From Trichomonas vaginalis G3 (lineage: Eukaryota > Parabasalia > Trichomonadida > Trichomonadidae): a stretch of DNA of 64,000 bases. The position numbers and the translations under genes are program-made. Of the stretch, positions 1-64,000 are shown piece by piece; positions within the stretch are counted from its first letter, which is position 1; every line of letters starts with the position of its first letter. Where the stretch lies: the NCBI RefSeq assembly GCF_026262505.1, contig NC_067208.1, positions 4,349,962 through 4,413,961 on the forward strand, in the 5' to 3' direction. The notes under the pieces were generated by a model, which worked only from the letters and a program-made list of their open reading frames with translations, was not told where the DNA came from and made no database searches.

Positions 1-363
1 GATATGTAGTTTTTTTTTCTTCCGTAATTCTATTCAATTTTCAAAATGAATTGAGAACTTTACAAATTGTAAAGAGAGTAGTCAAGTAAAAATTCTCCAT
101 AAGACAGTACAATACTTTTTTGTCCCCTGTTCAAAATAGCATCTATACTGTGAAATAAATAATATTACAAGCTAATTTTCTGATTTTTCATGGAAAATTT
201 CGTAAATGAAAAATTCATAAGGTGAACTAAAGTTTCAGAAAAGGATTGACTCGGGGTTATGATTTTTGTGTGAAATATAATAATTAAATATATAAAAAAG
301 AAATTAAAAAAAGAATAAACAAATGAAAGAAATTTGTGGATAAATCTTTTTATTGTATGGATG
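1..363. other. AT-rich intergenic DNA, nothing recognised
   Basis: No open frame of useful length and no repeat was seen. This is the 3' flank of the minus-strand helicase gene. Confidence 0.6.
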
Positions 364-1648
364 TCATATCATGACGAATTTATTTCTTGTCAAATTGAGA
401 GTTACGTCCTTAACAAGATCAGCGATATCAGCTGGTAATTCTGCGATTTGTGTTTGATATATTTTTCAATCTCCTTGATTCTGATCATGTCGCTTGCATC
501 GCAGATGTTGATACGATACCCTTTCTACCATATCTGCCAGAACGACCAATACGATGGAGAAAATTCTCAGCTGTATTTGGCAATTCGAAGTTAATGACCA
601 ATGTAATCTGCTGGACATCAATACCACGAGCCAAAGAGTCAGTTGAGACTAAAGCGCGTGTATTGCCTGTTCTAAATGGATGCATAATTCTATCACGTTC
701 TGCTTGTTCCATACCACCATGGATAGCAGAAATATTGAATTCGTTGGTTTCAAAGCTCTTCTGAAGGTATTCTACAGTCTCCTTAGAGTTTGCAAAAATG
801 ACAGCCTTTTGGATAGAAAGGGAGCCGTAATATCGAGGAGTGTTGGAAACTTGTTAACACTGGTTTCAACATTTACGTAGAACTGCTTAATACCTTCAAG
901 TGTAAGCATTTCGGCCTTGACGAGAATTTTAACTGGATCATTCATGAATTGGTCTATGATGCTGAGGATTTCTTTTGGAAATGTGGCGGAGAATAAAAGG
1001 AATTGAATGTCCTTATTAAGATATTCGAAAATTTCTTTGATTTGGGAGATGAAGCCCTCGCCAGCATTTATCAGCTTCATCAATGCAAGCAATCTGAATA
1101 TTCTCGCAGCGAAGATAACCTTTGGAAATAAGATCAAGTGCACGTCCTGGTGTGGAAACTGCAATATGTGGGCATTCCTGGGCTTTAGCCTGATCATCAG
1201 CAACTGAGTTACCACCCTTGAAAAGCTCAACCTTGAGGTCAGCCATCTTAGAGCCTATTTCAACAAAGAAATAGTAAATCTGTGTGGCAAGTTCTCTTGT
1301 TGGTGCAAGAACAAGGGCTTGTGTTGTAGGTTGCGTAGTATCTATTCTATTTAAAATGCCAATTGCAAAGGCACCTGTCTTACCTGTACCAGATTGAGCC
1401 TGGGCAATGACGCAGCGATTCATCAAGATAGGTTTGATGGAAAGTGATTGGATATCAGATGGACCTCTGAAGCCATAGTTGTAAATACCTCTTAATAATA
1501 ATGGCTTCAACTCCATTTGATCAAAATCATCGATGCGCTCATTCCAGTTTGCTTCGAAGGTTTCGGATTCGCCTTGAGGGGCATTCCTTCCCTGATATGA
1601 AGAACGATATTGTCTACCTCTACCTCTACCTCCACGGCCGCGGTTCAT
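364..1648 (-). pseudogene. eIF4A-like DEAD-box RNA helicase, frameshifted
   Basis: The reading starts at MNRGRGGRGRGRQ, an RG-rich N-terminus. It shows the Q-motif region, Walker A (AQAQSGTGKT), motif Ia (PTRELA), a STPGR motif, and motif II (IDEAD). In other frames follow motif III (SATFP), IKQFYVNVE as in eIF4A, and motifs V-VI (ARGIDV, HRIGRSGRYGRKG). The C-terminus ends at 364 after a further frame change. Four frame changes are needed: just after DEAD (about 1070), between 770 and 712, near 520, and near 440. eIF4A unwinds mRNA 5' leaders during translation initiation; DDX6-like helicases are the alternative, but the IKQFYVNVE segment favours eIF4A. All motifs are present in order, so this is either a young pseudogene or a gene hit by consensus errors. 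It is divergent from the Myb gene to its right. Confidence 0.85.
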
Positions 1649-1665
1649 CGAAAAAAGTGTCAGAT
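1649..1665 (-). promoter_or_regulatory. Initiator-like TGACACTTTTTT before the helicase start
   Basis: Read on the minus strand, TGACACTTTTTTCG lies directly before the ATG. Trichomonad initiators have the form TCA(C/T)T(T/A) and lie within about 20 bases of the start codon. The fit is partial (ACACTT). Confidence 0.4.
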
Positions 1666-2627
1666 TTCAATACTTTATTTTCTCAAATCTCTTTCAAAAA
1701 ACCAAACGGTCATCAACAAAATATGTATAATCGGTCGAAGTGATTAACATGAAATCTGTATCTAAACTTAAAAGGTAACATTATATCTGGCTAATTAAAG
1801 TCAATTTTTTAGCTCGTAAGACTCCCATTTTCACTAAGAAGATTGGCCCCTCCTTGAAATAGATTTTTGTAAAACTCGAGCTCCAACACATATCGCACAT
1901 GCCCGATTTTAAAATACTTTCATTTTTGGAATCTTATTGTAAAATATTAAATTTGCAAGGGGTAAGTATGAACAATATGTATTCCTTGGGATAAAAGAGG
2001 AGTGACACTATTCATTGATGTCCATAAGTCAATTCATTTTACAAATTTTATGCCGAATATCGATTTCATACATAAATAGGAGAAAGTATTACTTGTTTCC
2101 TTGACTTATGCTATTGCATTCACCTATTAAATACTCATGAGCTATAATAACCATGCATCTATTGATTCAATCATATTCAATTTTATTATCTTCATTTTAA
2201 AGCTTTATTTTTAATACTTACATTTAAATGGTCAACAGCTTGTCATTCTACTAAAGGCTTTGCTGAAATGTTACCTTGTAATCATTTCAAATTTGAAAAG
2301 CAAATTTTGAAAAGCTTCTGACGGAAGTTTTTATCTATGCATTATTAGCTTTATATCTGATACTTTTTACGGTATTTTTCAATTTTTATTCAATAAAAAT
2401 GCTATAATATTTATAAAGATACGCTATATTATACATTTCAATTTAGACTTGCATTTTTGAGTATCTTACTATCAAAAGTTCCACTTTTTTGCTGACCATA
2501 AATTGAAAAGAAATTCATTTTAACATTTTTCAGTTATTTGATTTCTTTTTTATTAGCGATTGTTTTCTGTGTTTTATTTCTTATCTCAAAATAAATCGGT
2601 TTAATTCAATTTGTTTTCATCAATTGC
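1666..2627. other. AT-rich intergenic DNA between divergent genes
   Basis: Only short shadow frames occur here. No repeat or RNA gene was recognised. It probably holds the 5' region of the Myb gene. Confidence 0.5.
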
Positions 2628-3412
2628 ATGCTGGGTTTTCCTTTCCTTGATATCGCCCAATCCATTATTTATGAGAATAACAGAACAGTCACAAAAGAAA
2701 TGCTGGACACTACTGCCGAAATGGTTATGAAGCTTGTAAATAAGGAAATAAAATTCGAAGAAATTAAAGCACCTAGTATTCCAATCAGATGCTTTATGGA
2801 TGCGTGCAAGAAGGTCTCAGATGTCCTTAATACCGAGAATGAGCCAATTCCTCCTCAGATTGGAGATGAAGTACCTCATTACGGCGAGAGGAAAGAAGAC
2901 TCACCAATGGACAAAAAACGAGGACAACCGCTTACTAATGGGTGTCTACAAGTTTGGCCTCTCAAATTGGGCAGCTGTCTCTGAATACGTTGGGTCGGGA
3001 AGAACAAAGTGTCAGTGCAACCAAAGATGGGTCAGAGCACTTGATCCAAAAATATCTAAAGCTGATTGGACTGAAGAGGAAGAAGAAAAATTACTCCAAT
3101 CCATAAAACAATTTGGAAATCACGCATGGACAAAAATCAGTTCTGCTCTGGCAACAGGACAGACTTTCAATGCAGATATCGATATATTCAGATGAAGCGC
3201 GCTGAAGAAGAGAAGAAAAAGAACTGAAAAACGAAAAGCCGCTATACCCGATCCCACAGATTAATAGTATTCCAAATCAGCAATCTCAGACGATATTCTT
3301 AGATAAATTTGATATCGACTTAGTACTAGAAAAGGATAATGATCCTCTCCATTTCGCTCAAGAGTCTTCGTGCATTGATCCAGAGACCTTGTATGATACT
3401 ACTGTTTGGTAA
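2628..3412 (+). pseudogene. Two-repeat Myb/SANT DNA-binding protein, frameshifted
   Basis: The first frame begins MLGFPFLDIAQS and holds an N-terminal helical region. After a frame change near 2880, two adjacent Myb repeats follow: W-T-K-N-E-D through the R-W-V-R-A-L helix, then W-T-E-E-E-E through W-T-K-I-S-S. The end of the second recognition helix (QCRYRY) is in another frame after about 3165. A third change near 3220 leads to an acidic C-terminus ending in TVW at 3412. R2R3-type Myb proteins of about 200-260 residues are a very large transcription-factor family in trichomonads. Three frame changes make it a pseudogene as read; small sequencing indels would explain the same picture. Confidence 0.8.
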
Positions 3413-4203
3413 TTTCATGATTGTAAATTGATAATGTTTTATTTTTTGAAAATAATACAATCTAATTTTTTGATAATTTTTACTATTTCTCTTATGGATT
3501 GATAAGTGAAATATATGACATTTAATTGATTTACCTTGTATCTCATCAAAACTGGTTTAATTATTGTTGCCTATCGTAAGTGAATCATGCAATCAGATTA
3601 ATCAGAATTATATTTGTTTTCATCATATACATCAAATGAGCAATAAAAACCCTATTTTCATAAAACAATTGTTTAGATTTCTAACTCCAACCACTGCGAT
3701 TTCAAACAATCTTTTAAAAATCGATTTAGGCAAAACTCAGCAAGAATATAATAAATTGTTACGACCGTAAAAATGAAGGTGAATAATTTTACAGCAAACG
3801 ATACGAATTATTGTTTCCCTATGAATCTATTTATGCAGATGCAAACAAATCATCTTCCACAGATAGAGAGTAGAACCAAATTATCAGGATGCTCATATTA
3901 AAAAGAATTCATTCGCATTTGTTAACGTTGGAACGAAGTTTCTGATGATTTCGACTAACAAAAGAGAATCAAAGCGAATTGTCGGGATTCATCATGTATA
4001 TACATATTCTTATTTTCGAATGATTATGATTCACTGTTTATTGAACAGTAATCATCACATTGACTAAAGCAGATGCTGTTTGATGTTCTCAAACAATAAA
4101 ATGTTTGTGTGAAGCCATTCTTTGATACGAAAGAAATTAATTTGTCTATTTATAACAAATAAGTTAAGTGGTGCATCTCGAATAACAATAAATTAAAAAT
4201 TCA
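3413..4203. other. Intergenic DNA, nothing recognised
   Basis: A 68-codon open frame at 3564 has no recognisable features and is judged chance. The stretch presumably contains the promoter of the downstream mannosyltransferase. Confidence 0.5.
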
Positions 4204-6024
4204 ATGCAATTTCAGCCAGTTTTCACTATTTTTATGAATGATACAAATAGTATTTCGCCAAGAGACATTAAACATCCCATAACAACAACGAAAAAGAAAA
4301 AGATTAAACATCAAAGATCCATATTTCAGAGTATTTCATCAAAATATGACTCAATTTTTAAATCTTTTTTATCAAAAATCAGTTTTAGCGACAATTTTCA
4401 TAATAAATTACACATCCTCGAATTATATACAGATACAGACAATATCACAGATAATACTGAACCATCAGACTCCAAAACAGAAAGCAAATTAGAAGTTCCA
4501 CATTTTTTTACCGAAATCGATGCGATGTTTATTTTCATTTGCTTATTTCTCGGAATCCTGTCTCGCACATTTGTAGCCGATAATCCAAACAATTGCACGT
4601 TTGATGAAACTCACTTTGGAAACTTCACAAATTCATATATCAGACAAGAATACTTTGTCGACATCCATCCTCCACTTGCAAAACTGTGGATTTCAGGATT
4701 TTCAAAACTTCAAAATTATACCGGTCACACAGTTTATAATTCTTCAACATACACTGACACAGATTATGTTGAACTCCGTTTTTGTGTCACATCATTTTCA
4801 TCTCTTGTCCCATGTTTATCATATCTTTCTCTTCGCATTCTGGGTGTTTCACCCAGCAATTCAATTTTATCCTCCGTTCTTTTATTATGCGACAACAGCC
4901 TTGCCGCAGAAGGTAAACTCATTCTCACCGACGGAATCCTTCACTCAGTTTCTCTTATTTCAGTTTGCTGCAGTTGCTATTTATTTGTTGACGATTCTAT
5001 CATTCATTTGATTATCTGTGGTCTTTCATTAGGTTGTGCCTGCTCTATCAAATACACAGCAGGTGGCTTGATTTCATTACCCGCATTTTTCCTCTTTTTC
5101 AAGATATGTAGTGGCAATTTATATGAATTATTCATTTTACCACCATTTCAATCACATTCAAAAGAACGAAACAATATATATTCATCAGAAGAAAATGAAT
5201 CTTCAAACGATAATCTTATTATTCGAATATTTCACACGAAATTTATTATTTTAATCATGGAAGATATTATTATTGTCACATTTGCTATTTCAGTCTTAAT
5301 CACTACATTTTTTGTTCATATCATTGTTTTGAAATACAAGAGCTATTTAGAAAACGGCTTTGACTCATCATACGAGAACTCATTATTATGGCGTTGGGAA
5401 TCTCAAGACCAAAGTCGATTTGTTTCTACGGGACTATTTAAACGGTCATGGATCTCATTTGTTTCTATGCACACAATTAATAACGGATGCAAAGTCCAAG
5501 GCGGATTTGAATCTAAGTGGTATCAATGGCCATTAGTTCGCATTAATTCATTAATCTGGTTTCAAACATCTAATAAAGCAGTTTGGCCACTTCCCAATCC
5601 ATTCACATACTACTTTTGTGTCTATGGTATTATTTTGTGCTTTATCTTACCTATTTTTAAAATCGAAACTATTTCATTAATTAGTTGGACTATTACATAC
5701 TCATCGAGTTTATTCCCATTTATATTAGTTCCACGAACTACATATCAATACCACTACTCTATTCCACTAATTATTGGTGTTCTCGGATTTTGTCACTCAT
5801 TTAGTTTTCTTCCTATGAATCAATCTCTGAGAGCATCAATTTGTTATACTATATGCATTATTACACTTGTTTTCGGGATTTATTACTTCCCAATTCTTCA
5901 TTCATTTCCAGATGTACCTTTACATTTCAGAGCATGGAAACCTATTCTTAAGAAGATCTACAACCAAAAGTTCACCATGCTATCAGATCTCACTATTAAT
6001 ATTCTACAAGGACCAAAAGCTTAA
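4204..6024 (+). CDS. Protein O-mannosyltransferase (GT39/PMT family)
   Basis: An intact 606-residue multi-pass membrane protein. PMTs transfer mannose from dolichyl-phosphate-mannose to Ser/Thr of proteins entering the ER. After a cytosolic charged N-terminus (residues 1-95) comes a first membrane segment. The luminal catalytic loop carries the family signature F-D-E-T-H-F-G and F-V-D-I-H-P-P-L-A-K-L, where the Asp-Glu pair is the catalytic site of the family. I-L-T-D-G-I-L-H and several further membrane helices follow. The C-terminal loop K-W-Y-Q-W-P-L and P-N-P-F-T-Y-Y also match PMTs. The beta-trefoil MIR domains found in the central loop of fungal and animal PMTs are not evident. It lies on the plus strand with no operon-like neighbour. 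Confidence 0.87.
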   Translation: MQFQPVFTIFMNDTNSISPRDIKHPITTTKKKKIKHQRSIFQSISSKYDSIFKSFLSKISFSDNFHNKLHILELYTDTDNITDNTEPSDSKTESKLEVPHFFTEIDAMFIFICLFLGILSRTFVADNPNNCTFDETHFGNFTNSYIRQEYFVDIHPPLAKLWISGFSKLQNYTGHTVYNSSTYTDTDYVELRFCVTSFSSLVPCLSYLSLRILGVSPSNSILSSVLLLCDNSLAAEGKLILTDGILHSVSLISVCCSCYLFVDDSIIHLIICGLSLGCACSIKYTAGGLISLPAFFLFFKICSGNLYELFILPPFQSHSKERNNIYSSEENESSNDNLIIRIFHTKFIILIMEDIIIVTFAISVLITTFFVHIIVLKYKSYLENGFDSSYENSLLWRWESQDQSRFVSTGLFKRSWISFVSMHTINNGCKVQGGFESKWYQWPLVRINSLIWFQTSNKAVWPLPNPFTYYFCVYGIILCFILPIFKIETISLISWTITYSSSLFPFILVPRTTYQYHYSIPLIIGVLGFCHSFSFLPMNQSLRASICYTICIITLVFGIYYFPILHSFPDVPLHFRAWKPILKKIYNQKFTMLSDLTINILQGPKA

Positions 6025-6245
6025 TTATATTTTTTTTGTTTGTTTTAATAATAACATATAAAATATGAGTTTATTTATTTAAGATATATATTTTTCTCAA
6101 ATGGCATCTTTATAAAAATTATTAAATTCGAATTTACCAAATATTTACTGCCTAGCCTGAGAAAGAATAATTCCATTATACCATGCGTTTTACTTAGAAC
6201 TTAGTTTCATATACAACTACTATCGAACGATAAAAATATAATTTT

Positions 6246-6489
6246 TTAATACGGTTGAGGTGTTGGATTTGGTTGCCAACTAGACTGTGGTGCAGGTTCA
6301 GGCTGTTGTATAACAGGAGCTTGCTCTTCTGGTTCAGGGTCTTGTAGGTATAATACCAACGAACTGACCTACTCTTTTACCAATATTTTTTGACTCCGTT
6401 CCAAATTCCTCTTCCTACGTTTTTATTCCATTCCATATACCTCTTCCAACATTTCGAAAGAAGTTTCCTATCTTACTGAAGAAACCCAT
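6246..6489 (-). pseudogene. PX-like small basic protein, broken copy
   Basis: Homologous to the intact 80-residue gene at 58,763-59,005. The beginning (M-G-F-F-S-K-I-G) and the P/Q-rich end are readable. Extra bases in the TATTTTTTGAC run and near GTCTTGTAGG, and changes near 6450, break the frame. Confidence 0.8.
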
Positions 6490-6507
6490 TTTACTATATG
6501 TAAAAAT

Positions 6508-6870
6508 CTAATGTCCGCCTAGTCTCTTACGTTTCCTGTTGAGTTCCATAGCATTCTTTAACTGGAGCTCATACATTCTGTTTCTCCTCTGGTAGAAAAC
6601 ATATTCTGGGTCAACTCCTGTGTTCGCGTCATCTGCATAAAGTTGTTTATATCCCACTTCAGGGTTTGTATAAAACTCTTTCCATCTCATATTTGCATAC
6701 CATGGTGGCAAACCTAACGCAGCGTCATTTGACATGGCAGTTTGCATTTGTACATCTGTTGGCACTTGACCATAGTTTGCCATTGCAGTTTGTATTCTAA
6801 CTTCATTTGGAATATTCTCTGGGTTTGGTTGTCCAGGTTGCTGTGCATTCGCTAAGTTCTGTGCGTCCAT
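6508..6870 (-). CDS. Maverick MDAQ protein, 120 residues, function unknown
   Basis: An open frame starting MDAQNLANAQQPGQ. The N-terminal half is rich in Q, N and P and contains two near repeats (V-R-I-Q-T-A-M / V-Q-M-Q-T-A-M). The middle has W-Y-A-N-M-R-W-K-E-F-Y, and the basic C-terminus ends N-R-K-R-K-R-L-G-G-H. No membrane segment or known domain was recognised. The homologous gene in the complete element (59,024-59,385) has lost one base. It sits between the PX-like and small membrane genes, at the end rich in candidate virion genes. The start is preceded by TTATCTAATATTAA, similar to other start-proximal boxes of the element. Confidence 0.75.
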   Translation of the reverse strand: MDAQNLANAQQPGQPNPENIPNEVRIQTAMANYGQVPTDVQMQTAMSNDAALGLPPWYANMRWKEFYTNPEVGYKQLYADDANTGVDPEYVFYQRRNRMYELQLKNAMELNRKRKRLGGH

Positions 6871-6893
6871 TTAATATTAGATAAAAATATCTC

Positions 6894-7024
6894 TTACGAG
6901 TACATATACTGAACATTTGCAGGCATTGGTTCATCTTCATATTCTCTGTACTTTTCTGCCACGTCAAAGAAATAAATGACACAATGGAAAAACCTAAAAC
7001 AAGTAGTCCGATTTCAAACCACAT
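6894..7024 (-). pseudogene. Small Maverick membrane protein, one-base deletion
   Basis: The start MWFEIGLLVLGF matches the intact 43-residue gene at 59,409-59,540. An A run is one base shorter here (GGAAAAACC against GGAAAAAACC on the plus strand), and the frame is lost after residue 12. Confidence 0.75.
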
Positions 7025-7827
7025 TTACTTACTAATAAAATTTCTTTGTTATGACACTTTCTCCAGTTTATAGGACCTCTCTCATATTCTATCTTGTCAT
7101 ATATAAACTCATAGTCATGTATGTCCTCTAACCATCTCATAACGGTTTCCAAACCACTTTTATCGGATGTAAAGTAAAAGCATGGATGGTTATGTAAAAC
7201 GTCTAAAGTTTCTAAAGAGTCTCTCAAAGTCCAGTCTACTTGGTATTGAAAATCCCATGTGTTATAGAACGGCGGGTCCACTATAAAGAAAACATTTTCC
7301 TTGTCTTTATATTTTTCATACAAATCTGTCCAATGACATCTCACAAACTCTATACCCTCAATATATTTTTCTATGTCCTCTTTGAAAACATTTGTATAGT
7401 TAAGATATAAAACTTTTGACATAAGTGTTTCAATGTCATGAACTCTTATAGAACCACTATATAATAGTCTAGCAGATATACTATCCCAGTCTATATATTC
7501 TGCTTTTTTCAAAACCTCTCTCACAATATTTTTCTTATCTAATGGTATACGTTCCATCTTACCTATCTGAATCTTTTCTTTTAACTCACTCAATATATTG
7601 TTTGTGTCTGGTATATGTTTGAGACGGTCCATATAGTTGTCGAAGTCATTGCATATAATCTTTGAGTCTGGGAATATTATATGGCACAAATGGGATATAT
7701 AGAAACTTCCACCGAACAAATCTACAAATGTTAGACCATTCGGTAGTTTCTTAAGTTGTCTCAATATAATATCTTTACATCTACTCTTATTTCCAAAGAA
7801 CGGTAACGGTGGTTTTGTAAAATTCAT
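6994..7827 (-). CDS. DNA adenine-N6 methyltransferase (Dam/D12 class), Maverick-encoded
   Basis: 277 residues, MNFTKPPLPFFGNKSR to DYLF. The S-adenosylmethionine site of the D12 class is visible: P-F-F-G-N-K (residues about 8-13, in place of the usual GGK), then V-D-L-F-G-G-S at about 35. The catalytic motif IV is D-P-P-F-Y-N-T near residue 185. The predicted reaction is transfer of a methyl group to adenine N6 in DNA. Trichomonad genomes are known to carry abundant 6-methyladenine with Maverick-type methyltransferases. This copy is open to its natural end and overlaps the next start by 31 bases, while the copy in the complete element is clipped by a frameshift. It is the first gene inside the terminal repeat in both elements. 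Confidence 0.88.
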   Translation of the reverse strand: MNFTKPPLPFFGNKSRCKDIILRQLKKLPNGLTFVDLFGGSFYISHLCHIIFPDSKIICNDFDNYMDRLKHIPDTNNILSELKEKIQIGKMERIPLDKKNIVREVLKKAEYIDWDSISARLLYSGSIRVHDIETLMSKVLYLNYTNVFKEDIEKYIEGIEFVRCHWTDLYEKYKDKENVFFIVDPPFYNTWDFQYQVDWTLRDSLETLDVLHNHPCFYFTSDKSGLETVMRWLEDIHDYEFIYDKIEYERGPINWRKCHNKEILLVSKCGLKSDYLF

Positions 7828-7856
7828 TTATATATAATAATAAAAATGTTTTTACC

Positions 7857-8106
7857 CGAAAAGTGACAGAAAAGTGACAAACCATGAAAACATATATAAT
7901 TTGTGAAAAGCGACACAAAAAGTGTCACCGGCTGGTCGGCTGGGGTTCGGTCCTCCTCTTGGGTCTTGGGAAAAATTTCTTATGGGCTAGAGGGCGCAAC
8001 GCGCCTGGAAGCCCTCCAAATATAAACTTCATTTATAATAATCATCTTCAGGGCTAGAAGGGGCGCAGCCCCTGGAAGCCCCATTACCTTTTTTTTTTTT
8101 TTTTTT
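7857..8106. repeat. Terminal repeat region of the truncated Maverick
   Basis: It contains AAAGTGACAG, two palindromic modules (GGGCGCAACGCGCC type and GGGGCGCAGCCCC), and a terminal CCCATTACC followed by 18 T. The outer modules align with 61,480-61,628. The segment between 7900 and 7985 has no counterpart in the complete element. Confidence 0.75.
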
Positions 8107-8577
8107 CAAGAAGTCTAATTTTATTTTATTTCCAAGTAACAATTTTGAGCACGATATTTACCGGTAAAATAGATTTTCTGAAGATTTGAAACATCAAAAT
8201 CTCAAATTGTAAAATGAATAAAAAATATTTATTTCAAAATGTGAAATCTAGAAGGTGTGCTTTAGAGATAAATAGATATTTCTCTTGTAGAGTAAAACAT
8301 AGTCTTTAATTTGATTCAATCAAGAATAATATTAAAAATATTATTTGTTCATTCATGTTACAGCTCATTCTTTATGACAAACTGAATCCCAAGTTCTAAG
8401 AATGAGGAAAGATGATAATAAGAAACTCCAATATTGTTAAGTTAACATTTTTTGGAATATATATTTCCCTGGTCTTATGGAGTTATGAAGTTTGATCAAT
8501 ATTAAATCCTTAAATTTGATTTGATCAATATTATTTATATAAACTAAGGAAAAATTGATATAAAAACAACACATTTT
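8107..8577. other. Intergenic DNA, nothing recognised
   Basis: AT-rich sequence between the Maverick fragment and the 3' end of the discoidin-like gene. No frames or repeats were recognised. Confidence 0.5.
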
Positions 8578-9699
8578 TTATTTTTGCTCTCTAATAATTC
8601 CGTAAAAATCAATCTTAAAGAAAGACAACACGTTCTCACCCTTTTTATTAGGTCCCATCATTCTAATTCTATATTTATTTGACAGAGTTCTGTTTTCAAT
8701 TGAAAAATTACGATGCCATGCATTCAAATCTTTATATCTCTGTTCGTTTGCCTTCTTCCTATTCTTTTCCCATCCGTAATTAACCTTCTTATCAAGGATA
8801 ACCCAGTCGTTGTAATTCTGGAATCCATCATAAGATTTTTGAGAGGATAAACACTCAAATAACCATGTAGTTGGCAAATTATCAGGGTCGCCAAGGAAAA
8901 ACATATCATAACTTAATAATTCAAACAAAGATTTCTTCAATTTAAATTCGTATTCAACCCATGGAGTCATAGAAGTAGATTCACTAGTATAAACAACTTC
9001 AGATCCGGCATCTATTAAGTTCTCTACCATGCTGCGAGTTCTATATGGATGTTCAGAGACATTAAAAAAGGATTTATCGTAGTTGAACAGAATTCCTCCA
9101 AATCCTTTCTCTTTATCATAAATAAATCTCTTTGTTATTTTATCACTAGGGCCTTGCTTTGATTTAATACGTATAATACCTTCATTTATTGAATCTATTC
9201 CAGAATAGTTTCTCAAACGACTTGATTTCAGTAATTCTTCCATCTGCTGCTTTGTCTGACTGATTTTTTGCTCTTTGTTACTTTTACCTTTACCGACATT
9301 CAAAGTAAGATTAAAATTGTGTGTTAAATCTAAATCTGTGATTAATCTTGTAGCGAATTGCTTAGAGCTGAGGACAGAAAATCCGTGGAAGTTCACATTA
9401 AATGTCGTTGTGTTTTCTTCTAATTCTTTTTGTGCTTGTTGCTTTGCTTTGATGAGTTCGTGCTTTGCATTAGGAATATCTAATAAATCATTATCTTCAA
9501 ATACTTCTAATAGGCCATCTCGAAGTAGTGAATCAATATTTGCGACAGATGTAATTGAATCATACAAATCATAGTTAAATTTTTCGATATTTTCTACAAT
9601 AGTGTCTTCAGTAGTTGGCGAATCACATAATGTACTCATAATGATTGGTGCCAAAAGACTCTTATAGCCTCTAGATTCAAAATCTTCATCTAAATTCAT
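8578..9699 (-). CDS. Protein with C-terminal discoidin (F5/8C)-like domain
   Basis: Start taken at the ATG of MNLDEDFESRG (373 residues). An upstream in-frame ATG at 9750 would add 17 residues, but a GTGACAA motif lies between the two (9723-9729), suggesting transcription starts there. Residues about 30-190 are helical and charged. The C-terminal half has the pattern of trichomonad discoidin-like domains: G-G-I-L-F, then T-P-W-V-E-Y-E-F, W-L-F-E, W-V-I-L-D, and a final Y-R-I-R-M-M-G-P-N plus I-D-F-Y-G. Such domains bind carbohydrates or proteins and often follow BTB domains in trichomonads; no BTB domain is evident. Ligand and location are unknown. Confidence 0.72.
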   Translation of the reverse strand: MNLDEDFESRGYKSLLAPIIMSTLCDSPTTEDTIVENIEKFNYDLYDSITSVANIDSLLRDGLLEVFEDNDLLDIPNAKHELIKAKQQAQKELEENTTTFNVNFHGFSVLSSKQFATRLITDLDLTHNFNLTLNVGKGKSNKEQKISQTKQQMEELLKSSRLRNYSGIDSINEGIIRIKSKQGPSDKITKRFIYDKEKGFGGILFNYDKSFFNVSEHPYRTRSMVENLIDAGSEVVYTSESTSMTPWVEYEFKLKKSLFELLSYDMFFLGDPDNLPTTWLFECLSSQKSYDGFQNYNDWVILDKKVNYGWEKNRKKANEQRYKDLNAWHRNFSIENRTLSNKYRIRMMGPNKKGENVLSFFKIDFYGIIREQK

Positions 9700-9722
9700 A
9701 ATTTTGGAATTTTTTTTCTCCG

Positions 9723-9731
9723 TTGTCACAT
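9723..9731 (-). promoter_or_regulatory. GTGACAA motif before the discoidin-like gene
   Basis: TGTGACAAC on the minus strand, about 24 bases before the chosen ATG. The same TGACAA core precedes several other genes in the window. Confidence 0.4.
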
Positions 9732-9958
9732 TTTTTATGTGAAAATCCAAATGGATATTTAATTGCTTATTCGTATAAACAGTATTGTGTACAATTATTT
9801 TCTTGTAAACAAAATCAATTTTATTTGACTAAATGAATTTTGTAATCGTTATGATGCATAATCAATTTATCGAATCCATCAAAACGGCTACAAAATGCAC
9901 ACAGAACCGATATTTCCATTTCCAGAACGAATTACTCACTTTCCTATTTTCATAAATA

Positions 9959-9978
9959 TTGTCACTTTTTCACTTCAT
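9959..9978 (+). promoter_or_regulatory. Initiator-like TCACTTTTTCACTT
   Basis: GTCACTTTTTCACTTCATCA ends directly at the ATG of the AP endonuclease. It fits the trichomonad initiator pattern TCA(C/T)T(T/A) at the usual distance. It is also the reverse complement of the AAAAAGTGAC motif seen before other genes. Confidence 0.55.
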
Positions 9979-9980
9979 CA

Positions 9981-11384
9981 ATGAGTACTACTCAGACAGA
10001 TGCTGCTCCACCTTTGAAGATCAGCACAATTAATGCTGCATCACTCAGAGCTGCTTGGGGAAAGGGTCTTCATGACTGGGCATTAGCTTCAAAACCTGAT
10101 GTTATCTGCATCCAAGAAACAAAAATGCACGAGACAAGTCAGCCGAATATTGGCGCCTTCCTTCTTGATGGATACCAGGGCTACTTCTTCGATTGCAACA
10201 AACCAGGCTTCCACGGTACTGCTATCTACACAAAGATCAAACCCATTTCTGTTAAGGAGAGTTTTCCGGACGATGAGGGCCGCTCCATCACAATGGAGTT
10301 CTCTAACTTCTATTTGATCAATTCTTACGTTCCAAACGCCGGCCAGAAATTAGAAAAGCTTACATACAAGATCGAAACATGGAATCCACACCTTAAGGAA
10401 TATCTCGATGAGCTCAGCAAGACAAAGGCAGTCATTTGGACAGGAGATCTTAACGTTGCTCATGAGGAAATCGACATTTTCGATCCAAAGGGCAAAGATA
10501 AGACAGCAGGCTACACTCCACAAGAAAGAGAGTGGTTCCACAAGTTCCTTGAGAGCGGATACACAGATATCTTCCGTAAGAGATACCCAGATAAGAAGGA
10601 ATTCTCCTTCTATACATACAGAGGCCAAGCCAAGGCCAAGGGCAATGGATGGCGTCTCGACTACTTCATCATGGATAACGCCCACTACAAAGATGAGCTT
10701 GTCAACGACTGCGCAATGGAAACTGGCGATTTCTCTGACCATGTTCCTGTTTCTCTCTTCCTTGACAGATCATTATTAGCTGCTGAAGATGTTGCAGTCG
10801 ATAAGACCTTCAACAAGCGCCTTAACAACGATACAATTGTTGATACTCCAGAAGTTGTCCCAGAAAAGGCCAAACCAAAGAAAGGAAAGAAGGACCAGCC
10901 AACTGAGGAAGAACCTAAGGAAGAAGAGGCCAAGGAAGAGGCAAAAGAAGAACCAAAGAAGGAAGAATCTGAAGAAAAGCCAAAACCAAAGCCAAAGAAA
11001 GGAAAACAGGCTAAGGAAGAAGAATCTAAACCAGCTGAAGAAGCCAAACCTGTCACAGAAGAGGCAAAGCCTGCATCTGAAGAATCAAAACCGGCAGAAG
11101 AGGCCAAACCAGCTGAAGAAGAGAAGCCAAAGGCAGCCAAGCCAAAGAAGACAAAGAAGGTCGTAGAAGAAGAGCCACAAGAGCCAGAGGACGAAGTTGA
11201 TGATGAAGAAGAGGAAGAAGATAAGCCAAAGAAGAAGAGGAGAGGAAAGAAAGGTGAAGAACAATCATTGAAGAGAATGCAGACAAGAGAGAAAAGGAAA
11301 ACAATCTACTTCTCTGACGATGATTCAGATGATTCAACAGAATACACCGGAACACCAAGAAAGACAAGAAGATCTAAGAAATGA
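9981..11384 (+). CDS. Exonuclease III-type AP endonuclease with long charged tail
   Basis: 467 residues. Residues about 12-265 form a complete EEP nuclease domain: I-N-A-A-S-L-R, C-I-Q-E-T-K (metal-binding Glu), N-S-Y-V-P-N-A-G, W-T-G-D-L-N-V-A-H-E-E-I-D, G-W-R-L-D-Y-F, and S-D-H-V-P-V with the catalytic His. Enzymes of this family cut DNA 5' of abasic sites in base-excision repair. The last 190 residues are a low-complexity tail of K-P-K-K-G-K blocks and E/A/K-rich repeats, ending in basic blocks (K-K-K-R-R-G-K-K, R-K-T-R-R-S-K-K) that look like nuclear localisation signals. A tail of this length at the C-terminus is not typical of APE1. Codon use is more GC-rich than in neighbouring genes, which suggests strong expression. 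Confidence 0.92.
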   Translation: MSTTQTDAAPPLKISTINAASLRAAWGKGLHDWALASKPDVICIQETKMHETSQPNIGAFLLDGYQGYFFDCNKPGFHGTAIYTKIKPISVKESFPDDEGRSITMEFSNFYLINSYVPNAGQKLEKLTYKIETWNPHLKEYLDELSKTKAVIWTGDLNVAHEEIDIFDPKGKDKTAGYTPQEREWFHKFLESGYTDIFRKRYPDKKEFSFYTYRGQAKAKGNGWRLDYFIMDNAHYKDELVNDCAMETGDFSDHVPVSLFLDRSLLAAEDVAVDKTFNKRLNNDTIVDTPEVVPEKAKPKKGKKDQPTEEEPKEEEAKEEAKEEPKKEESEEKPKPKPKKGKQAKEEESKPAEEAKPVTEEAKPASEESKPAEEAKPAEEEKPKAAKPKKTKKVVEEEPQEPEDEVDDEEEEEDKPKKKRRGKKGEEQSLKRMQTREKRKTIYFSDDDSDDSTEYTGTPRKTRRSKK

Positions 11385-12033
11385 AACTAATTTATTTTAA
11401 ATCAACTTTTTTATTGTTTTAACTATCCACTAGAAACTTTTATTTTTAAAATTTTAAACTCAATTTCATATATTTTTATTTTTTTGATATCTGGCGCTCA
11501 AAAACTGATAGAATTGAGATATTTCTATGCGAATGAACACTGTTTTATTCGATTAATATATAGCATAGAGCAGAAAGAGTACTTTAAGGTATTATATTGA
11601 TGAACATTGCTAATCTAAAGCATATTTAAATGGCGAAAGATTCCATTGAATTTTCTAAAAAAAAATTACATAGATCAGTATGAGTTGTTTGACAATTTTA
11701 ATACTAAAAAATATAAAAACAATAGTTTAAACTCTGGACATCATATACTACACTCGACATATTCAAACATGAATCAATGGAGTATCTGTAAAATCATGTG
11801 AATATAGAAGTTTGAATATAAAATCAGAAAACCGGAAAATCCGATTTACCTAAAAAAATGATTGATACCAGTGATACCTTACAGCAACACCTTAGAAGTG
11901 TATGATATGATGATCATCAGTACACAACACACTTGAAATCAGGACTCATATTTGTTTAGATTAAAAACCTTATTGTTGGAAAAATTGAGAAATTTAAGTG
12001 GTCGGTCAGAATCCTGTATAGTTTTGACCGGAA
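11385..12033. other. Intergenic DNA before the surface-protein array
   Basis: No gene. It contains GATATCTGGCGCTCAAAAAC at 11,486, which resembles a site at 30,322, but otherwise nothing recognised. Confidence 0.5.
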
Positions 12034-12048
12034 AAGTGACAATTTATT
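12034..12048 (+). promoter_or_regulatory. AAAAGTGACAAT box before array copy 1
   Basis: GGAAAAGTGACAATTTATT directly precedes the ATG. Only this short box is shared with the other copies; the DNA upstream differs. Confidence 0.55.
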
Positions 12049-13316
12049 ATGATTTCTTTTGTTTTTTCATTATCAATATATACAGTTCACATGGGTCATG
12101 GTGTTATCCCGTCGAGCGAATTTGATAATAGTTCATACATACAAGCAGTTCGAATTATACCTCCACGTTCTCCATCAAAAGACGAAAAGTTTTACTTTGT
12201 TATATTAACTATGATCAATGAATACAATAGTATATATGAATTCACCGGACACGAAGAACAAACTATAGCTCGTGAATCATACGCAACGAACGATTTAGAA
12301 TACTTTTTAATTTCTCTTAATTCATCAATCAAAGCCATTTTTATCACCGGCTTCTATCCATTACCTCTAGTCTCTGTCACAAACATAATTTTTTCAGAAA
12401 CACGACAAATAAATTTTGTTTTAATTCCGAACTACGATACTACATATCACATTCTGGTTTCATCAAAAATCGAACAGTCACATATTATCTAATTCGACCG
12501 CCCCCAACATATTAGAACCCGAGAGTAACATTTTTATTCGAGAAAACACATATTGTATTATTTCATTTGAAATCGAATATAATTCACATATGTTTGAATT
12601 TACGATTGATTCTATGGAACTTCATAATGATTTCTTACGTGACCAAGACTATTTTTATGGTGCTCGCGAATCTAACACTCAAATTTCATCATTTTACAAG
12701 TCTCCTAAATTTTGAAAGATATTCACCAATAAGTCTAGGAATAATACCAACAAATAATGCTTCAGATGTATGCATATATGTTCACTGCGCATTCTTACCA
12801 AATCCTTATATGGATGGCCACGTCTTTGCATATGATAGTAGCTCAAAAGAACTGAATTTGAGCAAAGGATATTCTAATATTTCATTTACAATTAATTCAA
12901 CTCGATATCCATCAATTTTGTTTTATTCAAATGATGAAGAAATCGATTATGTAGTATCAAGTCTGAGAGATATCACCATTAACTTATCAAAATCTGATTT
13001 TTATTTACGATTTATGGTTTTTAATGGTCTCTCATATCAAATTTCATCAAAAAATTATAAAATTAATATTATGTCTAACACTGCATTCCAAACTTTACGA
13101 GCGAATATTAACGACACATCAATAAATGGGTTCATCAAGTTTAAAACAACAGACCTTTACAAGAAACCATTTCTTAATGATTACATTAAGTTTGATAATA
13201 AATATGATTTCAAAGATAGAATTAGCGGAATCTTTTTCCCTTTAATGATAGGATTTATCCTTCTTGGATATTTACTCGCAATGCTGACAGCATTCAGAAA
13301 CAAAATTTTACTCTAA
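12049..13316 (+). pseudogene. Surface glycoprotein array copy 1, frameshifted
   Basis: Identical to the intact copies except for lost bases: one C near 12,466 (CATCAAAAATC), one A near 12,490, and CT near 12,693 (CATCATTTTAC). The reading is open to residue 147 and again from 12,567 or later to the normal stop. All differences are deletions relative to six other copies, so consensus error is possible. The signal peptide and C-terminal membrane anchor are as in copy 2. Confidence 0.85.
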
Positions 13317-13374
13317 GCTTTTTTTTGTTTGCTTGTTATATAAATATTTCTTTTTGTCTTTTATTTGTTATATA

Positions 13375-13585
13375 AGGTCGATGAAAAAACGAGCGTTTTT
13401 AAAAAACCGCCGTTTGAGAGGAAAATTGAGAGCCACGATGTATACTTTTTGACATTGTCAAAAACTTTGAAAGGACCAAAAAAATTTTAGTGTCAGAAAG
13501 TTTACAAATGTATATTTTCTGACAAACAGACTCTCAGAAAGTACTCAAACTGCGGTTTTTAATTTCCGCACTTTTTTTGCGACCT
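13375..13585. mobile_element. 211-bp MITE-like inverted-repeat element, spacer 1
   Basis: It begins AGGTCG and ends CGACCT, each end flanked by TA. Imperfect terminal inverted repeats of about 50 bp are visible, for example AAAAAACCGCCGTTTGAG against the complement of CTCAAACTGCGGTTTTTA. Inside are two more palindromes: TTTTTGACATTGTCAAAAA, and TGTCAGAAA with TTTCTGACA. TA duplications are typical of Tc1/mariner-type elements. It has no coding capacity. Confidence 0.7.
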
Positions 13586-13703
13586 TAATCTCAAGCATCA
13601 GAAATGAGGAATCAATATATATATATATTATATTTTGGTGTATGTAGTGATCCGAAAACATACCAAATTTAAAGGATTATTATTTTCGTCTGGAAAAGTG
13701 ATA

Positions 13704-13738
13704 AAATTATCATTATTGTCAAATGACAATGATAATTT
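13704..13738. promoter_or_regulatory. Palindrome 30-65 bp upstream of array genes
   Basis: Arms AAATTATCATTATTGTCA and TGACAATGATAATTT pair with one 3-base bulge. The palindrome contains ATTGTCA/TGACAAT, the same core as the start-proximal box. It is repeated before copies 2-9 at the same distance. It could be a regulator site or an RNA hairpin. Confidence 0.55.
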
Positions 13739-13751
13739 AAAAGTTTGAGTG

Positions 13752-13764
13752 AAAAAGTGACAAT
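13752..13764 (+). promoter_or_regulatory. AAAAAGTGACAAT box before array copy 2
   Basis: It ends five bases before the ATG and is repeated at the same position before copies 3-9. Very similar boxes occur at 36,014-36,042 (minus) and 62,543-62,560. Confidence 0.6.
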
Positions 13765-13769
13765 TTATT

Positions 13770-15041
13770 ATGATTTCTTTTGTTTTTTCATTATCAATAT
13801 ATACAGTTCACATGGGTCATGGTGTTATCCCGTCGAGCGAATTTGATAATAGTTCATACATACAAGCAGTTCGAATTATACCTCCACGTTCTCCATCAAA
13901 AGACGAAAAGTTTTACTTTGTTATATTAACTATGATCAATGAATACAATAGTATATATGAATTCACCGGACACGAAGAACAAACTATAGCTCGTGAATCA
14001 TACGCAACGAACGATTTAGAATACTTTTTAATTTCTCTTAATTCATCAATCAAAGCCATTTTTATCACCGGCTTCTATCCATTACCTCTAGTCTCTGTCA
14101 CAAACATAATTTTTTCAGAAACACGACAAATAAATTTTGTTTTAATTCCGAACTACGATACTACATATCACATTCTGGTTTCATCCAAAAATCGAACAGT
14201 CACATATTATACTAATTCGACCGCCCCCAACATATTAGAACCCGAGAGTAACATTTTTATTCGAGAAAACACATATTGTATTATTTCATTTGAAATCGAA
14301 TATAATTCACATATGTTTGAATTTACGATTGATTCTATGGAACTTCATAATGATTTCTTACGTGACCAAGACTATTTTTATGGTGCTCGCGAATCTAACA
14401 CTCAAATTTCATCCTATTTTACAAGTCTCCTAAATTTTGAAAGATATTCACCAATAAGTCTAGGAATAATACCAACAAATAATGCTTCAGATGTATGCAT
14501 ATATGTTCACTGCGCATTCTTACCAAATCCTTATATGGATGGCCACGTCTTTGCATATGATAGTAGCTCAAAAGAACTGAATTTGAGCAAAGGATATTCT
14601 AATATTTCATTTACAATTAATTCAACTCGATATCCATCAATTTTGTTTTATTCAAATGATGAAGAAATCGATTATGTAGTATCAAGTCTGAGAGATATCA
14701 CCATTAACTTATCAAAATCTGATTTTTATTTACGATTTATGGTTTTTAATGGTCTCTCATATCAAATTTCATCAAAAAATTATAAAATTAATATTATGTC
14801 TAACACTGCATTCCAAACTTTACGAGCGAATATTAACGACACATCAATAAATGGGTTCATCAAGTTTAAAACAACAGACCTTTACAAGAAACCATTTCTT
14901 AATGATTACATTAAGTTTGATAATAAATATGATTTCAAAGATAGAATTAGCGGAATCTTTTTCCCTTTAATGATAGGATTTATCCTTCTTGGATATTTAC
15001 TCGCAATGCTGACAGCATTCAGAAACAAAATTTTACTCTAA
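13770..15041 (+). CDS. Predicted type I surface glycoprotein, array copy 2
   Basis: 423 residues, intact, family not recognised. Residues 1-18 (MISFVFSLSIYTVHMGHG) look like a signal peptide. The ectodomain (about 19-392) is beta-rich in appearance and has many N-glycosylation sequons: D-N-S-S, L-N-S-S, K-N-R-T, T-N-S-T, N-N-A-S, S-N-I-S, I-N-S-T, I-N-L-S, I-N-D-T. A single hydrophobic anchor (F-F-P-L-M-I-G-F-I-L-L-G-Y-L-L-A-M-L, about 396-415) precedes a very short basic tail (R-N-K-I-L-L). The predicted topology is ectodomain outside, anchored in the plasma membrane. Few cysteines are present, so disulphide-rich modules are unlikely. Expression is probably driven by the shared AAAAAGTGACAAT box. 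Confidence 0.85.
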   Translation: MISFVFSLSIYTVHMGHGVIPSSEFDNSSYIQAVRIIPPRSPSKDEKFYFVILTMINEYNSIYEFTGHEEQTIARESYATNDLEYFLISLNSSIKAIFITGFYPLPLVSVTNIIFSETRQINFVLIPNYDTTYHILVSSKNRTVTYYTNSTAPNILEPESNIFIRENTYCIISFEIEYNSHMFEFTIDSMELHNDFLRDQDYFYGARESNTQISSYFTSLLNFERYSPISLGIIPTNNASDVCIYVHCAFLPNPYMDGHVFAYDSSSKELNLSKGYSNISFTINSTRYPSILFYSNDEEIDYVVSSLRDITINLSKSDFYLRFMVFNGLSYQISSKNYKINIMSNTAFQTLRANINDTSINGFIKFKTTDLYKKPFLNDYIKFDNKYDFKDRISGIFFPLMIGFILLGYLLAMLTAFRNKILL

Positions 15042-15099
15042 GCTTTTTTTTGTTTGCTTGTTATATAAATATTTCTTTTTGTCTTTTATTTGTTATATA

Positions 15100-15310
15100 A
15101 GGTCGATGAAAAAACGAGCGTTTTTAAAAAACCGCCGTTTGAGAGGAAAATTGAGAGCCACGATGTATACTTTTTGACATTGTCAAAAACTTTGAAAGGA
15201 CCAAAAAAATTTTAGTGTCAGAAAGTTTACAAATGTATATTTTCTGACAAACAGACTCTCAGAAAGTACTCAAACTGCGGTTTTTAATTTCCGCACTTTT
15301 TTTGCGACCT
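15100..15310. mobile_element. MITE-like element, spacer 2
   Basis: Same 211-bp AGGTCG...CGACCT element flanked by TA as in spacer 1. It was copied together with the array unit, not inserted anew. Confidence 0.7.
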
Positions 15311-15494
15311 TAATCTCAAGCATCAGAAATGAGGAATCAATATATATATATATATATATTTGGTGTATGTAGTGATCCGAAAACATACCAAATTTAAAGG
15401 ATTATTATTTTCGTCTGGAAAAGTGATAAAATTATCATTATTGTCAAATGACAATGATAATTTAAAAGTTTGAGTGAAAAAGTGACAATTTATT

Positions 15495-16765
15495 ATGATT
15501 TCTTTTGTTTTTTCATTATCAATATATACAGTTCACATGGGTCATGGTGTTATCCCGTCGAGCGAATTTGATAATAGTTCATACATACAAGCAGTTCGAA
15601 TTATACCTCCACGTTCTCCATCAAAAGACGAAAAGTTTTACTTTGTTATATTAACTATGATCAATGAATACAATAGTATATATGAATTCACCGGACACGA
15701 AGAACAAACTATAGCTCGTGAATCATACGCAACGAACGATTTAGAATACTTTTTAATTTCTCTTAATTCATCAATCAAAGCCATTTTTATCACCGGCTTC
15801 TATCCATTACCTCTAGTCTCTGTCACAAACATAATTTTTTCAGAAACACGACAAATAAATTTTGTTTTAATTCCGAACTACGATACTACATATCACATTC
15901 TGGTTTCATCCAAAAATCGAACAGTCACATATTATACTAATTCGACCGCCCCCAACATATTAGAACCCGAGAGTAACATTTTTATTCGAGAAAACACATA
16001 TTGTATTATTTCATTTGAAATCGAATATAATTCACATATGTTTGAATTTACGATTGATTCTATGGAACTTCATAATGATTTCTTACGTGACCAAGACTAT
16101 TTTTATGGTGCTCGCGAATCTAACACTCAAATTTCATCCTATTTTACAAGTCTCCTAAATTTTGAAAGATATTCACCAATAAGTCTAGGAATAATACCAA
16201 AAATAATGCTTCAGATGTATGCATATATGTTCACTGCGCATTCTTACCAAATCCTTATATGGATGGCCACGTCTTTGCATATGATAGTAGCTCAAAAGAA
16301 CTGAATTTGAGCAAAGGATATTCTAATATTTCATTTACAATTAATTCAACTCGATATCCATCAATTTTGTTTTATTCAAATGATGAAGAAATCGATTATG
16401 TAGTATCAAGTCTGAGAGATATCACCATTAACTTATCAAAATCTGATTTTTATTTACGATTTATGGTTTTTAATGGTCTCTCATATCAAATTTCATCAAA
16501 AAATTATAAAATTAATATTATGTCTAACACTGCATTCCAAACTTTACGAGCGAATATTAACGACACATCAATAAATGGGTTCATCAAGTTTAAAACAACA
16601 GACCTTTACAAGAAACCATTTCTTAATGATTACATTAAGTTTGATAATAAATATGATTTCAAAGATAGAATTAGCGGAATCTTTTTCCCTTTAATGATAG
16701 GATTTATCCTTCTTGGATATTTACTCGCAATGCTGACAGCATTCAGAAACAAAATTTTACTCTAA
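15495..16765 (+). pseudogene. Surface glycoprotein array copy 3, one-base deletion
   Basis: Identical to copy 2 except for one missing C near 16,199 (ACCAAAAATAATG against ACCAACAAATAATG), which shifts the frame after residue 235. The downstream part is open in another frame to the normal stop. Confidence 0.87.
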
Positions 16766-16823
16766 GCTTTTTTTTGTTTGCTTGTTATATAAATATTTCT
16801 TTTTGTCTTTTATTTGTTATATA

Positions 16824-17034
16824 AGGTCGATGAAAAAACGAGCGTTTTTAAAAAACCGCCGTTTGAGAGGAAAATTGAGAGCCACGATGTATACTTTTTG
16901 ACATTGTCAAAAACTTTGAAAGGACCAAAAAAATTTTAGTGTCAGAAAGTTTACAAATGTATATTTTCTGACAAACAGACTCTCAGAAAGTACTCAAACT
17001 GCGGTTTTTAATTTCCGCACTTTTTTTGCGACCT
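16824..17034. mobile_element. MITE-like element, spacer 3
   Basis: Same TA-flanked 211-bp inverted-repeat element as in spacer 1. Confidence 0.7.
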
Positions 17035-17218
17035 TAATCTCAAGCATCAGAAATGAGGAATCAATATATATATATATATATATTTGGTGTATGTAGTGAT
17101 CCGAAAACATACCAAATTTAAAGGATTATTATTTTCGTCTGGAAAAGTGATAAAATTATCATTATTGTCAAATGACAATGATAATTTAAAAGTTTGAGTG
17201 AAAAAGTGACAATTTATT

Positions 17219-18490
17219 ATGATTTCTTTTGTTTTTTCATTATCAATATATACAGTTCACATGGGTCATGGTGTTATCCCGTCGAGCGAATTTGATAATA
17301 GTTCATACATACAAGCAGTTCGAATTATACCTCCACGTTCTCCATCAAAAGACGAAAAGTTTTACTTTGTTATATTAACTATGATCAATGAATACAATAG
17401 TATATATGAATTCACCGGACACGAAGAACAAACTATAGCTCGTGAATCATACGCAACGAACGATTTAGAATACTTTTTAATTTCTCTTAATTCATCAATC
17501 AAAGCCATTTTTATCACCGGCTTCTATCCATTACCTCTAGTCTCTGTCACAAACATAATTTTTTCAGAAACACGACAAATAAATTTTGTTTTAATTCCGA
17601 ACTACGATACTACATATCACATTCTGGTTTCATCCAAAAATCGAACAGTCACATATTATACTAATTCGACCGCCCCCAACATATTAGAACCCGAGAGTAA
17701 CATTTTTATTCGAGAAAACACATATTGTATTATTTCATTTGAAATCGAATATAATTCACATATGTTTGAATTTACGATTGATTCTATGGAACTTCATAAT
17801 GATTTCTTACGTGACCAAGACTATTTTTATGGTGCTCGCGAATCTAACACTCAAATTTCATCCTATTTTACAAGTCTCCTAAATTTTGAAAGATATTCAC
17901 CAATAAGTCTAGGAATAATACCAACAAATAATGCTTCAGATGTATGCATATATGTTCACTGCGCATTCTTACCAAATCCTTATATGGATGGCCACGTCTT
18001 TGCATATGATAGTAGCTCAAAAGAACTGAATTTGAGCAAAGGATATTCTAATATTTCATTTACAATTAATTCAACTCGATATCCATCAATTTTGTTTTAT
18101 TCAAATGATGAAGAAATCGATTATGTAGTATCAAGTCTGAGAGATATCACCATTAACTTATCAAAATCTGATTTTTATTTACGATTTATGGTTTTTAATG
18201 GTCTCTCATATCAAATTTCATCAAAAAATTATAAAATTAATATTATGTCTAACACTGCATTCCAAACTTTACGAGCGAATATTAACGACACATCAATAAA
18301 TGGGTTCATCAAGTTTAAAACAACAGACCTTTACAAGAAACCATTTCTTAATGATTACATTAAGTTTGATAATAAATATGATTTCAAAGATAGAATTAGC
18401 GGAATCTTTTTCCCTTTAATGATAGGATTTATCCTTCTTGGATATTTACTCGCAATGCTGACAGCATTCAGAAACAAAATTTTACTCTAA
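17219..18490 (+). CDS. Surface glycoprotein, array copy 4
   Basis: Intact 423-residue copy with the same predicted protein as copy 2: signal peptide, glycosylated ectodomain, C-terminal anchor. Confidence 0.86.
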   Translation: MISFVFSLSIYTVHMGHGVIPSSEFDNSSYIQAVRIIPPRSPSKDEKFYFVILTMINEYNSIYEFTGHEEQTIARESYATNDLEYFLISLNSSIKAIFITGFYPLPLVSVTNIIFSETRQINFVLIPNYDTTYHILVSSKNRTVTYYTNSTAPNILEPESNIFIRENTYCIISFEIEYNSHMFEFTIDSMELHNDFLRDQDYFYGARESNTQISSYFTSLLNFERYSPISLGIIPTNNASDVCIYVHCAFLPNPYMDGHVFAYDSSSKELNLSKGYSNISFTINSTRYPSILFYSNDEEIDYVVSSLRDITINLSKSDFYLRFMVFNGLSYQISSKNYKINIMSNTAFQTLRANINDTSINGFIKFKTTDLYKKPFLNDYIKFDNKYDFKDRISGIFFPLMIGFILLGYLLAMLTAFRNKILL

Positions 18491-18548
18491 GCTTTTTTTT
18501 GTTTGCTTGTTATATAAATATTTCTTTTTGTCTTTTATTTGTTATATA

Positions 18549-18759
18549 AGGTCGATGAAAAAACGAGCGTTTTTAAAAAACCGCCGTTTGAGAGGAAAAT
18601 TGAGAGCCACGATGTATACTTTTTGACATTGTCAAAAACTTTGAAAGGACCAAAAAAATTTTAGTGTCAGAAAGTTTACAAATGTATATTTTCTGACAAA
18701 CAGACTCTCAGAAAGTACTCAAACTGCGGTTTTTAATTTCCGCACTTTTTTTGCGACCT
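18549..18759. mobile_element. MITE-like element, spacer 4
   Basis: Same TA-flanked 211-bp inverted-repeat element as in spacer 1. Confidence 0.7.
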
Positions 18760-18945
18760 TAATCTCAAGCATCAGAAATGAGGAATCAATATATATATAT
18801 ATATATATATTTGGTGTATGTAGTGATCCGAAAACATACCAAATTTAAAGGATTATTATTTTCGTCTGGAAAAGTGATAAAATTATCATTATTGTCAAAT
18901 GACAATGATAATTTAAAAGTTTGAGTGAAAAAGTGACAATTTATT

Positions 18946-20217
18946 ATGATTTCTTTTGTTTTTTCATTATCAATATATACAGTTCACATGGGTCATGGTG
19001 TTATCCCGTCGAGCGAATTTGATAATAGTTCATACATACAAGCAGTTCGAATTATACCTCCACGTTCTCCATCAAAAGACGAAAAGTTTTACTTTGTTAT
19101 ATTAACTATGATCAATGAATACAATAGTATATATGAATTCACCGGACACGAAGAACAAACTATAGCTCGTGAATCATACGCAACGAACGATTTAGAATAC
19201 TTTTTAATTTCTCTTAATTCATCAATCAAAGCCATTTTTATCACCGGCTTCTATCCATTACCTCTAGTCTCTGTCACAAACATAATTTTTTCAGAAACAC
19301 GACAAATAAATTTTGTTTTAATTCCGAACTACGATACTACATATCACATTCTGGTTTCATCCAAAAATCGAACAGTCACATATTATACTAATTCGACCGC
19401 CCCCAACATATTAGAACCCGAGAGTAACATTTTTATTCGAGAAAACACATATTGTATTATTTCATTTGAAATCGAATATAATTCACATATGTTTGAATTT
19501 ACGATTGATTCTATGGAACTTCATAATGATTTCTTACGTGACCAAGACTATTTTTATGGTGCTCGCGAATCTAACACTCAAATTTCATCCTATTTTACAA
19601 GTCTCCTAAATTTTGAAAGATATTCACCAATAAGTCTAGGAATAATACCAACAAATAATGCTTCAGATGTATGCATATATGTTCACTGCGCATTCTTACC
19701 AAATCCTTATATGGATGGCCACGTCTTTGCATATGATAGTAGCTCAAAAGAACTGAATTTGAGCAAAGGATATTCTAATATTTCATTTACAATTAATTCA
19801 ACTCGATATCCATCAATTTTGTTTTATTCAAATGATGAAGAAATCGATTATGTAGTATCAAGTCTGAGAGATATCACCATTAACTTATCAAAATCTGATT
19901 TTTATTTACGATTTATGGTTTTTAATGGTCTCTCATATCAAATTTCATCAAAAAATTATAAAATTAATATTATGTCTAACACTGCATTCCAAACTTTACG
20001 AGCGAATATTAACGACACATCAATAAATGGGTTCATCAAGTTTAAAACAACAGACCTTTACAAGAAACCATTTCTTAATGATTACATTAAGTTTGATAAT
20101 AAATATGATTTCAAAGATAGAATTAGCGGAATCTTTTTCCCTTTAATGATAGGATTTATCCTTCTTGGATATTTACTCGCAATGCTGACAGCATTCAGAA
20201 ACAAAATTTTACTCTAA
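18946..20217 (+). CDS. Surface glycoprotein, array copy 5
   Basis: Intact 423-residue copy with the same predicted protein as copy 2. Only the upstream TA run differs in length. Confidence 0.86.
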   Translation: MISFVFSLSIYTVHMGHGVIPSSEFDNSSYIQAVRIIPPRSPSKDEKFYFVILTMINEYNSIYEFTGHEEQTIARESYATNDLEYFLISLNSSIKAIFITGFYPLPLVSVTNIIFSETRQINFVLIPNYDTTYHILVSSKNRTVTYYTNSTAPNILEPESNIFIRENTYCIISFEIEYNSHMFEFTIDSMELHNDFLRDQDYFYGARESNTQISSYFTSLLNFERYSPISLGIIPTNNASDVCIYVHCAFLPNPYMDGHVFAYDSSSKELNLSKGYSNISFTINSTRYPSILFYSNDEEIDYVVSSLRDITINLSKSDFYLRFMVFNGLSYQISSKNYKINIMSNTAFQTLRANINDTSINGFIKFKTTDLYKKPFLNDYIKFDNKYDFKDRISGIFFPLMIGFILLGYLLAMLTAFRNKILL

Positions 20218-20275
20218 GCTTTTTTTTGTTTGCTTGTTATATAAATATTTCTTTTTGTCTTTTATTTGTTATATA

Positions 20276-20486
20276 AGGTCGATGAAAAAACGAGCGTTTT
20301 TAAAAAACCGCCGTTTGAGAGGAAAATTGAGAGCCACGATGTATACTTTTTGACATTGTCAAAAACTTTGAAAGGACCAAAAAAATTTTAGTGTCAGAAA
20401 GTTTACAAATGTATATTTTCTGACAAACAGACTCTCAGAAAGTACTCAAACTGCGGTTTTTAATTTCCGCACTTTTTTTGCGACCT
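20276..20486. mobile_element. MITE-like element, spacer 5
   Basis: Same TA-flanked 211-bp inverted-repeat element as in spacer 1. Confidence 0.7.
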
Positions 20487-20672
20487 TAATCTCAAGCATC
20501 AGAAATGAGGAATCAATATATATATATATATATATATTTGGTGTATGTAGTGATCCGAAAACATACCAAATTTAAAGGATTATTATTTTCGTCTGGAAAA
20601 GTGATAAAATTATCATTATTGTCAAATGACAATGATAATTTAAAAGTTTGAGTGAAAAAGTGACAATTTATT

Positions 20673-21944
20673 ATGATTTCTTTTGTTTTTTCATTATCAA
20701 TATATACAGTTCACATGGGTCATGGTGTTATCCCGTCGAGCGAATTTGATAATAGTTCATACATACAAGCAGTTCGAATTATACCTCCACGTTCTCCATC
20801 AAAAGACGAAAAGTTTTACTTTGTTATATTAACTATGATCAATGAATACAATAGTATATATGAATTCACCGGACACGAAGAACAAACTATAGCTCGTGAA
20901 TCATACGCAACGAACGATTTAGAATACTTTTTAATTTCTCTTAATTCATCAATCAAAGCCATTTTTATCACCGGCTTCTATCCATTACCTCTAGTCTCTG
21001 TCACAAACATAATTTTTTCAGAAACACGACAAATAAATTTTGTTTTAATTCCGAACTACGATACTACATATCACATTCTGGTTTCATCCAAAAATCGAAC
21101 AGTCACATATTATACTAATTCGACCGCCCCCAACATATTAGAACCCGAGAGTAACATTTTTATTCGAGAAAACACATATTGTATTATTTCATTTGAAATC
21201 GAATATAATTCACATATGTTTGAATTTACGATTGATTCTATGGAACTTCATAATGATTTCTTACGTGACCAAGACTATTTTTATGGTGCTCGCGAATCTA
21301 ACACTCAAATTTCATCCTATTTTACAAGTCTCCTAAATTTTGAAAGATATTCACCAATAAGTCTAGGAATAATACCAACAAATAATGCTTCAGATGTATG
21401 CATATATGTTCACTGCGCATTCTTACCAAATCCTTATATGGATGGCCACGTCTTTGCATATGATAGTAGCTCAAAAGAACTGAATTTGAGCAAAGGATAT
21501 TCTAATATTTCATTTACAATTAATTCAACTCGATATCCATCAATTTTGTTTTATTCAAATGATGAAGAAATCGATTATGTAGTATCAAGTCTGAGAGATA
21601 TCACCATTAACTTATCAAAATCTGATTTTTATTTACGATTTATGGTTTTTAATGGTCTCTCATATCAAATTTCATCAAAAAATTATAAAATTAATATTAT
21701 GTCTAACACTGCATTCCAAACTTTACGAGCGAATATTAACGACACATCAATAAATGGGTTCATCAAGTTTAAAACAACAGACCTTTACAAGAAACCATTT
21801 CTTAATGATTACATTAAGTTTGATAATAAATATGATTTCAAAGATAGAATTAGCGGAATCTTTTTCCCTTTAATGATAGGATTTATCCTTCTTGGATATT
21901 TACTCGCAATGCTGACAGCATTCAGAAACAAAATTTTACTCTAA
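20673..21944 (+). CDS. Surface glycoprotein, array copy 6
   Basis: Intact 423-residue copy with the same predicted protein as copy 2. Confidence 0.86.
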   Translation: MISFVFSLSIYTVHMGHGVIPSSEFDNSSYIQAVRIIPPRSPSKDEKFYFVILTMINEYNSIYEFTGHEEQTIARESYATNDLEYFLISLNSSIKAIFITGFYPLPLVSVTNIIFSETRQINFVLIPNYDTTYHILVSSKNRTVTYYTNSTAPNILEPESNIFIRENTYCIISFEIEYNSHMFEFTIDSMELHNDFLRDQDYFYGARESNTQISSYFTSLLNFERYSPISLGIIPTNNASDVCIYVHCAFLPNPYMDGHVFAYDSSSKELNLSKGYSNISFTINSTRYPSILFYSNDEEIDYVVSSLRDITINLSKSDFYLRFMVFNGLSYQISSKNYKINIMSNTAFQTLRANINDTSINGFIKFKTTDLYKKPFLNDYIKFDNKYDFKDRISGIFFPLMIGFILLGYLLAMLTAFRNKILL

Positions 21945-22002
21945 GCTTTTTTTTGTTTGCTTGTTATATAAATATTTCTTTTTGTCTTTTATTTGTTATA
22001 TA

Positions 22003-22213
22003 AGGTCGATGAAAAAACGAGCGTTTTTAAAAAACCGCCGTTTGAGAGGAAAATTGAGAGCCACGATGTATACTTTTTGACATTGTCAAAAACTTTGAAA
22101 GGACCAAAAAAATTTTAGTGTCAGAAAGTTTACAAATGTATATTTTCTGACAAACAGACTCTCAGAAAGTACTCAAACTGCGGTTTTTAATTTCCGCACT
22201 TTTTTTGCGACCT
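22003..22213. mobile_element. MITE-like element, spacer 6
   Basis: Same TA-flanked 211-bp inverted-repeat element as in spacer 1. Confidence 0.7.
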
Positions 22214-22399
22214 TAATCTCAAGCATCAGAAATGAGGAATCAATATATATATATATATATATATTTGGTGTATGTAGTGATCCGAAAACATACCAAATTT
22301 AAAGGATTATTATTTTCGTCTGGAAAAGTGATAAAATTATCATTATTGTCAAATGACAATGATAATTTAAAAGTTTGAGTGAAAAAGTGACAATTTATT

Positions 22400-23669
22400 A
22401 TGATTTCTTTTGTTTTTTCATTATCAATATATACAGTTCACATGGGTCATGGTGTTATCCCGTCGAGCGAATTTGATAATAGTTCATACATACAAGCAGT
22501 TCGAATTATACCTCCACGTTCTCCATCAAAAGACGAAAAGTTTTACTTTGTTATATTAACTATGATCAATGAATACAATAGTATATATGAATTCACCGGA
22601 CACGAAGAACAAACTATAGCTCGTGAATCATACGCAACGAACGATTTAGAATACTTTTTAATTTCTCTTAATTCATCAATCAAAGCCATTTTTATCACCG
22701 GCTTCTATCCATTACCTCTAGTCTCTGTCACAAACATAATTTTTTCAGAAACACGACAAATAAATTTTGTTTTAATTCCGAACTACGATACTACATATCA
22801 CATTCTGGTTTCATCCAAAAATCGAACAGTCACATATTATACTAATTCGACCGCCCCCAACATATTAGAACCGAGAGTAACATTTTTATTCGAGAAAACA
22901 CATATGTATTATTTCATTTGAAATCGAATATAATTCACATATGTTTGAATTTACGATTGATTCTATGGAACTTCATAATGATTTCTTACGTGACCAAGAC
23001 TATTTTTATGGTGCTCGCGAATCTAACACTCAAATTTCATCCTATTTTACAAGTCTCCTAAATTTTGAAAGATATTCACCAATAAGTCTAGGAATAATAC
23101 CAACAAATAATGCTTCAGATGTATGCATATATGTTCACTGCGCATTCTTACCAAATCCTTATATGGATGGCCACGTCTTTGCATATGATAGTAGCTCAAA
23201 AGAACTGAATTTGAGCAAAGGATATTCTAATATTTCATTTACAATTAATTCAACTCGATATCCATCAATTTTGTTTTATTCAAATGATGAAGAAATCGAT
23301 TATGTAGTATCAAGTCTGAGAGATATCACCATTAACTTATCAAAATCTGATTTTTATTTACGATTTATGGTTTTTAATGGTCTCTCATATCAAATTTCAT
23401 CAAAAAATTATAAAATTAATATTATGTCTAACACTGCATTCCAAACTTTACGAGCGAATATTAACGACACATCAATAAATGGGTTCATCAAGTTTAAAAC
23501 AACAGACCTTTACAAGAAACCATTTCTTAATGATTACATTAAGTTTGATAATAAATATGATTTCAAAGATAGAATTAGCGGAATCTTTTTCCCTTTAATG
23601 ATAGGATTTATCCTTCTTGGATATTTACTCGCAATGCTGACAGCATTCAGAAACAAAATTTTACTCTAA
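22400..23669 (+). pseudogene. Surface glycoprotein array copy 7, frameshifted
   Basis: Two single-base deletions against the intact copies: one C near 22,872 (GAACCGAG for GAACCCGAG) and one T near 22,906 (ACATATGTATT for ACATATTGTATT). The frame is lost after about residue 157. From 22,941 an open frame with the normal ectodomain end and anchor resumes. Confidence 0.87.
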
Positions 23670-23727
23670 GCTTTTTTTTGTTTGCTTGTTATATAAATAT
23701 TTCTTTTTGTCTTTTATTTGTTATATA

Positions 23728-23938
23728 AGGTCGATGAAAAAACGAGCGTTTTTAAAAAACCGCCGTTTGAGAGGAAAATTGAGAGCCACGATGTATACTT
23801 TTTGACATTGTCAAAAACTTTGAAAGGACCAAAAAAATTTTAGTGTCAGAAAGTTTACAAATGTATATTTTCTGACAAACAGACTCTCAGAAAGTACTCA
23901 AACTGCGGTTTTTAATTTCCGCACTTTTTTTGCGACCT
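23728..23938. mobile_element. MITE-like element, spacer 7
   Basis: Same TA-flanked 211-bp inverted-repeat element as in spacer 1. Confidence 0.7.
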
Positions 23939-24124
23939 TAATCTCAAGCATCAGAAATGAGGAATCAATATATATATATATATATATATTTGGTGTATGT
24001 AGTGATCCGAAAACATACCAAATTTAAAGGATTATTATTTTCGTCTGGAAAAGTGATAAAATTATCATTATTGTCAAATGACAATGATAATTTAAAAGTT
24101 TGAGTGAAAAAGTGACAATTTATT

Positions 24125-25396
24125 ATGATTTCTTTTGTTTTTTCATTATCAATATATACAGTTCACATGGGTCATGGTGTTATCCCGTCGAGCGAATTTG
24201 ATAATAGTTCATACATACAAGCAGTTCGAATTATACCTCCACGTTCTCCATCAAAAGACGAAAAGTTTTACTTTGTTATATTAACTATGATCAATGAATA
24301 CAATAGTATATATGAATTCACCGGACACGAAGAACAAACTATAGCTCGTGAATCATACGCAACGAACGATTTAGAATACTTTTTAATTTCTCTTAATTCA
24401 TCAATCAAAGCCATTTTTATCACCGGCTTCTATCCATTACCTCTAGTCTCTGTCACAAACATAATTTTTTCAGAAACACGACAAATAAATTTTGTTTTAA
24501 TTCCGAACTACGATACTACATATCACATTCTGGTTTCATCCAAAAATCGAACAGTCACATATTATACTAATTCGACCGCCCCCAACATATTAGAACCCGA
24601 GAGTAACATTTTTATTCGAGAAAACACATATTGTATTATTTCATTTGAAATCGAATATAATTCACATATGTTTGAATTTACGATTGATTCTATGGAACTT
24701 CATAATGATTTCTTACGTGACCAAGACTATTTTTATGGTGCTCGCGAATCTAACACTCAAATTTCATCCTATTTTACAAGTCTCCTAAATTTTGAAAGAT
24801 ATTCACCAATAAGTCTAGGAATAATACCAACAAATAATGCTTCAGATGTATGCATATATGTTCACTGCGCATTCTTACCAAATCCTTATATGGATGGCCA
24901 CGTCTTTGCATATGATAGTAGCTCAAAAGAACTGAATTTGAGCAAAGGATATTCTAATATTTCATTTACAATTAATTCAACTCGATATCCATCAATTTTG
25001 TTTTATTCAAATGATGAAGAAATCGATTATGTAGTATCAAGTCTGAGAGATATCACCATTAACTTATCAAAATCTGATTTTTATTTACGATTTATGGTTT
25101 TTAATGGTCTCTCATATCAAATTTCATCAAAAAATTATAAAATTAATATTATGTCTAACACTGCATTCCAAACTTTACGAGCGAATATTAACGACACATC
25201 AATAAATGGGTTCATCAAGTTTAAAACAACAGACCTTTACAAGAAACCATTTCTTAATGATTACATTAAGTTTGATAATAAATATGATTTCAAAGATAGA
25301 ATTAGCGGAATCTTTTTCCCTTTAATGATAGGATTTATCCTTCTTGGATATTTACTCGCAATGCTGACAGCATTCAGAAACAAAATTTTACTCTAA
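24125..25396 (+). CDS. Surface glycoprotein, array copy 8
   Basis: Intact 423-residue copy with the same predicted protein as copy 2. Confidence 0.86.
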   Translation: MISFVFSLSIYTVHMGHGVIPSSEFDNSSYIQAVRIIPPRSPSKDEKFYFVILTMINEYNSIYEFTGHEEQTIARESYATNDLEYFLISLNSSIKAIFITGFYPLPLVSVTNIIFSETRQINFVLIPNYDTTYHILVSSKNRTVTYYTNSTAPNILEPESNIFIRENTYCIISFEIEYNSHMFEFTIDSMELHNDFLRDQDYFYGARESNTQISSYFTSLLNFERYSPISLGIIPTNNASDVCIYVHCAFLPNPYMDGHVFAYDSSSKELNLSKGYSNISFTINSTRYPSILFYSNDEEIDYVVSSLRDITINLSKSDFYLRFMVFNGLSYQISSKNYKINIMSNTAFQTLRANINDTSINGFIKFKTTDLYKKPFLNDYIKFDNKYDFKDRISGIFFPLMIGFILLGYLLAMLTAFRNKILL

Positions 25397-25454
25397 GCTT
25401 TTTTTTGTTTGCTTGTTATATAAATATTTCTTTTTGTCTTTTATTTGTTATATA

Positions 25455-25664
25455 AGGTCGATGAAAAAACGAGCGTTTTTAAAAAACCGCCGTTTGAGAG
25501 GAAAATTGAGAGCCACGATGTATACTTTTTGACATTGTCAAAAACTTTGAAAGGACCAAAAAAATTTTAGTGTCAGAAAGTTTACAAATGTATATTTTCT
25601 GACAAACAGACTCTCAGAAAGTACTCAAACTGCGGTTTTTAATTTCCGCACTTTTTTGCGACCT
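25455..25664. mobile_element. MITE-like element, spacer 8
   Basis: Same element, one T shorter in the run before the right inverted-repeat end. Confidence 0.7.
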
Positions 25665-25850
25665 TAATCTCAAGCATCAGAAATGAGGAATCAATATATA
25701 TATATATATATATATTTGGTGTATGTAGTGATCCGAAAACATACCAAATTTAAAGGATTATTATTTTCGTCTGGAAAAGTGATAAAATTATCATTATTGT
25801 CAAATGACAATGATAATTTAAAAGTTTGGGTGAAAAAGTGACAATTTATT

Positions 25851-27128
25851 ATGATTTCTTTTGTTTTTTCATTATCAATATATACAGTTCACATGGGTCA
25901 TGGTGTTATCCCGTCGAGCGAATTTGATAATAGTTCATACATACAAGCAGTTCGAATTATACCTCCACGTTCTCCATCAAAAGACGAAAAGTTTTACTTT
26001 GTTATATTAACTATGATCAATGAATACAATAGTATATATGAATTCACCGGACACGAAGAACAAACTATAGCTCGTGAATCATACGCAACGAACGATTTAG
26101 AATACTTTTTAATTTCTCTTAATTCATCAATCAAAGCCATTTTTATCACCGGCTTCTATCCATTACCTCTAGTCTCTGTCACAAACATAATTTTTTCAGA
26201 AACACGACAAATAAATTTTGTTTTAATTCCGAACTACGATACTACATATCACATTCTGGTTTCATCCAAAAATCGAACAGTCACATATTATACTAATTCG
26301 ACCGCCCCCAACATATTAGAACCCGAGAGTAACATTTTTATTCGAGAAAACACATATTGTATTATTTCATTTGAAATCGAATATAATTCACATATGTTTG
26401 AATTTACGATTGATTCTATGGAACTTCATAATGATTTCTTACGTGACCAAGACTATTTTTATGGTGCTCGCGAATCTAACACTCAAATTTCATCCTATTT
26501 TACAAGTCTCCTAAATTTTGAAAGATATTCACCAATAAGTCTAGGAATAATACCAACAAATAATGCTTCAGATGTATGCATATATGTTCACTGCGCATTC
26601 TTACCAAATCCTTATATGGATGGCCACGTCTTTGCATATGATAGTAGCTCAAAAGAACTGAATTTGAGCAAAGGATATTCTAATATTTCATTTACAATTA
26701 ATTCAACTCGATATCCATCAATTTTGTTTTATTTAGATAATGGAAATTTCGATTTCGTAGTTCCAGGCCTTAAAAATATTAGTATCAATTCATCAATCTT
26801 AACTCCTGTTTTTCGATTATTGATATTAAATACTATTGACGTTACATTATCATTAAATAATTATAAATTTATATATAATTCAATCTCCAAGTTCCTACCT
26901 GAATATGCGATTAAAGACATTTCAAAAGAGGGATCAATAGAGATTACAACAACAGGGCTTTACAAAAAGCCATTTCTTTATGATTATCTTCATTTTGATG
27001 TTGAACATTCATATGAAGATAATAAAAAGTTTTTATACACCATCTTTTTCCCTGTAATGATAGGTTTTATCCTTATAAGCTATTTGACTGCAATGTGTAC
27101 AGCATGCAAAATTAAATTTGCAGTGTAA
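25851..27128 (+). CDS. Surface glycoprotein, array copy 9, hybrid C-terminus
   Basis: 425 residues. The first 294 residues are the same as in the other copies. From base 26,734 on, the sequence is a diverged but alignable version: S-I-L-F-Y-L-D-N-G-N-F against S-I-L-F-Y-S-N-D-E-E-I, then F-F-P-V-M-I-G-F-I-L-I-S-Y-L-T-A-M-C-T-A in the anchor, ending C-K-I-K-F-A-V. The sharp switch indicates gene conversion or unequal crossing-over between two family members, this gene being the right-hand parent of the array. Signal peptide and topology are as in the other copies. Confidence 0.85.
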   Translation: MISFVFSLSIYTVHMGHGVIPSSEFDNSSYIQAVRIIPPRSPSKDEKFYFVILTMINEYNSIYEFTGHEEQTIARESYATNDLEYFLISLNSSIKAIFITGFYPLPLVSVTNIIFSETRQINFVLIPNYDTTYHILVSSKNRTVTYYTNSTAPNILEPESNIFIRENTYCIISFEIEYNSHMFEFTIDSMELHNDFLRDQDYFYGARESNTQISSYFTSLLNFERYSPISLGIIPTNNASDVCIYVHCAFLPNPYMDGHVFAYDSSSKELNLSKGYSNISFTINSTRYPSILFYLDNGNFDFVVPGLKNISINSSILTPVFRLLILNTIDVTLSLNNYKFIYNSISKFLPEYAIKDISKEGSIEITTTGLYKKPFLYDYLHFDVEHSYEDNKKFLYTIFFPVMIGFILISYLTAMCTACKIKFAV

Positions 27129-27638
27129 ATTTATTGTTTGTTATATAAAATAAATTGATGTTATTATCTCTTTCCTAATGCTCTTATAATAGCGGAAAAG
27201 TTAATTCTCAAACAAACTAGAAAGCAAATATATGTAGTTCATTTGTTGCATCTCAAGAATATTTGGAAATCGGGAGAATTATTATTATGAAACAAAGTTT
27301 TTAAATGGTGTAATAGATAATTACACACATCATGATTTCAGATCCAAACATATAATATCTCTAAAAACTTCAATAAATTCAAACAATTATCTGAGATTCT
27401 ATAATTGCTTGCATTAAATGTATCATATGATCAGCAGTACCTAAGTGACGATAAAATCTTAGTACTAATGATTCTCATGCTTTTACCAAAATTTGGAAAA
27501 GTCTAAAAAATTCTAATGTCACTTTTCAAATACATTGTAATAATAAAATATTGTTAATTTCAGAAATCAGTGCTATTGGTGTAAGAAAATTTTTTGAAAA
27601 TACGTTATTTCTCACAATTTTTGAAAATCTCTGTTTAG
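27129..27638. other. Intergenic DNA, nothing recognised
   Basis: AT-rich spacer between the array and the UBX gene. A TGTCACTTTT sequence at about 27,518 resembles the initiator-like motif but lies about 120 bases before the next ATG. Confidence 0.45.
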
Positions 27639-28568
27639 ATGTTGACTCGATTCAAGCCTGCGATATTACAACCGCAGGTCCAAAAAAACAATCTTGCGTC
27701 AACATGCAGCAAAGTTTCTAGTAATGTTCAAAAACATATTGAACCAGAGTATGATGTTGCAGAAATTCAAGAAAAAATGACAGATCAAGTCATGGAAATA
27801 TGTGAACTCAGAAAAAAGATCAACAGTGAGAAACTAAAGAGAATTGCACTTGAAAAACAGATATCAGAAATGAAAGAATTCATCGAAGAATATGGCTTAA
27901 AAGATTTTGTACAAAACAATCCAGATTGTATTGAATTTCTTGATGGAGTCAAGGATTTAAACGAATTTACCACACAAATTGCCAAACTTAACAATCAAGT
28001 TTTCGGAAAATCCAAAAGATTTTATAAAGAAGGTAATGCAATCAAAACAAAGGATGATACACCTATTATATTAGAACTCCTTCATAAAGGATTTAAGGTA
28101 AATGATGGACCCTTCCGTAAATATTCCAATCCTTTGAATGCAAAGTTTTTAGCTACACTCAACAAAGGAATATATGCACCAGAACTATATGACTATGGCG
28201 AAGAAATGAGAGTTATCGAAGTTGTTTCTTCAATTAACCTTCCAGATACTTTTATTTCTTCTGGAAGAAAAATTAAAAGCCAAGACGACGATAATGTTTT
28301 CGAACCACTCCCTGACCCTAATCCTATTGGTGATGGACCTGGAACAATTAAATTGAGATTTCCGTCTGGCGCCGAACAGATTATTAAAGTTACTAAAGAA
28401 ACAACCATCAGAGAGATCATTAGTCTTCTTAACTCAACAATTGGCTTTACCAATTATTCACTTACAACAACAATGTCAAATACTTTGTTAGATGAAGATG
28501 TTTGTATTAATGATATTCATTTATACCCACGAGGAATACTACTTGCTGTTTATCATTCCCATGAATAA
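27639..28568 (+). CDS. SEP- and UBX-domain protein (p97/Cdc48 cofactor type)
   Basis: 309 residues. Residues about 40-85 form a charged coiled coil. A SEP domain at about 141-200 shows I-I-L-E-L-L-H-K-G-F-K-V-N-D-G-P-F-R and F-L-A-T-L-N-K-G-I-Y-A-P-E-L. After a proline-rich linker (P-L-P-D-P-N-P-I), a UBX domain covers about 234-309 (I-K-L-R-F-P-S-G-A, T-T-I-R-E-I-I). SEP-UBX proteins such as p47/Shp1 bind the AAA ATPase p97 and guide it in membrane fusion or protein degradation. No N-terminal UBA domain is evident; the coiled coil plus SEP plus UBX order resembles UBXN11 more than p47. Confidence 0.85.
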   Translation: MLTRFKPAILQPQVQKNNLASTCSKVSSNVQKHIEPEYDVAEIQEKMTDQVMEICELRKKINSEKLKRIALEKQISEMKEFIEEYGLKDFVQNNPDCIEFLDGVKDLNEFTTQIAKLNNQVFGKSKRFYKEGNAIKTKDDTPIILELLHKGFKVNDGPFRKYSNPLNAKFLATLNKGIYAPELYDYGEEMRVIEVVSSINLPDTFISSGRKIKSQDDDNVFEPLPDPNPIGDGPGTIKLRFPSGAEQIIKVTKETTIREIISLLNSTIGFTNYSLTTTMSNTLLDEDVCINDIHLYPRGILLAVYHSHE

Positions 28569-28779
28569 ATTTCTTGTTTGTATTTTTTTGAATTAAATTT
28601 ATTTTTCTTGTTTTTTTGCTGAAAATAATATCATTTATCAACACAAACTAAGACATAACTTATTGGACGCTGAATCAAAAGAAAAAAATTGTAATAATTT
28701 TTCGGATTTCTTGAATTTTGTTATAGAGTTAAAAAAAAGATAGTAAATGTACAAAAACATCCTATTAATAATATATAAT

Positions 28780-29871
28780 TTACAAAACAGTATTAATTAA
28801 CAAACGTGGTTTGGATTTACGCTTCTTATCTTCTCTGAGATGAAGCTGATCTAAGAATCCGGGGTTAACACTCACCTCTGGACGCTTGGATTGAATAAGA
28901 GAGAGTGCGTTATCTATTGAAATCTTCTTTTCATCTGACATGTATGCGGCAACCAGGGCTGGAGAACGGCAATAACCCATTCTACAATGAACAAGAACAA
29001 TTCCACCCTCATCACGGGCCTTCTTGAGGTATGTTAATGCTTCCCAAAATTCGTTCGGTATTTCTTCAAAGTCGTTATCGTTCATTTTAACTGTAAAGTA
29101 GTTGAATGTTTCTGGGAAGTGGTTCTTAGATGTGTTACCGGATAAGTTAATAATATGAGTAATATGATTGTCAAGAAGTGCTTGTTTATTGGCAGCAGCA
29201 CGTTCGCTTCCGACAAAAACGCCTTCGTCAACAAGATTCATTTCATCAGGGAATCTCTCTTCAATATTACCCTGGTTTGTGATTACTGGAAGAACAAAGG
29301 TTGCATTCATGCCAACTTGATGAGATCTTCTTGAGAAGAGATTAACGTTTGCACCACACATCTGACCAGCAGTTCTGAGTGGGGAAGATGCGCGGCAACG
29401 CTGAGTAGGGCTAGGTGGCTTTAAAGCAAACTTGAGGGAATTAATTCCACCTAAGTCTGAAAATATAGATGAAGGAGCAACTGCAGCATTGCAGGTATAA
29501 TTCTGCAATGGGGCCTTTCTTAAATAAGTCATTAGCTCATTTATTGTAGTGGATGGAAGTTTGTTGGAAGCAAACATCCAAACATATTGGGTCTGTAACT
29601 TAAAATTCTGTATTCTAAAATGTTGATGGAATAGTCTCATTGTGTCTGTAAGAGACCTGTTAGAAACCGGCGTTGAAACGATTGGTGCATCTGATTGCTG
29701 AGTAGGTTCTAAGCATACAAGTGGCTTTGTTGTAAAGGCTAAAGGATTCTCTATAAATTCTGTGAAAGGAACTGGTTGTAACTGTTCATTCTCATACTGA
29801 AGGAGCAAAATTGACTTAGCGCCATCTGCTTTACTATCCAAATATGAGTCAACACTTAAGCCAATGCCCAT
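28780..29871 (-). CDS. Dual-specificity protein phosphatase
   Basis: 363 residues. The C-terminal catalytic domain (about 205-345) contains the signature H-C-R-M-G-Y-C-R-S with nucleophile Cys296 and Arg302, and a probable general acid in the M-N-D-N-D segment (about 263-267). The N-terminal 200 residues are unrelated to known domains. The protein begins M-G-I-G-L-S, which fits N-myristoylation at Gly2, so membrane attachment is possible. A TTTGACAATATTCG sequence lies about 35-50 bases before the ATG on the minus strand. It is convergent with the UBX gene. Confidence 0.88.
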   Translation of the reverse strand: MGIGLSVDSYLDSKADGAKSILLLQYENEQLQPVPFTEFIENPLAFTTKPLVCLEPTQQSDAPIVSTPVSNRSLTDTMRLFHQHFRIQNFKLQTQYVWMFASNKLPSTTINELMTYLRKAPLQNYTCNAAVAPSSIFSDLGGINSLKFALKPPSPTQRCRASSPLRTAGQMCGANVNLFSRRSHQVGMNATFVLPVITNQGNIEERFPDEMNLVDEGVFVGSERAAANKQALLDNHITHIINLSGNTSKNHFPETFNYFTVKMNDNDFEEIPNEFWEALTYLKKARDEGGIVLVHCRMGYCRSPALVAAYMSDEKKISIDNALSLIQSKRPEVSVNPGFLDQLHLREDKKRKSKPRLLINTVL

Positions 29872-30036
29872 TATACCAAATTTTCTGGTTTAAAAACGAA
29901 TATTGTCAAATTTTTTAATAACGATCTAAATTGAAAATCTAAAGCGAATAAAACGATTTATTATATAATAACAGGCAATACAATATTATTGCAAACGTTA
30001 TTGGTTTCTCAGAAAATTTTGACAAAAATTTTAACC

Positions 30037-30057
30037 AAAGAGGTAGGGCAACGATAG
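30037..30057 (+). repeat. 21-bp inverted repeat, left copy
   Basis: AAAGAGGTAGGGCAACGATAG; its exact reverse complement is at 33,421-33,441. The flanks do not match for long. Confidence 0.6.
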
Positions 30058-32115
30058 AAAATTTTTGGAAAAAAAGTTCGGAGATCTTAAACGTATCATA
30101 TTCCCTGCATGGTTTGGTATCTTCCGCCATGCGTTGTGCCAAACATATTGACACTTTCCAATAATTAATTTATGGTATGAGTCACAGAGTTAGATTATAA
30201 AAAGAAAGTAAATAATTGCAATTAGAAATCATATATGTCGGAAATCAAATGTTGATGAGCAGAAACCTTTTACTCATCATAAAAGAGATAAATCACTAAA
30301 GATTTGTATACATTAAAATTTGATATTTGGTGCTCGAAAACTGTCTGATGGGACTCCTCCAAAATGAACCAATCTATCGCTGAGGACCAAATTAGATGAT
30401 GTGAATGGTGTATTCTCTAATTCTAACTTAGGAAGAATGGGAACAAAACGAATGACGACAACAACATGTCAAACATAGATTAAATATCTATGAATCAATA
30501 AAGTATATGTGCATTGAAGGTGATAACGATCACTTGAGGCTTATAACTCTTTGACTAAATTATGCAATAATTAAATATAATCATTTTTATATTTTTATAC
30601 TGATAGTAATTAATATACTATCCTGCTTAATAAATGGTATGATCAAATTTGTTTGAAAATTTAATTATGTATATGAAACTATGTCTTCTATATAAAAATC
30701 AAAATTTTCGGACGAACCTAGATTGAACCTTTATGAAAATCTATCATTTTTGTTAATTGAGTTAATATGAATCTTTTACATATGTATATATAGCATTGAT
30801 AGCTTATATAATCATGGTTTATTCCATATTAACATATTTTTTCAGTTAAATTTGTTAATAATATCATGTAACAAATTAATTCAAGATTAGAATGTCTACA
30901 AAATGCTAACAAATAAGAACAAAATACGATTTCTCGACTTAAATTTTAATATGGAGTAGTTTTTCGTTTAAATCTAATTAAAAATGAATAAAAACTTATC
31001 TTGTACTATTTTCATTCAAAGATTTTAATAATGTAAATCATGCATTTTCATAATTCAGTACAGTTCTTTTTAGAATTAAAGTTGATGAGGATGATATTTG
31101 TGATTTAAAATAATTTGTTAATGTTCACCTTTTATTCATCACCTTGTGGTATGCCCTAAAGCAATAGCATTATCAATTCTGCTGAATTGATCAACTCAAA
31201 ATTCCAAAAAAAATTCAAAATTTCAAAAATGAAATTAAACAATTTGAATTTTCACATGAAAAAATCAATTTCAAAAAAAAATTTGGAAAATCAAAGTATT
31301 TGATAATTAGTCAAATAATCAATTTACATCGTTTTTACTCATAAAAAACAACTAATTTTTGATTTTGATATCATATTTGATAAATACTCATTCCAGAGTT
31401 GACGTAATGTATTAATTATTGTTAGAGATATTGCTTTCGCAGCAAAATTCTTATTTCATGAAAGAAAAAAAAAAATGATTTTTTTCCAACAAAAACACGT
31501 AAACAGATGAATGGAAACGTACTATATTTTCATAAATGTAGTAATCAGCGTGTCAGCTTTTGTTTATCATGTTCGAGTCAAAATGTATTAACTTGTAATA
31601 AGAAATATTCGAAGATTATATGAAGTATTGAGCATTCTTTGTAGAAATATTTGTAATTCATTACTAACATATATAATAAAGTTGTTTTTTTTCCCTTATT
31701 GCAATAATTTTGTCTGATTTTAATAACTTTTCATGTATACGAGTTGTGTGAATATGCATCATAATATGCGTAAATATACTTATTTGCGACGAATAATGTG
31801 GTTGCATAATGGAGGTGCTAAATTTTGATTTTTAATATGGGGCTTTGGTATGTATAATCATGTTCTTATCTCAACGTAGGAGTATTGGTGCAATATGATT
31901 AAAATTTACGAGGTTGATCTTAAATTGAATAATTCTGGAGTATAAATCACAATGCAGCTAATTCTATGTTAAAGATAGATACAGATTGTAGTAATCAATT
32001 AGGGAGTACAAATTCATTCTTTCATTTCTGTCGTATTGAGCAGAAAGGAAGAGATCATAACCCTAGGAAAAAAAGCCCAAATTTGTCACTTTTCATAGTA
32101 CGTTAAACTCAATTC

Positions 32116-32133
32116 GCTCGGCGAATGCCGAGC
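32116..32133. repeat. Short perfect hairpin
   Basis: GCTCGGC, loop GAAT, GCCGAGC: seven paired bases, GC-rich in a very AT-rich setting. Confidence 0.55.
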
Positions 32134-32310
32134 ACACGTACTCATCATTCAACATAATATTCTCATTCTTTGGTTATTATAGTGCCAGACAACACAAGAT
32201 TTCAAAGAATTACTTGAGTTTTCAATTAATCTTAATCCGATTTTAGATTTATCGAGAACTCCATCATCACAATCACATACTTCAGTGCGGTAACTACAAT
32301 TTTCCATATA

Positions 32311-32371
32311 CAGAAGGAAGTTCTTTTCGAACAACTCATTTGGAGTCTGTTTTGGAAAGAACTTCTTTCTG
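32311..32371. repeat. Hairpin with 18-bp arms
   Basis: CAGAAGGAAGTTCTTTTC pairs with GGAAAGAACTTCTTTCTG with two mismatches, and partial pairing continues inward. It lies inside a short minus-strand open frame (32,149-32,418) that has no other support. Confidence 0.55.
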
Positions 32372-32568
32372 TCCGACTTAATTTCATAGTTCCTGATCAA
32401 CCAAAAGACAGAAACCACACACTATCTACTTAGGAAAGGAGTTCTTTCTAAATCTTCCTTAAATTGAGATTTTACGAGAGATAACCCTTCTATTGCACTT
32501 AAAAATGAACATTTTGATATCTTTAGTATCACACATGGTCATATATAGTATTTCATCTACATGAATAC

Positions 32569-32617
32569 ATTCATCTTTCGAAGTCTCTCATTAAATGGGA
32601 GGCTTCGAAAGATGAAT
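32569..32617. ncRNA. Candidate structured RNA hairpin, 23-bp arms
   Basis: Arms 32,569-32,591 and 32,595-32,617 pair over their whole length around a 3-base TAA loop. The only two non-Watson-Crick positions are G-T in DNA, which are G-U pairs in a plus-strand RNA. That pattern fits a transcribed hairpin, but no promoter is proven and a palindromic transposon remnant is equally possible. Confidence 0.35.
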
Positions 32618-33420
32618 CGTTTTATTCATACAACTTTAAATCTCGAACACATTTAGAGAGTGAGTATATCATTTTATTCTGTTTTGAGTTTATTCTGATT
32701 CAAAATTGCAGTGAAAACAGAAGTTCACACATCATATCTGAATGTGAGCTCATCTATACTTATACGATCTCAATACCTCCACTCTAAGCATAAGAGGTGA
32801 AGTTATATAAAAATTATCAGATGCGTTGAAGTCTCAAAAGTATTGCCTGAATGCTTGTTTCATATTTGTCCAAGTAGTTTCAATGAATAAATGTATTGTT
32901 TTATATAATTTCGATTTATTTTTAGAAAATATTCAATATAACCTTTATTGTGTTATTTACATCTCATAAATTCTCTGTCTAAATCATATAAAAGCGCGTT
33001 TTACCCCTATGAATCAAGAAATTCATTCAATATTCATGGTATATTTATTAAATTTATACGATTTACTAATAATCAATATTATATCCTCATAAATAGCAAT
33101 ATATTTTGGTAATCTATGATAATCATATACAATATTTGAAATCAAATTTTCATTAGTTTAGGTTCCTTGTTAATAGTAAACCATTATATTTATTACTAAT
33201 AATAAAATCTATGTGTCGTATTGAAATTCAATAAAATTACTTATTCGGTCCAAAAAAACAAATTAGATAAAATTTTTCTTTTTTTATGTAATTTTTGTTT
33301 TTCATTTTTCTCAAGATCCTAAGTTATGTTCTAACTTTTGACATCATATCCTATCATGCTAGGCTATATATTATAGCATATCCAAAAGGCAAGGAAATCT
33401 ATCAGAGAAGCCTTTTTGAC

Positions 33421-33441
33421 CTATCGTTGCCCTACCTCTTT
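33421..33441 (-). repeat. 21-bp inverted repeat, right copy
   Basis: Exact reverse complement of 30,037-30,057. Together they could bound a 3.4-kb decayed element, but no other terminal similarity was seen. Confidence 0.55.
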
Positions 33442-34805
33442 AACCAATCATCCGAAAATCTATTAAATTATTATTCGCTAACAAAAAGGTAGATTTGCTG
33501 ATAAGATATGAAATTTATTCTCAAAATTCACAGAAATTTCGTAAAATCTTGTTTCTAAAAGATTGAATATAACAGCAGTATAATGAAAAATAACTTGCTT
33601 TTTAAAATTTCGTTTACTATTCAATAATTTGTTATCAATACTTTCTTCTGCTTTGAATTTTAAAGTTTTCAAGTGTACCAAATAAATAGGAACATATGAT
33701 AGATATTAATAGATAAATTTAAACGTCTAAATTTATCCAAAATTCAATATTTGAGTAATCTGAGAAATAAATTTTACGTTTACGTTAACAGGAATAGATA
33801 ATTCACTCTGTTTATCTGTTATATTGAAAGTTTTTACAAACAATTCAGTTTATAATTTATAATTTTCAAAGATTTCATAAAACATATATATTTCAATGCT
33901 TTTCAGCTTTCAAATATTACTCTTTCAATTAAACATATCCAACTATATTACTGGAATATGACAAATGAGATATGGAACATGCATTTCAGTAATTAATGAA
34001 GATTTGTTATGTTCATAAAGAATCAATCTTTTGGGTCATATTCTCCATAAACATTCAAACAGTAGAATATTATACGCTACTGCTTATTTATATATTTAAG
34101 ACAGAAAACTGTCCATTAGTAAAGTTCAAATTCATGAATAAATCATATGAATTTAATACAATCAAGGCCTACATAAAAATAATTCATTATACAAAACATT
34201 GTATTTCAAGCTTTCATTTGGAATATCAAATTAACAAAAAAGTTTTTGAAATGCAGCTTCTTTCAAAATATCTTTCCATCTAGTATTTTAATATTTATAT
34301 CAACCAAGTGAAAACTCAAAATTAATTTAAATTTTGTTTATTCGAGCTACTTATAAGGTTTTAATATCATGGTTCATTGGTAAAAGATTGCAGCATATTT
34401 AAATATATGGAATATAATCTAGCATTGAGATTGAAGAGAAAAATCATATCAATTCTTCATTTCTGATATCATCTAAAGCAAAGCAAGTACAAAATTTATC
34501 ATCCACATTTGAAGGATATGAAATGTTCACAATCAAAATTTCGAATAATGCTTTCCGAAACATAGGCAACATTAAATTTTTGAAGAAGATGAGTTTATTA
34601 ATATAGATTTATTAGAATATATTTTAAGCAGTTAAAAAAATTGAGCGCCTTTGAAAAATTAAGAGCCCTTCAATTTGTGAAATGAACAAAAGCGCAAAAA
34701 AATTTAAGAAAAATACACTTCATACATTTACAATAGAAAAATCAGCAAAATTCAAGGATGATTGAAGTTAAGTTAAATTTGGCAAACGTGTCAAATTGAT
34801 CATAA

Positions 34806-35000
34806 ATGGCAAAAGGCTCTGGTTCAGGTACTGCTGTTGTTGCAACAACAACATCTATTGGTGGCGGTATGTTCTCAACAGGTAAGAAGGCTAAACAGCA
34901 TGTTGACATCGATTGCACTCCAGAGGCTGCACTTTTTGTTACTGCAGGTCTTATTGGCATAACACTCTTACTTCATCTTTTATCCCGCCTCTTGAAATAA
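34806..35000 (+). CDS. SEC61B: Sec61 beta subunit of the ER translocon
   Basis: 64 residues, the normal size for a compact Sec61 beta/Sbh1. A Ser/Gly/Thr-rich cytosolic N-terminus is followed by the conserved G-G-M-F-S-T-G segment, D-C-T-P-E-A-A, and one C-terminal tail-anchor helix (A-L-F-V-T-A-G-L-I-G-I-T-L-L-L-H-L) ending in basic residues. Sec61 beta is a small tail-anchored partner of the Sec61 channel. The antisense open frame over the same bases is a shadow. Confidence 0.82.
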   Translation: MAKGSGSGTAVVATTTSIGGGMFSTGKKAKQHVDIDCTPEAALFVTAGLIGITLLLHLLSRLLK

Positions 35001-35295
35001 AGATACATGCAAGAAATTTCAAGAAAATGCGTCTTCGATTATCCCAATACTTTCCATGAAGGCCAGATACTAATTCTTTTATTAAATAAAGGATATTGTT
35101 AATAATAATACTAGTAATGGCTTGTTGTTAGCCAATTTTTTTATAAATTATTTTGTCACGATAATTGCAGCAAATACAAAATTGATTAATCTAATCAGCT
35201 TTCTTAGATAAATAATGTATGATAATGCAACCAGTTAGATTTAAAAAATGCTCTAATTTTTTTTATAATTATTTTTTAAGATAAATACAAACAAA

Positions 35296-35991
35296 TTAAA
35301 GGGGATCTGGTGGTATAAGCGATTGGGCTTCAGCATCAGATTGAATATCTTCACTAGTATCGGATTCATCATCCGGGCTTGCGCAACAATCTAAACCAAA
35401 CCAATACTGCCCAACTATGGAAGTTCTTGTAATCTTTGGATATGTTTCAGTAAGTCCGAGGATCATAAAAACAATTGCAGGTATTCCAACAATTGTAGAA
35501 ATCAGCATATAAACCGAACGAATAAGCATATCAAATCTTCCAATAAGAGCACCAAACATAAATGAGATCGCAATAATAAGTGGAACTGATGACCAGTACA
35601 TAAATAGAAAACCTTCGTTATGTGCAGCGAGTTGACTTTGAGTTAAACATTCTAATTCAACAACAGTATCGTTTTTTACACCCATTTCTTCAAGTGTACT
35701 GTCTTCATAAAGAATGTTATTATATTTTAAAAGAAATTTATGCTGCCTGCACTCACGAGGAAGAAATTTATTAAGCTCGTTTATTAGTTGCTTTGCTGTT
35801 TTGGTAATTTCTTGATCTGTAAGTAATCTTTGGCCAACGGCGTAAGTACCACTTTTATATGGATTTGGAATTGAGTATGAAATGATAAATCTTCGCTTTG
35901 TAGCAGAATATTGACTAAGAGTCAATTCATGTGGTGGTGGTAAAGTCATGTTTTGAAGGATTGTAGCATCATAAGCTGGTTTTCTATGCAT
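35296..35991 (-). CDS. Membrane-anchored ubiquitin-like protein
   Basis: 231 residues. Residues about 33-118 form a ubiquitin-like fold (R-R-F-I-I-S-Y-S at the start, then L-L-K-Y-N-N-I-L-Y-E-D-S-T-L-E-E-M-G-V-K as in ubiquitin's last strands). Two hydrophobic helices follow (about 130-150 and 158-180), then a cytosolic acidic tail. The plan resembles TMUB-type proteins and other ER-membrane Ubl proteins involved in degradation. There is no C-terminal Gly-Gly, so it is not a conjugated modifier. The gene ends about 150 bases before the Maverick left end on the outer side, which means its promoter separates it from the insertion. Confidence 0.75.
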   Translation of the reverse strand: MHRKPAYDATILQNMTLPPPHELTLSQYSATKRRFIISYSIPNPYKSGTYAVGQRLLTDQEITKTAKQLINELNKFLPRECRQHKFLLKYNNILYEDSTLEEMGVKNDTVVELECLTQSQLAAHNEGFLFMYWSSVPLIIAISFMFGALIGRFDMLIRSVYMLISTIVGIPAIVFMILGLTETYPKITRTSIVGQYWFGLDCCASPDDESDTSEDIQSDAEAQSLIPPDPL

Positions 35992-36013
35992 TTTTGAATT
36001 TTTTTTTGAGAAA

Positions 36014-36042
36014 GGGACAGACTAGCCCATTGTCACTTTTTA
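36014..36042 (-). promoter_or_regulatory. AAAAAGTGACAATGGGC box before the Ubl gene
   Basis: On the minus strand: AAAAAGTGACAATGGGCTAG followed by TCTGTCCC, ending 22 bases before the ATG. A near copy is at 62,543-62,571. The first 13 bases equal the box before the surface-protein array genes. Confidence 0.6.
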
Positions 36043-36160
36043 ATTTAGCAAATGAACGCTTATGGAGTGGAGTTTTTGGGTAAATCTGATTTGCTTATAA
36101 ATGAAATAAAATCAAAAGAAACCATATTGGCATTATATTAAAAAAAAAAAAAAAAAAAAA

Positions 36161-37203
36161 GGTAGTGGGGCTTCCAGGCACTTCGTGCCTTCTAGCCCTG
36201 AAGATGTTTAGTATAAATGAAGTTTTTATTCGGAGGGCTTCCAGGCGCGTTGCGCCCTCTAGCCCACATAAATGAAGTTTTTATTCGGAGGTCTTCCAGG
36301 AGCTTTTCACAAATTATATATGTTTTCATGTTTTGTCAAGACTTCTTCGTAAATGTTTTGTCAAGACTTCTTCGTAAATGTTTTGTCAAGACTTCTTCGT
36401 AAAATCAGACAAAAATATATTTTAGGGTAGAAGGGTATATCTAACCTCTTTTCTAACCTCTTTTCTACCCTCTTGAATTTTCATGAAATTTACACCAAAA
36501 ATATATTTAGGGTAGAAGGGTATATCTAACCTCTTTTCTAACCTCTTGAATTTTCATGAAATTTACACCAAAAATATATTTTAGGGTAAAGGGTATATCT
36601 AACCTCTTTTCTAACCTCTTTTCTACCCTCTTGAATTTTCATGAAATTTACACCAAAAATATATTTTAGGGTAGAAGGGTATATCTAACCTCTTTTCTAA
36701 CCTCTTTTCTACCCTCTTGAATTTTCATGAAATTTACACCAAAAATATACTACTAGGGTCATTTACGAAGAAATCTCAACAAAGTCTTTACGATGAAGTC
36801 TTGACAAAGTCTTTACGAAGAAGTCTTAACAAAGTCTTTACGAAGAAGTCTTAACAAAGTCTTTACGAAGAAATTCATGAAAATTCAAGAGGGTAGAAAA
36901 GAGGTTAGAAAAGAGGTTAGATATACCCTTCTACCCTAAAATATATTTTTGGGTCATTTACACTCATTTACGAAGAAATCTCAACAAAGTCTTTACGAAG
37001 AAGTCTTAACAAAGTCTTTACGAAGAAGTCTCAACAAAGTCTTTACGAAGAAATTCATGAAAATTCAAGAGGGTAGAAATGAGGTTAGAAAAGAGGTTAG
37101 ATATACCCTTCTACCCTAAAATATATTTTTGGGTCATTTACACTCATTTACGAAGAAATCTCAACAAAGTCTTTACGAAGAAGTCACAATAAAACATCTG
37201 TCA
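36161..37203 (+). repeat. Left terminal inverted repeat of the Maverick
   Basis: It starts GGTAGTGGGGCTTCC and ends at ACATCTGTCA. It contains two GC-rich hairpin modules (36,176-36,270), then repeated segments TTTTAGGGTAGAAGGGTATA...TTCATGAAATTTACACC (four copies, 36,411-36,745), and then CGAAGAAGTCTT...AAAGTCTTTA repeats. Short open frames within it are not thought to be genes. Confidence 0.9.
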
Positions 37204-37226
37204 AAACCGTTTTTACTTCACTTAAA

Positions 37227-40200
37227 ATGCCACGTAAGCTACGTAAGAATATACGTAAGAGAAGAGAGCATTGAAACATCCAATAGTAAAACTAACACCA
37301 CAACAACAGTTGCAACAACAAATTATGAATGACCCCACTATGTTGCAACAAATGTCAAGCAACCCTATGCTTTTAAACCGAGTTATTGGTGCACAGAGTG
37401 GAGGTTTAAGAGCGGCACTTTTAGCGAAAATGGCAGGCTATGGTGGAGCTGCAGACGGAACAGCATATAACCCTCAAAGTCAAATGAATTTGAGTTCACT
37501 CAAAAATCAAATAACAGATGTCAAAAAGTCAAACATAGACATACAGAAGCAAATAAGTGAAAACGAAAAGAAACTAGAATATGACAGACACACAAAGAAA
37601 CTCAATGAGTTAAACGTAGAGAAAAAGAAGAAGAAAACAACTGAAAGAACTAAGTACAGAGGAATATGCAAAAAAAGTGTCAGAAAAAGCAGCAGAAGTA
37701 GCAAAAATGGAACAAGATGTTGTAAAATTTGAAAAACCATACTACTCAATATAAAGTACTGAAAGATGAAGAGATAAAACAAAAAGCCCTGAAGACATAT
37801 ATGGATAGCGATGAGTATAAAAAAGAAGTTGAAGCAAATGTAAAGGCAGAAAAACTTTTACAGTTGCAAAACCAAACCGTACAGTATGAAAACTTAGCAC
37901 AAGAAAGTAAAAATAACGACGCAGCCATGCAAAAGGCAATGAAAAGCGCAGAATATATAAAAGCTAATAATGACTGGTTAGATGCCCAAGCCAACGCTAA
38001 AGCAGCCCAGCTTATAGGGTCAATAAGGACAAAAATACAAGCGGATGAAGACAGTTCAAATGAACTTTAACAAATGCTGACTTTAAGAACGCTTTCGAAG
38101 CTCTTCATAGTAAGGTGAAACAATGAACGACTTCTCATCTGGAAAGAAACTGAAGTCTGAAGGTTTCGACAAAGAGTTAAGAGAAGTAGCACAAAATATG
38201 ACGAAAATAACAGATGCAGCAACGAGACAGGCAGTTCAAAGTGCCTATGACGCCGTTAGAGCAACTGTTGTGGAAAGTCAAGAAAAAGAGTTACAACAGA
38301 CCAAAACAGACCTAGTAAATGCTTTCTTAAGAACGAAAAGTCAGGTAGGACATTACGCTGCAGATGGAACATATGTGCCAGCTGGTGGAACTTATATACC
38401 ACCAAACCCTCCAAGAGAAGCACCTGCACCAGGACTACCTAGAACATTTACATCGTCACATGGACACAGACACAGGCATGCACCAAAACCAACACAACAA
38501 CCAACACAACAACCAACACAACAACCAGCACAACAACCACCTCCACAACCAGCACAACAACCAACAGTTCAAAACCCTGCACAACAACAACCACAAACAG
38601 AGCAAGGACATAAAAGAAGTAGAGAACAAGGAAACCAAGAATTCTTAAAAATGCTTAAAGAAGAGTGTGGTTTCCCAGATACTGTTGACTTTAGTGACAG
38701 ATATAAAGAAGCTATTGGAAAGTTCAAGGATGGAAATACTGACCCGAACCTATTTAGCTTTATGGCTCAGCACCAAAACGGATATAATCTCAAACCTGGA
38801 AAATACAAGCTCGCTAAGGGATATGATTTAATAGCATATCATCCAAATGACATGGATGAATTTACTCCGAGATATTTGATGTCAGAGCTAAATGACAATT
38901 CAACTTTCGTCATGAAACGCGTAAAAAATAGAGACGGAACGAAAGAACAAAAGCTTATGAATGCGGATGACGTAGATAGGGAAATTGTTAAAAACGGTCT
39001 CGGAATATATGAAATGCAGCAGATGAGGTACAAGAAACTCCACAGGAAGAACTAGTTCAGATACAACCAGACATGGAAGAAATAGTTCAGCAACAACAGC
39101 TAGAAGAGCCTGAAGGAAACGAACAAGTCCCTCCTTTGGAAACTAACTTCACAGAACTAGATGACGATTTGGAACAGCCGAAAAATCTTGACCCTCAACA
39201 AGAGCATGAGGTGAATATGGAATCTTTCCAAGAGTCTAAGAAAGATTCGGCTGACATAGTAGAAGAATATCGAAAAATGTTTGCCGACATACAAAAGACT
39301 CCAACACCAGATGAAAATTCAGCATAGAATGGAAGAACTGAAAAAAAATGTACACAAATACAACAACCCTTTTTACTTACGAGCATTTAACGTTCAATCT
39401 TCGGATGAACTCGGTGAAAATAAAAGTTAAATTTCAAGAAAACATATAGAAATGAAACATTGTTTAAAGTTCATTCAGAACCTAACCAAGATGGAACAAA
39501 CCTACTTTTGTTTGCAGACGAATGGAACTACAATGAGATGGGGTCATAAAGCTAACCCGGAAGGTGGTTCATAAACTTACAACCACAATTCCAAGAAGTT
39601 GTAGACGCAATGGAAGTGAATGGTGAACCAGATATAGCTGGTATTTTAAGCGCGGCTTTAATGCCATTGAAAGATATGAAAGATGCAGATATTTTGAACC
39701 AGTATGAAATGAACATGGCTGATGGAAATATAACACCTGACGTTCTAGAACATTTATCTCAAAGAACTACACAGAACCATAAAGATGGTATATTTGGTGA
39801 AGAGTTTAGAAAGAAAGTTAGGGAGATAGAAGGAAGAGAACCTATTGTACATGACCTTGCAAACGAAAGTTTGCAAAATGTCATAAAAACTTACTTTGCA
39901 GACAATGAACCGAGAAGGGATGAATATTTAAGAAAACTCAATGGACAGTACCAAATGAAATGTTAGTATTGAAAAACATGTTCCTTGACAAAATAAAACC
40001 AACTACAGAAATAAACGACGCAAGACTGAAAGATTGGGTAGAAGCTTTCCCATTCACAAAAGATATAGTTGGTAACATGGAAAGAAAACCAGAATGGCTA
40101 CAAAAACATATATTTGGAAACGAGCTTATTCCATATGGACAGGCACTGTTTGAAGAGCTTGAACCGGAAAACTCAGGACAGAGTCATGCAAACAATAAGC

Positions 40201-40431
40201 GAAGACTCAAATACAGACTATGACAAACTCTTTTCTAGGATATAGGTTACCTGAGATGGGCGACCAGAGCCAAAGGCAAAAAGGACATGGGAAATTTGCA
40301 ACATACTAGATGAACATAATGCAAAGATGCAACAACTTCAAGCAGAGGGCAATGAAGGAAAAAGAAGAGTTAAAAACTCAGTCAGGAAGAAAGTAAAGCT
40401 TGGTCCACGTGGGTTCTATTATGACATATAA
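37227..40431 (+). pseudogene. Very large Q/P-rich Maverick protein, many frameshifts
   Basis: Starts MPRKLRKNIRKR. Successive open pieces follow one another in different frames (37,271-37,732; 37,729-38,070; 38,123-39,055; 39,073-39,327; 39,610-39,966; 39,960-40,223) and end G-P-R-G-F-Y-Y-D-I at 40,431. Eight or more frame changes are needed, so one gene of about 1,060 residues or two or three genes are both possible. The piece at 38,123 has long coiled regions, a P-T-Q-Q/P-A-Q-Q repeat (about residues 120-160) and a compact C-terminal part. Nothing was recognised. It lies between the terminal repeat and the capsid gene, so a structural or scaffold role is a guess. Confidence 0.6.
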
Positions 40432-40447
40432 ATCCAACTATTCTATA

Positions 40448-40463
40448 TTTTTACTCATATGAA
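40448..40463 (+). promoter_or_regulatory. TTTTTACTCATATGAA start-proximal box
   Basis: Directly before the capsid ATG. It is similar to TTTTTACTGAGATGAA before the genes starting at 55,031 and 55,206 (minus). Confidence 0.5.
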
Positions 40464-42074
40464 ATGTACGCCGCTCAGAATATAACGCCAACAGTTTTGG
40501 ATGCCATGAACGGAAATGTTTCCGAATGGTATAACGAATGCGACAATGCCATTAGAAGGTCAGAAATAGTTCCTGGAACTTACGAATATACAACTGCTGT
40601 TTCTTATGGAAACGTAGGTGAGTTTGGAGAAGGTTCTTCAACAACAGTAGATATTGCTTGCGACAGGTTTCATATAATTTCTATTGACAACTCATTCTTA
40701 TACGTGGAACAAGACATTGAAATAAAACCTTCTGCCAAGTTGTCTGACAAGAAAGGTTGCAATGGAATTTTCTATGTCGGATACCAATATGCTCCAGAAG
40801 TTTTCATGGGATATAAGATATATTCTAACTCTGACTTAGTTCAAACAGTAACCTGGGCAAACTATGAATGGTTCGCTTTGAGAAACTCAGTACAACCACA
40901 AGCTAGAGAACAAACAGACCAGTATGCAACTATTGAGAAAATAAGAAGACTTGACCCTAACGTTCCAGGAGTTTATGTTAACCTTTCTGGACAAACTGCA
41001 GCAGCAGTAACCAAAGTAAAACTGAAACTTAGAGTTCCTTTGTCATCTTTCCTCATCTTCAGGTTTTTAAGATACTTGCCAAACTGGGCAGGAAAAATTT
41101 CTATCGAACTTACTCCAAGCAAAAATAACTTTAGTCATTGCACCAACACAAGACCCATTCACTCTTACAGAAGTAGTGGGAACAAATAAAATGTCATTCG
41201 CCGACTTTTGCAAAAACAAAGTTGACTTAGACTTTGGTTTCTCAAACCTCAACACTGAAGTAAACTATTATTTCAATGCTGCTGGAGATGCTTGGGACCC
41301 AGTTAAGTTCACATGCGAAAAATTTGAATGCAAGAGAATAGAAAGCAGACTTGCAGTCTATATGTTGGACCCAGATATTTCAAATGCTTTAGCTGCCAAA
41401 TATATTGCAGTTCCACTTATGGTTCCCTATACACCAAATATCTGTCAAAGACTTTTGCAGGTGAAGTTGGAAACCAAAGTGCTGACCCAGGTGCAAGAAC
41501 AGATATTGCCTTAACAACTGCAATGAACATGCAGATACTATGTTTGTACTGTTCAGACGAACTATAAATGACTATTCTTGTTTCTACAACCCGGTATTAA
41601 ATATCATATAAACATAGATGGCAAATACTATCCAAGAGAAGAATATTCTACAGTTGAGGATATGAGGTCATACAACTTGACATTAGATGCTATGAACTTT
41701 AACAACAACTTCACAACAACCATTAACCCTGAAATGCAAAGTTCTATTATGCCATATGTGAAAGTATGGACTCATACAGGAGGTCAAAAAACTCAATATA
41801 CAAATGGAGACCGTTCAAACTTTTGGCTTGGCATTCCATTTTGCTGACTCAGAAGACTTTATGGGTGGTATTTTCAACTGTTGGTACTGTACAAATACAA
41901 TATACTGGTGACAGAGACGGTCCAGATGAATTGAAAGCAAAGAAGTTTACAAAACCAATAGCACTTTTCACGGAAGATGCTCTTTTGAAGATTCGTTCGA
42001 TGAAACCTGCTGGGGCTCCTCAGATTGGTATAACGACAGCTTCCATCGAGCAGATTTTGGCAGCAGGTCAGTAA
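40464..42074 (+). pseudogene. Major capsid protein candidate (double jelly roll), frameshifted
   Basis: Open pieces: 40,464-41,189 (N-terminal), 41,176-41,514, 41,578-41,847 and 41,766-42,074. Together they give about 535 residues, the usual size for Polinton capsid proteins. Support comes from position (after the terminal gene, before the penton-like gene), length, the beta-rich and aromatic character, features such as I-D-G-K-Y-Y-P-R-E and N-L-T-L-D-A-M-N-F-N-N-N, and the C-terminal segment ending I-L-A-A-G-Q. Polinton capsid proteins form pseudo-hexagonal trimers of icosahedral virions. Three or four frame changes at about 41,100-41,170, 41,450-41,600 and 41,770-41,850 make it non-functional as read. 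The fold call needs a profile search. Confidence 0.68.
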
Positions 42075-42387
42075 GTTGTTCTTGAACTGACTTCTCTCCG
42101 TCAAATATTGACAGTACGCCAGTTTTGACATAAAATTGTATTAAAAACTTTCCTTTAGAAATATCGGTCAGTTTTGTTGTTATATTTTTGTCTGCTTCAA
42201 GAACTTTCACCATCTCGGTTATACCAACTTTCTTTGCTTTATGAAAATATTTTGGTTCAGCAAAGACTGCTATTCTATAACATTTTCCATTGTTTGTGTA
42301 AAGAACTATTCTGTCAATGTATTTGTATTGTTTGTGTGTGTAAACTTTGTTCTGCTTCAATTCGAAGAGATACTCAAATACGTCCAT
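41968..42387 (-). CDS. Maverick protein of about 139 residues, unknown
   Basis: Starts MDVFEYLFELKQ. It is mixed alpha/beta with a basic middle, and no domain was recognised. The last 35 residues overlap the capsid 3' end in antisense, so the real stop may lie earlier if a base is missing. It is divergent from the next gene with only 17 bases between the two starts (TTTTATTCTAAGTAAA), forming a shared bidirectional start region. Confidence 0.6.
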   Translation of the reverse strand: MDVFEYLFELKQNKVYTHKQYKYIDRIVLYTNNGKCYRIAVFAEPKYFHKAKKVGITEMVKVLEADKNITTKLTDISKGKFLIQFYVKTGVLSIFDGEKSVQEQLTDLLPKSARWKLSLYQSEEPQQVSSNESSKEHLP

Positions 42388-42404
42388 CTTTTATTCTAAG
42401 TAAA

Positions 42405-42985
42405 ATGTCATTTCCGAAAAATAGAAGCGTAAGTGTTTCAAAAGGTTTAATGGCGGTGGCAATGTGAAGTTAAATTCACCAACTCAAACAAACAGTCAAA
42501 GTGTTGTTGTCAATGTCAAAGAAAGAGATGTTGAAGTGGGGAAACCATACGAAGACGAAGATGGTATAACAATAGTTCCTGTAAAAGAACAACCAACATA
42601 TCCTGAAGGTTAGCAGAGACTTAAGTTCTGTTGCAGATATTCGAAACGACTACATGCAACTGAAAGATAAGCTTAAAACTCAGGAGAAGATTTGTCAAGC
42701 TTTGGTATAATGTTAAACTTGGTCGAACACAACCCTGTAAAAGTGAACTCATATGTCATCGCACCTCATGAAATTTTGAAAGAACTATTGAAACTTTTGA
42801 CAGAGGCAGACGATATAAACATCAAAGAAATAGAACCCGACATTGCTTGCTGTGGTGTTTCATATAATGTCATTGACAAGATATACGTTATGAAAGGAGG
42901 TGAAACGTTGAACTTAAAATATAGTTTCCCAGACGTTATAAAAATATTTGACGACCACAACATTTCATTAAAATTTAGTTGCTAA
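42405..42985 (+). pseudogene. Maverick protein of about 190 residues, frameshifted, unknown
   Basis: Starts MSFPKNRSVSVSKG. Pieces in different frames: a basic start, V-V-V-N-V-K-E-R-D-V-E-V-G-K-P-Y, an acidic stretch (E-D-E-D-G-I-T), a helical piece, and the C-terminal part to N-I-S-L-K-F-S-C at 42,985. At least three frame changes. No family recognised. Confidence 0.5.
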
Positions 42986-42989
42986 GTAA

Positions 42990-43786
42990 ATGGCAGAAGA
43001 CATAGTGGTTTATACTATTACGACTAAAAACCCTGAGTCATATAATTCTATAACAACAAACTTACAAAGTCCTCAAGGACGATATTGTAAACTAACCTTA
43101 AACACAATGACGACTAAGCCTGTTTTGCTCTTTTGACACCAGAAGACTTTGTTGTTGTGAATGGTAAAAAATACTTCTTTGAAGATACTTACTCAGATAT
43201 ACCACCAACAGGTTTTGTTGACTTATTTAATACTTTAAGGACGGATGTAACATGTGCTGCAACTAGAGCAGGTTTCATTATGTTTGGATGTCCGACTGAG
43301 TTTAGTATAAACGATATGAGCTATAATACAAAACTTATATCTGGTTTTTACTACCAAACAGTTTCCTATAACAGGAAAAGGTGTCATACAAGGTCTATCT
43401 ATTCCATTGACTTTAATACACCTATTTTATATATTGTTTCAAACTTAGGTTCAAAGTGCTATTCGAATGTCGACAGAAACTACTATGACCAAAAGATACT
43501 TATGCGTATAAACAACACTTTCTCTGCTGGTTTGCCTATTGTTCATTCGAATGCAGAATTTTCAACCTTAGTGAACTCAAACACTTTGGCAAGTATAACG
43601 TTGACATTAGTTGACGCAAACTTTGTTCCTGTAAAACTTTTATGTCCTATGTATTTGTCAATGACGGCAGAAAGTTTCGAATTGGAAGATGCAACTGGTG
43701 AAAGTATTGTACTACAAGAACAACTTCAACAACAAATAGCTCAAGAACAACAAATGCAACAAATGGAACAACAAAGTCAAGAATAA
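42990..43786 (+). pseudogene. Penton-like minor capsid protein candidate
   Basis: Starts MAEDIVVYTITTKN directly after TTGCTAAGTAA. One frame change near 43,125 leads into a 217-residue piece ending in a Q-rich tail. About 260 residues in total, beta-rich, with S-I-T-L-T-L-V-D-A-N-F-V-P-V-K-L-L near the C-terminus, as in single-jelly-roll minor capsid proteins of Polintons (strand plus 'new/other feature' loop). It lies just behind the capsid gene region, as expected for a penton protein. The Q-rich tail is unusual. Confidence 0.55.
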
Positions 43787-43800
43787 AAAAAATATTTTTT

Positions 43801-43815
43801 TTTATTTTTATAAAA
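43801..43815 (+). promoter_or_regulatory. TTTATTTTTATAAAA box shared with the polymerase gene
   Basis: The 18 bases TTTATTTTTATAAAAATG, including the start codon, are identical to those before the DNA polymerase (54,413-54,430, minus). It suggests joint control of replication genes. Confidence 0.5.
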
Positions 43816-45050
43816 ATGTACAGAATAGACGTTTCAGATTTTTATGACTTCCAAGCATTCAGAAATATGTGTCCATTTCGAGACTATAACAAAGCAGTCG
43901 AGAATTTGAAACGTTTAGTCATTTATGTCGACTCTGCCCCAGAATGTTATGTTATGAAAGAATGGGATGTTGTCTTTAACAAACCAAGAGCAACAATAGT
44001 TTCAGAACAAGAATGTAGACAAAAACTTAAGAAAATAAAAGTCGTACAAGTTGGTATGAAGATGTTAGATGCTTGGGATATTTTATTGTCAAAGTTAGAA
44101 GATTTTTCAGTTCGAGTAATAAAGTTTATACACCTTCTCCAAACTTCTATTCTATCTTCACTGGATATAAATATGAACAAGTAGAATGGAAAGAAAATGT
44201 TATAAAGCTTGTTAGACCATGTCAAAGAAATTATATGCAATGGAAACGAAAGAGTCTATGAGTATATCTTATGTTGGTTTGCAAACATCTTACAACATCC
44301 AAGTGCTAAAAATGAAACTGCTCTCATTATAATTGGAAAACAAGGAACAGGTAAGAATACTTTCTTTACAGATATTTTGTGCAAACTGTTAGAGGGCTAT
44401 TCGAACCCGAATATGACAAACTTAGAAAACATCTGCGGTAAATTTAACTCTTCAATAGAGAATATGAAACTTATAGTTTGCAATGAACTTCAAAGTATAG
44501 ATACAACAAAATTTTAAACTCAGATGCTTTGAAGAGTCTTATAACAGACAAAGTTGGAGTTGTTGAAAGAAAGTATAAAGACCAAAGAGTTTGTGAAAAT
44601 GTTTGCAAACTTCATTATGGTTTCAAACAATTCTGTTCCGATGAAGTTAGAAAGTTCTGACAGAAGATATGTAGTTGTCAGAACGTCAGATTCTCATATG
44701 CAAGATACAGAATATTTTGACGACTTAGCAGAAAACTTTGACATCTGACTTTTACAACCACTTGTTCTCATATTTTATGACATTAGATATTTCAAAGTTC
44801 AATCCAAGACAAATTCCACATACCGAAGAGAGACAAACATTGTTAGAAGCAAACAAGAGTGATATATGAACTGTTCATAGATGAAACTGACTTTGAGTGT
44901 TTAGATGAAAGGTCATTGTACGATTCGTATAAACAATATTGTCAAGAATATGGTTATATGACAGCGTCTAAACGAACATTCTTGGCAAATGTCAAAAGTC
45001 TTTTAGACGTACAGAATGGTGTATATACAAAGAAAAATTTTTATGAGTAA
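43816..45050 (+). pseudogene. SF3-type replicative helicase, frameshifted
   Basis: Open pieces at 43,816-44,184, 44,209-44,517, 44,554-44,748 and 44,859-45,050 give about 410 residues. Visible motifs: Walker A G-K-Q-G-T-G-K-N-T-F-F, Walker B-like L-I-V-C-N-E-L, motif C/arginine-finger region I-M-V-S-N-N-S-V-P and D-R-R-Y-V-V-V-R. The last piece resembles the winged helical end of D5-like helicases. SF3 helicases of DNA viruses form hexamers that unwind the template. No primase domain is evident in the first 120 residues. The upstream box equals that of the DNA polymerase. Four frame changes. Confidence 0.8.
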
Positions 45051-45114
45051 ATTTTAAAAAAATATTTTTATCCGATAGAAAAGATGACGAAAATTCATCT
45101 CAGTAAATAAGTAC

Positions 45115-45503
45115 ATGACAGAAGTCAAAGAAGAACTAGACCCATTCGCTTATTTGAATGTTACTTCTACCATTTTGAAAAGTCTACATTTGACAAAGTT
45201 TGGAACATCGAACCAGTTAAAGTTTGCTATTGTGACTAAAAATGGTGCGAAATTTGAAGACTTAGAATAGAAGGTTTGTTAGCAGTCAAGAAAATTTTGA
45301 CAGAAGGTTTCTCAAACCTTTAAAGAAGGCAAAGCATACAAACTTGTTATACCTTATGAACCAAAGAAAGCAGACGACTATGAATATTATGAGTCTAAGA
45401 TAGTTGAAGTTCAAGGTAAGTTGGGTAAAAAGATTTTAGAGTCTAAGCCAGTGTTTGCTCTAAAGAGGAAGAGAACATTGACATTGACCCAGAAATGTTC
45501 TAA
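45115..45503 (+). pseudogene. Maverick protein of about 128 residues, frameshifted, unknown
   Basis: Starts MTEVKEELDPFAYLNV. Frame changes near 45,265, 45,320 and 45,460; the end reads D-I-D-P-E-M-F. The middle has G-K-A-Y-K-L-V-I-P-Y. The small size and beta-like middle could fit a nucleic-acid-binding protein, but nothing was recognised. Confidence 0.5.
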
Positions 45504-45526
45504 AAATAAAATTTTATTTTTACATG

Positions 45527-45970
45527 TCAAATTTCTTTTTCTTCTGGTTCAGGTTCTTTCTTCTCTTCTTCTACTTTCTTTCTTTCTCTTTCTCTCTTCT
45601 TCTTCTTTTCTGGTGGAGTTATGTCAAATTTCTCCGAACCATATTTATGTAAAAGTTCTTTGTCCTTTAATAGCTCTTCTATTCTGTTTTCTATTTCATC
45701 TTCAAGAACAGCGCATGTGCCTTCTTTGCATTCTAAGAACTTTTGTTGGACTTCATCTTTCCAATCGGCGTCATCTCTGTCAACAAGTCTGTCATTGACA
45801 AATTTTAAGACTGCTCTTTGTAATGTTTTATGGTTCTTGTCATATTCCCAGAAACAGAACTTTAGAACAAATTCCCCTTTCTTGTTTACACTATGTAAGA
45901 TTTTATGGTCGACAGATGTTTTGCTGTCGAAAAGCTTGTCTCGAATATAGATAGCGAAATCGCTAGACAT
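45527..45970 (-). CDS. Maverick protein of 147 residues with charged coiled tail
   Basis: Start taken at ATG 45,970 (MSSDFAIYIRDK). It has an intact frame. The N-terminal 100 residues are globular (V-L-K-F-C-F-W-E-Y-D, W-K-D-E-V-Q-Q-K-F), and the last 40 are a K/E/R/P-rich tail. No domain recognised. It is convergent with the preceding gene and divergent from the ATPase gene (36 bases between starts). Confidence 0.65.
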   Translation of the reverse strand: MSSDFAIYIRDKLFDSKTSVDHKILHSVNKKGEFVLKFCFWEYDKNHKTLQRAVLKFVNDRLVDRDDADWKDEVQQKFLECKEGTCAVLEDEIENRIEELLKDKELLHKYGSEKFDITPPEKKKKRERERKKVEEEKKEPEPEEKEI

Positions 45971-46006
45971 TTTCAAAAAGATAAAAATTTTAATTTTTCT
46001 AAAAAT

Positions 46007-46864
46007 ATGTTAGAAAAAAAGTTTGCTGACATTGACAAGAAATTTGAGAATGTTTTTGAAGAAGACAAGAGGAAGTTAGAAAATGCTCAGATAAAACCTA
46101 TACATGACAAGTTCTTATTGCTCAGAATGGTATAACAGGTCTAATTGCACCACCTGGGTCGGGTAAGACTTTCACTTATCTTAAAATGGCTGCACAACAA
46201 CAAGAACTAGATGAGAAGAACCCATTCTATGAGTTAGTAGTCATTTGTAGTACTTCTGGTCAATTTGACCAAACCGTAAATTCGTTCAAAGATATTATAA
46301 AAAGTCTAAGTTAGTATGTATAAAAAGACTCTGAGTTGTTAGATTGGATAAAGAAGTACCAAAGAAGAGTTTTGAAGTACAATGCTATAAATGAGTATGT
46401 CAATTCGAAGTTTAAAGACCCAAATGAGGAAATGCAGAGAATATTAGAGAAGAAACACTTCAGAAACAAACAGAAAGAGATAGAATACATTTCGAAGAAA
46501 TTTGCAATCTTACGATTGGAAGACTTACCCTCACAGATGTCTTCTTATCTTAGATGATTTCGCCTCTCATCCTTTGTTAAAGAACAGAGAACAAGATATG
46601 TGTCGAATTCTTAAGAAGCTCAGACACTTCAACATCTCAGTTGTCATTGTGTACAGACAGCAAAGAGTTAAGTAAGGATGTTAAAAGAATACTTACTGAT
46701 ATCATACTTTTCCCTGGATTGTCCGAAGACGATTTCATGGAACTTATGAAAGAGTCCATGGCAGGTAAGTTTGACAGACATGAACTATGGGAGAGTACAA
46801 AGTCATACAAGACCCTCATATTCTTTCAGAATTCACATCTACGCAAACAAAGTTCAAATTGTAA
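46007..46864 (+). pseudogene. A32/FtsK-like genome-packaging ATPase, frameshifted
   Basis: Starts MLEKKFADIDKKFE. Walker A is G-L-I-A-P-P-G-S-G-K-T-F (about 46,140-46,175, in a second frame). Walker B is L-L-I-L-D-D-F-A (about 46,545), followed by R-H-F-N-I-S-V-V-I-V as in the sensor region of A32-like ATPases. The end reads T-Q-T-K-F-K-L at 46,864. About 285 residues, with frame changes near 46,120, 46,310, 46,540 and 46,650. These ATPases pump the genome into capsids of Polintons, virophages and large DNA viruses. Confidence 0.82.
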
Positions 46865-46969
46865 AAAGTCAAGCTTGAAAAATAAAGAGTTTAGTCTTAG
46901 TCTGTGTGGTTCTGCAGCTTTCGGTTCTTCTGGCTTTGGAATGGACTCGGTTGGTGGTACGTCGGACAT
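46826..46969 (-). pseudogene. Short MSDVPP frame at the edge of repeat array 1
   Basis: 47 residues, MSDVPPTESIPKPEEPKAAE then a basic stretch; proline/glutamate-rich. It begins exactly at the left edge of the array and runs into the ATPase 3' end. The same MSDVPP start is found at the left edge of array 2 (51,475), there without its body. It is probably the truncated 5' end of a gene. Confidence 0.45.
46868..46886 (+). repeat. 19-bp direct repeat flanking array 1, left
   Basis: GTCAAGCTTGAAAAATAAA, repeated at about 47,474-47,492. It contains the palindrome TCAAGCTTGA. Confidence 0.6.
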
Positions 46970-46971
46970 TG

Positions 46972-47408
46972 TCTTGAAACAATAAAAGACTTGTCTTGAA
47001 AAAGTAAAAGACTTGTCTTGAAAAAGTAAAAGACTTGTCTTGAAAAAGTAAAAGACTTGTCTTGAAAAAGTAAAAGACTTGTCTTGAAAAAGTAAAAGAC
47101 TTGTCTTGAAAAAGTAAAAGACTTGTCTTGAAAAAGTGAAAGGACTTGTCTTGAAAAAGTACGGGTATCGTCTGAAATCAAGACCACTGTTCTCAAATTT
47201 GAGAACTTTACACCAAAAAATTTCTTGAAAAATAACGGGTCTTGTCTTGAAAAAGTAAAAGACTTGTCTTGAAAAAGTAAAAGACTTGTCTTGAAAAAGT
47301 AAAAGACTTGTCTTGAAAAAGTAAAAGACTTGTCTTGAAAAAGTAAAAGATTTGTCTTGAAACAATAAAAGACTTGTCTTGAAAAAGTAAAAGACTTGTC
47401 TTGAAACA
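46972..47408. repeat. 22-bp tandem repeat array 1
   Basis: About 15 units of AAAAGACTTGTCTTGAAAAAGT in two blocks separated by a unique spacer (about 47,157-47,240, containing TATCGTCTGAAATC and TTCTCAAATTTGAG). Each unit holds the palindrome AAGACTTGTCTT. The array lies between two outward starts, MSDVPP (minus) and MTDIDPADEAIY (plus). All frames across it are open because of the unit sequence; it is not taken as coding. Confidence 0.85.
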
Positions 47409-47603
47409 ATGACCGACATAGACCCAGCAGATGAGGCAATTTACATTATAGAGCTACCTGAGCCATCTTTGGTGTCAAGCTTGAAAAATAAATGGTTCAT
47501 CTACTCTACTTGTTTGAAGTTGTCAAAATACTCTGTTATTTTTTCTTTCAGTAGCGGTAAGTCTTCTTTGAAGGTAAGTATTGTACAACCTTTCATATCA
47601 TAG
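47409..47603 (+). pseudogene. Truncated DEAIY gene at the edge of array 1
   Basis: MTDIDPADEAIYIIELPEPS matches the start of the gene at 51,833 (MVEVEPTDEAIYLIEI). After about 22 residues it enters the direct repeat and then the antisense of the neighbouring KilA-N gene, so only the gene start is present. Confidence 0.55.
47474..47492 (+). repeat. 19-bp direct repeat flanking array 1, right
   Basis: Second copy of GTCAAGCTTGAAAAATAAA, 606 bp to the right of the first. Confidence 0.6.
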
Positions 47604-48312
47604 TGTGTTTGAGGTAACGTATCTTGAACTATTTGTTTCACATCTTCATTCGGTGTCATTGAAATCGGTAAGTTTTCGCGATAGAACCAATTTCTGTCAG
47701 ATTTGTAAATCTTAGCAAGGTCGTAAAAGCTTTTGTTGTTTCTTCTGACTAAATGCAAATAACCATATCTCTGTCTTCTTCATTTTCCATCTCTTCAGTG
47801 TAAATCATATACTTATAGTTCTTTTCCTTTCCTTTTGGTACCGAACGTGGTATTCTTTTCTGTATGGTTTTGTCTTTTGCTTCAAGCTTGTTCTCTAGCT
47901 CTTCACGTTCTTGTCTATGAATTTCGTCTAACATCATGAAAATATAACAAGCGTAACGAGGTGAAGCCCACATTGCTACAGCATTTACTAAAAGTCTATG
48001 AACATACCAACCTCTCAAACCATTTGGCAAATTTTGACGATTTTCGTACGGAATCTCGACCCTCGGTTTTCCGAGGGTCGCAAACATATGAGGAAATTCT
48101 TCTAAAAGTTCTTTTGTCTGTTGGTTTTCAAACCAATGGTATGCTTGCTTTGTAGAACGAAGAGCATTCAAAAATACTTTGCATTTGGTACATATCGTAT
48201 CGTCTTGACCGAACGAATGAGACGGAGTTGTTTTGTTAAACTGTATGTACTCGTATTCTTCATTTATAGCTTCATGGACTATAACTGTTGTTGTGTTCTC
48301 TGTTGTTGACAT
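47501..48312 (-). pseudogene. KilA-N domain protein with C-terminal extension, frameshifted
   Basis: Start taken at MSTTENTTTV (48,312), preceded by the TGTAAGGACAGAT box. The KilA-N DNA-binding core shows L-R-G-W-Y-V-H-R-L-L-V-N-A-V-A-M-W-A-S-P-R. The charged linker ends near 47,755, where one frame change leads to an 85-residue C-terminal domain (L-H-L-V-R-R-N-N ... Y-F-D-N-F-K-Q) similar in position to the extra domains of viral KilA-N proteins. About 270 residues. KilA-N proteins are common in DNA viruses and phages, probably as DNA-binding regulators. Confidence 0.78.
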
Positions 48313-48327
48313 ATCTGTCCTTACATA
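48313..48327 (-). promoter_or_regulatory. TATGTAAGGACAGAT start-proximal box
   Basis: Nearly the same box lies before the starts at 49,007 (TATGTAAGAACAGAA), 51,423 (ATTGTAAGAACAGAA) and 50,463 (ATTGTAAGAAC). Confidence 0.55.
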
Positions 48328-48400
48328 CAAAATAAAAAATAAAAAAAAATAAAAATTAGCGTTATTTTCTATCTTGTATAAAAGACCAAAAATAAACGCT

Positions 48401-49007
48401 TTACATGTATTTTTCAGCAACTTCGTCAAATAATTTTATAGCTTTATCTATCTCATCTACTTCAAACGTTTCCTTACCTTTCGTGGAGCACCATACATTT
48501 TCTCAAACTTTTCAAGTAGTTCTGTTTCTGCAGCTCTCATATCATTAACAAACACAACCTTGACTCTATTGACTGTACTGTCATATCTTTGAGTTATATT
48601 ATATGTTCTTCCTATCTTATATCTCTTTGTATTGAAGTCCTTCGGTTTCTGAACGATGTAAAGTAAGCCTTCACTGCAACGTTCTGAGTCGAATAAACCA
48701 TATGTTATGAAATTATATCCAACAACTGGGTCTAACCATAACAAAACTATTGTATAAGACTTTTGTCTATAAGATATGCTGTAGTTCCATAGAATCTTAC
48801 CGATATCATAAGCTCAGGATTTCTTGTCAAAATTTTCTGAGTAGAAGCAATTCTAACCAGTCGTGGTTTCTTTCCAGATGGAGATATAATGTCTGACAAA
48901 GAATATTTGTTGTATTTCTTTGAGTATCTTACGTTTAAATCACCTATTCTAACCAATTTGGTGTCATTGTCTATCTTTTTAACTGTTTCAAACTCAATGT
49001 TTAACAT
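48401..49007 (-). pseudogene. T5orf172/GIY-YIG-like protein, frameshifted
   Basis: Start MLNIEFETVKKID at 49,007. The N-terminal 85 residues resemble a small DNA-binding module (D-L-N-V-R-Y-S-K-K-Y). After a frame change near 48,760, the C-terminal part has G-L-L-Y-I-V-Q-K-P ... Y-K-I-G-R-T-Y-N-I-T-Q-R-Y, the GIY-YIG-type pattern of the T5orf172 domain that often accompanies KilA-N or Bro domains. Another change near 48,475 gives the end A-E-K-Y-M at 48,401. About 200 residues. Confidence 0.7.
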
Positions 49008-49022
49008 TTCTGTTCTTACATA
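49008..49022 (-). promoter_or_regulatory. TATGTAAGAACAGAA start-proximal box
   Basis: Member of the KilA-N-cluster box set, directly before the ATG. Confidence 0.55.
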
Positions 49023-49154
49023 CAAAATAAAAAAAATATTTTATAAAAAACTAACTTTATTTTTATTTTGTATAAAAGATATGATTTCATAGAGTTTTTT
49101 TCACGAAGTGCAAAAGTTCACTTCGTCAAAAAAATACAGTTATATAATGAAATT

Positions 49155-49250
49155 TGGTCATTTTTTCACGATTTTCATGAGTTTTAGGCGACCAGGTTTT
49201 TTTCCCTACTCGCAATTTTTTACGATTTTCATGAGTTTTAGGCGAGTAAG
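49155..49250. repeat. Duplicated ACGATTTTCATGAGTTTTAG segment
   Basis: Two copies about 60 bp apart, each followed by GCGA. It lies in the gap between minus-strand genes. Confidence 0.6.
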
Positions 49251-49304
49251 ATTTTCTATCTTGTATAACAGTTATATAATGAAAAAGTGTCATTTTTTTC
49301 AGCA

Positions 49305-49542
49305 AAAATATATTTTAGGGTAGAAGGGTATATCTACCCCGTTTTCTACCCTCATTTCTACCCTCTTGAATTTTCATGATTTCATCGTACATGTTTTGTC
49401 AAGACTTCTTCGTAAATGTTTTGTCAAGACTTCTTCGTAAATGTTTTGTCAAGACTTCTTCGTAATGAGCGTAAATCAGACAAAAATATATTTTAGGGTA
49501 GAAGGGTATATCTACCCCGTTTTCTACCCTCTTTTCTACCCC
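49305..49542. repeat. Internal copy of terminal-repeat subrepeats
   Basis: Two AAAATATATTTTAGGGTAGA segments with CTACCCCGTTTTCTACCC variants flank three GTTTTGTCAAGACTTCTTCG repeats. These are the same units that make up the terminal inverted repeats. Confidence 0.75.
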
Positions 49543-49549
49543 AGTTATT

Positions 49550-50463
49550 TTATAAGCGTTTTACATGGTAAACATTGTGAATTCGTGAAATTCTAAACAA
49601 TTTCGTAGCTTCTATTTCTTCTGTCAGTACATCGAATGTTTTAACAATGCCGAAAGTTTCTTTATACTTCTTCTTGACGTCAGATAGAAGGAAATCTTCT
49701 GCTGTTGGATAGTTTTTGTTCAGAAATGTCAACATGTCCATTTTATCTTCTGCTGGTTTCTCTACTTCTTTCTTTAAGTCAGCATAGTCGTTTCTCATAC
49801 GTTCTATCTCTTTGACGGAGTAGTTATATTTCCTCATTGCTGCTTTACATTTAGAACATTGCGGGTTCATTTTTGCGTTATATTCTGAAACCTTACCTGC
49901 TAGTATGACTAAGGCGTCAATTGCTCTCTTTAACTCAAAAGTTGCGGGTTTTATCTGTTCATTCCATATCTTACCTCTTCTATCTTTATCTCTTATCTGC
50001 CATACACATTTTGCAACTAACGAAACAAAGTTATCGTAGGTCTTAAATTCTTCAGATTTGTATATGTCAGAGATGTTCTTATATACCATATCGCAATCTT
50101 TGTCCATGACTTTGTGGTTGCAATGAAATCCAAGAAACTCATAGTTTACCTTTCGTATGAACTTCTTTATTTCTACTGAGTCAGTTGCTTTGACTTCTAT
50201 TTCATCGAATTCTGAATAGTGAGTTTTTGTTGTTGGATTTCAGGAAGTTTAGGTAGATGGTCAATAATATCCTGCATTTCATAAAGATACTGTTCATTTG
50301 TTTCATCTTTCGCACTACAGTTTAGATCTCCTTGGAGAAGTTCTTGCTTTATCTTCTGGATTTCTGTTTCGAAAGTATATGAAGAAGGAATGAAGCTTTT
50401 CATCTCTACTAACATTGAAGTTGGGTTCATGACTAACGAGTTTGGTGCTGTTGTTGCTAACAT
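49550..50463 (-). pseudogene. Maverick protein of about 304 residues, one frameshift, unknown
   Basis: Start MLATTAPNSLVMNP at 50,463 behind TTGTAAGAAC. A frame change near 50,225 joins the first 80 residues to a segment with F-L-G-F-H-C-N-H-K and then the 185-residue piece beginning M-D-K-D-C-D-M-V. The latter has C-S-K-C-K within a helical region, probably too few cysteines for a zinc finger. It is helical and charged overall. It lies between KilA-N genes and has the same start box, so it is probably part of the same regulatory class. Confidence 0.55.
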
Positions 50464-50474
50464 GTTCTTACAAT
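50464..50474 (-). promoter_or_regulatory. ATTGTAAGAAC start-proximal box
   Basis: Shortened member of the KilA-N-cluster box set, directly before the ATG. Confidence 0.45.
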
Positions 50475-50525
50475 AAAAATAAAAAAATATTTTTTTAAAA
50501 AAACCAACTTTATTTCTATCTTAAG

Positions 50526-50740
50526 GAAATTCATGAAAATTCAAGAGTTTTGTGTGTTTTCTACGAGGGTAGAAAAGAGGGTAGAAAACGGGGTAGATAT
50601 ACCCTTCTACCCTAAAATATATTTTTATTGAATTCAGCAACAAAATTCAAGAGTTTTGTGTGTTTTCTACGAGGGTAGAAAAGAGGGTAGAAAACGGGGT
50701 AGATATACCCTTCTACCCTAAAATATATTTTGTGCTGAAT
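50526..50740. repeat. Second internal copy of terminal-repeat subrepeats
   Basis: Two units of GAGGGTAGAAAAGAGGGTAG...TACCCTAAAATATATTTT in the opposite orientation to 49,305-49,542, with AGAGTTTTGTGTGTTTTCTA between them. The two internal blocks thus form an inverted pair around the gene at 49,550-50,463. Confidence 0.75.
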
Positions 50741-50762
50741 TCAATAAAAATAAATGGTTCAT

Positions 50763-51423
50763 TTACTCACAATATTTTTGTACAAAACAACCCCAAGCTT
50801 TTAACCTCTCTTCTGCAGCTTCTAATGCTATCTTAGCGAGTTCATATTCTCTAAATTCTCTCTTTAAATCTTCTTGTTCCCATTGGTCTAGTTCGTATGG
50901 CGAGTCTCTATAACCAGAACATATCTCACGTTCATGTTCTATTTGTTTTTCATGCATTTTTCTAACTTCTTCTTCAAACAAAGGTTTTGCATTCTCTACT
51001 GTATCTTCAAGTTCTTCTTCATCTAACTTCTCATGAACTTTCTTGTCTATGGAGTCCATAATTTTTCCAACTGCTATGCAATATTTTGGAGAAGCCCACA
51101 TTGCTATATAGTTTAGAAGTCTTGGGTCTACATACGTTCCTCTAACCTGTTTGATTTCATCAGGAATTCCTGCATGAACTTTGTATAAAAAGCAACCGCC
51201 GTTTTCCCGGGTTGGTATATTCTTCACAAAATGCCTCAAAATACTCTTCCCAGGACTTATTTTCCAACAACCTTCTAAAGTCTTTCCTAAACTGCTGACA
51301 CATCTTTGTTGCATTTATATAACCATCCTTGTCTCTACGTAAGACTTCAATACCGTTGTAAGTGCCTTTTGTGAATGTTTCGCCATTAGATTTGTTCGTG
51401 AACGTTTTTGCTTCGACTGACAT
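50763..51423 (-). pseudogene. KilA-N domain protein, frameshifted
   Basis: Start MSVEAKTFTNKSNGE. The first piece has G-I-E-V-L-R-R-D-K-D-G-Y-I-N-A-T-K-M-C, the hallmark N-terminal half of KilA-N. One frame change near 51,215 leads to V-R-G-T-Y-V-D-P-R-L-L-N-Y-I-A-M-W-A-S-P, the second half, then a long charged helix and C-terminal W-G-C-F-V. About 220 residues. Preceded by the TTGTAAGAACAGAA box. Confidence 0.85.
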
Positions 51424-51438
51424 TTCTGTTCTTACAAT
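51424..51438 (-). promoter_or_regulatory. ATTGTAAGAACAGAA start-proximal box
   Basis: Member of the KilA-N-cluster box set. It lies between this gene and the MSDVPP edge of repeat array 2. Confidence 0.55.
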
Positions 51439-51475
51439 AAAAATAAAAAATATTTTTTGGTGGGACGTCGGACAT

Positions 51476-51832
51476 TCGTTTGTGGCTTAACCGTCGGACC
51501 ACAACGATAAAAATCTCTGCTCCTAGCAGTACTGCTACTGACAGTAGCAGTACTTTTTCTGACAGTAGCAGTACTTTTACTGACAGTAGCAGTACTTTTT
51601 CTGACAGTAGCAGTACTTTTTCTGACAGTAGCAGTACTTTTTCTGACAGTAGCAGTACTTTATCGTCGAAAACCCTCTCAAATTTTCCTTTTTACTGCTC
51701 GTAGCAGTACTTTTACTGCTCGTAGCAGTACTTTTACTGACAGTAGCAGTACTTTTACTGACAGTAGCAGTACTTTTTCTGACAGTAGCAGTACTTTTTC
51801 TGACAGTAGCAGTACTTTTACTGACAGTAGCA
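51476..51832. repeat. 21-bp tandem repeat array 2
   Basis: About 13 units of GACAGTAGCAGTACTTTTACT and a few TGCTCGTAGCAGTACTTTTAC variants, in two blocks around a unique spacer (51,663-51,695, TCGTCGAAAACCCTCTCAAA). Units contain AGTACT and can pair as CAGTA/TACTG. Left edge: MSDVPP on the minus strand with GGTGGGACGTCGGACATT. Right edge: the ATG of the DEAIY gene. The layout is the same as in array 1, the repeat unit is different. Confidence 0.85.
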
Positions 51833-52199
51833 ATGGTCGAGGTCGAACCTACCGACGAGGCAATTTACCTAATTGAAATTAACGAGCTTGTTAAAAGACT
51901 TCCTCAGGCAGAATGTAAAAGGCAAGCTTGTTAACTGTTGGATAACGGGAAGGGCTGCCTTGAATCTCGAGACTTCGACTGGAATTCCAATTCAAATACC
52001 AGACGGGACAGCCTACGACGACATAAAGCAAGCAAAGAAGGAAGCTCTTCTCAAGTTCTTTGCCAAGCGTCCTTGGATACGACTTCCAAACAGAGAGAAC
52101 CCTTTCCCAAGAATGAGCCAAATTCTCAAGGGTCTCCTTCACTTCTCGGGTCAGCCGTTCTACATAACCTGTGAAGGCGACATCCAACCAGTTCAGTAA
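51833..52199 (+). pseudogene. DEAIY gene, about 121 residues, one frameshift, unknown
   Basis: Starts MVEVEPTDEAIYLIEINELV. A frame change near 51,920 leads to G-K-L-V-N-C-W-I-T-G-R-A-A-L-N-L and on to C-E-G-D-I-Q-P-V-Q. The C-terminal half is basic and aromatic (F-F-A-K-R-P-W-I-R-L-P-N-R). It is more GC-rich than its neighbours. No family recognised. A truncated relative of its start is at 47,409. Array 2 lies directly upstream and is likely to be its control region. Confidence 0.6.
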
Positions 52200-52259
52200 A
52201 CATCTCATTTTAACTTACTTTTTTTATGTTTTTTGTGAAAGTGTCAAAAATAAATTGTT

Positions 52260-54415
52260 TTATTTCATGCAATGTTTTATTTCTGTGCCGTCTTCAAGTA
52301 TGCCCCAGTACTTACGCTTGGAGAGAACATGAACTTCGGAAAATACCTTGTCTAGCTTAAAACAGCCCATCTTTTCACCGACCATGCCCATTTCAATGAG
52401 TTTGTTATAGCCTTCTTCGTTCGTCATGAGTGCGTCAATGTTCTCATAGTAAACCACAACTTTGGATTTGACTTCGGAGAAGAATTTGTTGTAGTTGTCA
52501 AGGACTGCCTTTGCGAACTGAGGGTAAGACCAATGTTCGACAATAGGTTTTAATGTGGTTACTAAGCCACTTTGACCTTGAGTGAATTCGTACTTCAAAA
52601 CAAAAGGAGAAAACCTTTCAACAAAGTTGTCGACCTTCTCATAATGTTTACTCTTCATCTCTTGAGGTTTTTTAATGGAATACCCCCATGTCGAATTCAT
52701 AAGCAATTTGAGTGTCATTGCAAGTTTGGGGTTTGAAGCTTTCCTAATATCATACAGTTGTTGTATGACTTTTCCAACTGTATAGTTCCTTCCCGAGAAC
52801 TCACCATCTTCGTTTGGAATTCCAGTCGGAATATATTGGACAAACCTCATGTATGCAGCGTTAAGGTCGACATAGTATATCTTTTCATCTGAGTCGAACT
52901 TATCGCATCCAATCGGACCAGTTTTTGGAAATTCAAGCGAGTCTCTTATCTTCTGAGAAACTTCTCCTGTTATCTCATAAACATCGTCAAAGCAACCTGT
53001 TTCATATAAAATCTTCTGACCTAACTCTGATGCTCTCCAATACAATTTGACGTCGATTGGATGTCTCAATGGAAGTTTGTTTATAGCATCTTGAAGTTCT
53101 TGCAACCTCATTGGAAGTTCTTCTGGTTCAGGTTGGTATCCGAACAATCCAACTCCTTTTGGAATTGTGTACTTCTTTTGTACTAGAACTTTGTCTGGAA
53201 CAACTTTTGGTCTTGCTAACAGTGAAAAGTTTGTTTCGTCTTTTGGTACAAAAGTTTCTGTCAGCTTGTCATCTGGAATTGGTTCCAACAAACCTTTCTC
53301 GAAAAGAATGTTTACAGCTCTGACAATGTTGCACTTGCCTTTTCCGAACAATGGGTTTGTAAGACTTTCGTTCAACATGAAGTGGTTGTGGACAATTGCA
53401 ATCTTCAACCATGGTAAGTCTTTGTCAACAACATAGTCGTCATGTGAAGAAAACCTTTAGCTGTAGGTATGTTGACTCGGATATTGACATTTGCCAACGG
53501 TGCAATTTTTGCCAATTGACCTCTGAGAATGTACCTTGTCTTCACACATGACTCAAGATACTTCATCTTCTCATCTGTAACAAGACCAGAGTTCCTGAGA
53601 CATGTAAGAATACAAGGTTCATTGACAATTGTTTCAATTGAATTGTAAATTCCATACCTTGTCAAGTCAATGTCAGACTTATTTATGAAGGGGAAGTATC
53701 CAGCATGTTGTCTGACTGCTTGAGGGTTAGGTTGGTACCATTCGAACTTCACGCTTACAATTCCTTCAATTGCATTCAAAATATCTGAGTCGGAGTCAAC
53801 CATTTGTTCTCTCTTTGTAGTCTTGAAAGCGTCAAGAAGCATTGCAGCTGTTGTGACATTGCCATGTGCATAGTAAATATGACCGTCCAAATCTGTTACG
53901 GTTAGTCTGAGATTGTATCCTTTCTTATTTCCGTCTTGAATGGCAGCAAGTACTCCCATGAAGCCTTCTTTGTTCTTTCCTTCGTCAAAGTTTACTGTAA
54001 AGGTTCGACCAGATGTAATTTGACTTCTAACTTCACGATACTTTTCATATGCATATCTTGTTCTTTCCATGGGAGCATGTTTGTCTTCACCTTTTCCTTT
54101 TTTCCTTCTCAAAGGATGCAACTGTTCGTTATGTTTCCAGTAGAACCTGGCAAAGCCGTCGTGTCCTTCAACCTGCGGCTCACTAACATCGAAAGGCAAG
54201 TTCATAAGACGTTCTTCTTCTAATCTCTCTAATCTGTTTGGATAGTTGGTTCGCGCTGTTTTTAAGTCCATCTCATAGGTCAGACCAGCCAGTTTGTCAT
54301 AGACTTTTATGGGTCTTCCCTTCCTATATTTAAAATTCTTTGAAACTCTCCAACCATATCTTTCTAACTCTGCTTTTATTCTAGCAGACCTTCTGTCCAT
54401 TCTATATGGGGGCAT
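52260..54415 (-). pseudogene. Protein-primed-type family B DNA polymerase, compact, frameshifted
   Basis: Start MPPYRMDRRSARIKAELE. The first 336-residue piece (54,415-53,405) has no recognised domain except a conserved Polinton-like stretch near its end. After one frame change near 53,450, the second piece (to 52,260) carries motif A D-L-N-A-A-Y-M-R-F, motif B L-K-L-L-M-N-S-T-W-G-Y, a motif C position Y-Y-E-N-I-D-A-L, and K-R-K-Y-W. About 715 residues, short for Maverick polymerases. No Exo I-III motifs are evident, only about 50 residues separate motifs A and B, and the first Asp of motif C is Asn. It would replicate the element if active. Confidence 0.82.
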
Positions 54416-54432
54416 TTTTATAAAAATAAAAA
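54416..54432 (-). promoter_or_regulatory. TTTATTTTTATAAAA box before the polymerase gene
   Basis: Same 18-base stretch, start codon included, as before the SF3 helicase (43,801-43,818). Confidence 0.5.
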
Positions 54433-54446
54433 AATATTTTTTTTCT

Positions 54447-55031
54447 TTACTTTACGTAACCACCTGCTACCAAAAGCCTTTGACGCCAACCCATACCAGC
54501 TAATGAAGGTTGACTTGGTTTAGTTTGGAAACTAAACTTTGGTTTTGGTTTATCTTCAGTTTTTGGTTTCTCTTCTTCTATCGGTTTTTCGTCACTTTTT
54601 GGTTCCTCTGACTTTACCTCACCTGCAGGTATGGTTGTGTCGTCAACATCTTCGTAAATATCATATGCCATTTGTTTTTGTTTTCCTTTCAACTTTTTGT
54701 GTTTGTTGTAAAGTTTAGAATATTTCGACTCTAAGTCAATGAGATGTTCTATAATGAACTGTTGGTCAGTGAAGAATACCTTCCCATCTGTTGTCTCATA
54801 AACTCCTTCAGACTTCAATATTTTATTTGTGAGAGTCTGTTTCTTTTTTGAGATACTAGCCGTTCCATTTCTATGAAAAGTGACTTTGTAGTTAGGGTTT
54901 GCATTTCCAGACCTGGCACTTTCTATTATTGAATTTTTTTCTTCATCTGTAAGTTCTTTGACAGGTTTTGACAATGGTTCTGAACTTTTTGTTTGTGGTG
55001 TCAAATCTACCGTTTCAACTTCTTCCGTCAT
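54447..55031 (-). CDS. Maverick protein of 194 residues, unknown
   Basis: Intact. Starts MTEEVETVDLTPQTK with an acidic, disordered N-terminus. A small basic segment (Y-K-V-T-F-H-R-N-G-T-A-S-I) and a coiled helix (about 85-115) follow, then an E/K/P-rich stretch and a short hydrophobic end G-W-R-Q-R-L-L-V-A-G-G-Y. It belongs to the group with the ACTGAGATGAA start box, together with the capsid gene. It may be a virion component; no family recognised. Confidence 0.6.
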   Translation of the reverse strand: MTEEVETVDLTPQTKSSEPLSKPVKELTDEEKNSIIESARSGNANPNYKVTFHRNGTASISKKKQTLTNKILKSEGVYETTDGKVFFTDQQFIIEHLIDLESKYSKLYNKHKKLKGKQKQMAYDIYEDVDDTTIPAGEVKSEEPKSDEKPIEEEKPKTEDKPKPKFSFQTKPSQPSLAGMGWRQRLLVAGGYVK

Positions 55032-55047
55032 TTCATCTCAGTAAAAA
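55032..55047 (-). promoter_or_regulatory. TTTTTACTGAGATGAA start-proximal box
   Basis: Directly before the ATG at 55,031. The same 16 bases lie before 55,206, and a near match lies before the capsid gene. Confidence 0.55.
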
Positions 55048-55050
55048 ATT

Positions 55051-55206
55051 TTAGTTTGGTTTGTTTTCAACTGGTTGTTGTTGTTTTTTAAGTCGGTCTA
55101 AAACTTCTTGAGGTATAGGAAGAACTTGACAAACACGTGGTTGTGTAACTGCTGGAAGCCGACAAATCCATCTTGAGCCCATTTGTCTCAATGCTGTATT
55201 GTTCAT
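55051..55206 (-). CDS. Small Maverick protein of 51 residues
   Basis: Starts MNNTALRQMGSRWICRLPAV and ends in a Q-rich, basic tail. It is supported by the TTTTTACTGAGATGAA box directly before its ATG and by its tight fit between neighbouring genes (19 bases on either side). No family recognised. Confidence 0.5.
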   Translation of the reverse strand: MNNTALRQMGSRWICRLPAVTQPRVCQVLPIPQEVLDRLKKQQQPVENKPN

Positions 55207-55222
55207 TTCATCTCAGTAAAAA
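55207..55222 (-). promoter_or_regulatory. TTTTTACTGAGATGAA start-proximal box
   Basis: Directly before the ATG at 55,206, identical to the box at 55,032-55,047. Confidence 0.55.
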
Positions 55223-55225
55223 AAT

Positions 55226-55627
55226 TTACATTCCCCACGTTTGAGGCGGTTGCGGTTGGTTGTTGTTTACCCACTGTTGTGCATGGTTATATCCTCTGTT
55301 AAAGAATCTTTCACCTTGGTCCATATAGTGTCCTGCTTGGTTATAGTAGTCATTTGCTTTGTTATAATAGTTTCCTGCTTGTCTTCCTACATTGTCCATC
55401 CATCCTTGAACTTTTCCTCTTGTTTCAGGATTTGGAATAAGATTTGCTGCATCTCGTGCTACCTCCCAACCTTTCTGTACAGTTTGTATAATAGGTTGTG
55501 CTTTCTCTTTCAGTATACCTAATGTACTCAAAATCTTCCTTCCAATTCCAAATGCACCTCTGGCTATTGTTCCCACTGCGGGTAAAAATCTAGATGCAAC
55601 TCCTGCTAACGCGCCAAATAAACCCAT
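55226..55627 (-). CDS. PX-like small amphipathic protein, 133 residues
   Basis: Intact. Starts MGLFGALAGVASRFLPAVGT, an amphipathic Gly/Ala-rich helix, followed by a basic segment, a Y/N/Q-rich region with Y-Y-N-K-A-N-D-Y-Y-N-Q-A repeats and a P/Q-rich end. The architecture (amphipathic start, repeats, P/Q tail) is shared with the protein at 58,763. Small amphipathic proteins of Polintons and adenoviruses are minor capsid components acting on membranes; a similar role is inference. Confidence 0.6.
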   Translation of the reverse strand: MGLFGALAGVASRFLPAVGTIARGAFGIGRKILSTLGILKEKAQPIIQTVQKGWEVARDAANLIPNPETRGKVQGWMDNVGRQAGNYYNKANDYYNQAGHYMDQGERFFNRGYNHAQQWVNNNQPQPPQTWGM

Positions 55628-55645
55628 TTCTTATGGGTTAAAAAA

Positions 55646-56604
55646 TGACGAATCCAAACAAGGACCCCTATGTTTCTAAAGCGACAAAGAAAGCACTCAT
55701 GGTAAAAATCTTTAGTTCAACACCAAATGCTTGGTTTATGGATATCTTGGAAAACATTCCGAGAGTTAGACAGATGGACCACCATACTGGCTAATATTTG
55801 TCGGTCAAAACACAAGATACTGTGAAGCCATACCATTACAGTCCAAAAATATTTTAGATGTGAAAACTGCTTTGACAATATTCGTTGACAAATACCATCC
55901 AACAAAACTGACATCTGACTGTGAAAGTTCTTTCAAATCAGACGATATTAAAAACTATCTGCGTTTCAAAAAATGTAAACCAATATTTCATTGTCGACCA
56001 AAACCATTCTGCTCTTGGTGTCATTGACAGTTGTATAAAAATCTTAAGAGACTTAAATCAACCACAAGGTGGTGAAGCAAATGAAATGTCATATGACGAC
56101 AAGTACAGACACTTCTCCATGGCAAAGATGAGACAAGTTTTAAATATTTACAATAGCCGTAAACAAAAAGGTTTGGGAAACCACTCCCCCGAAGAAATGA
56201 AAAACAACCCTGACTTAGAGAAAGACTATATATTTAACAATTTAGTCAAAAGAGACAAACAAGAAAGAATGCCAGGCTTCAAACTTAAGAAAGGTGACAA
56301 AGTAAAAATAGAAATACCTAAACGCGACCCATATGAAAATACTATTGACTATGACAACAATGGGAACTCGACAGGTACTCGCATTCGTGTTCGTAAAAAT
56401 AGAAGAAAGTATACAAGAGAATATTATGAAGTTTTAGGCAAACATGGCAAAATGTACACACTGCAAGCAGAAGATAAAACTACTATTGTCAGACCTCGTT
56501 TCAAACTTGTCAAAGTTCAAGGTGGTATACTTTCAAAGACAGTTCCTAACAAATATAAGACAACTCCAGACGAATATGCTAAAGAAGTTGAAAATGACGA
56601 CTAA
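55646..56604 (+). pseudogene. Retroviral-type integrase, frameshifted
   Basis: Starts MTNPNKDPYVSKATKK, 18 bases from the divergent start of the preceding gene. The RNase-H core reads W-F-M-D-I-L (first Asp), W-L-I-F-V-G, L-T-S-D-C-E-S-S-F (second Asp), and N-H-S-A-L-G-V-I-D-S-C (third acid position, here Asp instead of Glu). The C-terminal domain has an SH3-like K-L-K-K-G-D-K-V-K-I-E-I and Y-Y-E-V-L-G-K-H-G-K-M. About 318 residues, frame changes near 55,785 and 55,985. Integrases of this kind insert Mavericks with a 5-6 bp target duplication. The 3' end overlaps the convergent fibre gene by four bases. Confidence 0.82.
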
Positions 56605-57889
56605 GCAATTCTATACCATGCGTAAACTGTCATAAATGGCGGCATGTAATCTTTACTTTGTCCCGTTGTTTGTGTATATCCGAAACGCGATGTGTATGGT
56701 TTCCATCTCCCTGAGTGTCACTCCAGTAACAATTTATAGCAAACTTAACCTCGTCTTTAACATCATATCCTTTACCTTTTGTCATTCCTGACCAATCCCA
56801 ATATCTATGCTTATGCCAACCTGCTTGAGATGTACTTAAATCTATGTAGTGACTGTGTGCAGGTAAATTTTCACCTGAAATCGTTTTACTTCCACCTGTT
56901 TCCTTTGAAGAGTTTGCACAATACAAAAACCTGTCGACTATTTGAGTCCAAGTTCCGAGACCAAGTACTACTTCTGGTCTGGTAGAGTTCATTGACGTAT
57001 AAATAGAACCTATAGGATATACTGTTTGAAGTATTTCTGTCTTTAATGTTTGAAGCTCTGTTTTGTCTGCTTTTTTATATAACTTTTCTTCAAGTTCATT
57101 TACGTCAGAGATGCTATGTCTATGATATTTTTGTGGGTATGTTCCTTCTGTCCATGCTAAAATACGTTCTTTTGTTGCATCTACATATCCAGCTATCCAT
57201 GTCGAGTCTGCTTTTGTATTCCTTAACTCTGTAACACCTTTCTCAAGCTCTTTCAACTGTTGTCCATCTTCCATTAAACCTCTGGTATGACTTGAAACCG
57301 TTTGTGTCAACATATCTACAGTTTCTTTGTCGGCTTTAAGGTCTAAACATCCTGAAACCCACCCTGTATTGGCTTTACCTTCTAAAATCTTCGATGTCCG
57401 TTCATGGTACCATTCAACCCTTTTTATAATTTCATTGTCTTTTTCATCCACATATTCCTTATCTGCCTTCTTCACTAACCCACTAGCCAGATATGCTAAC
57501 TCATCGTCAACATACTCTTTGTCAGCTTTCTTTTCAACATCCTCTTTTGTTGCATATGTTGCATCTGCTCTGTCATGTTCTTCTTGAACTTTTTCAATGA
57601 CATACTCTTTGTCAGCTTTGTTGTCAATATCTGCTTTCAAAAGAAGTTCATCTATAGGTTTCTCGTTTAAAGTTCTTTTTGTTGGATTTATACAAACAGT
57701 ATGGTTCTTGTTGTCTTGAAACAGAAACTCGTCTGTCATTGGGTTTATCGTCAGTTTTAAGTTTCCTTCTTTCAATGACTCAGATATCTTAGAATAGTTT
57801 GAAAAGTTTGTTGTGTTCTTATTTAGAGCTTGCATAATGAGTTGTCGGTTGTGTTGTATTTCTCTCATAGACGCTGTTTCATTTGACAT
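56601..57889 (-). pseudogene. Tail-fibre-like protein with phage-type C-terminal domain
   Basis: Starts MSNETASMREIQHN; about 429 residues. Residues about 80-280 contain at least five heptad-like repeats of K-A-D-K-E-Y-V-D, as in trimeric phage fibre shafts. The C-terminal domain from Y-P-I-G-S-I-Y-T-S-M-N-S-T through G-T-W, D-R-F-L-Y, G-G-S-K, L-P-A-H-S-H matches the tail-collar/fibre-tip type of phages and viruses. One frame change near 56,690 restores the diagnostic end M-T-V-Y-A-W-Y-R-I-A. Such proteins bind host surfaces in phages. It is not part of the classical Maverick core; 18 bases separate it from the next divergent gene. Confidence 0.85.
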
Positions 57890-57907
57890 TTTTATTCTAG
57901 ATAAAAT

Positions 57908-58758
57908 ATGCTTCCAATAGAAAAAGAAAATTCAAGAGTTGCTACAACTAAACCATTAGATGAACTTTTTACGAATGTCGGTCAAAAGTTTGAGACAGAG
58001 ACCGTAAAGCATGAAGGCTATCGTTTTGACTACCCATTAAGATGGCTAAGAGACCCATCTGTCACAAAAGCTATTGGCTTTCGTAGAATGAAGTTTGTGT
58101 CTGTAGAAGATAAAAGTTTTCCATTTATTGTAAGGTTTCATATAGATTATATATCTGAAGGGAAACGAAAAATGTGGGAAGAAATTGAGCTAATACAAGT
58201 TGACCTTTCATCTTCTCTACAGACTGCGTTAAAAAATATAGAAGATAAAATAAATTCATGTTATGCAAAATATGCTGATGAATATGCAAATACCGAGAGC
58301 ACACTTTATGTGAGAATTTGTATATGACAAACAAAATTCACAAGTGTCATTTCAAATCTACGAAGACAATCCAAAAGAAAGACGAACAAATATATACAGA
58401 ATTCACTGCAATGTCATGGTATTATTTGCAAAGAATGTTAAATCAGAAAGTCGAACTTCCTTTAGCAAATATTTACAGTCGATATGCAAGAGATGAACCA
58501 TATTTATTTAAAGATGTTTTCGACCCAGCTGCTATTATTGTTCATGCTTCATTTTCTGGCGCCCAAAACTCTTTCTTATGCTTGGCAAATGACTTTTACG
58601 AAAAACCTACAAAGTTATACGAACCACCAAGTGGAAGTATTTCAGACTTTCAAGTATGGTTTACTACAGATGGAAGAAAAAGAATAATTCCATTATACCA
58701 TGCGTTTTACTTAGAACTTAGTTTCATATACAACTACTATCGAACGGTAAAAATATAA
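57908..58758 (+). pseudogene. Maverick protein of about 283 residues, one frameshift, unknown
   Basis: Starts MLPIEKENSRVATTK. A frame change near 58,318 joins two pieces into one protein that ends F-Y-L-E-L-S-F-I-Y-N-Y-Y-R-T-V-K-I. Beta-rich and aromatic, with R-W-L-R-D-P and V-W-F-T-T-D-G-R-K. It lies between the fibre and PX-like genes, and its last bases are where the truncated Maverick at 6161 begins. A minor virion protein is plausible; no family recognised. Confidence 0.55.
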
Positions 58759-58762
58759 TTTT

Positions 58763-59005
58763 TTAATACGGTTGAGGTGTTGGATTTGGTTGCCAACTAG
58801 ACTGTGGTGCAGGTTCAGGCTGTTGTATAACAGGAGCTTGTTCTTCTGGTTCAGGGTCTTTAGGTATAATACCAACAAACTGACCTACTCTTTTACCAAT
58901 ATTTTTGACACCGTTCCAAATTCCTCTTCCGACAGATTTTATTCCATTCCATATACCTCTTCCAACTCTTCTGAAGAAGTTTCCTATCTTACTGAAGAAA
59001 CCCAT
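58763..59005 (-). CDS. PX-like small basic protein, 80 residues
   Basis: Intact. Starts MGFFSKIGNFFRRVGRGI, with a repeated W-N-G-I-K-S-V-G-R-G / W-N-G-V-K-N-I-G-K-R segment (basic amphipathic), then an acidic, P/Q-rich tail. It is five bases from the convergent preceding gene. Similar in build to the 133-residue protein at 55,226. Capsid- or DNA-associated role inferred from size and charge only. Confidence 0.65.
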   Translation of the reverse strand: MGFFSKIGNFFRRVGRGIWNGIKSVGRGIWNGVKNIGKRVGQFVGIIPKDPEPEEQAPVIQQPEPAPQSSWQPNPTPQPY

Positions 59006-59023
59006 TTTACTATATGTAAAAAT

Positions 59024-59385
59024 CTAATGTCCGCCTAGTCTCTTACGTTTCCTGTTGAGTTCCATAGCATTCTTTAACTGGAGCTCATACATTCTGTTTC
59101 TCCTCTGGTAGAAAACATATTCTGGGTCAACTCCTGTTTCGCGTCATCTGCATAAAGTTGTTTATATCCCACTTCAGGGTTTGTATAAAACTCTTTCCAT
59201 CTCATATTTGCATACCATGGTGGCAAACCTAACGCAGCGTCATTTGACATGGCAGTTTGCATTTGTACATCTGTTGGCACTTGACCATAGTTTGCCATTG
59301 CAGTTTGTATTCTAACTTCATTTGGAATATTCTCTGGGTTTGGTTGTCCAGGTTGCTGTGCATTCGCTAAGTTCTGTGCGTCCAT
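59024..59385 (-). pseudogene. MDAQ protein, one-base deletion
   Basis: Same protein as at 6508-6870, but TCCTGTTTCG for TCCTGTGTTCG on the plus strand drops one base, so the C-terminal 40 residues are out of frame. The intact copy shows what was lost. Confidence 0.75.
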
Positions 59386-59408
59386 TTAATATTAGATAAA
59401 AATATCTC

Positions 59409-59540
59409 TTACGAGTACATATACTGAACATTTGCAGGCATTGGTTCATCTTCATATTCTCTGTACTTTTCTGCCACGTCAAATAAATAAATGACACAAT
59501 GGAAAAAACCTAAAACAAGTAGTCCGATTTCAAACCACAT
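59409..59540 (-). CDS. Small membrane protein of 43 residues
   Basis: MWFEIGLLVLGFFHCVIYLF is one membrane helix, followed by a short acidic tail (K-Y-R-E-Y-E-D-E-P) ending N-V-Q-Y-M-Y-S. Directly preceded by TATTAGTAAGTAA. The frameshifted relative at 6894-7024 keeps the same position next to the methyltransferase, supporting that it is a real gene too short for length-based prediction. Confidence 0.6.
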   Translation of the reverse strand: MWFEIGLLVLGFFHCVIYLFDVAEKYREYEDEPMPANVQYMYS

Positions 59541-59547
59541 TTACTTA

Positions 59548-60342
59548 CTAATAAAATTCTTTGTTATGACACTTTCTCCAGTTTATAGGACCTCTCTCAT
59601 ATTCTATCTTGTCATATATAAACTCATAGTCATGTATGTCCTCTAACCATCTCATAACAGTTTCCAAACCACTTTTATCGGATGTAAAGTAAAAGCATGG
59701 ATGGTTATGTATAACGTCTAAAGTTTCTAAAGAGTCTCTCAAAGTCCAGTCTACTTGGTATTGAAAATCCCATGTGTTATAGAACGGCGGGTCCACTATA
59801 AAGAAAACATTTTCCTTGTCTTTATATTTTTCATACAAATCTGTCCAATGACATCTCACAAACTCTATACCCTCAATATATTTTTCTATGTCCTCTTTGA
59901 AAACATTTGTATAGTTAAGATATAAAACTTTTGACATAAGTGTTTCAATGTCATGAACTCTTATAGAACCACTATATAATAGTCTAGCAGATATACTATC
60001 CCAGTCTATATACTCTGCTTTTTCCAAAACCTCTCTGACAATATTTTTCTTATCTAATGGTATACGTTCCATCTTACCTATAGGTATCTTTTCTTTCAAC
60101 TCACTCAATATTTTATTTGTGTCTGGAATATGTTTGAGACGGTTCATATAGTTGTCGAAGTCATTGCATATAATCTTTGAGTCAGGAAATATTGTATGGC
60201 ACAGATGGGATATATAGAAACTTCCACCGAACAAGTCTACAAATGTTAGACCATTCGGTAGTTTCTTAAGTTCTCTCAATAGAATATCTTTACATCTACT
60301 CTTATTTCCAAAGAAGGGTAACGGTGGTTTTGTAAAATTCAT
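59548..60342 (-). CDS. DNA adenine-N6 methyltransferase, Maverick right end
   Basis: Start MNFTKPPLPFFGNKSR at 60,342; an upstream in-frame extension to 60,453 lies within the terminal repeat and is not used. Motifs as in the copy at 6994-7827: F-F-G-N-K, D-L-F-G-G-S, D-P-P-F-Y-N-T. One T is missing at the 3' end (AAAATTCTTTG against AAAATTTCTTTG on the plus strand), so the last 14 residues of the relative are replaced by an early stop after N-K-E-F-Y. The catalytic part is complete, so activity is possible. Confidence 0.85.
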   Translation of the reverse strand: MNFTKPPLPFFGNKSRCKDILLRELKKLPNGLTFVDLFGGSFYISHLCHTIFPDSKIICNDFDNYMNRLKHIPDTNKILSELKEKIPIGKMERIPLDKKNIVREVLEKAEYIDWDSISARLLYSGSIRVHDIETLMSKVLYLNYTNVFKEDIEKYIEGIEFVRCHWTDLYEKYKDKENVFFIVDPPFYNTWDFQYQVDWTLRDSLETLDVIHNHPCFYFTSDKSGLETVMRWLEDIHDYEFIYDKIEYERGPINWRKCHNKEFY

Positions 60343-60378
60343 TTTATATATATAATAAAAATGTTTTTTCCTGAAAAG

Positions 60379-61593
60379 TGACAGATGTTTTATTGTGACT
60401 TCTTCGTAAAGACTTTGTTGAGATTTCTTCGTAAATGAGTGTAAATGACCCAAAAATATATTTTAGGGTAGAAGGGTATATCTAGCCTCTTTTCTAACCT
60501 CATTTCTACCCTCTTGAATTTTCATGAATTTCTTCGTAAAGACTTTGTTGAGACTTCTTCGTAAAGACTTTGTTAAGACTTCTTCGTAAAGACTTTGTTG
60601 AGACTTCTTCGTAAATGAGTGTAAATGACCCAAAAATATATTTTAGGGTAGAAGGGTATATCTAACCTCTTTTCTAACCTCTTTTCTACCCTCTTGAATT
60701 TTCATGAATTTCTTCGTAAAGACTTTGTTAAGACTTCTTCGTAAAGACTTTGTTAAGACTTCTTCGTAAAGACTTTGTCAAGACTTCATCGTAAAGACTT
60801 TGTTGAGATTTCTTCGTAAATGACCCTAGTAGTATATTTTTGGTGTAAATTTCATGAAAATTCAAGAGGGTAGAAAAGAGGTTAGAAAAGAGGTTAGATA
60901 TACCCTTCTACCCTAAAATATATTTTTGGTGTAAATTTCATGAAAATTCAAGAGGGTAGAAAAGAGGTTAGAAAAGAGGTTAGATATACCCTTCTACCCT
61001 AAAATATATTTTTGGTGTAAATTTCATGAAAATTCAAGAGGGTAGAAAAGAGGTTAGAAAAGAGGTTAGATATACCCTTCTACCCTAAAATATATTTTTG
61101 GTGTAAATTTCATGAAAATTCAAGAGGGTAGAAAAGAGGTTAGAAAAGAGGTTAGATATACCCTTCTACCCTAAAATATATTTTTGGTGTAAATTTCATG
61201 AAAATTCAAGAGGTTAGAAAAGAGGTTAGATATACCCTTCTACCCTAAAATATATTTTTGGTGTAAATTTCATGAAAATTCAAGAGGGTAGAAAAGAGGT
61301 TAGAAAAGAGGTTAGATATACCCTTCTACCCTAAAATATATTTTTGTCTGATTTTACGAAGAAGTCTTGACAAAACATTTACGAAGAAGTCTTGACAAAA
61401 CATTTACGAAGAAGTCTTGACAAAACATGAAAACATATATAATTTGTGAAAAGCTCCTGGAAGACCTCCGAATAAAAACTTCATTTATGTGGGCTAGAGG
61501 GCGCAACGCGCCTGGAAGCCCTCCGAATAAAAACTTCATTTATACTAAACATCTTCAGGGCTAGAAGGCACGAAGTGCCTGGAAGCCCCACTA

Positions 61594-61595
<2 letters not shown>
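60379..61595 (-). repeat. Right terminal inverted repeat of the Maverick
   Basis: Reverse complement of 36,161-37,203 with extra copies of the inner subrepeat: six TTTTAGGGTAGAAGGGTATA-type units at 60,838-61,350 against four at the left. Ends TAGTGGGGCTTCC in complement, followed by 33 T. Confidence 0.9.
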
Positions 61596-61630
<35 letters not shown>

Positions 61631-61645
61631 TATGCAAAAATAAAT

Positions 61646-62091
61646 GATCTTACTTAGTACTTTTAAAGTTAATTTCAGAAAAAATTTGACACAATGGTAT
61701 CCGGCACATACAAGTGGTGTACAACCAAAATATAAGTTGGTTTAAACATATATTGCTATATCTCATGATCTTACTTAGTACTTTTAAAGTTAATTTCAGA
61801 AAAAATTTGACACAATGGTATCCGGCACATACAAGTGGTGTACAACCAAAATATAAGTTGGTTTAAACATATATTGCTATATCTCATGATCTTACTTAGT
61901 ACTTTTAAAGTTAATTTCAGAAAAAATTTGACACAATGGTATCCGGCACATACAAGTGGTGTACAACCAAAATATAAGTTGGTTTAAACATATATTGCTA
62001 TATCTCATGATCTTACTTAGTACTTTTAAAGTTAATTTCAGAAAAAATTTGACACAATGGTATCCGGCACATACAAGTGGTGTACAACCAA
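61646..62091 (+). repeat. Four tandem 121-bp repeats
   Basis: Units begin GATCTTACTTAGTACTTTTA at 61,646, 61,767, 61,888 and 62,009. The last unit runs without a break into the reading frame of the following gene (T-Q-W-Y-P-A-H-T-S-G-V), so the unit seems to contain part of that gene's coding sequence. They start 18 bases from the Maverick end. Confidence 0.9.
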
Positions 62092-62363
62092 ATCTTCGAC
62101 TCGATGAACTTGTCATCGAGTTATATTCCAGTGTTGTTCCTTCATTCCTGATTAAGTTGCAAATTAAAGGTCTGGATTCAGAGAGAAGTGTTAAAGTTAT
62201 CAAAAAAGTCACAAGAGATTTCGAAGAAATGACACAATTTAAAAAAGTCGAATGCATCAGTATGCTTGAAGCTGTTCAGAAAGGTCTGAAAAATGATACA
62301 CTTGATCCCAACATTGTTTACTCAACATTAAAAATATTATTGCAAAGAAAACATTTGATTTAA
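62010..62363 (+). pseudogene. Partial gene, 3' part only, unknown
   Basis: About 95 residues after the repeats: L-R-L-D-E-L-V-I-E-L-Y-S-S, then a helical, charged remainder ending L-L-Q-R-K-H-L-I. No ATG-started complete frame is found; a frame from 61,956 runs through the last repeat unit but the repeats carry stops further up. The 5' part has been lost or replaced by the 121-bp repeats, perhaps with the Maverick insertion. No family recognised. Confidence 0.5.
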
Positions 62364-62542
62364 TAAACATTTAATTTATTATAATTAATTTTTTATTACA
62401 GTATAGTAAAAAATGCTATAAATAAATTATTATATTTTATTAAAATGTGACTTTTAATAGTAAGTGAATAAAATAAATCAGGAATTGGGAAAGAAATAAG
62501 GTTAATTAAAAATAATGAAAATTACAAGTTTAAGGTTAATGA

Positions 62543-62571
62543 AAAAGTGACAATGGGCGAGTTTGTCCCCC
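62543..62571 (+). promoter_or_regulatory. AAAAAGTGACAATGGGCGAG box
   Basis: Near copy of the box before the Ubl gene (36,014-36,042), with TTTGTCCCCC following. Only very short frames follow (MYGFLCILI; 26 codons from MKSALKAL), so it may belong to a lost gene or an RNA. Confidence 0.45.
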
Positions 62572-62940
62572 ACTCTTTTTTTTTTGCACGTTCAAAATTT
62601 CCCATAGAAATGTATGGATTCCTGTGCATACTAATATGAAGTCTGCTCTGAAGGCACTTACATTATCTTTATTGTATAGCCTTGATTTCTTACATTTTCT
62701 CAGAATAGTATTTTGAATTTCATTTAAATAATGAGATTTGGATATCCAAATGATGAATAGAATATATCAGTCTCATGTGGATCTATCATGAAACTAATGC
62801 AACGAAAAATATATTGATTATCGATTGGATGAAAAATATATAGGGACTGATATATATTCCAAAAGAAAGTGATCAGACTTGACTTGAAACTAAGCGGCAT
62901 TGTATTGTGTATATTAGATCTAGTTTTGATTATCAGCTTA

Positions 62941-62971
62941 TATCGGCGCGCGGCTTCGCCGCGCGCCGATA
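62941..62971. repeat. Perfect 14-bp-arm GC-rich palindrome
   Basis: TATCGGCGCGCGGC, loop TTC, GCCGCGCGCCGATA. All 14 positions pair. The GC content contrasts strongly with the surrounding DNA. Confidence 0.8.
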
Positions 62972-62991
62972 GATGCGCTATATAAGGTAGT

Positions 62992-63074
62992 CACAAAATC
63001 TAAGTAGTGAGGCTCTCAAAAATTGAACCGTACTCCATACAAAATTTGTGCACCCTCACTACTTAGATTTTGTG
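62992..63074. repeat. Inverted repeat with 21-bp perfect arms
   Basis: CACAAAATCTAAGTAGTGAG(G) at 62,992-63,012 and its complement at 63,054-63,074, 41 bases apart. A related CTCTCAATCTAGATTTTGTG lies at 63,947. MITE-like or foldback remnant. Confidence 0.7.
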
Positions 63075-64000
63075 GCCTTCAATTGAGAGGTTAGTTTTGA
63101 TAGAGCACGTTATAAAATTAAAAGGGAAAAATAAATAAAAATTTAAACATTTAATTATATATAATGTAAGGAGTGTAATTCCAAATTTTCTAAAAACTAT
63201 TCAAATTTGAGCATTTTTTTGGAAATAGTAAATATAATATGTACATCTAATAACAACATGATTCATCACCTTTTCAAGCTCTGCAGTCAATTTTTTGAAA
63301 TTTGATTGAAATAAATGTAGCGAAAATTACATTTCATTAGGGAATATATGAGTTTCTCTGGAAACAGGCTGATAAATTTTAAATTTTGTCCAATCAACAT
63401 GAATGCTTTGAGAAATTTGGATTGATTTTCTGGTAGAATCTGGAACAATTCAACCATGTATAAATGGATCATGTAATCATCATGAAATGTTAGTGTTAGA
63501 GTTCAAAAGAAACAGAATGAGTGGAAATCAAACACGATCTGAATAATTTTAAACGTATACAATCTTTAAGTTTGTATTTTGAATTCTACATATATGATTG
63601 TGTAATTCGTTCTTTCAAATTTTCGGATTCAGGCATGTTTTGATAAAATTCATTCCCAAAAACGTCAATTAACAATTAAATTTAGTGTATTTTAAATATA
63701 TATACGTATTATATTTTATAAATTATATTAAATTCGCAAAATTTTAAGTTTTAAACAAAAATAAAAAATCTTCAAAATATGAAATTATGCATAGGATATT
63801 AAAATTTACATGTTAGCAATTTTTTGAATTGCTTTCAATTTTCATATTGAAATTTTTAAGATTTTTTCTGAAATAATAAGCAAGAATATCAACCTAAATA
63901 ATATTAAATTCCATGCGTTAATTTCCCCTCAAAAGTCATTGACCGCCTCTCAATCTAGATTTTGTGAGTACTTTATATATAAGACTAAAAATATTTTTTT

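What the first reader, a model, noticed from the sequence alone, without database searches (positions are those of the whole stretch)
46868..52199. Two repeat arrays with homologous edges but unrelated repeat units
Array 1 (46,972-47,408; 22-bp unit) and array 2 (51,476-51,832; 21-bp unit) share the left edge GGTGG(T/G)ACGTCGGACATT, which encodes MSDVPP outward on the minus strand. They share the right edge, an ATG of a D-E-A-I-Y protein on the plus strand. Both are split in two blocks by a unique spacer with TCGTC, GAAA and CTCAAA. The units themselves (AAAAGACTTGTCTTGAAAAAGT; GACAGTAGCAGTACTTTTAC) are unrelated, but both contain small palindromes. This suggests one functional locus, such as a bidirectional promoter, replication origin or partition site, whose repeats are replaced or evolve quickly while the frame is kept.
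Basis: partly seen in the sequence, partly recalled or inferred. Interest (0 to 1): 0.8.

Follow-up and report, generated by a model that had tools for sequence, protein, structure and literature searches.

The report
Swappable repeat cassette in Trichomonas Mavericks
Giant virus-like transposons of a human parasite carry, between two diverging genes, a block of short DNA repeats that comes in at least five old versions, each mostly matched to its own version of the neighbouring small protein, which looks like a set of specificity labels that the elements trade among themselves.

Summary
The window lies in Trichomonas vaginalis, inside a Maverick (about 36140-61616). The shared edges are start codons of two diverging genes: L (about 193 aa, proline-rich) and R (121-124 aa; no relative found outside T. 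vaginalis, no fold match). The left edge has 1178 exact copies genome-wide, its reversed control 0. The array between them occurs in at least five types: 21-22 bp units in two blocks around one core (core counts A 104, B 371, C 1122, E 211; D seen in 3 loci). Array 2 is type B at the main site. Array 1 is type A at a second site with remnants of L and R. R codons 1-45 agree with array type in 83 of 87 main loci (Fst about 0.9); L is much less associated (0.16-0.52). R types are old and under purifying selection. At the second site, where R is dead, 7 of 7 C arrays sit on A-type R remnants. Best reading: R, or a complex with R, binds its own array and controls the gene pair, perhaps also copying or segregation. 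Binding and function are untested.

The parts
36140..61616 (.). Maverick element bounded by terminal inverted repeats
   Evidence: Inverted arms 36140-36508/61248-61616 and 36589-37203/60379-60993, 100% complementary; DUF4106, DUF3839, KilA-N, T5orf172 and DUF5906/VapE-like hits inside
46869..46886 (+). 18-bp direct repeat left of the second-site array
   Evidence: Read; a near-identical tail follows the upstream gene in 5 fetched loci that are main sites
46826..46969 (-). L' remnant (starts like L, then diverges; 47 aa) beside array 1; left edge 46953-46970
   Evidence: intact L is about 193 aa in e.g. L020, L003
46971..47408 (.). Array 1, type A, 22-bp units in two blocks
47162..47239 (.). 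Core spacer of array 1; perfect palindrome GTTCTCAAATTTGAGAAC at 47189-47206
   Evidence: core pattern 104 times genome-wide, control 0
47409..47474 (+). R' remnant (MTDIDPADEAIY, then an A-type piece of R with part missing)
47475..47492 (+). 18-bp direct repeat right of the second-site array
51459..51476 (-). L start edge at array 2; after its first six codons the upstream region of a KilA-N gene follows instead of L
51477..51832 (.). Array 2, type B, 21-bp units in two blocks; an inverted repeat with 12-bp arms stands at its left end
   Evidence: near copies in at least 39 other places (40 of 1223 candidates scored)
51660..51694 (.). Core spacer of array 2 (TATCGTC...CTCTCAAATTTTCC)
   Evidence: core pattern 371 times genome-wide, control 0
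51833..52199 (+). R gene, type B; frame-shifted after about 21 codons in this copy
   Evidence: intact 121-aa copies elsewhere
50763..51423 (-). KilA-N gene in two overlapping frames, now next to array 2
   Evidence: Pfam KilA-N 6e-12 and 1e-10

Best explanation
The array is the shared upstream region of a divergent gene pair and forms one exchangeable cassette with the N-terminal third of R. Shown: (1) L-array-R is a recurrent unit of T. vaginalis Mavericks. (2) At least five array types share one plan: 21-22 bp units (about two turns of the helix), two blocks of variable copy number, one conserved core with a CTCAA-type motif, dyad-like in A, D, E and (differently) C, half of it in B. (3) Array type goes with codons 1-45 of R and much less with L. 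(4) The R types are old and under purifying selection. (5) A second array site exists in some elements, with dead L and R. Inferred: R, or a complex with R, binds one unit per two helical turns, its variable N-terminal segment reading the unit. The bound array folds around the core and sets transcription of L and R, possibly also replication or segregation of excised copies. The types then act as specificity groups that keep related elements from answering to each other's protein. The second-site arrays would be extra binding sites or decoys for other groups.
For: R DNA codons 1-45: Fst by array type 0.83-0.93, dropping to 0.45-0.77 further 3'; L 1-135 0.22 in the same 75 loci. In 26 loci not chosen by R similarity: R 1-135 0.89, L 1-135 0.52. 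Array and R variable region agree in 83 of 87; the 4 exceptions are all B arrays with a C-like variable region, the related pair. Genome-wide lists: of 75 E-variable places 41 had a listed core, all E; of 100 B-variable places 32 did, 30 B and 2 C. 6 of 21 E loci carry A-like (1) or B-like (5) first codons yet keep both E array and E variable region. Internal control: all 7 C arrays without a full R among L039-L068 lie on A-type R remnants. pN/pS between types 0.10 in the conserved start, 0.74 in the variable part, 0.30 in the C-terminal part (85 loci). Periods 22, 21, 22, 21, 22; core found in 99 of 103 arrays. Related arrays (A/D/E; B/C) have on average the more similar variable regions.
Against: No binding data. 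No R relative was found outside T. vaginalis and no fold match, so DNA binding is not shown. The variable segment starts about 55 bases from the array, so linkage explains part of the association; R types may be too diverged to cross over freely, while L is not. L is not free of association: nearest-neighbour agreement with array type is 0.67 (75 loci) and 0.84 (26 loci), and L 1-135 exceeds shuffled labels in both sets; some L windows reach 0.56-0.67. B arrays carry C-like variable regions in 4 of 30 main loci; one of them (L126) has E-like first codons as well. Some R proteins join a C start to a B variable region, one an E start to a B one, arrays unseen. C and E variable regions (0.41) are as alike as A and D. 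The second-site mismatch may descend from one or few events. Of 38,656 Maverick and mariner ORFs only 25 passed the expression threshold (PMC7845603).
Confidence: 0.45

Rival explanations
1. Divergent promoter/enhancer bound by host factors; array and R type travel together only because they are adjacent and too diverged to recombine.
For: Arrays run up to the R ATG and close to the L ATG, and other genes of the element have different upstream motifs by eye. Association falls with distance inside R. B/C hybrids exist. L shows some association too.
Against: L is similarly close to the array but much less associated. E loci with foreign first codons keep E on both sides. At the dead second site the link is broken.
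Confidence: 0.3
2. Iteron-like replication origin: R or the element's helicase binds the units and melts the core.
For: Iteron-like spacing and two blocks around a unique core. A DUF5906/VapE-like helicase-type frame lies in the element.
Against: The published annotation lists a viral-type DNA polymerase B for these elements; protein-primed copying from the terminal repeats (recalled) would need no internal origin. No initiator-like fold match for R.
Confidence: 0.15
3. Neutral minisatellites that happen to sit between two genes.
For: Copy number varies widely (B 2-11 and 2-12 units, E 4-20 and 2-14).
Against: Same period class in all five types and a core in 99 of 103 arrays. Core patterns recur 104-1122 times, controls 0; exact matches were 93 of 104 for A and at least 100 of 371, 1122 and 211 for B, C, E, whose lists are capped.
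Confidence: 0.04

Closest known systems
Type II plasmid partition site parC with ParR (plasmid R1)
   Same: Tandem repeats split in two regions with the promoter in the middle, upstream of the operon; ParR binds one repeat per dimer and represses the promoter (PMC5016525, passages)
   Different: Eukaryotic element; 21-22 bp units; divergent pair; no actin-like motor gene seen next to it; R matches no known fold here
Clostridium perfringens ParMRC families
   Same: Closely related replicons carry about ten diverged families; ParR binds parC of its own family and not of another, which is taken to set compatibility (PMC9426499, abstract)
   Different: Specificity was measured there; here it is inferred from co-inheritance
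Phage lambda ori/iteron-based inhibition (IP)
   Same: Plasmid copies of an iteron-bearing origin piece can silence a related phage's replication (PMC3349717, abstract), as second-site arrays might
   Different: Bacterial; needs the oop transcript; nothing of the kind was tested here
T. vaginalis initiator, M3 and M5 promoters
   Same: Host promoter elements (PMC7946386, passages)
   Different: No initiator-like TCA motif seen by eye next to the L or R ATG in the window (motif recalled)

Membership tests
Maverick/Polinton of T. vaginalis | Long element with terminal inverted repeats and Maverick genes | tested here: met
   a KilA-N protein and DNA polymerase B are listed among Maverick genes in PMC7845603
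Type II partition system (parMRC) | Repeat array in two blocks upstream of the binding-protein gene | tested here: met
   Array plan and adjacency to R: (that R binds it is not shown)
Type II partition system (parMRC) | ParR-like ribbon-helix-helix protein | tested here: inconclusive
   AlphaFold2 model mainly helical, pLDDT 81; no fold match
Type II partition system (parMRC) | Actin-like motor gene next to the site | tested here: inconclusive
   L has no Pfam hit at E<=1; not every ORF of the element was scanned
Iteron replication origin | Helically phased direct repeats with an adjacent melting region | tested here: inconclusive
   21-22 bp spacing met; melting not tested
Iteron replication origin | Replication starts there | not testable with these tools
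   none
Repressor/operator immunity cassette | Regulator and operators co-inherited as diverged types among otherwise recombining elements | tested here: met
   Array and R N-terminal part co-inherited, L much less; that R is a regulator is not shown
Repressor/operator immunity cassette | Regulator binds its own operators only | not testable with these tools
   none

The most novel reading that the evidence does not exclude
Mavericks of one genome are divided into at least five specificity groups, each defined by a cognate pair of a new small DNA-binding protein (R) and its helically phased site array. This would be a eukaryotic counterpart of plasmid incompatibility or phage immunity groups, and the second-site arrays would be captured sites of other groups that act as decoys or shields: in 25 of 25 core pairs 1.5-8 kb apart among the listed cores the upstream array was A or C, and in 19 of these 25 the downstream one was B or E.
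Probability: 0.25. Interest if true: 0.88.

Novelty: new variant of a known kind. Interest (0 to 1): 0.64.

Why it matters
About 4,800 Mavericks are annotated in one T. vaginalis genome (PMC7845603), and how related elements in one cell interfere with each other is open. A typed, exchangeable array/protein cassette would make that testable: it predicts which elements respond to which protein. It also gives a census marker for element groups, shows exchange of non-coding repeats by recombination at conserved edges, and offers a new protein family with a predicted target.

Tried and rejected

Limits. Scored genome hits are lower bounds. R loci were partly chosen by R similarity. From 109 rows, 87 main loci remained after dropping 21 with R shorter than 90 aa and one duplicate (L049). 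Many windows of the L alignment gave no value because of gaps. One search used 400 listed cores of 1808 counted; its pairs are taken as one element each by distance alone, and three (1.6, 1.6 and 7.5 kb) are doubtful. One search used 100 of 233 B-variable and 75 of 115 E-variable places; 68 and 34 of these had no listed core. The search looked for the A-type remnant itself; the 7 C arrays are all those without a full R among L039-L068, so none of these 7 was missed, but L065-L067 look alike and may be close copies. Coordinates were hand-copied from outputs. Literature seen: PMC7845603 section 8 and passages; PMC5016525, PMC7946386, PMC10120064 and PMC12695648 passages; PMC9426499 and PMC3349717 abstract and outline; the remaining papers only as listings.

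Full report
Setting. The window is G000:C6:4349962-4413961 of a 180.9 Mb genome in 86 contigs. The R protein search returns T. vaginalis G3 entries on contigs whose lengths equal those of C1-C5 here (C6 differs slightly), so the species is Trichomonas vaginalis; DUF4106 and DUF3839 hits fit that (recalled as Trichomonas families). The arrays lie in a Maverick with terminal inverted arms at 36140-37203 and 60379-61616. PMC7845603 lists 4,808 annotated Mavericks in this species.

Observation. Both arrays, their edges and split spacers are as described. The left edge is the start of gene L on the minus strand, the right edge the start of gene R on the plus strand. In the window both genes are damaged. 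At array 1 L ends after 47 aa and R is a remnant. At array 2 L is lost after MSDVPP and a KilA-N gene lies behind it, while R is frame-shifted. Other copies carry an intact L of about 193 aa and R of 121-124 aa.

Census. The left-edge pattern has 581 + 597 exact matches, reversed control 0. R has 1292 and 1315 first-look candidates with two queries; 150 were scored each time and all 150 matched. Core patterns with up to two mismatches: A 104, B 371, C 1122, E 211, all controls 0. Type D was seen in 3 loci and not counted genome-wide.

Anatomy. By autocorrelation the unit length is A 22, B 21, C 22, D 21, E 22. Unit numbers vary. The core motif chosen for each type is present in A 29 of 30, B 27 of 29, C 22 of 22, D 3 of 3 and E 18 of 19 arrays. 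The cores share a CTCAA-type motif; it is a full dyad in A and D, near one in E, a different dyad in C, and a half in B (motifs). The array 1 core holds the window's only perfect 18-bp palindrome that is not A/T only. Units of A, D and E look related, as do B and C; A and B are not clearly related.

Co-inheritance. From 109 candidate rows, 87 loci had R of at least 90 aa after dropping 21 short ones and one duplicate; 75 also had L. Differentiation by array type is about 0.9 over R codons 1-45, then 0.45-0.77. For L it is 0.52-0.58 in the first 60 columns and mostly 0.03-0.49 beyond, with windows of 0.56, 0.64 and 0.67 (negative in one window at the ragged end); many L windows gave no value. 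In a second alignment of the 75 loci R 1-135 gives 0.83 and L 1-135 gives 0.22. In the 26 loci not chosen by R similarity the values are 0.89 and 0.52, and nearest neighbours share the array type in 1.00 (R) and 0.84 (L). L 1-135 exceeds shuffled labels (max 0.14 and 0.21), so L is weakly associated, not free. Array and variable region agree in 83 of 87; 4 B arrays carry a C-like variable region. Genome lists agree: E-variable 41 of 41 places with a listed core, B-variable 30 B and 2 C; 34 and 68 further places had no listed core. R proteins with a C start and B variable region, and one with an E start and B variable region, also exist, arrays unseen.

Age and selection. In 85 loci, between types pN/pS is 0.10 in the 13 codons from DEAIYLIEIN (pS 0.74; 1725 of 2693 pairs saturated), 0.74 in the variable segment, 0.49 and 0.30 beyond; overall 0.41 between and 0.35 within types. 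So R is a selected protein with old types and a loosely constrained or diversifying segment near the array.

Second site. Array 1 stands for a class of arrays behind the upstream gene, with cut-down L' and R' and, in the window, an 18-bp direct repeat on either side. R' contains a piece that matches A-type R. A search for that piece in the fetched loci found 28 stretches: 20 with an A core, 7 with a C core, one with no core found. The 7 C arrays are all those without a full R among L039-L068. Three A arrays (L017, L031, L036) have C-like bases after their first codons, so exchange seems to have gone both ways. In 25 core pairs 1.5-8 kb apart among the listed cores the upstream array was A (12) or C (13), the downstream one B or E in 19. 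Five main-site loci (L003, L005, L047, L053, L062) show the upstream gene's tail in what looks like the undeleted arrangement.

Mechanism. Two blocks of helically phased sites around a core, next to a small co-inherited protein, is the plan of split partition sites such as R1 parC (PMC5016525 passages), and diverged families of such pairs are taken to set compatibility in Clostridium plasmids (PMC9426499 abstract). I therefore propose that R binds its own array and controls the divergent genes, with the types as specificity groups. Membership in that family is not claimed: no motor gene was seen next to it and R's fold is unmatched. The strongest argument beyond linkage is the contrast between main sites, where array and R agree, and dead second sites, where they do not. 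Its weakness is that the second-site mismatch may be one event copied many times, and that L, though much less, is associated too.

Verdict. Real, widespread, old and organised; mechanism inferred. Interest 0.64.

Noticed in passing
window 38123-59385: Other genes of the element show two upstream motif classes by eye: ATTTTTA...TAAAATG-like before several genes, and TTTTTATTGTAAGAACAG-like before KilA-N and neighbouring genes. They may be element-specific promoter classes.
   Followed up: no
window 13770-27128: About eight tandem copies of a 423-425 aa ORF, spacing about 1.73 kb (two copies split into shorter ORFs); the one copy tested has no Pfam hit at E<=0.1; AT dinucleotide runs recur at the same spacing.
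   Followed up: no
window 44209-44517: DUF5906/VapE-like helicase-type frame inside the Maverick; PMC7845603 lists a DNA primase domain protein in these elements.
   Followed up: no
L042, L044, L052, L082: The left edge itself is repeated in a 26-bp step beside the array.
   Followed up: no
G000:C2:13383135 (L120): An R match lies in an open frame of 1292 codons, which presumably runs back through the array: gene finders may call such array ORFs as proteins.
   Followed up: no
L059, L076, L079, L082, L085 and the window at 51459: Copies that lost L keep its first six codons next to the array, followed by an A/T-rich stretch: either a preferred breakpoint or a needed array boundary.
   Followed up: partly
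window 52260-53408: Frame that reads by eye like the end of a family B DNA polymerase, without a Pfam hit at E<=0.1.
   Followed up: no
literature: PMC10120064 says no capsid genes had been found in T. vaginalis Mavericks, while PMC7845603 annotates proteins similar to viral structural and PRD1 capsid proteins there.
   Followed up: no
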